This document shows, in pieces, positions 1 through 34,825 of a stretch of DNA of 34,825 nt (position 1 is the stretch's first letter; each line of letters opens with the position of its first letter). The position numbers and the translations under genes are program-made. The DNA comes from Geobacteraceae bacterium (lineage in GTDB: Bacteria > Desulfobacterota > Desulfuromonadia > Desulfuromonadales > BM103). The notes below the pieces were generated by a model that was given only the letters and a program-made list of their open reading frames with translations, had not been told where the DNA came from and made no database searches. The DNA is taken from NCBI GenBank assembly GCA_024641085.1, contig JAHEDT010000031.1, positions 1-34,825 on the forward strand, written 5' to 3'.

Positions 1-1124
1 TCGGGATCCATGTCGGAATTGATGAAGTTGCTGAAGTAGGGGATGCCGTACTTGGCAGTCATCTCCCAGACCGGCTGGAAACGCGGGCTGTCCCAGTCGA
101 GCTCGCTGGTAATGTTGACCGTCGGAATCGGGAAGGAAAAGATCCGCCCGGAGGCATCGCCGTCCATCATCACTTCACAGAAGGCCTTGTTGAAGAGGTC
201 CATCTCTTCCTGGAAGTCGCTGTAGGTGGCATCCATCAGCTTGCCGCCGATGATCACCGCCTCCTTGCCGAGATCGCGTGGTGGCGAGAGGTCCAGGGTG
301 ATGTTGGTAAACGGTGTCTGGAAGCCGACCCGGGTCGGCACGTTCATGTTGAAGATGAATTCCTGCATCGACTGGCGGACTTCGTGATAGGAGAGCCCGT
401 CGTAACGGATGAAGGGCGCAAGCAGGGTGTCGAAGTTGGCGAATGCCTGGGCGCCGGCCGCCTCGCCCTGCAGGGTGTAGAAAAAATTGACGGTCTGACC
501 GAGCGCGGTGCGGAAATGCTTGGGCGGGGCGCTCTGAACCTTGCCGTAGGCGCCGCTGAACCCCTTGAGGAGCAGGTCCTTGAGATCCCAGCCGCAGCAG
601 TAAACCGAGAGCATGCCGAGGTCGTGGATGTGGAAATCGCCCTCGCGATGGGCATCGGCAACGTAGTGTGGGTAGATCTTGTTCAACCAGTAGTTGCTGG
701 TGATGTTGGCCGCGATGTGGTTGTTCAGCCCCTGCAGGGAATAGCCCATGTTGGCGTTTTCGTTGACCCGCCAATCTTCCTGGGAGAGGTAGGAATCCAT
801 CGATTCGATCGATTCCTTGATAAAGGTCTTGGTCTCACGGAGTGCGGCATGCTGCTGACGGTAGAGGATGTAGGCCTTGGCCGTTTTGGCGTGGCCGTTC
901 TCGATAAGGATCTTCTCGACCAGGTCCTGAACGTTCTCGACGGTCGGTATGCGGCCGTCCTTGTAGATGACCTCGAGGATCCCCACGACCTGGCGGCCGA
1001 TCCCGGCAACCTGCTCCATGTCGGACCCGCCAACGGCCTTGACCGTCTTCTGAATGGCCGAGACGATCTTTTGTTCTTCAAATGCTACAAGTCGCCCATC
1101 CCTTTTGCGAATGAATTCCAACAC
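1..1124 (-). CDS. nrdD: Anaerobic (class III) ribonucleoside-triphosphate reductase, N-terminal part
   Basis: Partial gene that runs off the left edge; about 374 codons are visible. NrdD reduces ribonucleoside triphosphates to deoxyribonucleotides under anaerobic conditions, using a glycyl radical installed by NrdG. The first ~90 residues form an ATP-cone (FIRKRDGRLVAFEEQKIV), the allosteric nucleotide-binding domain. The catalytic domain follows, with the family motif around VYCCGWDLKDLL, in which a cysteine acts in catalysis. The C-terminal glycyl-radical loop and Zn site lie beyond the edge, so they cannot be checked. The start is GTG at 1124, four bases after a GGGAGGG ribosome site; TTG at 1121 is the alternative. 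The ATP-cone makes activity regulation by ATP/dATP likely. Two NrdR-box-like sites lie 70-117 bases upstream. The family call is confident. Confidence 0.95.
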   Translation of the reverse strand, partial: MLEFIRKRDGRLVAFEEQKIVSAIQKTVKAVGGSDMEQVAGIGRQVVGILEVIYKDGRIPTVENVQDLVEKILIENGHAKTAKAYILYRQQHAALRETKTFIKESIESMDSYLSQEDWRVNENANMGYSLQGLNNHIAANITSNYWLNKIYPHYVADAHREGDFHIHDLGMLSVYCCGWDLKDLLLKGFSGAYGKVQSAPPKHFRTALGQTVNFFYTLQGEAAGAQAFANFDTLLAPFIRYDGLSYHEVRQSMQEFIFNMNVPTRVGFQTPFTNITLDLSPPRDLGKEAVIIGGKLMDATYSDFQEEMDLFNKAFCEVMMDGDASGRIFSFPIPTVNITSELDWDSPRFQPVWEMTAKYGIPYFSNFINSDMDP

Positions 1125-1193
1125 AGAGCCCTCCCCCAAATTAAAAAATACGAAGAAAAATTATCACAAGGGCGCAAAATGACAAAGAGAAAA

Positions 1194-1241
1194 ACACAAT
1201 ATGTAGACAAAATTTTTTGCTGAGCGCACAACATATTGTGC
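1194..1241 (-). promoter_or_regulatory. Pair of NrdR-box-like operators upstream of nrdD
   Basis: Two palindrome-like 16-mers, ACACAATATGTAGACA (1194-1209) and GCACAACATATTGTGC (1226-1241), match the NrdR box consensus acaCwAtATaTwGtgt at 12 and 13 of 16 positions by hand alignment. Their starts are 32 bases apart, about three helical turns, which is the spacing known for NrdR sites. NrdR is the ATP/dATP-sensing repressor of ribonucleotide reductase genes. The position ahead of nrdD fits repression of that gene. The nrdR gene itself is not in the window. Confidence 0.8.
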
Positions 1242-1302
1242 ACAAAACCGTGGACAGCCTGTGGACGAAATCTCTTCAAAACGCGCTAAGCAGGCAAGAT
1301 TC

Positions 1303-1331
1303 TTGACCCTGTGAAAACCTCATGATAAAGA
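1303..1331 (+). promoter_or_regulatory. Possible sigma-70 promoter of nikR
   Basis: TTGACC at 1303-1308 and TAAAGA at 1326-1331 are separated by 17 bases, about 30 bases before the nikR start. The -10 match is weak (3 of 6), so this is only a candidate. Confidence 0.3.
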
Positions 1332-1363
1332 TTCGCAATGCTTGGCGACCTGTGAGGAACACC

Positions 1364-1786
1364 ATGACCGGACTTGCCCGCTTCGGAATTTCCCTGGACC
1401 AAAGACTGCTGGAGAGCTTTGACAAGCTGATTGCCGAGAAGGGCTATGTCAACCGTTCTGAAGCGATTCGCGACATGATTCGCAACGCTCTGGTGGAAGA
1501 CCTGGTCGAGCGGAGTGACAGTACTCCGACCGTCGGCACCGTGACCCTGGTCTACGACCACCACACCCGCGACCTCTCCGACAGGCTCACCGAGCACCAG
1601 CACTCCCACCACGACGCCATCGTGTCGGCATTGCACGTTCACCTCGATGCTCACCACTGCCTGGAAGTGATCGTGGTGCGTGGCTCCGCCGCCCAGATCA
1701 AGCGCCTGGCCGACGAACTGATCGGCACCAAGGGGGTCAAACATGGCAAGCTGGTGCTGACCACGGCGGGGGCGGAGACGGGATAA
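1364..1786 (+). CDS. nikR: Nickel-responsive transcriptional regulator NikR
   Basis: This 140-residue protein has the usual NikR length. It has an N-terminal ribbon-helix-helix DNA-binding domain (residues 1-50, [18 protein letters not shown]) and a C-terminal ACT-like nickel-binding tetramerisation domain. The high-affinity nickel ligands of E. coli NikR (H76, H87, H89, C95) appear conserved here as H80, H91, H93 and C99 in a His-rich stretch. NikR binds Ni(II) and controls nickel uptake or nickel-enzyme genes. The ATG at 1364 is chosen because GAGGA lies just upstream and it gives the family length; an in-frame ATG at 1322 would add 14 unlikely residues. It is divergent from nrdD and stands alone. 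No nickel transporter is nearby and no GTATGA-N16-TCATAC operator was seen. Confidence 0.93.
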
Positions 1787-1815
1787 AGGGTGATGTTTGT
1801 GGTCAGGTGAATCTC

Positions 1816-1846
1816 AAGGGCGTCAGATGATCAATCTGGTGCCCTT
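1816..1846 (+). terminator. Imperfect stem-loop after nikR
   Basis: AGGGCGTCAGAT (1817-1828) pairs with ATCTGGTGCCCT (1834-1845) with two mismatches, around a 5-base loop. Only three T residues follow, so this may be a weak terminator of nikR. Confidence 0.35.
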
Positions 1847-1902
1847 TGACATTTCTAAATGAAGGTTTGTTGTGACCTTTGTACTTTGGCCTTTTCATCA
1901 TT

Positions 1903-1937
1903 CCCGCCACCCGCCACCCGCCACCCGCCACGCGCTA
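1903..1937. repeat. CCCGCCA heptamer tandem repeat
   Basis: There are four perfect head-to-tail copies of CCCGCCA (1903-1930), followed by a degenerate fifth (CGCGCTA). It lies just outside the left inverted repeat arm. Such short GC-rich arrays vary by slipped-strand mispairing; no coding role is visible. Confidence 0.85.
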
Positions 1938-1944
1938 CCCGATG

Positions 1945-2046
1945 TTAAAACCGGCGGGTCGCGTCCCGCCAGACGCCGTACTCTTTTGCTGGCCCAAAAG
2001 AGTCCGCAGAAAAGGGCCTGACGCTGCGCTTGGCATGTCTTACGCG
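1945..2046 (-). repeat. Left arm of a ~100-bp inverted repeat
   Basis: Read on the minus strand this 102-base segment matches 2457-2555 on the plus strand. Both begin with CGCG.AAGACATGCC and end with GGGACGCGACCCGCCG.TTTTAA. In one frame it encodes a peptide ending YGVWRDATRRF-stop. The same tail is found in the other arm, and the arms differ in length by exactly three bases. The frame extends upstream to a stop at 2092-2094 with no ATG. Confidence 0.8.
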
Positions 2047-2100
2047 TAATCGATTGGCACCGAACACCGATACGTTAGAAGAACCTACCGTCTACGCTTC

Positions 2101-2143
2101 GACCACCCTGGCGGGGGCCCTCCTGTTTGGCCCCCGGATGGTC
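2101..2143. repeat. GC-rich hairpin inside the repeat region
   Basis: CGGGGGCC (2112-2119) pairs perfectly with GGCCCCCG (2129-2136) around a 9-base loop. An outer GACCA (2101-2105) pairs with TGGTC (2139-2143). No T-run follows, so it is more likely a structural or mobile-element hairpin than a terminator. Confidence 0.6.
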
Positions 2144-2456
2144 CGCGGGTCGCACCATAGAACCCGGAACGCAGTACACGCGACGAGCGTCGTGGAATGA
2201 TTGGGGTCAGGTCTACACATTTCACAAATTTAGTACCTCAGGTGCGAGGTGAGACAAATCAAAACCTAATCAAAAAAGTCGACTCAGACTGGTTTGGGTT
2301 TCGCGGTCTGCGTACTGGAATAGTAGCCGAAGAGCGGATTATACCAGCGACATAACATTCGGAGACCCCGGTGGCCCGGTAAAATAGGGCCCCGTAGTGT
2401 TGTTAAAGGAAATGACGTGGTCGTTGGCTGTGTTGTGGATTGATCTGTAGAATAAT

Positions 2457-2555
2457 CGCGCAAGACATGCCCACCGCGAGGTGACGGCACTTTTGCATAC
2501 TTTTGCTGCCGGGCAAAAGTATGGCGTCCGGCGGGACGCGACCCGCCGATTTTAA
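2457..2555 (+). repeat. Right arm of a ~100-bp inverted repeat
   Basis: This 99-base segment is the plus-strand partner of 1945-2046. Its open frame ends YGVRRDATRRF-stop, the same tail as the left arm. It is preceded in frame by a TAG at 2448-2450, so it is only about 34 codons long with no start codon. The two arms point away from each other and enclose about 410 bases of unrelated sequence. Confidence 0.8.
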
Positions 2556-2579
2556 AATTTAACCTGGGGACACTCAAAA

Positions 2580-2609
2580 GGGACACTCAAAATAGAGTGT
2601 CCCCCTTTT
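2580..2609 (+). terminator. Perfect hairpin followed by T residues
   Basis: GGGACACTC (2580-2588) and GAGTGTCCC (2595-2603) form a perfect 9-bp stem with a 6-base loop, followed by CCTTTT. A second copy of GGGACACTC lies at 2567-2575 and could compete for pairing. It looks like a Rho-independent terminator on the plus strand, although no plus-strand gene lies directly upstream. Confidence 0.5.
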
Positions 2610-2700
2610 CGTTAAGACTCTGGTTTGTACAATGCATTACGATGTCATTTGACCATGGTCCGCAACTGTTCGGTAAACATTCCTGGAGCGGCGGGATATC

Positions 2701-2949
2701 TCACTCGTCGATCACATCTCTCGACTTGTAAATCATCTGGTCCTTCTGTTTTGATCCGATATCGAGCATCTCTGCGAACAGGGTGATGAAGTAGAAAACC
2801 ACGGCGATGAACAGGCCGAAAATCACGAGCTTGCCCATCTCCCGGGGTTTGAAATAGAGGAGGGCGAGGATGACCCCGGCCAGGGCAAAGGCAAGCGCCG
2901 GGTTACTCTTCAGCAAGACGATGGTATTGTGGAGATGTTCTGCAAACAT
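2701..2949 (-). CDS. Small two-helix membrane protein of unknown function
   Basis: This 82-residue protein has two predicted membrane segments (about residues 17-34, ALAFALAGVILALLYF, and 40-62, KLVIFGLFIAVVFYFITLF). It ends in a charged soluble tail (GSKQKDQMIYKSRDVIDE). The ATG at 2949 has GAGG eight bases upstream. The gene lies 23 bases downstream of the VTT/oxidoreductase fusion gene on the same strand, so the two are probably cotranscribed. It could be a partner of that membrane protein, but this is inferred only from position. No family was recognised. Confidence 0.7.
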   Translation of the reverse strand: MFAEHLHNTIVLLKSNPALAFALAGVILALLYFKPREMGKLVIFGLFIAVVFYFITLFAEMLDIGSKQKDQMIYKSRDVIDE

Positions 2950-2972
2950 TGGGTCGCCTCAAGTCTCGTCGG

Positions 2973-5117
2973 TCAGCCTCTCTTCCAGGTATGGAATTTT
3001 TCCACCCATTCTAACAGTTTCTCCGGCGCATGATTTTTCTTCCATACTCCGGCTGCGGCCTTGTTGGCCTCCGCCAGGGTCGGGTAGGTGTGAATGGTGC
3101 CCAGCACCTTGTTGAGACCCAGGCCGTGCTTCATGGCCAGGACATACTCGGCGAGCAGGTCGCCAGCGTGGCTGCCGACGATGGTCACGCCGAGCAGCTT
3201 GTCACTGCCCGGCCTGGTGAGCACCTTGACCCAGCCGTGATCCTCAGAGTCGGCGATGGCCCGGTCGAGATCGTCGAGACCGTAGCGGGTGACCTCGTAA
3301 GGAATGTTCCGGCCCCTGGCCTCCTCCTCGGAGAGACCGACCCGGGCGACTTCCGGGTCGGTGAAGGTGGCCCAGGGGATAACGCTGTAGTCGACCTTGA
3401 AAGACTTGACGCTGCCGAACAGGGCGTTGACCGAAGCATACCAGGCCATGTGCGAAGCGGTATGGGTGAACTGGTAAGGCCCGGCGACGTCGCCGACGGC
3501 GAATATGTTGGGAAAGTTGGTCCGCAGCAGGGGATCAACCGCCACGGTACCGTGGTCACTGATGGCAACACCGAGTTCCTCGAGGCCGAAGCCAGTCACG
3601 TTGGCGCGCCGGCCGACGGCGACCAGAATCCGGTCGAAAGGAATGCGCACGCGCTCACCGCCGGCTTCACAGAGGAGAACCTTTTGCCCACCCTCCTCGA
3701 CGATGACTTCTTGTGCGGTATGCCCGGTCAGGACCCGTATGCCTTCCGCTTCGAACCGTTGTCGCAGGTAGGCCGAGACGTCCGGGTCCTCGCGCGCCAT
3801 GATGCGCGGCAGCATTTCGATTTGGGTGACGTCTGCGCCGAGGCGGGCCATGGCCTGGGTCAATTCCGAGCCGATCGGGCCACCGCCGAGGACGATCAAG
3901 CGGCCCGGGTTGTCACGCAGTTGCCAGAAGTTGTCCGAGGTCAGGTAGTCGATCGTGTCGAGTCCCTTGATCGGCGGCACCAGGGGCCGGGCGCCGGTGG
4001 CGATGACAATGTTGCGCGTGGTCAGCGTCCGGCCGTTGACCTCGACTGTCCAGGGAGAGGTGATCACGGCGGCACCGGTATGACACTCGACACCGAGTTC
4101 GGTGTAGCGCTCGATGGAGTCGTGCGGCTCGACCTTCCTGATGACACTCTGCACACGCTCCATAACCTGGGCAAAATCGTAATCGACCTGAGCGGATTTG
4201 AAACCGAAATCCCGGGCGCGCCGGGCGTAGGACACCATCTTCGCAGAGCGGATCAAGGCTTTGCTCGGCACGCAGCCGGTGTTCAGGCAGTCGCCGCCCA
4301 TCTTGTCCTTTTCGATCAGCGCCACCCTGGCCTTGACCGCTGCGGCGATATAGGCGGACACCAGTCCGCCGGAACCCGCACCGATCGCCACCAGGTTGTA
4401 GTCGAATTTTTCCGGTTTCTTCCAGCCTGAGAAGGCTTTGCGGCTTTTGACAATTTCGACAGCGCGCTTGGCGAGCAAGGGAAAGATGCCGAGCAGGACG
4501 AAGGAGACCAGGATGCCCGGGGAGAGAATCCCCGATGCACTCTCGATCTGGCCGAGCTGGGTCCCGGCGTTGACATAGACCGCGGTGCCGGCGAGCATGC
4601 CGACCTGACTGACCCAGTAGTAGGTCAGGGGGCGCATCGGAGTCAGTCCCATCACCAGGTTGATCACGAAGAAGGGGAAGAGCGGCACCAGGCGCAGGGT
4701 GAATAGATAGAAGGAGCCTTCCTGTTCGACCCCCTCGTTGATTGCCTTGAGCTTGTCGCCGAACTTGCCTTGCACCCAGTCGCGCAGCAGGAAGCGTGAC
4801 ACCAGAAAAGCCAGGGTGGCGCCGATGGTGCTGGCAAAGGAGACCGTGACCAGGGCAGGCCAGAAACCGAGCAACGCTCCACCGGCCAGGGTCATGACCG
4901 CGGCGCCGGGCAATGAGAGCGCGGTGACCACCACGTACAGGACAAAGTAGATGGCGATGGTCAGTGAACGATGTGCGGCGTAGAAGTCGGCAAAAGCCAG
5001 CTGCCGTGTTTTGAGGTATTCGAGGGTCAGAAAACGCTGCAGGTCGAAAGCGAAGAAAAGCACAACCAGGATGACGATCGTCGCGACCAGTGCGATTTTG
5101 GCGTAACGCGAGGACAT
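2973..5117 (-). CDS. VTT/DedA-like membrane domain fused to mercuric-reductase-like flavin disulfide oxidoreductase
   Basis: A 714-residue two-part protein. Residues 1-~225 form a TVP38/TMEM64 (VTT, SNARE-associated) membrane domain: an N-terminal helix, LSLPGAAVMTLAGGALLGFW near 67-86, and FTLRLVPLFPFFVINLVMGL near 139-158. From ~238 a class I pyridine nucleotide-disulfide oxidoreductase follows, with an FAD motif GAGSGG (246-251), the redox pair C277-x4-C282 (GGDCLNTGCVPSKAL), an NAD(P) motif GGGPIGSE, an FAD motif FAVGDVAG, and the C-terminal base motif HTYPTLAE. It would use NAD(P)H to reduce an unknown acceptor at the membrane. No N-terminal metal-binding MerA domain or C-terminal Cys pair is seen, so true mercury reduction is unlikely. 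The ATG at 5117 with GAAAGG upstream is preferred over a TTG at 5159. Such fusions are known in proteobacteria, but their function is unclear. Confidence 0.9.
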   Translation of the reverse strand: MSSRYAKIALVATIVILVVLFFAFDLQRFLTLEYLKTRQLAFADFYAAHRSLTIAIYFVLYVVVTALSLPGAAVMTLAGGALLGFWPALVTVSFASTIGATLAFLVSRFLLRDWVQGKFGDKLKAINEGVEQEGSFYLFTLRLVPLFPFFVINLVMGLTPMRPLTYYWVSQVGMLAGTAVYVNAGTQLGQIESASGILSPGILVSFVLLGIFPLLAKRAVEIVKSRKAFSGWKKPEKFDYNLVAIGAGSGGLVSAYIAAAVKARVALIEKDKMGGDCLNTGCVPSKALIRSAKMVSYARRARDFGFKSAQVDYDFAQVMERVQSVIRKVEPHDSIERYTELGVECHTGAAVITSPWTVEVNGRTLTTRNIVIATGARPLVPPIKGLDTIDYLTSDNFWQLRDNPGRLIVLGGGPIGSELTQAMARLGADVTQIEMLPRIMAREDPDVSAYLRQRFEAEGIRVLTGHTAQEVIVEEGGQKVLLCEAGGERVRIPFDRILVAVGRRANVTGFGLEELGVAISDHGTVAVDPLLRTNFPNIFAVGDVAGPYQFTHTASHMAWYASVNALFGSVKSFKVDYSVIPWATFTDPEVARVGLSEEEARGRNIPYEVTRYGLDDLDRAIADSEDHGWVKVLTRPGSDKLLGVTIVGSHAGDLLAEYVLAMKHGLGLNKVLGTIHTYPTLAEANKAAAGVWKKNHAPEKLLEWVEKFHTWKRG

Positions 5118-5210
5118 GGTAGCAACCTTTCGGGTGACGCGGTTGGGGTGCTCAGTCAAGGTGATCTCGTGGCACCCTGATGCTAATTTACCATATTCTC
5201 GTAGTAATGC

Positions 5211-7478
5211 TTAAATATATACTTGATTAACTTGGTGAAGATCGGTCAGCCCCTGGAAAATCTTCTGGATGCCGTCCATGCGCAGGTTCCTCATGCCCTG
5301 TCTGATGGCGATCTCGGCGATCTCCTCAACGCCGGAACCATACTTGATCGCCCGCTTGATCTCGGGGGAGTTGATGAGCAGTTCCTGGATGGCAATCCGG
5401 CCGCTGTAGCCCATGCCCTCGCATGTATTGCAGCCGACCTTTCTCATCAAAGTCAGGTCATCGGAGAATTCCGGCATATCGTCTTCCAAGAACTGCTTGG
5501 GTCCATAGGCCTCGACATATGTAGCATACTCTTCGCGACTGGGGTGGTAGGGTTCCTTGCATTGTTTGCACAGGCGCCTTGCCAGTCGCTGGGCCAGAAT
5601 GCCGAGCAGGGCATCGGAGCAGTTGAAGGGGTCTATGCCCATTTCAATCAGCCTGATCACGGTTTCCGGGGCATTGTTGGTGTGCAGGGTGCTGAAGACC
5701 AGGTGACCGGTCAGCGACGCGCCAATGGCGGTTTTGGCCGTTGCCGTGTCGCGCATCTCGCCAATCATGATGACGTCTGGATCGGCCCGCAGGAAAGAGC
5801 GCAGGGCCTCCTCGAAGGTAAAGCCGATCTTGGTATTCACCTGGACCTGGCGCAGGCCCTCCTGGGTAATCTCCACCGGATCCTCCGCCGTCCAGATCTT
5901 GGTGTCCGGGGTGTTGATTTCGGCCAGGGCCGAATGCAGGCTGGTCGTTTTTCCGGAACCGGTTGGCCCGACACAGAGAATGATGCCATAAGGTTTTCTC
6001 AGCAGATTTTTGAAGCGTTGCCGATTGCTGGCGGAAAAACCGAGTTCATCCAGGGAGAACCCGCGCACCGAGGATAATACGCGCAACACGGCATCTTCCT
6101 GGCCGCCGATCGTCGGCGTGATTTCGACCCGGTATTCAATGCGTTCCTCTTTTTTCCTGAGAATGATCTTGCCGGACTGCGGCCGGCGACGCTCGGCAAT
6201 GTCAAGCCTGGCAACGATCTTGAGACGCGAGAGAACCGCCTTTTTATAGGTCGCCGCGATCTGGTGAACCGTATAGCAGATACCGTCTTTACGATAGCGG
6301 ATCCTGAGTGGCTGAGGTCCCGTCCCCGGTTCGAAGTGGATGTCGGAGATGCCCTTCTTATGGGCGTCGAGGAGCACCTTGTTGACCAGTTTGATGACCT
6401 TGGAGTCCGACTCGGTGATCATGTCGAGTTCCGGGGCATCGCCGTCCTCTACGACAACCTCTGCCAGTTCATTGATCAGGTCCTTGATGGAGTCTTCTCC
6501 CCGGTCAAAGAGCGTCGCGATCCTTTCGCCGATCTGGGTGGCTCTGGCACAGACCAGCTCAATCTGGCAATTGGTGGCAAACCTCAGGTTCTCGCTGATG
6601 GTCGGGTCGGTGGGGGTGGCCGTGGCGACGGTCAGGCGGGTGTCATGCAGGGCAATTGGCAACACCTGCATATTCTCGATCATGCTCTGGGGGACTTTGC
6701 CGAGCGCTGTCTGGCTGATCGTGATGTCATCGAGATTGACGAAATCCAGTCGGAATTTTTCGGCCAGTGCGATCAGCAGCTGATTTTCGTTGATCAGGCC
6801 GCGCTCAATGAGAATGCGGCCGATCTGCTTGCGCTTGCCCAAGGATTGTTTCTGCAGGGCTTCGTCAATCTGCTGGCGGGTGACCAGGCCGGCCTCGATG
6901 AGAATCTCGCCGATCCGCAGCTGGGATTTCTTGTGAGCCTTGCGGGTGGCCTTGTCGATGGCCTGTTCAAAATAAGGTTGGGGGATTTCTGCCTGATCGG
7001 CCAGAATTTCACCCACTCTGCGATTACGCAGGCTCTGCTGCTCCTCCAGGGCCTCGGCGATGTCGGCTTCCTGTACCAGCCCCAGTGTGTTGAGGATCTC
7101 GCCGAGGGGCTTGTCCTGGCCGCGGTTTCTACAGCCCTTGGCGGTAAAGAAGATCGATTTGAAATCAACGTTATTGTCGTTCGGTTGGCCGAAGAACCCC
7201 TTGGATGAACCTTGCACATTTTTTCTGAGGCGTACGTGAAACTGTTCACCGGTAAGGGTTGTTACATAGTTAGCGGTCGACTCCTTGAGGGAGGGGTCCT
7301 GCAGATCCGGTTTTCCCAGGAACTTGATAAAACAGATTTCGTCAAGAGAGATAAGCGTGTTGCTTTGATCGGTCTTGGAAAAAAATTCAATCTGGCCGGA
7401 TGCCGGTTCGAACTCCTGCGTGAGAGTACCGTGACGCTCGTTGCCGTTCGATAGTTTGATGATTATTTCGGATGGCAC
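5211..7478 (-). CDS. GspE/PilB-family assembly ATPase with repeated MshEN-like segments
   Basis: A 755-residue ATPase that would power pilus or type II secretion assembly from the cytoplasmic face. The C-terminal motor is complete: Walker A GPTGSGKT (504-511), an Asp-box region (AEDPVEITQEG), Walker B DPDVIMIGEMRD, a His-box HLVFSTLHTNNA, and a zinc tetracysteine (CKQC, later CNTC). The N-terminus is unusual. It has about 115 residues of beta-rich sequence I cannot assign, then three similar helical units (PLGEILNTLGLV, RIGEILIEAGLV, QIGRILIERGLI), the last leading into an MshEN/T2SSE-N domain. MshEN domains can bind cyclic-di-GMP. The GTG at 7478 has a strong GGGGAGGG site, so upstream in-frame starts are rejected. 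No other pilus or secretion gene is adjacent. Confidence 0.93.
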   Translation of the reverse strand: MPSEIIIKLSNGNERHGTLTQEFEPASGQIEFFSKTDQSNTLISLDEICFIKFLGKPDLQDPSLKESTANYVTTLTGEQFHVRLRKNVQGSSKGFFGQPNDNNVDFKSIFFTAKGCRNRGQDKPLGEILNTLGLVQEADIAEALEEQQSLRNRRVGEILADQAEIPQPYFEQAIDKATRKAHKKSQLRIGEILIEAGLVTRQQIDEALQKQSLGKRKQIGRILIERGLINENQLLIALAEKFRLDFVNLDDITISQTALGKVPQSMIENMQVLPIALHDTRLTVATATPTDPTISENLRFATNCQIELVCARATQIGERIATLFDRGEDSIKDLINELAEVVVEDGDAPELDMITESDSKVIKLVNKVLLDAHKKGISDIHFEPGTGPQPLRIRYRKDGICYTVHQIAATYKKAVLSRLKIVARLDIAERRRPQSGKIILRKKEERIEYRVEITPTIGGQEDAVLRVLSSVRGFSLDELGFSASNRQRFKNLLRKPYGIILCVGPTGSGKTTSLHSALAEINTPDTKIWTAEDPVEITQEGLRQVQVNTKIGFTFEEALRSFLRADPDVIMIGEMRDTATAKTAIGASLTGHLVFSTLHTNNAPETVIRLIEMGIDPFNCSDALLGILAQRLARRLCKQCKEPYHPSREEYATYVEAYGPKQFLEDDMPEFSDDLTLMRKVGCNTCEGMGYSGRIAIQELLINSPEIKRAIKYGSGVEEIAEIAIRQGMRNLRMDGIQKIFQGLTDLHQVNQVYI

Positions 7479-7526
7479 AGGTATCCCTCCCCTGGATGAT
7501 GTCAGAAACAAAACGAAAGCAGTCCT

Positions 7527-7554
7527 ATTCTAAAGAACTCATGTGATTTTCCAA
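7527..7554 (-). promoter_or_regulatory. Candidate sigma-70 promoter of the PilB/GspE-like gene
   Basis: On the minus strand TTGGAA (7554-7549) and TAGAAT (7532-7527) are 16 bases apart. They lie about 50 bases upstream of the GTG start. The -10 matches 5 of 6. Confidence 0.4.
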
Positions 7555-7600
7555 GTAAAAACTGTGCTTATGGCAATAACCTCGAGCGGCACCCCCTAGC

Positions 7601-7618
7601 GGGCCGGGTTGTCGGCCC
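7601..7618 (-). terminator. Short GC hairpin downstream of the Cys-rich gene
   Basis: GGGCCG (7601-7606) and CGGCCC (7613-7618) pair around a 6-base loop, just beyond the stop of the Cys-rich gene. There is no T-run, so it is a weak candidate for the end of the long minus-strand operon. Confidence 0.3.
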
Positions 7619-7633
7619 AAGGTTGATCAGCCC

Positions 7634-7819
7634 CTAGCTGCCGGTAGGTTTGTCTGGCTCGCTGGCGTTGAACTGCTCGAACAGAGCGATCTGTTCGGCG
7701 AAGGACATTCTCTTGCGGCATCCGGCGGCACTCTTCAGGCACAGCCGGCAGCGGTCCTCCGAACACCATTGGCATTGCCGGCAGTCGGGGCAAGGATGTT
7801 TCTGGTCACTTGTGGCCAT
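7634..7819 (-). CDS. Small cysteine-rich protein of unknown function
   Basis: A 61-residue protein starting at the ATG at 7819, inside the last codons of the upstream MATE-like gene (14-base overlap). It holds seven cysteines in its first 35 residues with CPDCRQCQWCSEDRCRLC spacing, then a short helix (FAEQIALFEQFN) and a polar tail. The CxxC pairs suggest a zinc or iron-sulfur site. The overlap suggests translational coupling and a shared transcript. A longer in-frame opening reaching 7924 is only antisense-free read-through of the upstream gene in another frame and lacks character. No family was recognised; similar tiny Cys-rich proteins occur in Desulfuromonadia. Confidence 0.65.
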   Translation of the reverse strand: MATSDQKHPCPDCRQCQWCSEDRCRLCLKSAAGCRKRMSFAEQIALFEQFNASEPDKPTGS

Positions 7820-9137
7820 CTTTGGATTGTAAAGCCTTGGCACCAAGCGGCACAAGCCCCCGGTCCTCGAGCAGTGTCCGACGCTGCCGGTAAAGGTAGC
7901 CCGCCTCGCAGCATTCCGCCGCAAGCAACAGCATAATGGCCACGGTGACCCCGGAGAAGGGCAGCGGCGGGATCACGATCAGCGGCCAGAGCACGACCAT
8001 GAGGATGGCTTTGTAAAATGTGGAACGGCCGAGCCGGGTGGTGAGGTGGGCCCCGGAAAACCAGCCGCGCAGCAAGTTGGCGGCACCGTAGAGCAGGGGG
8101 AAGAGGGCGCAGGCCGTCAGCGGCCAGGCGATATAGTGCCGCATAACGTCGTCCAGGCCCATGATGGAACCAAGGACCGGTGCGTTCAGCGGCCAGGCAA
8201 TCAGCAGCATGACCAGGGCCATACCGGCGCCGACCCTGATCAAAAAGCGCACCAGGACGGCGTTGTCGGCCGCTTCCGTGACCAGGGTCAGGTAGGCCTG
8301 CTGCAGGTTGCGCATCGGCCCGGCCAACAGGAAGAGGAAGCCGCGGATCACGCCGAAAGCCGCCAGCGCCAGGGTGCCGTCCGGCAATCGGCTGATGATC
8401 GCGTTGATCAGCAAAGGAACCGTCTGCTGCAGCCCGGAAGAGTAGGCCAGGGGCAATCCGTAACGCAGGATGTCGGCAAAGCTGCGCTCGTCATCCTGTG
8501 CCGCGGGCAATCTGACCCGCCAGGCAAAGAAAGCGATCACCAGGGTCTCCGTACCGACACAACCGAGCAGGGCGAAAGCTGCAACCGCGGTGCCGGTGAA
8601 CCACAATTGCCCCAGCCAGAGATAGACAAAGAGCATGGCGATCCTTACCGCCGTCGCCAGTGAGACCAGGGCGGTGCGCCGCGCGCGGATGACCAGGCCC
8701 TGGCAGAGTCCGCGCATACCGGTTATGAAGGGAAGAAAGACCATCAGGCCAAGAGCGTCCCGGGCGCCGGCGGCAACCTCCGGTGTCACTCCGAGCATGC
8801 GGTCGAGGATATAAGTGCCGAGCGGGCTGAAGGCGAGCAGGGCGAGCAGCATGGAGACCCAGGTGGCGATCAGCAGCACGAACAGGGTCATGGCGATCAG
8901 AGACCTGCGTCCGCGCACCATGGCGATGGTTATCGTGTGGTTCTGGTAGGACGGCGAGGCGACAAACAGGTGCAGGACCATGGCTACGGAGAACCCGGCG
9001 AGCAGCACCACGGCATGCTCCAGGCGGGCCAGGCCGGCGTTGATGATCGAGTGGGACACGCTCATGAACTGGACGTTGAGCAGCAGGGGGAAGAAGAAGA
9101 GAGCAACGTCTTTCTGAGTTAGCCGGGCATTGCTCAA
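7806..9137 (-). CDS. MATE/MOP-superfamily-like multi-helix membrane protein
   Basis: A 443-residue integral membrane protein with about twelve hydrophobic segments spread over the whole length, a layout like MATE or polysaccharide flippases of the MOP superfamily. I see a FFFPLLLNVQFMSVSHSIIN start, an internal repeat-like second half beginning near LRYGLPLAYSSGLQQTVPLL, and a charged cytoplasmic tail. Substrate is unknown. The start is TTG at 9137, overlapping the TGA of gph by four bases (TTGA), which implies translational coupling; a GAGG lies a little far upstream. Identity as a MATE-type exporter is moderate: the fold is suggested by helix pattern, not by a signature motif. Confidence 0.75.
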   Translation of the reverse strand: MSNARLTQKDVALFFFPLLLNVQFMSVSHSIINAGLARLEHAVVLLAGFSVAMVLHLFVASPSYQNHTITIAMVRGRRSLIAMTLFVLLIATWVSMLLALLAFSPLGTYILDRMLGVTPEVAAGARDALGLMVFLPFITGMRGLCQGLVIRARRTALVSLATAVRIAMLFVYLWLGQLWFTGTAVAAFALLGCVGTETLVIAFFAWRVRLPAAQDDERSFADILRYGLPLAYSSGLQQTVPLLINAIISRLPDGTLALAAFGVIRGFLFLLAGPMRNLQQAYLTLVTEAADNAVLVRFLIRVGAGMALVMLLIAWPLNAPVLGSIMGLDDVMRHYIAWPLTACALFPLLYGAANLLRGWFSGAHLTTRLGRSTFYKAILMVVLWPLIVIPPLPFSGVTVAIMLLLAAECCEAGYLYRQRRTLLEDRGLVPLGAKALQSKDGHK

Positions 9138-9775
9138 GGTGTCTCGACCTCGGGGAAGAGCCGTGCCAGGTCAGCCGTAGTCTCGGCCTGGAAGTCCGCC
9201 CGCAGGCCGTCGTCGTGGCCGAGCCCCCAGGCACAGAAGCATGATTTGACCCCGGCCGCATGCGCGGCGCGCAGGTCGACATGATGGTCGCCGAGCAGCA
9301 CCGTTCGCTCCGGCCTGCTGGCGAGTCGCTTCAGGGCATGGTTGACCATGTCCGGGTGCGGTTTTCTCTGCAGCGCCAGTTCGGCGCCGATGACGTCCAT
9401 AAAGAACCGGGCAAGTCCGAGGCGCTCGACGATGATTTCGGCCAAAGCCTGCGGCTTGTTGGTGACCACGGCCATCGGCCGGTTGCGATGCATGTCGAGG
9501 AACGCCGTGATTCCGGGGTAGACCAGGGTCTCGTCGGTCAGGTGATCGGTGTAGATTTCCATGAAGCGCTTGCGTCGTTCCTGGTTGAACAGCCCTTCAG
9601 GAAGCGCTCGCCGGAGCAGCAGGCCAACGCCATCACCCACGTAGGACCGGACCTGGCCAGTGGTCACTGGCGGCAGGCCAAGTTCGTCCCGCAACAGATT
9701 GACCGACTTGCTGAGGTCGGGAATCGAATCGACCAGGGTGCCGTCGAGATCGAAGAGAAAAGCGTTGATGGACAT
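9134..9775 (-). CDS. gph: Phosphoglycolate phosphatase-like HAD hydrolase
   Basis: A 213-residue HAD-superfamily phosphatase. Motif I is FLFDLDGTLVDS near the N-terminus, with the nucleophile Asp and the following Asp. Motif II is VVTNKP, and motif III/IV is the segment around KPHPDMVNHAL and LLGDHHVDLRAAHAAG. The cap between residues ~15 and ~85 fits the Gph/PGP subfamily, which removes 2-phosphoglycolate formed during DNA repair or side reactions. It sits between yggS and the MATE-like gene and overlaps the latter by four bases. The substrate is inferred from family likeness only; other small phosphate esters are possible. Confidence 0.85.
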   Translation of the reverse strand: MSINAFLFDLDGTLVDSIPDLSKSVNLLRDELGLPPVTTGQVRSYVGDGVGLLLRRALPEGLFNQERRKRFMEIYTDHLTDETLVYPGITAFLDMHRNRPMAVVTNKPQALAEIIVERLGLARFFMDVIGAELALQRKPHPDMVNHALKRLASRPERTVLLGDHHVDLRAAHAAGVKSCFCAWGLGHDDGLRADFQAETTADLARLFPEVETP

Positions 9776-9866
9776 GTGATAACCAGTGGCGCAGAGCGCG
9801 GAAGAGGGGGTAAGTTGTAAGCCCTAAAGCCCTATAGTCTTAAAGCCTCGCCCCTCCAGATTTTTC

Positions 9867-10550
9867 CTAGCGGGCACCGAAGATGGCGGTGCCGATGCGG
9901 ACCAGGGTCGCGCCCTCTTCGATGGCGACCTCGAAGTCGTGACTCATGCCCATGGAGAGGTCCTGCATGCTGACGTTGGGCAAATCGAGGGCTGCGACCT
10001 GCCCGGCCAGTTGCCGCAGCTGCCGGAAGTAAGGACGCACTTGTTCGGGGTCATCGTACCATGGGGGGAGGGCCATCAAACCCCTGATGCGGACGTGCCT
10101 GAGGGGTGCAACCAGGCGGACCAGTTCGACCGCCTGCTCGGCCGTGGTGCCCGCCTTGCTCGTTTCCTCGCCGAGGTTGACCTGGATGAGAATGTCGACG
10201 CAGCCAGCGTCTTTGCCCCACTGGCGATCGATTTCCTCGGCCAGGGAGAGCCGGTCGACGGAGTGGATCATGGCAACCTTGCCGCGCAGGTATTTCACCT
10301 TGTTGCTCTGCAGGGCGCCGATGAAGTGCCATTCGGCAGCTCTTTGCACCGCGTCGATCTTGGCAACGCACTCCTGAACATAACTTTCGCCGAATAGCGG
10401 CTGCCCGGCGGCGATAGCGGCTTCGATGGCTGCGGCTGGTTTCTTCTTCGAGACGGCGACCAGACGGACCTGGTCCGGGTCGCGGCCACAGGCTTGGCAG
10501 ATGACGCTGATCCGCTCCCGGATCGTTGCGATGTTGGCGGCGATATCCAT
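9867..10550 (-). CDS. yggS: YggS/PLPBP-family pyridoxal 5'-phosphate homeostasis protein
   Basis: A 227-residue protein of the PLP-binding family that keeps free pyridoxal phosphate and amino-acid pools balanced but has no known catalytic activity. The PLP lysine lies in VAVSKKKP near residue 36. Further family motifs are FGESYVQE, WHFIGALQSNK, ILIQVNLGEETSKAG, RGLMALPP, LSMGMSHDFEVAIEEGATLVRIGTAIFG. It covers the full usual length. It is six bases downstream of maf in the same orientation, so the two are probably one transcript. Confidence 0.95.
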   Translation of the reverse strand: MDIAANIATIRERISVICQACGRDPDQVRLVAVSKKKPAAAIEAAIAAGQPLFGESYVQECVAKIDAVQRAAEWHFIGALQSNKVKYLRGKVAMIHSVDRLSLAEEIDRQWGKDAGCVDILIQVNLGEETSKAGTTAEQAVELVRLVAPLRHVRIRGLMALPPWYDDPEQVRPYFRQLRQLAGQVAALDLPNVSMQDLSMGMSHDFEVAIEEGATLVRIGTAIFGAR

Positions 10551-10556
10551 AGAGCC

Positions 10557-11165
10557 TCAGTCTGAACTGCCGAACATCTCCACGGCGCCCAGCTCTTCCA
10601 GGGCCGAGATCACTGCGCAGAGCGGCAGGCCGACCACGTTGGTATAGCTCCCCTCGATGCGGGGGATCATGAAAGCGCCGACCCCTTGGATAGCGTAGGC
10701 GCCTGCCTTGTCGAAAGGCTCTCCTGTGGCAATGTACCCCTCGATTTCGCGGCGTGTCAAATTTTTGAAAAAGACCCTGGTGGCGACGGCGGCACTGAGC
10801 GTGCGGCCACTCCGGCGATCATGCACCGCATAACCCGATATGACCCGATGGCTGCGTCCGGAGAGGCTGGCGAGCATGCTGGCGGCCTCGTCGGCGTCGG
10901 CCGGCTTGCCAAGAATGGCCCCGTCTCGTACCACCACGGTATCGCTGCCGATGAACCAGCGTCCGCCCTGATGGGGTCGGCCAGCGACTTCCATGGCCTT
11001 GTCGCAGCTGAGCCGCACGACGTGGGATTCCGGGGTCTCACCCGCAAGCAGGGTTTCGTCCGCCTCGCTGGGAACGACCTGAAAGGTGATGCCGACCTGG
11101 GCCAGGAGCTCACGACGTCGGGGAGACGCTGAGGCGAGAACGATCTCTGCAAGGGTGTGTGGCAT
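10557..11165 (-). CDS. maf: Maf-family nucleoside triphosphate pyrophosphatase
   Basis: A 202-residue house-cleaning enzyme that hydrolyses non-canonical or modified nucleoside triphosphates (dTTP/UTP or m7GTP types in this family) to monophosphates. It shows the N-terminal LASASPRRRELLAQVG motif, the GSDTVVV segment with the catalytic Asp, LSGRSHRVISGYAV, and the GEPFDKAGAYAIQG signature near the C-terminus. The ATG at 11165 has GGAA upstream and gives a typical start; an in-frame TTG at 11177 has no ribosome site. It is 15 bases after the diguanylate cyclase gene and 6 bases before yggS. Confidence 0.95.
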   Translation of the reverse strand: MPHTLAEIVLASASPRRRELLAQVGITFQVVPSEADETLLAGETPESHVVRLSCDKAMEVAGRPHQGGRWFIGSDTVVVRDGAILGKPADADEAASMLASLSGRSHRVISGYAVHDRRSGRTLSAAVATRVFFKNLTRREIEGYIATGEPFDKAGAYAIQGVGAFMIPRIEGSYTNVVGLPLCAVISALEELGAVEMFGSSD

Positions 11166-11180
11166 GAAGAGTTCCAATGA

Positions 11181-13232
11181 TCAGTTGTGCTGAGAATCGC
11201 GATACGCCAGGAGGGCCTGGTTTTCCATTGAAGGGTCGTACAGCACCAGGCGATTACGCCCCATGGCCTTGGCACGGTAAAGCGCCAGGTCGGCGGCATG
11301 AATCAGTTCGTCGGCGGTCACGCCGTCTGAGGGGAAAGCCGCGATGCCGAGACTGGTGGTCAGGCGGCCGAGTGGCAGGTGGCTTTCGCCGGGGAAACTC
11401 TCGCTCTCGATGGCGTGGCGGATGCGTTCACCGACGAAAACCGACTCCTGCTTGTCGGTCCCGGGCAGGATCAGGCAGAACTCCTCGCCACCATAGCGTG
11501 TCGCGATATCCATCTCGCGGGCACTGCGCCGCATGAGTTGGGCGGCTTTGCGCAGGGCGTCGTCGCCGGCCAGGTGGCCGCAGATGTCGTTATAGATCTT
11601 GAAATTGTCCAGGTCGCTCATAATCAGGCAGAAGCTCTGTTGCTGGCGTTGGCTGCGGCTGAATTCCTCCTGCAGGCGATTCTCCAGGAAGCGCCGGTTA
11701 TACAGGCCGGTTAACGGATCGGTAATGGCGAGTTTTTCGAGCTGGCCGGCCTTTTCCAGGATCGCTACCCGTTTCAGCATGAGCACGGCATGCTTGGCGA
11801 AGGTCTGCACCAGGTTGAGATCGGCTTCCGTAAAGTTGTCGCCGCTGCTCTTGTCAGCCAGGTTGAGTACGCCGACCAGGCGGTTCTCGAGCTCCAGGGG
11901 GAGGCTGACGAAGGATTTGGTCTTGAAACGCGGCCGGTTCCTGGTCGCCACCCGCTTGTCCCTTTCGATATCATTGACCAGCATCGGAAACCCGCTCTTG
12001 GCGACCCGACCGGCGATTCCTTCGCCGTAGGAGACGGACATGGCTTTGGCCAGTGAAGGTGTCATCCCTTTGGCCACAGCGATTTTCAGGGTGCCGTCGT
12101 TTGAATCGAGCAGCATCAGAGAACCACTGGTTGCAGTGAGGAGTTCGGCCGATAATCCAAGGATTTGCCGATAGAGTTCCTGGCGGCTTTCAACCAGAGA
12201 CAGAGAGCTGATCATCGAGACGAGACGACCGGAAGACTGCCGCTCACGGAGATGTCCCTCGGCGGTCTTGAGGCTTTCCAGGCGTGTTGCCATGCGGTTG
12301 ACGAGCAGCTCGATCAAGGCCTGGTCGCGACCGTGCAGGTCGACGTCGAGAATCGCGATGGCACCATAACGGTTGTCATTCTCCACCAGGGGGAAGATCC
12401 AGGCAGAGCTGGTCTCCAGACCGGGGAAGAGGGCCTCCAGGTCTGAGTCCGACAGGGTTTCCGGGTGGCCGGAGGATTTGACCAGATAGTCGGCCAGGCG
12501 TTTCTGATCAAGCCGGAAGCTATCCGGGGCGAGACCGAGCGTCGAATGGACCGTCATGGTATGTCCAGGCTGCTGGAGGGCGATCAGAATCCTGGGCAGG
12601 TTGAAGAGCACGACCAGGGCTTCACTGACGACCGCCATGGCCTGCTCGCTGTCCTTGCTGTCGGCAAGATCACGCGCCAGTTTCTGCACCGCTTCAAGTC
12701 GCCGGGTGGTGCGGGCCAGGCTGAGTGTGTGGACCTGCTGTTCGAGCAGCCGCGGCAAGACTCGGGAAATCTCTTCGGCGGTGGTCTCCGCCTCCGTCAG
12801 GCTGGGCAGTCGGGGGGCTTCGGCTTCGATAATGACCTCGTCCGCCGGTATCTCACCGTCTAGCGCACCAGACTTGACCGTCGGTTTGCGTTCAGGAACG
12901 CCACCGCCGATCAGACAATCGGGCAGGCCTTTGCTGTCCGGCAGAGGAATGATGAAACCGATCAATCCCCGCGGGCAGGAGCGAACCACCGGCTGGCTGG
13001 TCAACAGGGCCTGGGAGAGGTTCTCCTCCCAGGCTTGAAAACATTCAGTGGTGCAGAGTCTTTCGCCGTCGAAGGGCGAGCAGGCTTCACGCATTGCCTG
13101 CAGCAGGCCCTTGCGGCCATGCTGCTCGGAGTAGAGCGCCAAGTTGAAAGGTGCGGTGAGCGGGTGCTGGCGCAACATTTCAAGCAGGTCACGTGGGTCG
13201 ACCAGTTTGACGGATGGGCCTGTTAATGCCAC
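11181..13232 (-). CDS. Diguanylate cyclase with PocR-like sensor, GAF domain(s) and GGDEF domain
   Basis: A protein of about 683 residues. The N-terminal ~120 residues contain a Cys-bearing sensor segment (SPFDGERLCTTECFQAWE, later SCPRGLIGF) that resembles PocR-type ligand or redox sensors. A coiled linker (~155-190) and two GAF-like regions follow (about 200-330, with weak similarity, and 360-500, clear: GSLMLLDSNDGTLKIAVAKGM). The C-terminal GGDEF domain is intact: DPLTGLYNRRF, then YGGEEF as active site and an upstream REMD that fits the inhibitory I-site RxxD. It should make cyclic-di-GMP with product inhibition. GTG at 13232 follows GAGGTG by six bases; GTG at 13241 is the alternative. 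It heads the maf-yggS-gph run. Confidence 0.9.
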   Translation of the reverse strand: MALTGPSVKLVDPRDLLEMLRQHPLTAPFNLALYSEQHGRKGLLQAMREACSPFDGERLCTTECFQAWEENLSQALLTSQPVVRSCPRGLIGFIIPLPDSKGLPDCLIGGGVPERKPTVKSGALDGEIPADEVIIEAEAPRLPSLTEAETTAEEISRVLPRLLEQQVHTLSLARTTRRLEAVQKLARDLADSKDSEQAMAVVSEALVVLFNLPRILIALQQPGHTMTVHSTLGLAPDSFRLDQKRLADYLVKSSGHPETLSDSDLEALFPGLETSSAWIFPLVENDNRYGAIAILDVDLHGRDQALIELLVNRMATRLESLKTAEGHLRERQSSGRLVSMISSLSLVESRQELYRQILGLSAELLTATSGSLMLLDSNDGTLKIAVAKGMTPSLAKAMSVSYGEGIAGRVAKSGFPMLVNDIERDKRVATRNRPRFKTKSFVSLPLELENRLVGVLNLADKSSGDNFTEADLNLVQTFAKHAVLMLKRVAILEKAGQLEKLAITDPLTGLYNRRFLENRLQEEFSRSQRQQQSFCLIMSDLDNFKIYNDICGHLAGDDALRKAAQLMRRSAREMDIATRYGGEEFCLILPGTDKQESVFVGERIRHAIESESFPGESHLPLGRLTTSLGIAAFPSDGVTADELIHAADLALYRAKAMGRNRLVLYDPSMENQALLAYRDSQHN

Positions 13233-13321
13233 CAGGGTCACCTCAATGCAAGGGAATGCCGCTGCACAGCGGCTCGATGCGGCTGTTGTCTGTAATCCTG
13301 AACGTTAGCAGGTATTCAGGG

Positions 13322-14650
13322 TCAAGGCAATCCCGTAGATGCCATCGGCAGGCAGGATCGCCACGTCTCGAGGTCGGCCAGCGCACGGTCAGCCAGGGCC
13401 TGGCGCCGGTCGCGCCTTTTGCGGGGCTTTTGCCCGAGCTCCGGGAAAAGGCCGTAGGTGATGTTCATCGGCTGAAAATTTTGCGCCGAGGCATTGGCGG
13501 GATAGTTGAGCAGGGCGCCGAGCGCCGTGGTCGGCGGCGGTGGCTGGAAGCTCTGCCCCTGGGTGCAGGCAGCGGCAGAAAGCCCGGCCAGGAAGCCGCT
13601 GGCCGCGGATTCGACGTAACCCTCGATACCGGTTATCTGCCCGGCAAAGAAGATCCTCGGTGTCTGTCTGAGCTGCAGGGTTTCGGCCAGGCATGCCGGT
13701 GCATTAATGAAGGTGTTGCGATGCATGCTGCCCAGGCGGGCAAATCTGGCATTTCCCAGGCCCGGAATCGTGCGGAAAATGCGCCGTTGTTCCGGATGGG
13801 TCAACTTGGTCTGAAACCCGACCAGGTTGTAGAGGGAGGCATGACGATCGTCCTGGCGCAGCTGAACCACGGCGAAAGGCTCGCGACCGGTGCGCGGGTC
13901 ACGCAGGCCAACCGGTTTCATCGGCCCGAAAGCCAGGGTCATCTCACCGCGTTCGGCGAGCACTTCGATCGGCATGCAGCCTTCAAAGTGGACAACTTTC
14001 TCGAAAGCATGCGGAGCCACCTTGTCAGCCTTGCAAAGGCTGTCGACAAACGCCAGGTATTGCTCCCTGTCGAACGGACAGTTGAGATAATCGGCCCCGC
14101 CCCGGTCGTAGCGCGAAGCAGCATACACCTGGTCGCGATCGATTGATTCCGCCTCAACGATCGGTGCTATGGCGTCGTAAAAGTAGAGGTGCTCCTGGCC
14201 GGTCAATGCGGCGATCTTGCCCGCCAGCGCGTCGGAGGTCAGGGGCCCGCTGGCGATCACGACCAACCCGTCTTCGGGGATGGCGGTGATCTCACGGCGC
14301 TGCAGGGTGATCAGCGGGTGCCCGCTGATCACCCTGGTCAGATGATCGGCAAAAGCGTCACGGTCAACCGCGAGGGCCCCCCCCGCCGGCACGGCGTGGG
14401 CGTCCGCCACGGTGATGAAGAGGCTTTGGCATCGGCGCAGTTCCTCCTTGAGCAGGCCGACGGCATTATGCATGCCGGTGCCGCGCAGGCTGTTGGAACA
14501 GACCAGTTCGCCAAGGCGATCGCTCTGGTGGGCGGGAGTCATGCGCTTGGGGCGCATTTCGAAAAGCTGCACCGGAATCCCGTGCCTGGCTAACTGCCAG
14601 GCCGCTTCACAGCCGGCCAGCCCGGCGCCGATGATGGTCACAGGTGTCAT
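13322..14650 (-). CDS. trmFO: Folate/FAD-dependent tRNA (uracil-54-C5)-methyltransferase TrmFO
   Basis: A 442-residue flavoprotein that methylates U54 of tRNA to ribothymidine using methylenetetrahydrofolate and FADH2. The N-terminal FAD motif [18 protein letters not shown] is clear. Family motifs [56 protein letters not shown], and [19 protein letters not shown] are in order. The ATG at 14650 gives the standard TrmFO start; a TTG at 14665 is less likely, and neither has a strong ribosome site. It follows topA and its terminator on the same strand, a common neighbour pair in this group. Confidence 0.97.
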
Positions 14651-14780
14651 GATGATGGTTCGCAATCTGTTTCTGGTCGGATTTGCTCTGAACGGCAGAA
14701 TCTCAGTATACCCTGAATCAGTGCCTTGTGCTCACTGCCGTCAATGAGCTCCTTGAGGCGGGTCTTTCGTCGCGGGAAGA

Positions 14781-14808
14781 CAAAGGCCGGGCGAAAGCCC
14801 GGCCTTTG
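14781..14808 (-). terminator. Strong GC hairpin downstream of topA
   Basis: CAAAGGCCGGGC and GCCCGGCCTTTG form a perfect 12-bp stem around a 4-base loop, 26 bases beyond the topA stop. On the minus strand CTTTGTCTT ends the stem region, so termination of topA is likely. trmFO would then need its own promoter or read-through. Confidence 0.8.
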
Positions 14809-14833
14809 TGGTCTGAAAGGATCAAGCCGTGTC

Positions 14834-17188
14834 TCAAGTTTTCTTGCGGGCGGTCTTCCTGGCCGCCGGCTTGCCGGAGGCGGTTTTCGATGCCGGAGCT
14901 TTTTGTTCTGGCTCGACCAGCGTGACCTGGTAGTCGCACTCCTCCCGGGGGCATCTGCGCACGGTGCCCAGACGCTTGGTGGTTTTTTCCACCACGAGCG
15001 GAAAGTCACACTTGGGGCAGGGCTCGGCAAAGGGCTGGTCCCACAGGGCGTACTTGCATTTCGGGTAGCGGTTGCAGGAGTAGAAGATCTTGCCGTAGCG
15101 GCTCTTCTTCTCCATGATTTCGCCTTCCTTGCAGGACGGGCAGCTGATGCCGAGCGACTTTGGCTTGACCAGGGGCTGGTTGTTCTTGCACTCGGGATAT
15201 CCTGAGCAGGCCAGGTAGCGACCGTAACGCCCTTCCTTGAAAAGCATTCTGGCGCCGCATTTTTCGCAGCTCTCTTCTGAATACTCGGGTTCGTTCTTCT
15301 GTTCGCCGTTGACCGGGCGGGTATATGTGCAGGCCGGATAGCCGGTGCAGGCAATAAAATAGCCGTTCTTGCCGAACTTCTTGGAGAGCGGCTGCTGGCA
15401 TTCCGGGCAGGTCTCGTTGATGGTCTCGCCAACGAATTTCTCACTTTTGACGCCCTCAACCTCTTCCTTGAACGGCACCCAGAAGGTTCTCAGGAACGCC
15501 TTCCAGTCACCTTTGCCAAGGGAGATCGCGTCGAGATCGTCCTCCATGTTGGCCGTGAACTTGTAATCGACGTACTTGTCGAAGAACTGCATCAGGAAAC
15601 GAATGACTTCGCGGCCGAGATCCTCCGGAAAAAAAGTCCGTTTTTCAAGGCGGACGTACTTGCGCTCCACCAAGGTGTTCATGGTCGCCGCGTAGGTGGA
15701 CGGCCGGCCGATGCCATTTTCCTCGAGGATCTTGACCAGCGAGGCCTCGGTGTAGCGTGGCGGCGGCTGCGTGGTGTGCTCTTCGCCCTGGAGATTATCA
15801 AAGGAAAGCGCCTGCTTCTCCTGCAGGACGGGCAGGAGGCTTTCGGTTTCTTCGCTCTCCGTATCCTTGCCTTCAATATAGACCTTCATGAAGCCGGGGA
15901 AGCGCACCACCTGCCCGGATGCCCGGAACTGGTACCTGTCGCCGGCCATGATGTCAACCGTGGTGGCGTCGAGCAGGGCGTCGGCCATCTGGGCGGCGAT
16001 GGTTCTCTCCCAGATCAGCTTGTAGAGCCGCAGTTCGTCACGGTCGAGGACGCGGCTCAGTGTTTCCGGGTGTCGGGACAGGCCGGTGGGCCTGATTGCC
16101 TCATGGGCTTCCTGGGCGTTCTTTGCCTTGCTCTTGTAGACCCGCGGCTTGGCCGGTACGTATGGCTTGCCATAGCGATCTTCGATGACCTGGCGGGCTT
16201 CCTGGACAGCAAGGCTGGAGAGGGTCACCGAGTCGGTACGCATGTAGGTGATCAGGCCGACAGGACCGTCGCCGATGTCAACGCCTTCATAGAGCTTTTG
16301 TGCGAGCGACATGGTTTTGCGGGCCGAGAACCCGAGCTTGCGGTTGGCCTCCTGCTGCAGGGTGCTGGTGGTGAACGGTGCGGCTGGCCGGCGCTTCTTC
16401 TCGGTGCAGGTGACTTCGGCGACCTGCAGGGGCAAAGGCCTGATCTCTGCGACCAGCTGCTCGGCGGTCTTCCGGTCGGCGATAACCTGGCAGGTGCTGA
16501 CTTCGAGCTGCTTGGCGCTGGCCGCAACTTTCCGGTCGTCGATGGCATTCAGCCGTGCCGCGAAGGTCGTCCCCTCGGCGTTGGCCATGGTCGCCTCGAT
16601 GGTCCAGTATTCCTGGGACTTGAATGCTTCGATGTCCGCTTCGCGCTCGCAGATCAGGCGCAGGGCGACCGACTGAACCCGGCCCGCCGAACGGCTCCCC
16701 GGAATTTTCCTCCACAGCACCGGTGACAGATTGAAGCCGACCAGGTAGTCGAGGATGCGCCGGGCCTGCTGGGCATCGACCAGTTCCGTGGAAATATGCC
16801 TTGGATTGGCCATGGCTTCGGCGATGGCGTCCTTGGTGATCTCGTGAAACACCACCCGGCAGACGCGGGGGGTCTTGCCCTGTTCGTTGACGCCGAGTGC
16901 TTCGAGCAGGTGCCAGGCAATTGCTTCCCCCTCGCGGTCGGGGTCAGTGGCGAGCACCAGTTCATCGGCCTTCTTGAGAGCCTGCTTGAGGGCGCTCAGC
17001 TGTTTCTTGGCTTTTGCTGATACGACGTACTTAGGGAGAAAATCGTTGTCGACATCAACCGAACCGTCCTTGCTTGGCAGGTCGCGGACGTGCCCGTAAG
17101 ATGCGAGGACCTGATAGCCCTTGCCAAGAAATTTTTCGATGGTCTTGGCCTTTGCAGGCGATTCGACGATAACCAGGGAGTGGCTCAT
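14834..17188 (-). CDS. topA: DNA topoisomerase I (type IA)
   Basis: A 784-residue enzyme that relaxes negative supercoils through a transient 5'-phosphotyrosine break. It has the Toprim domain (LVIVESPAKAKTIEKFLG, then TDPDREGEAIAWHL with acidic metal ligands), the active-site Tyr315 in GLITYMRTDS, and the strand-gate core with RPSTYAA. Four zinc-ribbon C4 modules follow (CPEC...CTGYPAC, CEKC...CSGYPEC, CPSC...CNRYPKC, CPKC...CPREEC). It ends with a Lys/Arg-rich tail. The ATG at 17188 starts directly at MSHSLVIVESPAKA. It lies between smg and trmFO, with terminators on both sides. Confidence 0.98.
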   Translation of the reverse strand: MSHSLVIVESPAKAKTIEKFLGKGYQVLASYGHVRDLPSKDGSVDVDNDFLPKYVVSAKAKKQLSALKQALKKADELVLATDPDREGEAIAWHLLEALGVNEQGKTPRVCRVVFHEITKDAIAEAMANPRHISTELVDAQQARRILDYLVGFNLSPVLWRKIPGSRSAGRVQSVALRLICEREADIEAFKSQEYWTIEATMANAEGTTFAARLNAIDDRKVAASAKQLEVSTCQVIADRKTAEQLVAEIRPLPLQVAEVTCTEKKRRPAAPFTTSTLQQEANRKLGFSARKTMSLAQKLYEGVDIGDGPVGLITYMRTDSVTLSSLAVQEARQVIEDRYGKPYVPAKPRVYKSKAKNAQEAHEAIRPTGLSRHPETLSRVLDRDELRLYKLIWERTIAAQMADALLDATTVDIMAGDRYQFRASGQVVRFPGFMKVYIEGKDTESEETESLLPVLQEKQALSFDNLQGEEHTTQPPPRYTEASLVKILEENGIGRPSTYAATMNTLVERKYVRLEKRTFFPEDLGREVIRFLMQFFDKYVDYKFTANMEDDLDAISLGKGDWKAFLRTFWVPFKEEVEGVKSEKFVGETINETCPECQQPLSKKFGKNGYFIACTGYPACTYTRPVNGEQKNEPEYSEESCEKCGARMLFKEGRYGRYLACSGYPECKNNQPLVKPKSLGISCPSCKEGEIMEKKSRYGKIFYSCNRYPKCKYALWDQPFAEPCPKCDFPLVVEKTTKRLGTVRRCPREECDYQVTLVEPEQKAPASKTASGKPAARKTARKKT

Positions 17189-17223
17189 AATGTTGTCTGT
17201 TCAAGTCTGAAGTTTGGGAAATG

Positions 17224-17251
17224 AAAAAGGCTGCAGGATGTCCCGCAGCCT
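17224..17251 (-). terminator. Rho-independent terminator between smg and topA
   Basis: On the minus strand AGGCTGCGGG, loop ACAT and CCTGCAGCCT form a 10-bp stem (one G-U pair), followed by five T residues at 17228-17224. It sits 9 bases past the smg stop and 36 bases before topA, so it separates the two or acts as an attenuator. Confidence 0.85.
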
Positions 17252-17259
17252 GTCGCTCG

Positions 17260-17733
17260 TCAGTTGAGCAACCGTTGCCAGTCATCTTCGAGCAGGCAGT
17301 CGAACTCTCGACGCCATTCATTCTGTGAGTTGGCGAACATGGCCAGGACCGTAATGGTCTTGATCTCTTTCAGGGTGACCTCGTCCTCTGACATCAGCAG
17401 GGCTTTCTCGATGACGTCCTCGTGAATCTCGTCGTCGAGGATGCCCATACTCCGCAAGCGGGTCAAAAAGCCGCGAGCTTCGGAAGACAGTGCCCGGTTC
17501 TCTTCCGTTGAAAAGACCCTGTGGCTGAGCGCCGGCAGATTCAACGATGTCTCGCTGCCGGTCGGAGCACAGAGCGCCTGGCTTTCCATCCAGCAAAAGG
17601 CAGCGTCAATCTCTTCCGCATCGAAACCAACGGACAGCAGTTCTTCGACCAGATCAGTCTCCGTCATCATGTCGCGGTCATCGAGAAAATATTGGGCGAT
17701 GAAACTGACGATCGCCAGGACCCGTTCTCTCAC
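17260..17733 (-). CDS. smg: Smg/DUF494 family protein
   Basis: A 157-residue acidic, helical protein of the Smg (DUF494) family, the same length as E. coli Smg. Function is not firmly known; it is usually encoded with dprA and topA, as here. The sequence contains VRERVLAIVSFIAQYFLDD at the start and a conserved helix SSEARGFLTRLRSMGILDDEIHEDVIEKAL, typical of the family. The GTG at 17733 has GGAG upstream and gives the family length. A longer opening to 17811 overlaps dprA and is rejected. It lies 19 bases downstream of dprA. Confidence 0.92.
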   Translation of the reverse strand: MRERVLAIVSFIAQYFLDDRDMMTETDLVEELLSVGFDAEEIDAAFCWMESQALCAPTGSETSLNLPALSHRVFSTEENRALSSEARGFLTRLRSMGILDDEIHEDVIEKALLMSEDEVTLKEIKTITVLAMFANSQNEWRREFDCLLEDDWQRLLN

Positions 17734-17752
17734 GAGGTCTCCGTTGTACTTT

Positions 17753-18853
17753 TTAGATGAAATGTGCTCGCCGTCCACGGATGTAGCGGCCGCCCGGGAG
17801 CTTCTCCGCATACCCTTGGAGCTCTAGGTGCAGTAAAATAGCGGAAAGCTCCATAGGTGTCAACCCACTTTCCCTGGCGAGTTCATCGCTGTGTCGGGGG
17901 CTTAGGCCGAGCATCGCCAGGACCGGGGCGGCGGGCCCGGTAAGAGCAGGCTCATCTGGTTCCGTACCGTGCCGGGCGCTGCGCTCGCCCCTGGGAATCC
18001 CCAGGACCTGTAGAATTTCACCGGTTTCGGTGACCGGGTGAGCACCCTGCTTGATCAGCAGGTTCGGGCCATAACTGGTCTTGCGATCGACACCGCCAGG
18101 GACCGCCAGCACCTCCCGCCCCTGCTCAAGGGCAAATTCAGCAGTAATCAGGGATCCGCTGTCGCGGGCGGCCTCGATGACCAGGGTCCCCTTGCTGAGA
18201 CCGCTGATGATGCGGTTGCGCCCCGGGAAGTGCCCTGGCAGTGGTTCGCTCCCGGGGGGATATTCTGAGATCAGAACGCCTTGCTCGATGATCTGGTGAT
18301 AAAGACGCTTGTTCTCCGACGGATAAATTCGGTCTATGCCGCAGCCGAGTACAGCGAGGGTCCTGCCGCCGGCATTGAGCGCCCCACGATGTGCTGCGGC
18401 GTCGATCCCGCGGGCCAGTCCGCTGACGACAACGATGCCTTCGGCAGCAACCTCTCCCGCCAGTTGTTCGGCGAACCGCCTGCCGAATTCTGTCGGCTGG
18501 CGGGTGCCGACGATGGCCAATGAAGGTCCTGCTGGCCAGTCGCCGCGGCCGTACAGAATGGCGGGCGGGTCTGCCAGATGCCGCAGGATTTGCGGATAGT
18601 CAGCATCCCAGAGAGTGAGCAGCCAACCGTCCATTTCGAGCAAGAGCTCGCAGGCCTCCTGGATTCCGGGGGACGAGGCGAGCGGAGTCAACTGCGCCAG
18701 CCCGTCGCGCAACCCGGGCAGTTTCGGCCAACCACCCTCGGCGGCGGCGAGCGCTCTCTGTGGGGTTCCATAATGTTCGATAAGGCGGATCAGGCCGGCA
18801 CGGCCAAGACCGGGCGTGAACTGCAGTCGCAGCCAGGGCAGCAGGTGGTCCAT
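17753..18853 (-). CDS. dprA: DNA-processing protein DprA (Smf)
   Basis: A 366-residue protein that binds incoming single-stranded DNA and loads RecA during natural transformation. It has an N-terminal helix-hairpin region (FTPGLGRAGLIRLIEHYG), the Rossmann-fold core with SLAIVGTRQPTEFG, VVSGLARGIDAAAHRGAL, TLAVLGCGIDRIYPSEN, and PGRNRIISGLSKGTLVIEA, and a C-terminal winged-helix domain (about 300-366, LARESGLTPMELSAILLHLELQG). The ATG at 18853 has a strong GGAGGGG site; the longer reading frame to 18895 is rejected. It precedes smg on the same strand. Other transformation genes are not in the window. Confidence 0.96.
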   Translation of the reverse strand: MDHLLPWLRLQFTPGLGRAGLIRLIEHYGTPQRALAAAEGGWPKLPGLRDGLAQLTPLASSPGIQEACELLLEMDGWLLTLWDADYPQILRHLADPPAILYGRGDWPAGPSLAIVGTRQPTEFGRRFAEQLAGEVAAEGIVVVSGLARGIDAAAHRGALNAGGRTLAVLGCGIDRIYPSENKRLYHQIIEQGVLISEYPPGSEPLPGHFPGRNRIISGLSKGTLVIEAARDSGSLITAEFALEQGREVLAVPGGVDRKTSYGPNLLIKQGAHPVTETGEILQVLGIPRGERSARHGTEPDEPALTGPAAPVLAMLGLSPRHSDELARESGLTPMELSAILLHLELQGYAEKLPGGRYIRGRRAHFI

Positions 18854-18998
18854 GGGTCCCCTCCAGAGGGAAATGATGCAATACAAAACAATCAAAAAAG
18901 CATAACAACAGAATCAAAGGTACTCAATGATGGTGTTGAATGCAACGCGTTCTTGTGAAAAAAACCGGCCTCACGCCGTTAACGTTCCGATCCCGATC

Positions 18999-19021
18999 CT
19001 CCTGGCAATAAAATTGCCAGG
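18999..19021. repeat. Perfect 9-bp inverted repeat upstream of dprA
   Basis: TCCTGGCAA and TTGCCAGGA flank a 5-base loop (TAAAA). It is in the 187-base gap between dprA and the LysM-gene terminator. There is no T-run on either side, so it may be an operator or a stable mRNA leader stem. Confidence 0.5.
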
Positions 19022-19040
19022 AATCTCTACAGTCTGGCGC

Positions 19041-19074
19041 AAAAAAAAGAATGGGCCGGTTTCCCGGCCCATTC
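19041..19074 (-). terminator. Strong Rho-independent terminator of the LysM gene
   Basis: AGAATGGGCCGG and CCGGCCCATTCT form a perfect 12-bp stem with a 4-base loop (19047-19074). On the minus strand it is followed by seven T residues (19047-19041). It ends the cpoB-LysM transcript, 41 bases after the stop. Confidence 0.92.
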
Positions 19075-19114
19075 TGTCATGGCATGTTCGCCAACCGGAT
19101 GACGTTTCCGGAGG

Positions 19115-20134
19115 TTACTTGATCTTGGTCCTGACCTGATCGCCCCGATAAATCGGCAGGTTGGTGGTGCGGGTAATCAGGGCCTCGGCAAAGCCGTCAC
19201 GCACCTCGAGGACGATGGCATCGCCCAGGTCGATATCAGGGAGGACCAGGGGCTTTTTCTTGTCAGCCTGTTCGGTGGCCTCACGCTTGCGATAGATGTC
19301 CAGCTCGTGGCCGACCTGCAGTCCGCTGTCTGAGCCTATGTCGATGAGGATCACCTCCCACTGGCCCATGGCCAGTTTGCCGACATCGTCGGTGAGAATG
19401 TAGCCTTCAAGGACGTTGTCCGCCAGGAGGCGGGGAATATGGTCTGGGATTGGCCGATAGGGGCGCAGTTTGGCGCCGCGCTGGATTTCACGCAGGGCAT
19501 TGCTGATGGTTGCCACCGCGACGGTCGGTGTGACCTCGGTGACTTCCAACGTGCCGAGCTGAATCGTCTGGAAGCCGAGCGAATGATCGGACAACTGGTG
19601 GCCAAACTTTTTTTCCTGCATCGGGTGGAATATTTTCGGCCCCAGAGTGATCAATTCGTATACGTCGCCAGGTTTGGTGGCGGCAAGGTTCTTCATTTCG
19701 AGGAAGACGGTGTCGCCGGTCGTCACCATGACGCGGTTGTCCACTGTGTCCACCAGGGTTCCCAGCGAGTCGACCTCGCTGTTGCTGACAAAGCTCTGGG
19801 CTCCCCCGTAGGTCGGAATCAACAAGATTTCCTCCGGGGTGATGACCGCGGCCCCGACTTCACTCGTGCTCTCCCCGACCGGAATGATCTCGATCCGGCC
19901 GTCGAAGATGCGTAGCTTCTGACCCGGGTAGATCAGGTGAGGGTTGCCGATGGCGGGGTTGTGGGACCACAGGTTGGGCCAGTAGTAAGGGTCCTTGATG
20001 AAGCGCTGCGAGACGTCCCACAAGGTGTCGCCCTGCTTGACTGTGTAGATGATCGGCTCTTCCTTGGCACAGGCGATGCCTGGCCAGATCATGAGCAATA
20101 AACAAGCTGTGAGAATGGTGCGTTTGAGAGTCAT
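19115..20134 (-). CDS. Secreted LysM-domain protein
   Basis: A 339-residue protein with a signal peptide (KRTILTACLLLMIWPGIACA, cleavage likely near residue 23). A LysM peptidoglycan-binding domain follows at about 29-76 (YTVKQGDTLWDVSQRFIKDP, ending IYPGQKLRIF). The remaining ~260 residues are beta-rich and show repeated patterns with GDTVFLEM and GDQVRTKIK turns; I cannot assign them to a family. It probably works in the periplasm at the cell wall. The ATG at 20134 has GGGGGAG upstream; the longer frame to 20161 is rejected. It begins 24 bases after cpoB, so the two are likely one operon. Confidence 0.88.
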   Translation of the reverse strand: MTLKRTILTACLLLMIWPGIACAKEEPIIYTVKQGDTLWDVSQRFIKDPYYWPNLWSHNPAIGNPHLIYPGQKLRIFDGRIEIIPVGESTSEVGAAVITPEEILLIPTYGGAQSFVSNSEVDSLGTLVDTVDNRVMVTTGDTVFLEMKNLAATKPGDVYELITLGPKIFHPMQEKKFGHQLSDHSLGFQTIQLGTLEVTEVTPTVAVATISNALREIQRGAKLRPYRPIPDHIPRLLADNVLEGYILTDDVGKLAMGQWEVILIDIGSDSGLQVGHELDIYRKREATEQADKKKPLVLPDIDLGDAIVLEVRDGFAEALITRTTNLPIYRGDQVRTKIK

Positions 20135-20157
20135 GTCTCCCCCTTGGTGGAAAACGC

Positions 20158-20862
20158 TCATGGTATTGCCAGTTCCTGGGCCTTTTGAGTGGCAGGGCTT
20201 TTCGGGTAACGCTGATTCAGGGTGTTAACCGCCTGACGGGCCTTGTCTGGCGCCCCCAGCTGCAACTGTGCGGTGGCTATCTTCAATAGTGCGTCCGGGC
20301 TTTTGGGCGCGCTTGGGTAATCATTGAGAACGCGCTCGAACTCCTGGATCGCTTGTGGATACTGCTGCTGGTTGAAGTAGCAGTCGCCCAGCCAGAACTG
20401 CGCGTTGCTGGCATAGCTGTTGTTGGGAAAGCGCTTGAGGAAGGTGGTGAAGCCGCGGATTGCTGCCTGGTAGCGACCCGAGGCATAATCTCCGAACGCC
20501 TGCAGGTAGATTTCGGTCGGTGAGCCATCTCCTGGCAATGGCGCAGCGACCCCTTCCTGCGCCGGCACCGCCTGGACTGGCTGGGGCATTGGCTGCGGTA
20601 GCTGCGGAACCTGGCGAAGCTGTTCAAGTTCCTCGGCTTGACGCTGCAGGCGGCTGTCCAGCTCGGCCACCTGACTGGACAGGCTCTGGATGGTTTGCTC
20701 CTGCCTGTCCATGGCCGATTGCAGCCGGCGCATGTCCAGGGACAGGTTGCTGGTCGGCGGCGCAGTGGGCGGCGGTGTGCACGCGGCCAACAGTCCGACT
20801 AGGGCCGAGATGGCCAGGATTCTGCGAAGCAGCTTTGATCCGGGGATTGTCATGTCATTCAA
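20158..20862 (-). CDS. cpoB: CpoB/YbgF-like Tol-Pal-associated protein (lipoprotein form)
   Basis: A 234-residue periplasmic protein of the YbgF/CpoB type, which coordinates outer-membrane constriction with cell-wall synthesis in Tol-Pal systems. The N-terminus has a lipobox ending LVGLLAAC, so Cys28 is probably lipidated. A coiled-coil follows (about 42-85, RRLQSAMDRQEQTIQSLSSQ), then a Pro/Gln-rich linker and a C-terminal TPR domain (about 115-230: YLQAFGDYASGRYQAAIRGF, FWLGDCYFNQQQYPQAI). The coiled-coil plus TPR order matches the family. No tol or pal gene is adjacent. A promoter with perfect hexamers lies just upstream. Confidence 0.88.
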   Translation of the reverse strand: MNDMTIPGSKLLRRILAISALVGLLAACTPPPTAPPTSNLSLDMRRLQSAMDRQEQTIQSLSSQVAELDSRLQRQAEELEQLRQVPQLPQPMPQPVQAVPAQEGVAAPLPGDGSPTEIYLQAFGDYASGRYQAAIRGFTTFLKRFPNNSYASNAQFWLGDCYFNQQQYPQAIQEFERVLNDYPSAPKSPDALLKIATAQLQLGAPDKARQAVNTLNQRYPKSPATQKAQELAIP

Positions 20863-20894
20863 TCGGTTACCGTTGGAATTGAAATTCCCTAAAA

Positions 20895-20921
20895 ATTATA
20901 AGCTTTTTCACGCCTTGTCAA
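20895..20921 (-). promoter_or_regulatory. Sigma-70 promoter of the cpoB operon
   Basis: On the minus strand a perfect TTGACA (20921-20916) and a perfect TATAAT (20900-20895) are 15 bases apart, a little shorter than the 17 base optimum. Transcription would start near 20888, about 25 bases before the gene. Confidence 0.7.
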
Positions 20922-21014
20922 GCGCCATGGCACGCTGCACGTTAATCTTGCTTTGCATGAAATATGCCTCCTTGTGATAGAGTGGTGATACGTTCATGCT
21001 TGGAGGCTTTCTTG

Positions 21015-22235
21015 ATGGTCCCCGAACTGCTGGCTCCGGCCGGAAACCTTGAAAAACTTGAGACCGCCCTGCGTTACGGGGCCGATGCCGTCTATTGCGG
21101 CGTCGAACAGTTCAGCCTGCGTGCGCTGGCCGGGAATCTGACCGTTGCGGAGCTGTCTGAAGCCTGTAACATTGCGCATTCACAGCAAAAACGCCTTTAC
21201 CTGACCTTGAATGCTTTCCTGCGGCCCGGAGAGGAAACAGCCGCCCGGGAACTGCTCGAAACGCTGCGGCCGGTTCCGGTGGATGCCTACATCCTGGCGG
21301 ACCCAGGCATGCTCTATCTGGTTCGCCAGGTGGACCCGGCCAGAGAGGTGCATCTCTCCACTCAGGCCAATACCACCAGCGCCCTGGCGGCGCATTTTTG
21401 GCAGTCTCTGGGCGTGAAACGGCTGAACCTGGCGCGAGAGTTGAGCCTGCGGGAGATTTCCGCGATCCGGGCCTCCGCAGATATTGAACTGGAAGTGTTC
21501 GTCCATGGGGCCATGTGTATGGCCTATTCCGGACGCTGCCTGCTTTCAGCCGGATTGTCCGGGCGCAGCGCCAACCGTGGCGCCTGCAGCCATCCCTGCC
21601 GCTGGAAATATGCGCTGCAGGAAGAGTCCAGGCCGGGTGAGTTCTTCCCGGTCGAAGAGGATGCCCGGGGCACCTATATTTTCAACAGCCGCGACCTCTG
21701 CCTGATCGATCATCTGCCGGAGTTGATCAGCGCCGGGGTTGACAGCCTGAAAATCGAAGGCCGCATGAAGAGTCTCTATTACGTGGCTGCCGTGACCAGG
21801 GTCTACCGTGCGGCATTGGATGCCTGGCGGGACGCTCCGGACAGTTATCAACCCGACCCCGGTTGGCACAGGGAGCTGGAAGCGGTCAGCCACCGCCCTT
21901 ACGGTACCGGTTTTCTCTTTACACAGGAAGACGCCTTTGTCCATGCCGAGGATAGTCACTACCTGCGCGATTGCGATTTCGTCGGTATTGTCAAGGGACA
22001 AGCCTCCTCCGGCCATTGGCTGGTGGCAGGGCGCAACCGTTTCAAGGCTGGAGAGTGCCTCGAGATCATTGGCCCGGCCATGCGCCAGGCCGAATTCGTC
22101 TGTGGCGAAGCGGTCAACGAGCAGGGAGCGGTGATGACAACCGTGCAGCCGAATGCCCTGGTGCATATGGCGCTGCCGGCCGGGGCCCGTCCTGGAGACC
22201 TGCTGCGTCGCTGGCGGAGCAGTCCTGCAGCGTAA
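21015..22235 (+). CDS. U32 peptidase-family protein (TrhP/YegQ-like)
   Basis: A 406-residue protein of the U32 family, whose characterised members are Fe-S-dependent hydroxylases of tRNA, rRNA or ubiquinone rather than proteases. It shows the N-terminal PELLAPAGNLEKLETALRYG motif and the signature HGAMCMAYSGRCLLS followed by RGACSHPCRW, where four cysteines can ligate a cluster. SLKIEGRMKSLYYVA is also typical. The likeliest role is tRNA U34 hydroxylation, as in E. coli TrhP, but this is inferred from the family. The ATG at 21015 follows GGAGG by eight bases; the longer frame to 20964 is rejected. It is divergent from cpoB and ends four bases before a convergent phosphatase gene. Confidence 0.9.
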   Translation: MVPELLAPAGNLEKLETALRYGADAVYCGVEQFSLRALAGNLTVAELSEACNIAHSQQKRLYLTLNAFLRPGEETAARELLETLRPVPVDAYILADPGMLYLVRQVDPAREVHLSTQANTTSALAAHFWQSLGVKRLNLARELSLREISAIRASADIELEVFVHGAMCMAYSGRCLLSAGLSGRSANRGACSHPCRWKYALQEESRPGEFFPVEEDARGTYIFNSRDLCLIDHLPELISAGVDSLKIEGRMKSLYYVAAVTRVYRAALDAWRDAPDSYQPDPGWHRELEAVSHRPYGTGFLFTQEDAFVHAEDSHYLRDCDFVGIVKGQASSGHWLVAGRNRFKAGECLEIIGPAMRQAEFVCGEAVNEQGAVMTTVQPNALVHMALPAGARPGDLLRRWRSSPAA

Positions 22236-22239
22236 ATCT

Positions 22240-22884
22240 TCAGACCTGCCAGAGCTGCCTGGTGCGGACCTCGCAGCAGGTGAGGCGGCGTCCGTAGACG
22301 CAACCGGTATCGAGCCCCAGGCGGGTATTCCCCAGGAAGGGATGTTCGAGCGGTGTGTGCCCGTAGATCACGGTCCTGCCCCAGTCGTAGTCGGAGTTGA
22401 TGAATTCCCGGCGAATCCAGAGCAGGTCGCTGGGGTCCTGATCGGCCAGGGGCACGCCTGGCCGCAGCCCGGCGTGGACGAAAATGTAATCGTCCGTCTG
22501 ATAGCAATTGACCAGGGTGTCAAGGAAACTGCGGTGGCTTTGCGGCACCGGCCATAACCCTGTGTCATGGTAGCTGTCCAGGGTTTTTACGCCGCCGTTG
22601 AGGAGGAATGCTGTCGGATCAAGGCCGTCGAGATAGTCGGTAAACATCTGTTCATGGTTGCCGCGCAAAAATACTGTCGCCGGAAAGCTGCGGCCGAATT
22701 CGATCAGGCAGTCGATAACACCGCAACTGGTTGGGCCTCGATCGACGTAATCGCCGAGGAAGACCACCTGGTCCCGGCCGGTTGGCGCGACGCGCTTCAG
22801 CAATTCTTCAAGATGTTGCAGGCAGCCGTGAATGTCGCCGATGGCAAGCAGGCGACCCTGTGGCCTGGTCGTCGAATAATTCAT
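22240..22884 (-). CDS. PPP-family metallophosphatase (serine/threonine phosphatase-like)
   Basis: A 214-residue protein with the full calcineurin-like metal-binding set: LLAIGDIHGC, VFLGDYVDRGP, LRGNHE, FVHAGLRPGVP, and YGHTPL. These bind two metal ions and hydrolyse phosphate esters. Bacterial members act on phosphoproteins or on Ap4A. The ATG at 22884 begins just before the first motif and is preferred, although its ribosome site is weak; the reading frame stays open to 22992, where it would run up to the neighbouring lipid kinase gene. It converges with the U32 gene. Confidence 0.88.
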   Translation of the reverse strand: MNYSTTRPQGRLLAIGDIHGCLQHLEELLKRVAPTGRDQVVFLGDYVDRGPTSCGVIDCLIEFGRSFPATVFLRGNHEQMFTDYLDGLDPTAFLLNGGVKTLDSYHDTGLWPVPQSHRSFLDTLVNCYQTDDYIFVHAGLRPGVPLADQDPSDLLWIRREFINSDYDWGRTVIYGHTPLEHPFLGNTRLGLDTGCVYGRRLTCCEVRTRQLWQV

Positions 22885-22995
22885 GGTTTCATTGTACCCG
22901 GTTTGGTCTTTCTGTGCAGGACGCGAAAGGCTTGTTTGCAGCTGGTATCCGCGGCATACTGACGCGGGCCAGGAAAGATCGCCCTTCCTCATGAG

Positions 22996-23895
22996 ATGGA
23001 TATGCGTATCAAGCTGATTGCCAATCCGGTGAGCGGTGGTGATGCCCGCTCCCGTATTCAGGGTGCCCTGGCCGAGTTGCAGAAACTCGGTGCCGAGGTT
23101 GTGCTTTGCTTGACCGGGGCCCGCGGCGATGCCAGGAAATCCGCTGCATTGGCATTGTCCGAGGGCTATGATCGGATTGTCGTCGCCGGCGGTGACGGCA
23201 CCCTCAATGAGGTTGTCAACGGTGCCGCCTCATCCGGTTTGCCGATTGCCTTTCTGCCCCTCGGTACGGTGAATGTTTTTGCCCTCGAGGCCGGAATCCC
23301 CCGGCGGTTGGAGCAGGCCTGTGTCCTGGCCGTGCAGGGGACGCCGCGCATGATAAGTGCCGGCCGTGTCAACGGTGAGCTGTTCCTGCTCATGGTCAGT
23401 GCCGGCTGGGATGCCGAGGCGGTGGCCCGCCTGCGTCCCGGAGTGAAGCGCTTCATCGGCCGGCTGGCTTATGCGGTCAGTGCCCTGGAGGTCCTCCTGT
23501 TGCAAAAGCCGGCACCACTGCAGGTGGTCATGCACGATGGCAGCTGCCACACCGGGTTTGGCGTGGTCGTGAGTAACTGCCGTTATTACGGCGGGCGCTA
23601 CGTGGTCACTCCCGGGGCCTCGATCTTTCGGGATGATCTCGAAGTCTGTCTGCTGCGCCGAGCGGGGCGCCTGGGTGTGTTGACGTTTGCCTTGGCCCTT
23701 TTACTGAAACGCTCCCTGCAGGCGCCGCAGGTCGAGTATTTGACGATCACCGGTGCCGAATTACGGGGCGAGAATGTGGCGGTTCAGGTTGATGGCGATG
23801 CCTGGGGGGTTTTGCCGGTTCGTCTTGAAGTGGTGCCGCGGGCGGTCGCCATGGTGTTGCCGGCCATGCCCGGAGAGCAGAAGCAGGGAGTCTAG
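22996..23895 (+). CDS. YegS/DgkB-like lipid kinase
   Basis: A 299-residue kinase of the diacylglycerol-kinase catalytic family, which transfers phosphate from ATP to a lipid hydroxyl at the membrane. It begins with IKLIANPVSGG and contains the nucleotide-binding signature VVAGGDGTLNEVVNGAA followed by LPLGTVNVFALEAGIPR. The C-terminal half has the typical NCRYYGGRYVVTPGASIFRD and the terminal VQVDGDAW motif. The start may be the ATG at 22996 or 23002; ribosome sites are weak for both. It leads a plus-strand series that includes two Nudix genes, starting four bases after its stop. Confidence 0.92.
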   Translation: MDMRIKLIANPVSGGDARSRIQGALAELQKLGAEVVLCLTGARGDARKSAALALSEGYDRIVVAGGDGTLNEVVNGAASSGLPIAFLPLGTVNVFALEAGIPRRLEQACVLAVQGTPRMISAGRVNGELFLLMVSAGWDAEAVARLRPGVKRFIGRLAYAVSALEVLLLQKPAPLQVVMHDGSCHTGFGVVVSNCRYYGGRYVVTPGASIFRDDLEVCLLRRAGRLGVLTFALALLLKRSLQAPQVEYLTITGAELRGENVAVQVDGDAWGVLPVRLEVVPRAVAMVLPAMPGEQKQGV

Positions 23896-23898
23896 CGT

Positions 23899-24435
23899 AT
23901 GACGCAAATCTTGTCGCGTGTCAGTGTGTTTGCGGGGCGGGTCCTGGATGTTGCGGTGGAAGATCACTGTATGCCGGACGGTCGCCAGGCGAGCTTTGAA
24001 ATTATCCGGCATCCCGGTGGCGCCGCCGTCCTGCCGGTATTGCCCGACGGGCGGGTTTTGCTGATCCGCCAGTTTCGGCCGGCGCTTGGCAAGATGATCT
24101 ATGAAATTCCGGCCGGGCGCCTGGAGCCTGGCGAGGCGCCCAGGGACTGTGCCGGCCGCGAGCTGATCGAGGAGGTCGGCTATGCTGCGGAGCAGCTGCT
24201 GCCCCTGGGCGGCCTGTGGAGCGCGGTCGGCTTCTGTGACGAGTACGTCCATCTTTTCCTGGGGCGGGATCTTGCTGCGCGGGCACAGAACCTTGAGCCT
24301 GACGAGGTGATCGATCTCTGCCCGATGACCCTAGAAGAAGCCATGGAGCAGATCAGGAGCGGCGTCATCCTCGACAGCAAGACCCAGGTGGCCCTGCTGC
24401 GCTACCAGATGCTCCTTATGGAGGGCGATCAGTGA
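23899..24435 (+). CDS. Nudix hydrolase, ADP-ribose pyrophosphatase type
   Basis: A 178-residue Nudix enzyme. The box GX5EX7REUXEEXGU is intact (G73, E79, R87-E88, E91-E92, G94). An IRQFRPALGKMIYEIPAGRLEPGE stretch just before it is typical of ADP-ribose pyrophosphatases, which split ADP-ribose to AMP and ribose-5-phosphate. A GGGAG site precedes the ATG. Its stop overlaps the GTG of the next Nudix gene by four bases, so both are translated together. The substrate is a family-based guess. Confidence 0.92.
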   Translation: MTQILSRVSVFAGRVLDVAVEDHCMPDGRQASFEIIRHPGGAAVLPVLPDGRVLLIRQFRPALGKMIYEIPAGRLEPGEAPRDCAGRELIEEVGYAAEQLLPLGGLWSAVGFCDEYVHLFLGRDLAARAQNLEPDEVIDLCPMTLEEAMEQIRSGVILDSKTQVALLRYQMLLMEGDQ

Positions 24436-25289
24436 CCAGCCTGCCGGAACACTATGCTTCACCCATGCACCTCCCCTTTAACCGGGCCTGCCTCGCCGGA
24501 CAGTTTGTCCTCGAGGGCCCCGGCAGAGACCCGGGAGGGGCGGGTTACGGGGTCCTTCTGCACGGCAGCAAGATGCTTGTGACCAGAGGCCCGGATCGTT
24601 TCACCATGCCTTACGATGCGCACACCGGCAGCCCGGCGCTCTACCTTGGGCGGTGGCAGGGCGAGCCATGCCGCCTGGTGGAGATGAACGACGGCCAGGG
24701 CCTGTCGGAAGAGCTCGAACTGCATGGCCTGCTGGACGAGAAGCCGCAGCTGCCGATCGACCTGTTGTCCATGGGCGGAATGGGGCGCATGATCCTGCAT
24801 TGGCAGGAGCGCAGTCGCTTTTGCGGCTACTGCGGCCAATCGACCAGCTGGATGGTCGATGAGTGGGGGCGCAGTTGCGATGCCTGCAAAGCGCACATGT
24901 TTCCTGCCATTCACCCCTGCGCGATTGTCCTGGTGACCCGCCCGGGGGAAGTGCTGTTGACGCGCAAATCGATCTGGGCGCCCAATCGCTACAGCCTGGT
25001 TGCCGGTTTCCAGGAGTTCGGCGAATCCCTGGAGGAAACGGCGGTTCGGGAGGTTGCCGAGGAGACCGGCGTCAAGGTTGGCAAGCTGCGTTATCTCGGC
25101 AGCCAATGCTGGCCCTTCCCGAGCCAGGTGATGGTCGGCTTTGTCGCTGAATACGCCGGCGGCGAAATCCAGGTCGACACGGCGGAGCTGGAAGATGCCC
25201 GCTGGTTCCCCGTCGATGATTTGCCCAGTCTGCCGCCCAAGCGCAGCATTGCCCGCTATATTCTTGATAAAGTCCTGGAACTGTCCTGA
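24432..25289 (+). CDS. nudC: NudC-like NAD+ diphosphatase / NAD-cap-removing Nudix enzyme
   Basis: A 285-residue enzyme with NudC architecture: a variable N-terminal domain, a zinc ribbon with C131, C134, C149, C152, and a Nudix domain with a perfect box (G192, E198, R206-E207, E210-E211, G213). NudC enzymes hydrolyse NAD(H) and remove NAD caps from RNA. The NudC signature after the box, normally SQPWPFPxS, reads SQCWPFPSQ here: proline becomes cysteine at 226. The start is GTG at 24432 within the GTGA overlap with the previous gene. Together the two genes would take NAD derivatives to AMP. Confidence 0.93.
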   Translation: MTSLPEHYASPMHLPFNRACLAGQFVLEGPGRDPGGAGYGVLLHGSKMLVTRGPDRFTMPYDAHTGSPALYLGRWQGEPCRLVEMNDGQGLSEELELHGLLDEKPQLPIDLLSMGGMGRMILHWQERSRFCGYCGQSTSWMVDEWGRSCDACKAHMFPAIHPCAIVLVTRPGEVLLTRKSIWAPNRYSLVAGFQEFGESLEETAVREVAEETGVKVGKLRYLGSQCWPFPSQVMVGFVAEYAGGEIQVDTAELEDARWFPVDDLPSLPPKRSIARYILDKVLELS

Positions 25290-25312
25290 GCCGCCCTGGG
25301 GAAGACCGCAAC

Positions 25313-25558
25313 ATGAACTCTGCAAACTTCGAGAAACGCTACTTCCTGCTGCCGCGCGCCGGGATCGGCCATTTGCGCTTTATTCTGGAGAGTTATGACG
25401 GTCTGGCCTTCGCACGTACGCTCGACAGGCAGGAGGCTCTGGTGGAGATCGCCTTTCCAGTCAGTCGCAGCGCTGATGTCGATGTGCTGCTTAAGGCGCT
25501 CACTGTGGAAATCGGTCTACAGGAAGTGCCCGTCCCCAAGCAGGTCCCGCCCCTCTAG
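25313..25558 (+). CDS. DUF4911-family small protein
   Basis: An 81-residue protein with the look of DUF4911 proteins of Desulfuromonadia: KRYFLLPRAGIGHLRFILES, then YDGLAFARTLD, ending with LQEVPVP. Function is unknown. GGGGAAG lies upstream of the ATG. It is 23 bases downstream of the nudC-like gene, in the same direction, and converges with the OsmC gene 12 bases away. Confidence 0.8.
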   Translation: MNSANFEKRYFLLPRAGIGHLRFILESYDGLAFARTLDRQEALVEIAFPVSRSADVDVLLKALTVEIGLQEVPVPKQVPPL

Positions 25559-25570
25559 ACGACTGTCGGA

Positions 25571-25957
25571 TTAGACCGTGACGACTTCGATGTCCGGCGG
25601 GTCGAGCAGCGCTTTTTTAACGGCGCACTGGTCGGTGGCGCGAATGATGGCGCTGCGGTACTTCTCCGGAAAACCTTCCGGAAGGTGCAGGGTGATCTCC
25701 ACCCGGTCGAGCCGTTTCGTCTCGGGATTGCGGGCGCTGGTCAGAGACAGGCGCATGCCGGCGCTCGGCAGCTCTCGCTGCTGGCAGAAGCGCAGGGCGA
25801 AAAATCCGGCGCAGGTGCCCAGGGAGGCCAGAAAGAGGTCCAAGGGTGAGGGCGCCGAGTCCTGGCCGCCGTTGACAGCTGGCTGGTCCGTGCAGACCTT
25901 GAAGCCTTTGAACTGGGCATTGACTTGAACGCCGCCCGGAAAAGTAATCTCCATCAT
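25571..25957 (-). CDS. OsmC/Ohr-family protein
   Basis: A 128-residue OsmC-type protein. Two cysteines sit at the expected places (GTCAGFFALRF and DQCAVKKAL), the pair that reduces organic hydroperoxides in this family. The LDLFLASLGTC segment is a family hallmark. The product's exact substrate is not visible. Its ATG at 25957 overlaps the stop of the flavin reductase gene by four bases, so the two are coupled, at the distal end of the probable malonate-accessory operon. Confidence 0.88.
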   Translation of the reverse strand: MMEITFPGGVQVNAQFKGFKVCTDQPAVNGGQDSAPSPLDLFLASLGTCAGFFALRFCQQRELPSAGMRLSLTSARNPETKRLDRVEITLHLPEGFPEKYRSAIIRATDQCAVKKALLDPPDIEVVTV

Positions 25958-26577
25958 GATGTTTCCTCCTTGAGCCTGGGCCTGGCAAGTTCAAAACGGT
26001 CCCTGGTCGTGGTGTAATGGTTGCCCGCCAGGCGCCCAACGCTATCGAGTGCCTGGCCATCCACCCTGCCGTTCCGGTAAAGGTCGGGATGCAGATGGAT
26101 CCGGCAGACCTGGCCAATAATCAGGTTGCCGGCCATCGGCTTTGAGCCGAACCCGATGATCTGCCGCAGGGTACATTCAAATTTTATCAGTGCTTCACGT
26201 ACACAGGGGGCCCTGACCAAGGTCGAGGCCTGCTGAGTGACGCCTGCATGGGTGAATTCACTGACCCCCGACGGGTAGGGCGCACTCGTCTGGTTCATGC
26301 GTTCGACCAGGTCACAGCTCACGATGTTGACCACAAATTCCCCGGTCTGCCGGATATTGGCCAGGGTGTGCTTTTCGGCCCGGTTGTCATCCAACAGCGG
26401 TGCAAAGCAGAGCACCGGCGGGTTGACACTGGCCACCGTGAAGAACGAAAAGGGCGCAAGGTTCGCCTGGCCGGCCGGGTCCAAGGTCGAGACCCAGGCA
26501 ATTGGTCGCGGCAGAATACTCCCGGTCAGGACCTTGTACAGTTCGGGTGTTGACAGCCCGGTCGGATCGATCTCCAT
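25954..26577 (-). CDS. Flavin reductase-like (flavoredoxin) FMN-binding protein
   Basis: A 207-residue protein of the flavin reductase-like/flavoredoxin family that binds FMN and passes electrons. Signatures are KVLTGSILPRPIAWVSTLD, LAPFSFFTVASVNPPVLCF, KHTLANIRQTGEFVVNIV, and FECTLRQIIGFG. The ATG at 26577 has GGGGAG upstream. It comes 53 bases after the quinone oxidoreductase and overlaps the OsmC gene by four bases. With those two it forms a redox trio. Its partner is unknown. Confidence 0.88.
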   Translation of the reverse strand: MEIDPTGLSTPELYKVLTGSILPRPIAWVSTLDPAGQANLAPFSFFTVASVNPPVLCFAPLLDDNRAEKHTLANIRQTGEFVVNIVSCDLVERMNQTSAPYPSGVSEFTHAGVTQQASTLVRAPCVREALIKFECTLRQIIGFGSKPMAGNLIIGQVCRIHLHPDLYRNGRVDGQALDSVGRLAGNHYTTTRDRFELARPRLKEETS

Positions 26578-26630
26578 GATGCTCCCCTGGTGGGATAGTT
26601 TTCAAGTAAACTTTTGCTCAGCTCACTGTC

Positions 26631-27608
26631 TCAAGGGATCAGAACCGTCGACCCGGTCGTCTGGCGAGCCTCGAGATCGCGATGGGCTTGAGCGGCTTCG
26701 CTGAGCGGATACGTCTGGTTGATTTCGATGCGGACCTGTCCGGTGGTTACCGCGGCAAACAGGTCCGTGGCACAGGCGAGCAGGTCGGCGCGCTTGGCAG
26801 TGTAGGTCATCAGCGAGGGGCGCGTGAGAAACAACGAACCCTTTTTCCCCAGCAGCGCAGGGTCGATGGTCGGCGCCGGGCCCGATGATTGCCCGTAGTA
26901 GGCCAGCATCCCCATCGGCCGCAGACAGTCGAGAGACTTCATGAAGGTGTCACGACCCACGGAATCGTAGACCACCGCCACGCCTTCGCCGCCGGTCAAT
27001 TCACGTACCCGGGCAACGAAGTCCTCTTCTTTGTAAAGGATGGTATGGTCGCATCCGTGGGCACGGGCGAGGGCGGCCTTCTCACTGCTGCCGACGGTGC
27101 CGATGACTGTGGCCCCGAGGGCCTTGGCCCACTGGCAGGCAATCAGACCGACCCCGCCTGCCGCAGCATGCATGAGCACCGTGTCCCCGGGCTGGACTGG
27201 GTACGTGCGGCGCAGCAGATACTGCGCGGTCATCCCCTGAAGCATCATGGCCGCCGCCTGCCGATCGCTGATCTGTTCGGGCAGTTTGACCAAGCGATGG
27301 GCCGGGATAAGCCGTTCGGTCGCATAGGCTCCCGGAGGCTGGCCGGCATAGGCGACCCGGTCGCCTGGTTGGACCTCACTGACGCCTTCGCCCACGGCCA
27401 GTACTTCACCGGCGCCCTCCATGCCGATGATGCCGGGGAAGGCTTCCAGCGGATAGAGCCCGCTGCGGTGGTAAACGTCAATATAATTCAGTCCGACGGC
27501 GCCGTGGCGCAGGTGAACCTGGCCGGGGCCCGGAGCTGCGACGTCCACCGGTTCCCAACGCATGATTTCCGGGCCGCCTGTTGCATGGATACGAATAGCA
27601 TGTGGCAT
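26631..27608 (-). CDS. Zeta-crystallin-like NADPH:quinone oxidoreductase
   Basis: A 325-residue member of the zinc-free medium-chain dehydrogenase group (quinone oxidoreductase, QOR). It shows VGLNYIDVYHRSGLYP, the core motif GMEGAGEVLAVGEGV, GDRVAYAG, the NADPH-binding HAAAGGVGLIACQWAKALGA, and YDSVGRDTF. No structural or catalytic zinc cysteines are present, as usual for this group. It would reduce quinones or similar carbonyls with NADPH. The ATG at 27608 has AGAGG upstream; the frame to 27668 is rejected. It follows the methyltransferase gene by 56 bases. Confidence 0.93.
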   Translation of the reverse strand: MPHAIRIHATGGPEIMRWEPVDVAAPGPGQVHLRHGAVGLNYIDVYHRSGLYPLEAFPGIIGMEGAGEVLAVGEGVSEVQPGDRVAYAGQPPGAYATERLIPAHRLVKLPEQISDRQAAAMMLQGMTAQYLLRRTYPVQPGDTVLMHAAAGGVGLIACQWAKALGATVIGTVGSSEKAALARAHGCDHTILYKEEDFVARVRELTGGEGVAVVYDSVGRDTFMKSLDCLRPMGMLAYYGQSSGPAPTIDPALLGKKGSLFLTRPSLMTYTAKRADLLACATDLFAAVTTGQVRIEINQTYPLSEAAQAHRDLEARQTTGSTVLIP

Positions 27609-27664
27609 GATCTGACCTCTTTCTGTTGATTGCTGTGATAGCGCCCCTGCACCTGGGCCGCCGC

Positions 27665-28435
27665 TCATCCTTTACGGCACATCGCCTTTACGAGCAGCCA
27701 GGTGTGGGTGAATTGCACCTCGTTGGAGACCTCCCGCAGATTGATGCCAGCCTGCTGGCCGCTTCGGGCCAGGGTTTTCATGACCTGCAGCAAGGGCGCG
27801 GTGCGGCTGGGATCGGCAACGATCTGTGCCCATTCCCCGAAGCTCCGCTCCTGTTCCCAGCGCTCTTCGCTCTGGACTGCGAAGCCGGCGTTTTCGAGCA
27901 CGCTGCGCAATGCCGTCCGGCTCAGCATGCGCACGTGGGAGGGATCGCGCAGCTGTTCGAGGGCATTGTGCAGGTCCGCTTCGTCGGGGTCCTCCGCTGA
28001 GATGAGGTCGGCGACGATCAGCGTTCCCTGTGGGGCCATGACGCGCCGCACTTCAGCCAGCACCTGCGGTATATCAGAAAAGTGGTGCAGTGACAGCCGC
28101 GTCACGACAACTGCAAAGCTGTCGTCCGCAAAAGGCAGTTGCTCGGCCGGTGCGACGAGAAACCGGCCGTTGGTGAGCCCGCTGTCGGTGAAGCGCTGCG
28201 CGGCCAGGCGAACCATCGCAGGAGTCAAATCGACGCCGACCAATTCGCTTGCAAAGGGCGCCACGACCTCGGCGACGATGCCGGGGCCGCAGGCCAAATC
28301 GAGGGCCCTGCGAACGGGACAGGCCGCAACAAGCGCCGCCATGCGCTCCAGTACGGTCCGGCTGCGAAACGCCGGGGCGTTTGCCATCCCGTTGGCCTGA
28401 CGCGTGAATTCCTTTTGAACCTGCTGTTTGTCCAT
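27665..28435 (-). CDS. Class I SAM-dependent methyltransferase (UbiE/BioC-like)
   Basis: A 256-residue methyltransferase. Motif I is LDLACGPGIVAEVV, motif II region VGVDLTPAMVRLAAQR, and post-motifs LPFADDSFAVVVTRLSLHHF. The general layout (Methyltransf_11) covers UbiE and BioC types. The acceptor cannot be read from the sequence. Context is suggestive: it sits between the MdcH-type malonyl transferase and QOR, in a malonate operon. BioC methylates malonyl-ACP to start biotin synthesis, and a biotin-dependent enzyme lies nearby; this link is speculation. The ATG at 28435 has GGAGGAG upstream; the frame to 28519 is rejected. Confidence 0.88.
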   Translation of the reverse strand: MDKQQVQKEFTRQANGMANAPAFRSRTVLERMAALVAACPVRRALDLACGPGIVAEVVAPFASELVGVDLTPAMVRLAAQRFTDSGLTNGRFLVAPAEQLPFADDSFAVVVTRLSLHHFSDIPQVLAEVRRVMAPQGTLIVADLISAEDPDEADLHNALEQLRDPSHVRMLSRTALRSVLENAGFAVQSEERWEQERSFGEWAQIVADPSRTAPLLQVMKTLARSGQQAGINLREVSNEVQFTHTWLLVKAMCRKG

Positions 28436-28491
28436 TGCTCTCCTCCTGGGTGGGAAACGCTCTGCTGCATAACCGTGATGGCCATGCGGTC

Positions 28492-29424
28492 CTAAGCACT
28501 GCAATGTTTGACAACCCATTCGGCAACGCCTGCCAGCGAGCGGAACTCGTCAACGGCCCGCACCTGGACTCCGGGATAAGCCTCCCGAAACATGCGTGAG
28601 AGGGCGTTGCCAGGCCCCAGTTCAAGAAAAACCCCGCAACCCATTTCAAGCGCCGCCTGTTGGCAGAGGTCCCAGCGGATCGGCTGCCAGATCTGGCTCG
28701 AGAGGGCGTTCAGTGCCTCCCGGCTGTCACGCACTACGGCGCCGCTGACTCCGGCGATGACCGGTACCTGCGGTGATTTGAGCGGCGCAAGCGCAAGATC
28801 TTGACGAAACGCGCTGCCGGCGGCTGTCAGTGCCGTCGTATGTGAGGGCACCGACACCAGGAGTCGCTGAACCTTGTGGGCGCCTGCGGCAACGGCGAGC
28901 GTTTCGATCTGGTCCAGTCCCGCAGTCATCCCGCCGAGGATGAAATGATCGGCACCGTTGACAATGGCGATCTCGGCGCCCGTTGCCGAACAGAACCCTT
29001 CAACCTGGTCGCGGTTCAGGCCGCGCAGGGCGAGCAGCCCTGCGTTCGTCCCGCTTGTGGCTGCGTCCATGAGGGCAGCGCGGCGCGCGGACAGGCGGAG
29101 GGTTTGCTCCATCGTGAGGGCGCCGGCACAGCCATAGGCGGCGAACTCACCGAAGCTGTATCCGGCAAACACGCGGGGCCTGGGGAGACCCTCGGCGAGA
29201 GCCAGCCAGGTCACCAGTTGCCGCAGGCAGATCAGTGGCTGCGCCAGGGTATTGTCGAACGCCTCGCCGGCCTGTGAATGCGCCGCGAAGGCCGCCCCAT
29301 CGCCCCAAAGCAACTCAGCGCCGGCCCGCAATCGTCGCTGTGACTCCTGGTGCTCGGAGAACAGCGCAAACATGTCGGGGTGCTGTTCGCCCTGTCCCGG
29401 GCACAGGATGCCAAGACCGTTCAT
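28492..29424 (-). CDS. mdcH: MdcH-type malonyl-CoA:ACP transacylase (FabD family)
   Basis: A 310-residue acyltransferase of the FabD fold. It has the oxyanion motif CPGQGEQHPDMF at the N-terminus, the nucleophile Ser90 in VFAGYSFGEFAAYG, an Arg-rich segment (SARRAALMDAA), and His195 in VPSHTTAL, completing the Ser-His pair. In biotin-independent malonate decarboxylases, MdcH loads malonyl from malonyl-CoA onto the MdcC carrier to prime it. Location just after mdcB supports that role over fatty-acid synthesis. The ATG at 29424 has GAGGGG upstream and begins eight bases after the mdcB stop. Confidence 0.9.
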   Translation of the reverse strand: MNGLGILCPGQGEQHPDMFALFSEHQESQRRLRAGAELLWGDGAAFAAHSQAGEAFDNTLAQPLICLRQLVTWLALAEGLPRPRVFAGYSFGEFAAYGCAGALTMEQTLRLSARRAALMDAATSGTNAGLLALRGLNRDQVEGFCSATGAEIAIVNGADHFILGGMTAGLDQIETLAVAAGAHKVQRLLVSVPSHTTALTAAGSAFRQDLALAPLKSPQVPVIAGVSGAVVRDSREALNALSSQIWQPIRWDLCQQAALEMGCGVFLELGPGNALSRMFREAYPGVQVRAVDEFRSLAGVAEWVVKHCSA

Positions 29425-29431
29425 TTGCCCC

Positions 29432-30337
29432 TCACGCCGCCGCCTGCAGCCAGTGAACGAACAGGGTCGCTGCCAGCAGGTCGGCACTGCCCCCGGGGCT
29501 CAGCCGCCTTGCGACAAACTGCCGGTGAAGCTGCACCGCATCTGTTTGCCAGCCGCACCGCTGGATACCGCCGGCCTCGATGAAGCCCCGCGCGGAACGC
29601 TGGGCGAACTCGAGTCCGGTTGTCCCGCCCCGATAAAGTAGATTCGAATCCGGCAGGACTGCAATCAGGGCGAACAGGCACTGCACGGTGGCATCATGCA
29701 ACGTAGCGCCCGCTGCCAGGCTGGTCTGCAGAACCGGCAGCCCGGTCCCGAACAGGTGGGGGAACCCCTGCGCCGCCTCCTCGATCACTCCGCCGGCGCC
29801 GTAGCGGAGCTCCACCTGGCCACCGTGGCTGGTTTTAGGCAGGGCTGCGCCGTGGTTGCGGATGGCCAGCCCCCAGGTATGATGCACGTACAAACCGAGG
29901 GTGTCTCCCCGCATACCTTGGTTGCCGGCCTGCAATGCTCCCGCTGCGGCCGCCAGCAGGCCGAGGTTGAAAATTCCGCCTCGGTGGGTGTTGATGCCTC
30001 CGGTCGCCTGAAGCATGCGGGCTTCAGCAGCTATGCCCAGGTTCTTCAGGTCGGTGAAGGGTGCGCTGCGCATGCCGGCCAGGCTGATCTCCATAAAATA
30101 GCTGCGCAGAGACAAAAGGCTGCGGAAAAAAGTGCTGGCGTCCATATCGTCATGGCTGCCGCTGTCGGTGGGACTGACCAGGCCGGGCTTGGGATAGGTG
30201 CTGAGTTCCTGATGCAGGGCGCGCAGGGCCAGGCGCGCGATGGTCCGGCAGTCGCCGGCAGAGAGGGGTAGGCGGTCTCCGTGCAAGGGAACGCCAGGGT
30301 TTGAAAATTCTCTGGCTGGTCGGGCTGAGCTGTGCAT
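29432..30337 (-). CDS. mdcB: Triphosphoribosyl-dephospho-CoA synthase (MdcB/MadG/CitG family)
   Basis: A 301-residue enzyme that makes 2'-(5''-triphosphoribosyl)-3'-dephospho-CoA from ATP and dephospho-CoA, the precursor of the prosthetic group carried by the malonate decarboxylase ACP. The CitG/MdcB signature is clear: TYPKPGLVSPTDSGSHDDMD, then GINTHRGGIFNLGLLAAAAG. ATG 30337 is preferred (AAGG upstream); TTG 30364 is the alternative. It is the first gene of the minus-strand accessory operon, divergent from the GntR regulator. In the M. rubra set the equivalent is believed to be MadG. Confidence 0.93.
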   Translation of the reverse strand: MHSSARPAREFSNPGVPLHGDRLPLSAGDCRTIARLALRALHQELSTYPKPGLVSPTDSGSHDDMDASTFFRSLLSLRSYFMEISLAGMRSAPFTDLKNLGIAAEARMLQATGGINTHRGGIFNLGLLAAAAGALQAGNQGMRGDTLGLYVHHTWGLAIRNHGAALPKTSHGGQVELRYGAGGVIEEAAQGFPHLFGTGLPVLQTSLAAGATLHDATVQCLFALIAVLPDSNLLYRGGTTGLEFAQRSARGFIEAGGIQRCGWQTDAVQLHRQFVARRLSPGGSADLLAATLFVHWLQAAA

Positions 30338-30382
30338 AAAACAGGGCCTTTGATTGCTCAACAAATGGTCACCGTTACCATA

Positions 30383-30416
30383 TTTGTATACAAAAATCTA
30401 TCTCTTGCATACAGGA
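30383..30416. promoter_or_regulatory. Two MatR/GntR-type operators
   Basis: A perfect 12-base palindrome TTTGTATACAAA lies at 30383-30394. A second site TCTTGCATACAGGA is at 30403-30416. The MatR operator in a rhizobial malonate operon is, from memory, TCTTGTA/TACACGA; the second site matches 12 of 14. Both lie between the divergent mdcB and GntR genes, and GntR/FCD regulators bind TTGTATACAA-like sites. Control of both genes by the neighbouring regulator is the natural inference. Confidence 0.75.
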
Positions 30417-30433
30417 AGTTTCCCGATTATGAT
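30405..30433 (+). promoter_or_regulatory. Sigma-70 promoter of the GntR regulator gene
   Basis: TTGCAT (30405-30410) and TATGAT (30428-30433) are exactly 17 bases apart, about 47 bases before the start codon. The -35 element lies within the second operator (30403-30416), which suggests autoregulation. Confidence 0.6.
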
Positions 30434-30480
30434 TTGCCGACAAGCTCAAGTCCACGGAAACGTTCAGCCGGGGAGGATTC

Positions 30481-31146
30481 ATGGAGAAGAGCACAGCCCC
30501 TTTGCGTAGATCCGAGCAGTTGCGTGAAATTATCGAAGAACGGATTGCCACCGGGCGGTACCGTCCAGGCATGAGACTCGACGAGACGGAGCTGGCCACG
30601 GAATTCGAGGTTTCCCGTACGCCGATTCGCGAAGCGTTCATGCAGTTGTCCTCCGCAGGCCTGCTCGATTTACGGCCAAGGCGTGGCGCCATGGTTCAGG
30701 AGATCAGCCCGCAAAGGCTCTGCGAGATGTTCGAGGTCATGGCGGAACTCGAGGCGATGTGTGCCCGGCTGGCCGCTCGCCGTTTGACGGATGCCGACCA
30801 GCAGGCACTGACCGCGGCACACCACGCCTGCCAGACTGCCCGCGAGGCGAACGAACCGGATGCTTTCTACCGGATCAACGAGCATTTTCACCTGGCCATC
30901 TATGCCGCCAGTCATAACGGTTTTCTCATCGAAACCGCCACCGCGCTGCAGCGGCGCCTCAGTGCCTATCGACGCCTGCAACTGCGCGTGCGCGACCGCG
31001 TGCGAACCTCCCACGGTGAGCACGCGGCGATCGTCGAGGCGATCATCGCCGGCGAGGGCGAGAAGGCCGCTGCCCTGGTCAGGCAGCATGTTTCCGTCCA
31101 GGGCGAGCGCTTCAACGACCTGATCGCCTCGCTGGACAACTTCTGA
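30481..31146 (+). CDS. GntR-family (FCD/FadR subfamily) regulator, probably of malonate genes
   Basis: A 221-residue regulator with an N-terminal winged helix-turn-helix (residues 8-75, ATEFEVSRTPIREAFMQLSSAGLLDLRPRRGAMV) and a C-terminal FCD ligand-binding domain (from ~85, MFEVMAELEAMCARLAA; His-containing FYRINEHFHLAIY and later EHAAIVEAI). Family members sense carboxylic acids. GGGGAGG precedes the ATG. It lies head-to-head with mdcB and tail-to-tail with madF, embedded in the malonate locus like MatR in rhizobia, so malonate or a derivative is the likely ligand. Confidence 0.9.
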   Translation: MEKSTAPLRRSEQLREIIEERIATGRYRPGMRLDETELATEFEVSRTPIREAFMQLSSAGLLDLRPRRGAMVQEISPQRLCEMFEVMAELEAMCARLAARRLTDADQQALTAAHHACQTAREANEPDAFYRINEHFHLAIYAASHNGFLIETATALQRRLSAYRRLQLRVRDRVRTSHGEHAAIVEAIIAGEGEKAAALVRQHVSVQGERFNDLIASLDNF

Positions 31147-31176
31147 CCCCTTCGTGCCCTGCCAGGGATCGGCTCT

Positions 31177-31389
31177 CTATTCCTCGATGACCAACAAAAC
31201 CTGTCCCGGGCTGACCTTGCCGCCCACGGCAACCTTGACTTCACTGACCGTGCCGTCGCAGGGGCTTGGGAGAGGGGTCTCCATCTTCATCGCCTCGAGG
31301 ACAATGATCCGCTGGCCCTTGGTCACGGCATCACCGGCGTTGACCTTGATCGAGAGTACCTTGCCGGGCATTTTCGCTTTGATTTCCAA
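31177..31389 (-). CDS. madF: Biotin carrier protein of malonate decarboxylase
   Basis: A 70-residue protein that is nothing but a biotinyl domain. The canonical EAMKM motif carries the biotinylated Lys35. The N-terminal [16 protein letters not shown] and the C-terminal [10 protein letters not shown] edges are typical of the barrel-sandwich fold. It accepts carboxyl from malonyl-ACP through MadC/MadD and passes it to the membrane decarboxylase MadB. It lacks the Pro/Ala-rich linker found in many carriers. It lies 30 bases from the convergent GntR gene and 30 bases after the mdcG-type gene. Confidence 0.93.
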
Positions 31390-31419
31390 TGGATTCTCCT
31401 TTTTGCATCGTGTTGATGG

Positions 31420-32145
31420 TCAGTTGGTGACAATGTCCGCAACCTCAGCACCTGCTTGACCAGGTAACTGGGACAAGACATGGGCGCGCGGCAGGAGAGC
31501 GACATCGGCAAAGCTCTTGCCGATGACCATGCGCCCCTCGCCGAGCAGTTCCTTGAGTTGCACTCCGTAGCCAGCGGGGAGGTCGAGCTCGACGTCGACC
31601 CGCAGCGCGTATCGTTCTTCCAGCCCCCTGATCTCACCCATGAAGCATGCCAGGGCCTCCCTGGGAGCTGGCGCGACCAGCAGGTCAAGATCGGAACCCT
31701 GATGGGTATAGGGAAGTCCGGTGTAAATCTCGAGGGCTGCAGACCCCCATGCACCCAGTACCAGGCCGAGGCGTCCCGCGAGTCGCTGAGCGACAGCCAG
31801 GGCTCTCAGGCTGGGCGTGCGTTCCGGGAGCGGTGACCCCAGGAGAGCGTAGGGGCTGGTGACGCGTAAAACCTCTGCGCGGCTGACCACTGCGGCGATC
31901 CGCAGGCGGCCTTCGGGCCCCACCCAAGGGCTGCAGAACCCGACGGGAACGCATGCCGCGGGAACCGTTCTGTCAGGGCGCCGGACGATGCCGGGGATCC
32001 GCGCTCCGGCTTTCTCCGCCAGCAGCACTTGAGCGGCCTGCTCCCTGGTCACCATCCGGCCACCTTCACCGTCCGCATGATCGGCCAGGGCCGCTGCGCG
32101 GCCTGCGTCCGAGATGTCAACCAGGGTGTGTCGTTTCCATGTCAT
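31420..32145 (-). CDS. mdcG: Phosphoribosyl-dephospho-CoA transferase (MdcG type, holo-ACP synthase)
   Basis: A 241-residue nucleotidyltransferase-like enzyme that attaches phosphoribosyl-dephospho-CoA to a serine of the malonate decarboxylase ACP. The signature is a GAWGSAALEIYTG motif (G134, S135) followed by SDLDLLV with Asp152 and Asp154 as metal ligands. It matches MdcG, which works with the MdcB product. In the M. rubra order this position is madK. It is located between madH and madF in the same direction. The ATG at 32145 follows CAGGTTGAC. Confidence 0.88.
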   Translation of the reverse strand: MTWKRHTLVDISDAGRAAALADHADGEGGRMVTREQAAQVLLAEKAGARIPGIVRRPDRTVPAACVPVGFCSPWVGPEGRLRIAAVVSRAEVLRVTSPYALLGSPLPERTPSLRALAVAQRLAGRLGLVLGAWGSAALEIYTGLPYTHQGSDLDLLVAPAPREALACFMGEIRGLEERYALRVDVELDLPAGYGVQLKELLGEGRMVIGKSFADVALLPRAHVLSQLPGQAGAEVADIVTN

Positions 32146-32183
32146 CTGTCAACCTGTCAGGAAAAGATCTCCGGGCACCGCGC

Positions 32184-33296
32184 TCAACGGGTTTTATGCC
32201 AGGTCGGGTCGGTCTTTGCGGTTTGCTGCAGGTCGAGCTGTGCCTGGACCATCAGCTCGAACATCCGCGTTTTGACCGGCCCGACCACCGTGGCGGCCAC
32301 GGCCGGACAGGACCCTCCGGTTGCCACTGCCGGGGCCAGTTCAAGCACCGTGGCCGGGGCTTCGAGCTGCACCTCCGGACGCACTTTCACTACCCGGCCC
32401 TTGATCCTCAGAATGGTCCGTGCCACCCGTCCCAGGGTCTCGGCTGAGCCTAGCGTGCTGGCCGCAATGTAGACTTCGTACTCAGGATGGGTTCGTTGCC
32501 GGCGATAGGTGATGATCTGACCAGCAGGGACCCCCGGCAGTCGGCAGACATGCCCGGACGTGCTGATCGGAAAGCTGTCACCCATCGGCAGGCCGCCGAC
32601 CACCAGCTCGTGGTAGTGATCCTGGTGCGGGGACGGAATCAGGGTGATGTCGTCGCGCAGCGGGATGCCGTTCAAGGTCAGCCAGCCGAACTCCTGGCAG
32701 CCGTAGATGTCGTGCACCCGCCAGCCGAAGCGCTCGGCGACTGGCAGCAGTTCCAGGTCGAGGGTCGTCCCTGCAGTGAAGACTATGACATCGCGGGGGA
32801 TGTCATTCTCCAGCCCCAGAGCGCAGGCGTCAACCAGCGCGGCGCGTAGAAAGCTCGATTCGCCGACGATCAGGTCGGGTGGGCCGCTGCACAGGGCCAG
32901 GAGGAAGGCGTCGCGGCTGGAACGAACCGGGAAACGCCAGCTCAACCCATACTCCCGCAGTGCCGCGGCCGGGAACACGTTCACCAGCGGGGCGTAGCTG
33001 ACCAGGACCTTGCCGTCGCGCATCACGCCGGCCATCTCGAGGGCTTTGGTCGCGGCCTTACCTCTTTCGGCAAGTTCCGCATGGGTGACGCCGACGATGT
33101 TCTGAAAAGCTGTCGAGCCGGTGGTAAAACTCACGAAGGCGAGGTTGTAGGGGGTGTGAATCTCTTCGATAATGTGTGCGGCCGTCGCCCCGGCAATGCC
33201 CTTGTCCTCAAGAGTCCGCCGGTCGGCTGTGGCCAGGGTCGGGGCGGTCCCGAACTCCTCCACCATCTGCTCAAGGTCCCGCAAGACTTTTGACAT
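32184..33296 (-). CDS. madH: Acetate:ACP ligase of the malonate decarboxylase (MadH)
   Basis: A 370-residue acyl-adenylate-type enzyme. It is about half the length of normal acyl-CoA ligases, with the phosphate-binding loop FTTGSTA (residues 57-63) and a later segment with DIYGCQEFGWLTLNG, the AMP-binding core motif, then GRVARTILRIKGRVVKVRPE near the end. In Malonomonas the MadH protein uses ATP to acetylate the ACP thiol and so starts the cycle. Position between madD and mdcG matches that cluster. A phenylacetate-CoA-ligase-like enzyme is the alternative, but context favours MadH. AGGG lies upstream of the ATG. Confidence 0.85.
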   Translation of the reverse strand: MSKVLRDLEQMVEEFGTAPTLATADRRTLEDKGIAGATAAHIIEEIHTPYNLAFVSFTTGSTAFQNIVGVTHAELAERGKAATKALEMAGVMRDGKVLVSYAPLVNVFPAAALREYGLSWRFPVRSSRDAFLLALCSGPPDLIVGESSFLRAALVDACALGLENDIPRDVIVFTAGTTLDLELLPVAERFGWRVHDIYGCQEFGWLTLNGIPLRDDITLIPSPHQDHYHELVVGGLPMGDSFPISTSGHVCRLPGVPAGQIITYRRQRTHPEYEVYIAASTLGSAETLGRVARTILRIKGRVVKVRPEVQLEAPATVLELAPAVATGGSCPAVAATVVGPVKTRMFELMVQAQLDLQQTAKTDPTWHKTR

Positions 33297-33359
33297 GGCG
33301 ATCCCTTTCTAAACGCTGCGCCACGAGCCGTTTGGCCTGCCGCGGCAGAGCGCCGTATC

Positions 33360-34238
33360 CTACTTGAGGTAGCGGTCGGCCACCGCGGCAAACTCTTCGT
33401 TCATGGTCCGCATGACCGCCCGGCGTGCGGTGCGACCGCCGCGCACCTCTCCCAGGGTGCCGCGGCCCCAGGGGCCAAGTTCATCATCCTTGCCGGCAGC
33501 TTTCAGGGCACGCACTTCGGCCACATGGGCGATCACCCGCTCACGCATGGCTTCGATCCGGTCGACCAGTTCCTCGACGCCGCCGAGTCGATAGAAGAAG
33601 TCCGGCCCTGCGGCAAAGACCGGGTTGGTTTTCGCCAGGTCCTGCAGCCACTCGATATTCAGCCGGGTAATGCGGGCGATGCTGGTGAGCGGCATGACGT
33701 GAATCATGGTATTGAAAGATGCCGTCAGGGACAAGACGTGATCGGCCTGCAGCCCATGGCAGAGGAACCCGCCGGAAATCGCCCGGCCCACCACCATGGC
33801 GATGATCGGGTGACCGGCCTTGCGGGCCTCGGCCAGGGCCATCTGATAGGCGCCGGTGGCCTTGTTCATGCCGGCGATCTCCTCCAGCTTGCCGGCGCCG
33901 TTGCCCGGGGTGTCAACGATGAGTACGATGGCCCGTTTTTCGGCAGATGCACGATCCTTATCAGCTTCGATACTGTGATAGACGGCCAGGGCCATCTTGT
34001 AGCCTTCTTCGAGTCCGATAATGCCGGCGTAGACCACGGGAAATTTCTGGTTCATGGTCATTGCGTCGCTGGCAATAATCGTGCAGACGTCACCGTCGAG
34101 ACTGGCGGTGCCGATGACCGCTCCGGGCCCGAACTCTTCGTCAGTCAGATGCAAGTTTCCCACCTCGCCTTCCCGGAAGCTGTCCGGGTCGACGATCATG
34201 TCTATGGCCTGGCGGCCCTGTCCGATCAAGTTGTCCAT
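33360..34238 (-). CDS. madD: Malonate decarboxylase carboxytransferase subunit MadD (MdcE-like)
   Basis: A 292-residue crotonase-fold carboxyltransferase subunit. Motifs include FPVVYAGIIGLEEGYKMALA, IVLIVDTPGNGAGKLEEIAG, HPIIAMVVGRAISGGFLCHG (oxyanion-hole Gly-Gly) and HVMPLTSIARITRLN. It works with MadC to move the carboxyl from malonyl-ACP to MadF biotin. The ATG at 34238 has AGGGA overlapping the stop codon of madC, so translation is coupled. Related MdcE proteins serve in the biotin-independent enzyme, but the biotin carrier nearby decides for Mad. Confidence 0.92.
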   Translation of the reverse strand: MDNLIGQGRQAIDMIVDPDSFREGEVGNLHLTDEEFGPGAVIGTASLDGDVCTIIASDAMTMNQKFPVVYAGIIGLEEGYKMALAVYHSIEADKDRASAEKRAIVLIVDTPGNGAGKLEEIAGMNKATGAYQMALAEARKAGHPIIAMVVGRAISGGFLCHGLQADHVLSLTASFNTMIHVMPLTSIARITRLNIEWLQDLAKTNPVFAAGPDFFYRLGGVEELVDRIEAMRERVIAHVAEVRALKAAGKDDELGPWGRGTLGEVRGGRTARRAVMRTMNEEFAAVADRYLK

Positions 34239-34247
34239 GCTGCGTCC

Positions 34248-34825
34248 CTAACTGGCAATCTTGAGCCGTTTGGCTGTCATCAGGAAGTCCTCAAGTTTCA
34301 TGTCCACCAGCTTGTCAGCGGTCGGGTTGCCAGCGTATTCCCAGACATCCCTGGAATCACGGGGGGCAATCTCGACGAGAGCGGCCACAGTGCGCAGCTG
34401 GGTCAAAACCTTGTCGAGGCTGCCGATGCGACGCAGCGCATCGACCTCCGCGTAAGGCATGGCCAGGATCTTCTGCAGGGCCCGGCGAAAAGCCGCGATC
34501 GTGTCCGGCACCAGGATATTGCAATCACCCATGAGATACTTGTGCTTGCCCCCGGTCACCCGGTAGACCAGGGCGCGGTCGGAGGCGTCGAACTCATCCT
34601 TACCCATCTCTTCTTCGATGACTTCCGGCCCGGTCAGGCCGAGGCGTCCGAAAGGGCTCATGATAATCGCATCGCTGGCCGCGGCGACGAATCCCATGCC
34701 GCCAAAACAGCCGACCCGGCCGCCGATGATGCCGATGATGGGGACTTTCCCCCGGCAGTCCTGGAACTGGTCCATGAGCTCGGCATGGGCGAGCAACCCG
34801 GCATTGGCCTCGTGCAGCCGCACAC
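34248..34825 (-). CDS. madC: Malonate decarboxylase carboxytransferase subunit MadC, C-terminal part
   Basis: The gene enters from the right edge; about 192 C-terminal residues are visible. The start is missing. VRLHEANAG at the edge and IGIIGGRVGCFGGMGFVAAASD, then LGLTGPEVIEEEMG, match the MdcD/MadC carboxyltransferase beta family with its two-glycine oxyanion loop. It pairs with MadD, nine bases downstream. Genes for the ACP, acyltransferase MadA and membrane decarboxylase MadB would be expected beyond the edge in the M. rubra order. Confidence 0.92.
   Translation of the reverse strand, partial: VRLHEANAGLLAHAELMDQFQDCRGKVPIIGIIGGRVGCFGGMGFVAAASDAIIMSPFGRLGLTGPEVIEEEMGKDEFDASDRALVYRVTGGKHKYLMGDCNILVPDTIAAFRRALQKILAMPYAEVDALRRIGSLDKVLTQLRTVAALVEIAPRDSRDVWEYAGNPTADKLVDMKLEDFLMTAKRLKIAS

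Follow-up and report, generated by a model that had tools for sequence, protein, structure and literature searches.

Two malonate decarboxylase gene sets nested at one locus of a Geobacteraceae bacterium, with helper genes apparently in common

The window, meaning the whole stretch of 34,825 nucleotides that was analyzed, is the entire contig C16 of a 3.5 Mb draft genome in 151 contigs from a Geobacteraceae bacterium (G000; assembly GCA_024641085.1, contig JAHEDT010000031.1). It carries genes for malonate decarboxylation (Table 1), among them madH and mdcH, both on the minus strand, which are predicted to encode two different types of starter enzyme for the carrier protein. Between these two genes, in the region 28492-33296, lie mdcG, madF, a divergent gntR and mdcB, and the contig ends within madC. 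The AMKM motif of the madF product presumably reflects a biotin-carrier role. The leading Pfam matches of the SAM methyltransferase of the window recur in a gene of a related genome (G135) that lies between mdcG and madF. Scans for promoters and terminators gave 3 and 3 sites versus 1.0 and 4.7 expected and were set aside.

Table 1. Features of the malonate decarboxylase locus within the window.
Feature	Position	Strand	Evidence and remarks
madC, carboxyltransferase subunit, C-terminal part	34248..34823	-	continues on C143 via 121-base exact overlap
madD, carboxyltransferase subunit	33360..34238	-	TIGR03134 293.6 bits; 78-88% identical to madD of four dual relatives
madH, ATP-type carrier ligase, predicted Mad-cycle starter	32184..33296	-	60-61% identical to Malonomonas rubra protein; adenylating-enzyme fold of model; activity inferred
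mdcG, prosthetic-group transferase, sole copy found in genome, mad lineage	31420..32145	-	TIGR03135 127.5 bits; tree
madF, biotin carrier with AMKM motif	31177..31389	-	PF00364 68 bits; translation
gntR (FCD class) regulator, mdc lineage	30481..31146	+	71-76% identical to gntR of 5/8 mdc-only loci
Tandem operator-like palindromes	30384..30414	.	TTGTATACAA at 30384-30393; two-mismatch copy at 30405-30414; function inferred
mdcB, prosthetic-group precursor synthase, sole copy found in genome, mdc lineage	29432..30364	-	TIGR03132 310.6 bits, over cut-off; true start uncertain; tree
mdcH, predicted malonyl-CoA:carrier transacylase (Mdc-cycle starter), mdc lineage	28492..29424	-	profile, motifs, tree, position; activity inferred
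SAM methyltransferase, 3' of mdcH	27665..28519	-	association only

A search of G000 for malonate carrier proteins identified two copies, on contigs C124 and C143, and none within the window. The end of C16, C143 and C124 could be chained by exact overlaps of 121 bases at each join, as in contigs of one assembly graph. C143 holds madA, madE and the 5' part of madC, and C124 (4,310 bases) holds mdcA, which is cut by the contig end, together with mdcC, mdcD and mdcE; madB is split across the two contigs, the MadB profile scoring 512.5 bits on C143 and 207.3 on C124. The reconstructed locus reads mdcA-C-D-E, usp, madB-A-E-C-D-H, mdcG, madF, gntR (reversed), mdcB-H. Pfam identified the usp gene in a related genome (G005); G135 has a similar open reading frame, and in G000 the gene was placed by aligning C124 to G005. 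MdcC of G000 scored 122.7 bits, over the cut-off, the whole mdcA of G005 reached 929.5 bits, and in two other genomes with this arrangement MadB scored 663.1 bits in G135 (over the cut-off) and 663 bits in G005.

To place the locus among its relatives, 277 genomes of the class were searched. MadH matched nine genomes, six of them strongly; the three weak, partial matches (G085, G088 and G198; E 3.5e-4 to 9.1e-4) were dropped before counting. The carrier search matched 53 genomes, of which 39 fell under the cut-off and were dropped, and the 14 over the cut-off comprised five with both systems, here called dual (G000, G005, G013, G014 and G135), one mad-only genome (G074) and eight mdc-only genomes. 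By their kinship labels, and by the identity of a G074 contig with the mad contig of Malonomonas rubra, all five dual genomes belong to the order that holds M. rubra. A single contig carries the full dual gene order in G013, and likewise in G135 (contig of 3,958,620 bases). In G005 and G014 the locus lies on two contigs each, split inside madH and madA, respectively; these contig pairs have no overlap and are linked by the split gene alone. The mad genes of G013, G014 and G135 are co-directional with gntR, mdcB and mdcH. The region preceding mdcA in G005 holds a further GntR gene and a DctP-Q-M TRAP transporter, and open reading frames that match these in size and order are present at that place in G013 and G135.

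Each of the five dual genomes has one mdcB and each of the 14 genomes searched one mdcG, and in G000 no mdcB, mdcG or mdcH was found beyond the copies in the window. Every dual genome has one MdcH besides lower-scoring matches that, by score and frame length, look FabD- or PKS-like (checked as FabD in G000). MdcH accompanies mdcACDE in all five dual genomes and is located beside it in six of the eight mdc-only genomes, the contigs of the other two ending inside mdcB, and mdcH was not found in the mad cluster of the one mad-only genome, in which the gene order of contig C7 equals that of the M. rubra mad contig. MadE shares 41% identity with the other carrier, MdcC, and the SG(D/N) serine motif is conserved in both.

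MadH of the window shares 60-61% identity with its positional counterpart in the mad cluster of M. rubra DSM 5091 (contig NZ_FQZT01000031.1). Its Pfam AMP-binding match is weak, with 20.7 bits versus a cut-off of 29.9, and a profile comparison with the sequences of solved structures gave no match better than E 0.049. The AlphaFold model of MadH (mean pLDDT 82.3; residues 34-67 under 50) aligned over approximately residues 19-271 to adenylating enzymes of the PaaK, EntE and acyl-ACP-synthetase types, the best structural match, VIA, having a Z of 13.9 and an rmsd of 3.3 over 210 residues. Judged by this model, MadH fits an ATP-using ligase. In M. rubra, MadH is said to acetylate the carrier, according to work of the Dimroth group.

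The open reading frame of MdcH spans 28492-29487 on the minus strand, with a likely ATG start at 29424, 7 bases past the mdcB stop. MdcH scored 288.1 bits to TIGR03131 (malonate_mdcH), 9.8 below the curated cut-off of 297.9. However, this cut-off was passed by any match in just one of the 14 genomes, and the MdcHs of most mdc-only operons also scored below it; MdcHs beside mdcACDE or in dual loci range from 211.9 to 307.2 bits and FabD, assigned by elimination, from 215.6 to 244.9 bits. As MdcH and FabD cannot be told apart by TIGR03131 score in this class, the tree and the place in the operon were used instead. In a tree of 15 rows, the MdcH of the window clustered with seven others from mdc operons (99/97) and was separated from two FabDs; the branching order among the dual sequences, L069 and L178 was left open by the tree, and the single Klebsiella MdcH fell on the FabD side on a very long branch. 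A long-branch warning was given for this tree. The motifs PGQG, GYSxGE and PSHT, which we take to be catalytic, are retained in an alignment with other MdcHs and FabD. When searched by sequence against solved structures, MdcH matched FabD-type malonyl transacylases and acyltransferases of the polyketide type. The mdcH frame is open in all five dual genomes, with an omega of 0.195 between G000 and G005. Genes for both starters named in the original prediction are thus present at the positions given there. Their neighbors madC, madD, mdcG, madF, gntR and mdcB, and the recurrence of the arrangement in four other genomes, indicate that the pairing is more than chance.

The rarity of two starter types at one locus was seen in a MadH scan of a named genome collection, from which the best 80 of 104 relatives were kept. 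Among these best 80 of 104 MadH loci, mdcH was detected within the fetched flanks of two (L087 and L088), both of the dual lineage; 59 of the loci had at least 4.5 kb downstream of madH, 46 had at least 9 kb on both sides, and 21 had under 4.5 kb downstream. Carriers were searched in 50 of the 80 genomes, and more than one over the cut-off was found in six: two dual genomes, two Klebsiella, Phytobacter and one Rhodospirillales. The latter four each carry the systems on separate contigs and have two or three mdcG genes. Klebsiella spallanzanii, K. grimontii and Phytobacter massiliensis resemble the dual genomes in having both enzymes per genome, but differ from the dual locus in that each system, on its separate contig, has its own mdcB and mdcG. 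A literature search over titles and abstract openings, with subscription papers mostly outside its reach, found no description of linked mad and mdc genes. It is concluded that the dual arrangement is real and uncommon, and consists of two known enzymes that are nested and have helper genes in common.

Compared with known systems, the mad part of the locus has the order of the M. rubra Mad cluster (L090), i.e., madB-A-E-C-D-H, an mdcG-like gene and madF. Unlike the dual locus, the M. rubra mad contig carries its own mdcB-like gene before madB and lacks mdcH and mdcACDE. With the Mdc operons of Pseudomonas and Klebsiella and the mdc-only loci of the class, the dual locus shares mdcACDE, mdcB, mdcH and gntR; it differs from them in that its sole mdcG is of the mad lineage and that the mad cassette interrupts the operon.

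The helper genes are chimeric in origin, as judged from trees and identities, with MdcB, MdcH and GntR derived from mdc and MdcG from mad. In the MdcG tree (91 rows), the five dual sequences grouped with a mad-only Nitrospiraceae sequence at 99, and 12 mdc rows were placed on one side of a branch at 91, apart from the dual sequences. In the MdcB tree (80 rows), the five dual and the eight mdc-only sequences of the class formed a 13-row set at 100, and three enterobacterial mdc MdcBs were placed elsewhere. Both trees are quick searches without bootstrap and carry a long-branch warning. The dual-locus regulator matches the gntR of mdc-only loci at the identity given in Table 1, and the M. rubra mad contig gave no gntR match. 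From this mixture of lineages, the mad cassette appears to have been inserted in an mdc operon. The simplest history would be that it landed between mdcE and the helper genes and that the mdc-type mdcG, of which none is left in the dual locus, was lost, the direction of the event being assumed. Between G000 and G005, omega was 0.08-0.32 for all ten genes or gene parts compared (madA, madB, madC and mdcA were outside this set), so neither enzyme looks to be decaying. The identities between these two genomes are 77-83% for MdcC, D and E and 88-91% for MadD, E, F and the N-terminal part of MadH, with the single mdcG diverging most (73%).

The palindrome TTGTATACAA and a weaker copy 21 bases away precede madB in each of the five dual loci, and the same tandem occurs between gntR and mdcB in G000 and G005. 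In mdc-only loci the tandem adjoins gntR in L071, L073 and L074; at that place L069 and L070 have single one-mismatch sites; L072, without gntR in the fetched stretch, has one single one-mismatch site, and no such palindrome was found in L075 and L076. Among the 80 MadH loci the tandem occurred once, in the dual locus L088, the other dual contig (L087) stopping short of madB; single exact palindromes were present in two further loci, L102 and L134, and no tandem arose in any of three mononucleotide shuffles of these 80 loci. The M. rubra mad contig has no operator of this type. In G005, G013 and G135, no sites with at most one mismatch precede mdcA or the TRAP genes; two-mismatch sites do exist, e.g., at positions 13272 and 14268 of L067, close to the additional GntR gene. 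Position and recurrence suggest that GntR binds the palindromes, that the mdc regulator took over the pump operon, and that dual loci have one regulator for both enzymes.

The locus is probably best explained as two malonate decarboxylases built into each other that share helper genes and have each their own starter. According to PMC5534430, MdcB and MdcG of the biotin-independent enzyme make and attach a CoA-like arm, and activation of the carrier by MdcH uses malonyl-CoA; the same paper describes this malonate decarboxylase as a cytosolic enzyme of aerobes and assigns the other kind to M. rubra and other anaerobes. In the dual locus, the mad cassette (madB-A-E-C-D-H, mdcG and madF) sits between mdcE and the gntR-mdcB-mdcH part of the mdc operon. 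MdcB and MdcG would place the phosphoribosyl-dephospho-CoA arm on both carriers, MadE and MdcC. MadH would then acetylate MadE with acetate and ATP, by which the biotin-dependent Na+ pump is started, and MdcH would transfer the malonyl group from malonyl-CoA to MdcC and so start the soluble, biotin-independent enzyme. Maturation, and perhaps uptake, would be common to both enzymes, and the cell would choose between a Na+ gradient and plain decarboxylation. Since the presence of MdcH tracks mdcACDE and that of MadH mostly tracks mad, each starter most likely acts on the carrier of its own system, MdcH being the one that primes MdcC of the soluble enzyme. Against this assignment, the palindromes before madB and the co-directional gntR-mdcB-mdcH genes would tie the expression of MdcH to the pump genes and not to mdcACDE.

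The original prediction had read the locus as one hybrid Mad system with two starters or as an ACP common to two pathways. Two starter chemistries indeed lie in one locus, but they do not belong to one Mad system, as mdcACDE is present at the other end, and a single Mad system as the main reading was rejected when these genes were found. Instead of one common ACP there are two carriers with one maturation set. As an opposing case, a second complete mdc operon elsewhere that uses MdcH had been named; this comes close to what was found, with mdcACDE lying at the same locus and not in a complete, separate operon.

Several other explanations were weighed. C124 is short and comes from a fragmented draft assembly, and if it were misbinned the window would hold a plain mad locus with a stray mdcH. 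This is very improbable and was rejected, because the contig overlaps contradict it, as do the 85-93% identity of the C124 region to the corresponding region within the same genus and the identical gene order on single contigs of two other genomes. It is even harder to credit that MdcH is a FabD duplicate that acts on fatty-acid ACP: MdcH does belong to the same superfamily and scored 133.2 bits to TIGR00128 (fabD), but a distinct FabD with 371.1 bits is encoded on contig C113 of G000, which excludes MdcH as the sole fabD, and both the tree and the start of mdcH directly behind mdcB set it apart, so that this candidate was also rejected. A weightier alternative, still rather unlikely, is that MdcH primes both carriers and that malonyl-CoA restarts the Na+ pump without acetate and ATP. 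It would agree with the operator-like element (G000 and G005) or the direction (G013, G014 and G135) that mdcB and mdcH share with the mad genes, with the similarity and common serine motif of MadE and MdcC, and with the single MdcG, which must already serve both carriers. It is opposed by the other 78 MadH loci of the best 80 of 104, in which no mdcH was detected (21 of these 78 with under 4.5 kb downstream), by the M. rubra mad contig, which has none either, and by the presence of MdcH following mdcACDE.

The converse, in which MadH primes the two carriers and MdcH survives as a dispensable remnant, is improbable, given that the mdcH frame stays open in every dual genome, has an omega of 0.195 between G000 and G005 and encodes a protein with its motifs kept. 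It draws on a Desulfovibrionaceae locus (L091), in which madH takes the place of mdcH in an otherwise Klebsiella-type biotin-independent operon consisting of mdcA-B-C-D-E, a membrane transporter, an MFS gene, madH and mdcG. The L091 genome has one carrier gene and gave no match to MadB, and its MdcH matches are a FabD-like protein and one long-frame match, the best one scoring higher as FabD (226.0 versus 183.6). From this gene content, MadH seems to start a biotin-independent enzyme in L091. This operon and the shared operator make cross-priming in the dual locus plausible. A general interchangeability of the starter chemistry, with MdcH and MadH each loading both carriers and the L091 enzyme started by MadH only, is a tentative idea with the odds against it; if it were true, a Na+ pump started by malonyl-CoA and a soluble enzyme started by acetate plus ATP would exist in one cell.

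With two nested malonate decarboxylases, the dual loci offer a natural experiment on whether one carrier or carriers in general are served by the CoA-like arm, its transferase and the starters, and also on how cells pick, for a single substrate, between a route that conserves energy and one that does not.

In a Desulfovibrionaceae MAG, the gene for the ATP-type starter MadH was identified within a biotin-independent mdc operon of the Klebsiella type (locus L091, CALUUT010000087.1, positions 930-9968), where it occupies the place expected for mdcH. This genome holds a single carrier gene, and no match to MadB was found in it.

madH was also found in other MAGs. A Defluviitaleaceae MAG (locus L149) carries madA-E-C-D-H together with mdcG; madB and madF were not found within ∼10 kb on each side, and MadB had no match in the genome. 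MAGs that bear archaeal names (Methanofastidiosum among them; loci L148, L150, L157-L161, and L163-L165) contain madC-D-H with mdcG and mdcB, and also madA and madE where the contig extends far enough; no strong madB was found in the fetched flanks.

Further combinations were observed in two other MAGs. The Rhodospirillales MAG G309 (L178-L180) has one mad locus and two kinds of mdc locus; it encodes three malonate carriers, and mdcG is likewise present in three copies. The mad cluster of a Nitrospiraceae MAG (L089) is close to that of the lineage with dual mad/mdc loci, its MadH being 75% identical. It includes madF and, 5' of madA, a weak and perhaps generic match to a Na+-pump beta subunit; mdcB was not found in its flanks.

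The dual loci themselves contain additional genes.

Additional genes in the dual mad/mdc loci of the window and of genomes G005 (locus L029) and G135 (locus L025)
Gene	Coordinates	Position	Similarity
Universal stress protein, G005	L029:10154-10693	Between mdcE and the operator-like site that precedes madB	
ORF, G135	L025:18684-19229		Sequence similar to the G005 universal stress protein gene
Second GntR and TRAP transporter, G005	L029:2678-6388	5' of mdcA	
SAM methyltransferase	Window 27665-28519	After mdcH	
Methyltransferase-type, G135	L025:10426-11208	Between mdcG and madF	Same leading Pfam matches as the window gene

Likened by their Pfam matches, the two methyltransferase genes are perhaps one gene that shifts position within the locus. 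The TRAP transporter, for which we infer the substrate, perhaps serves malonate uptake in G005.
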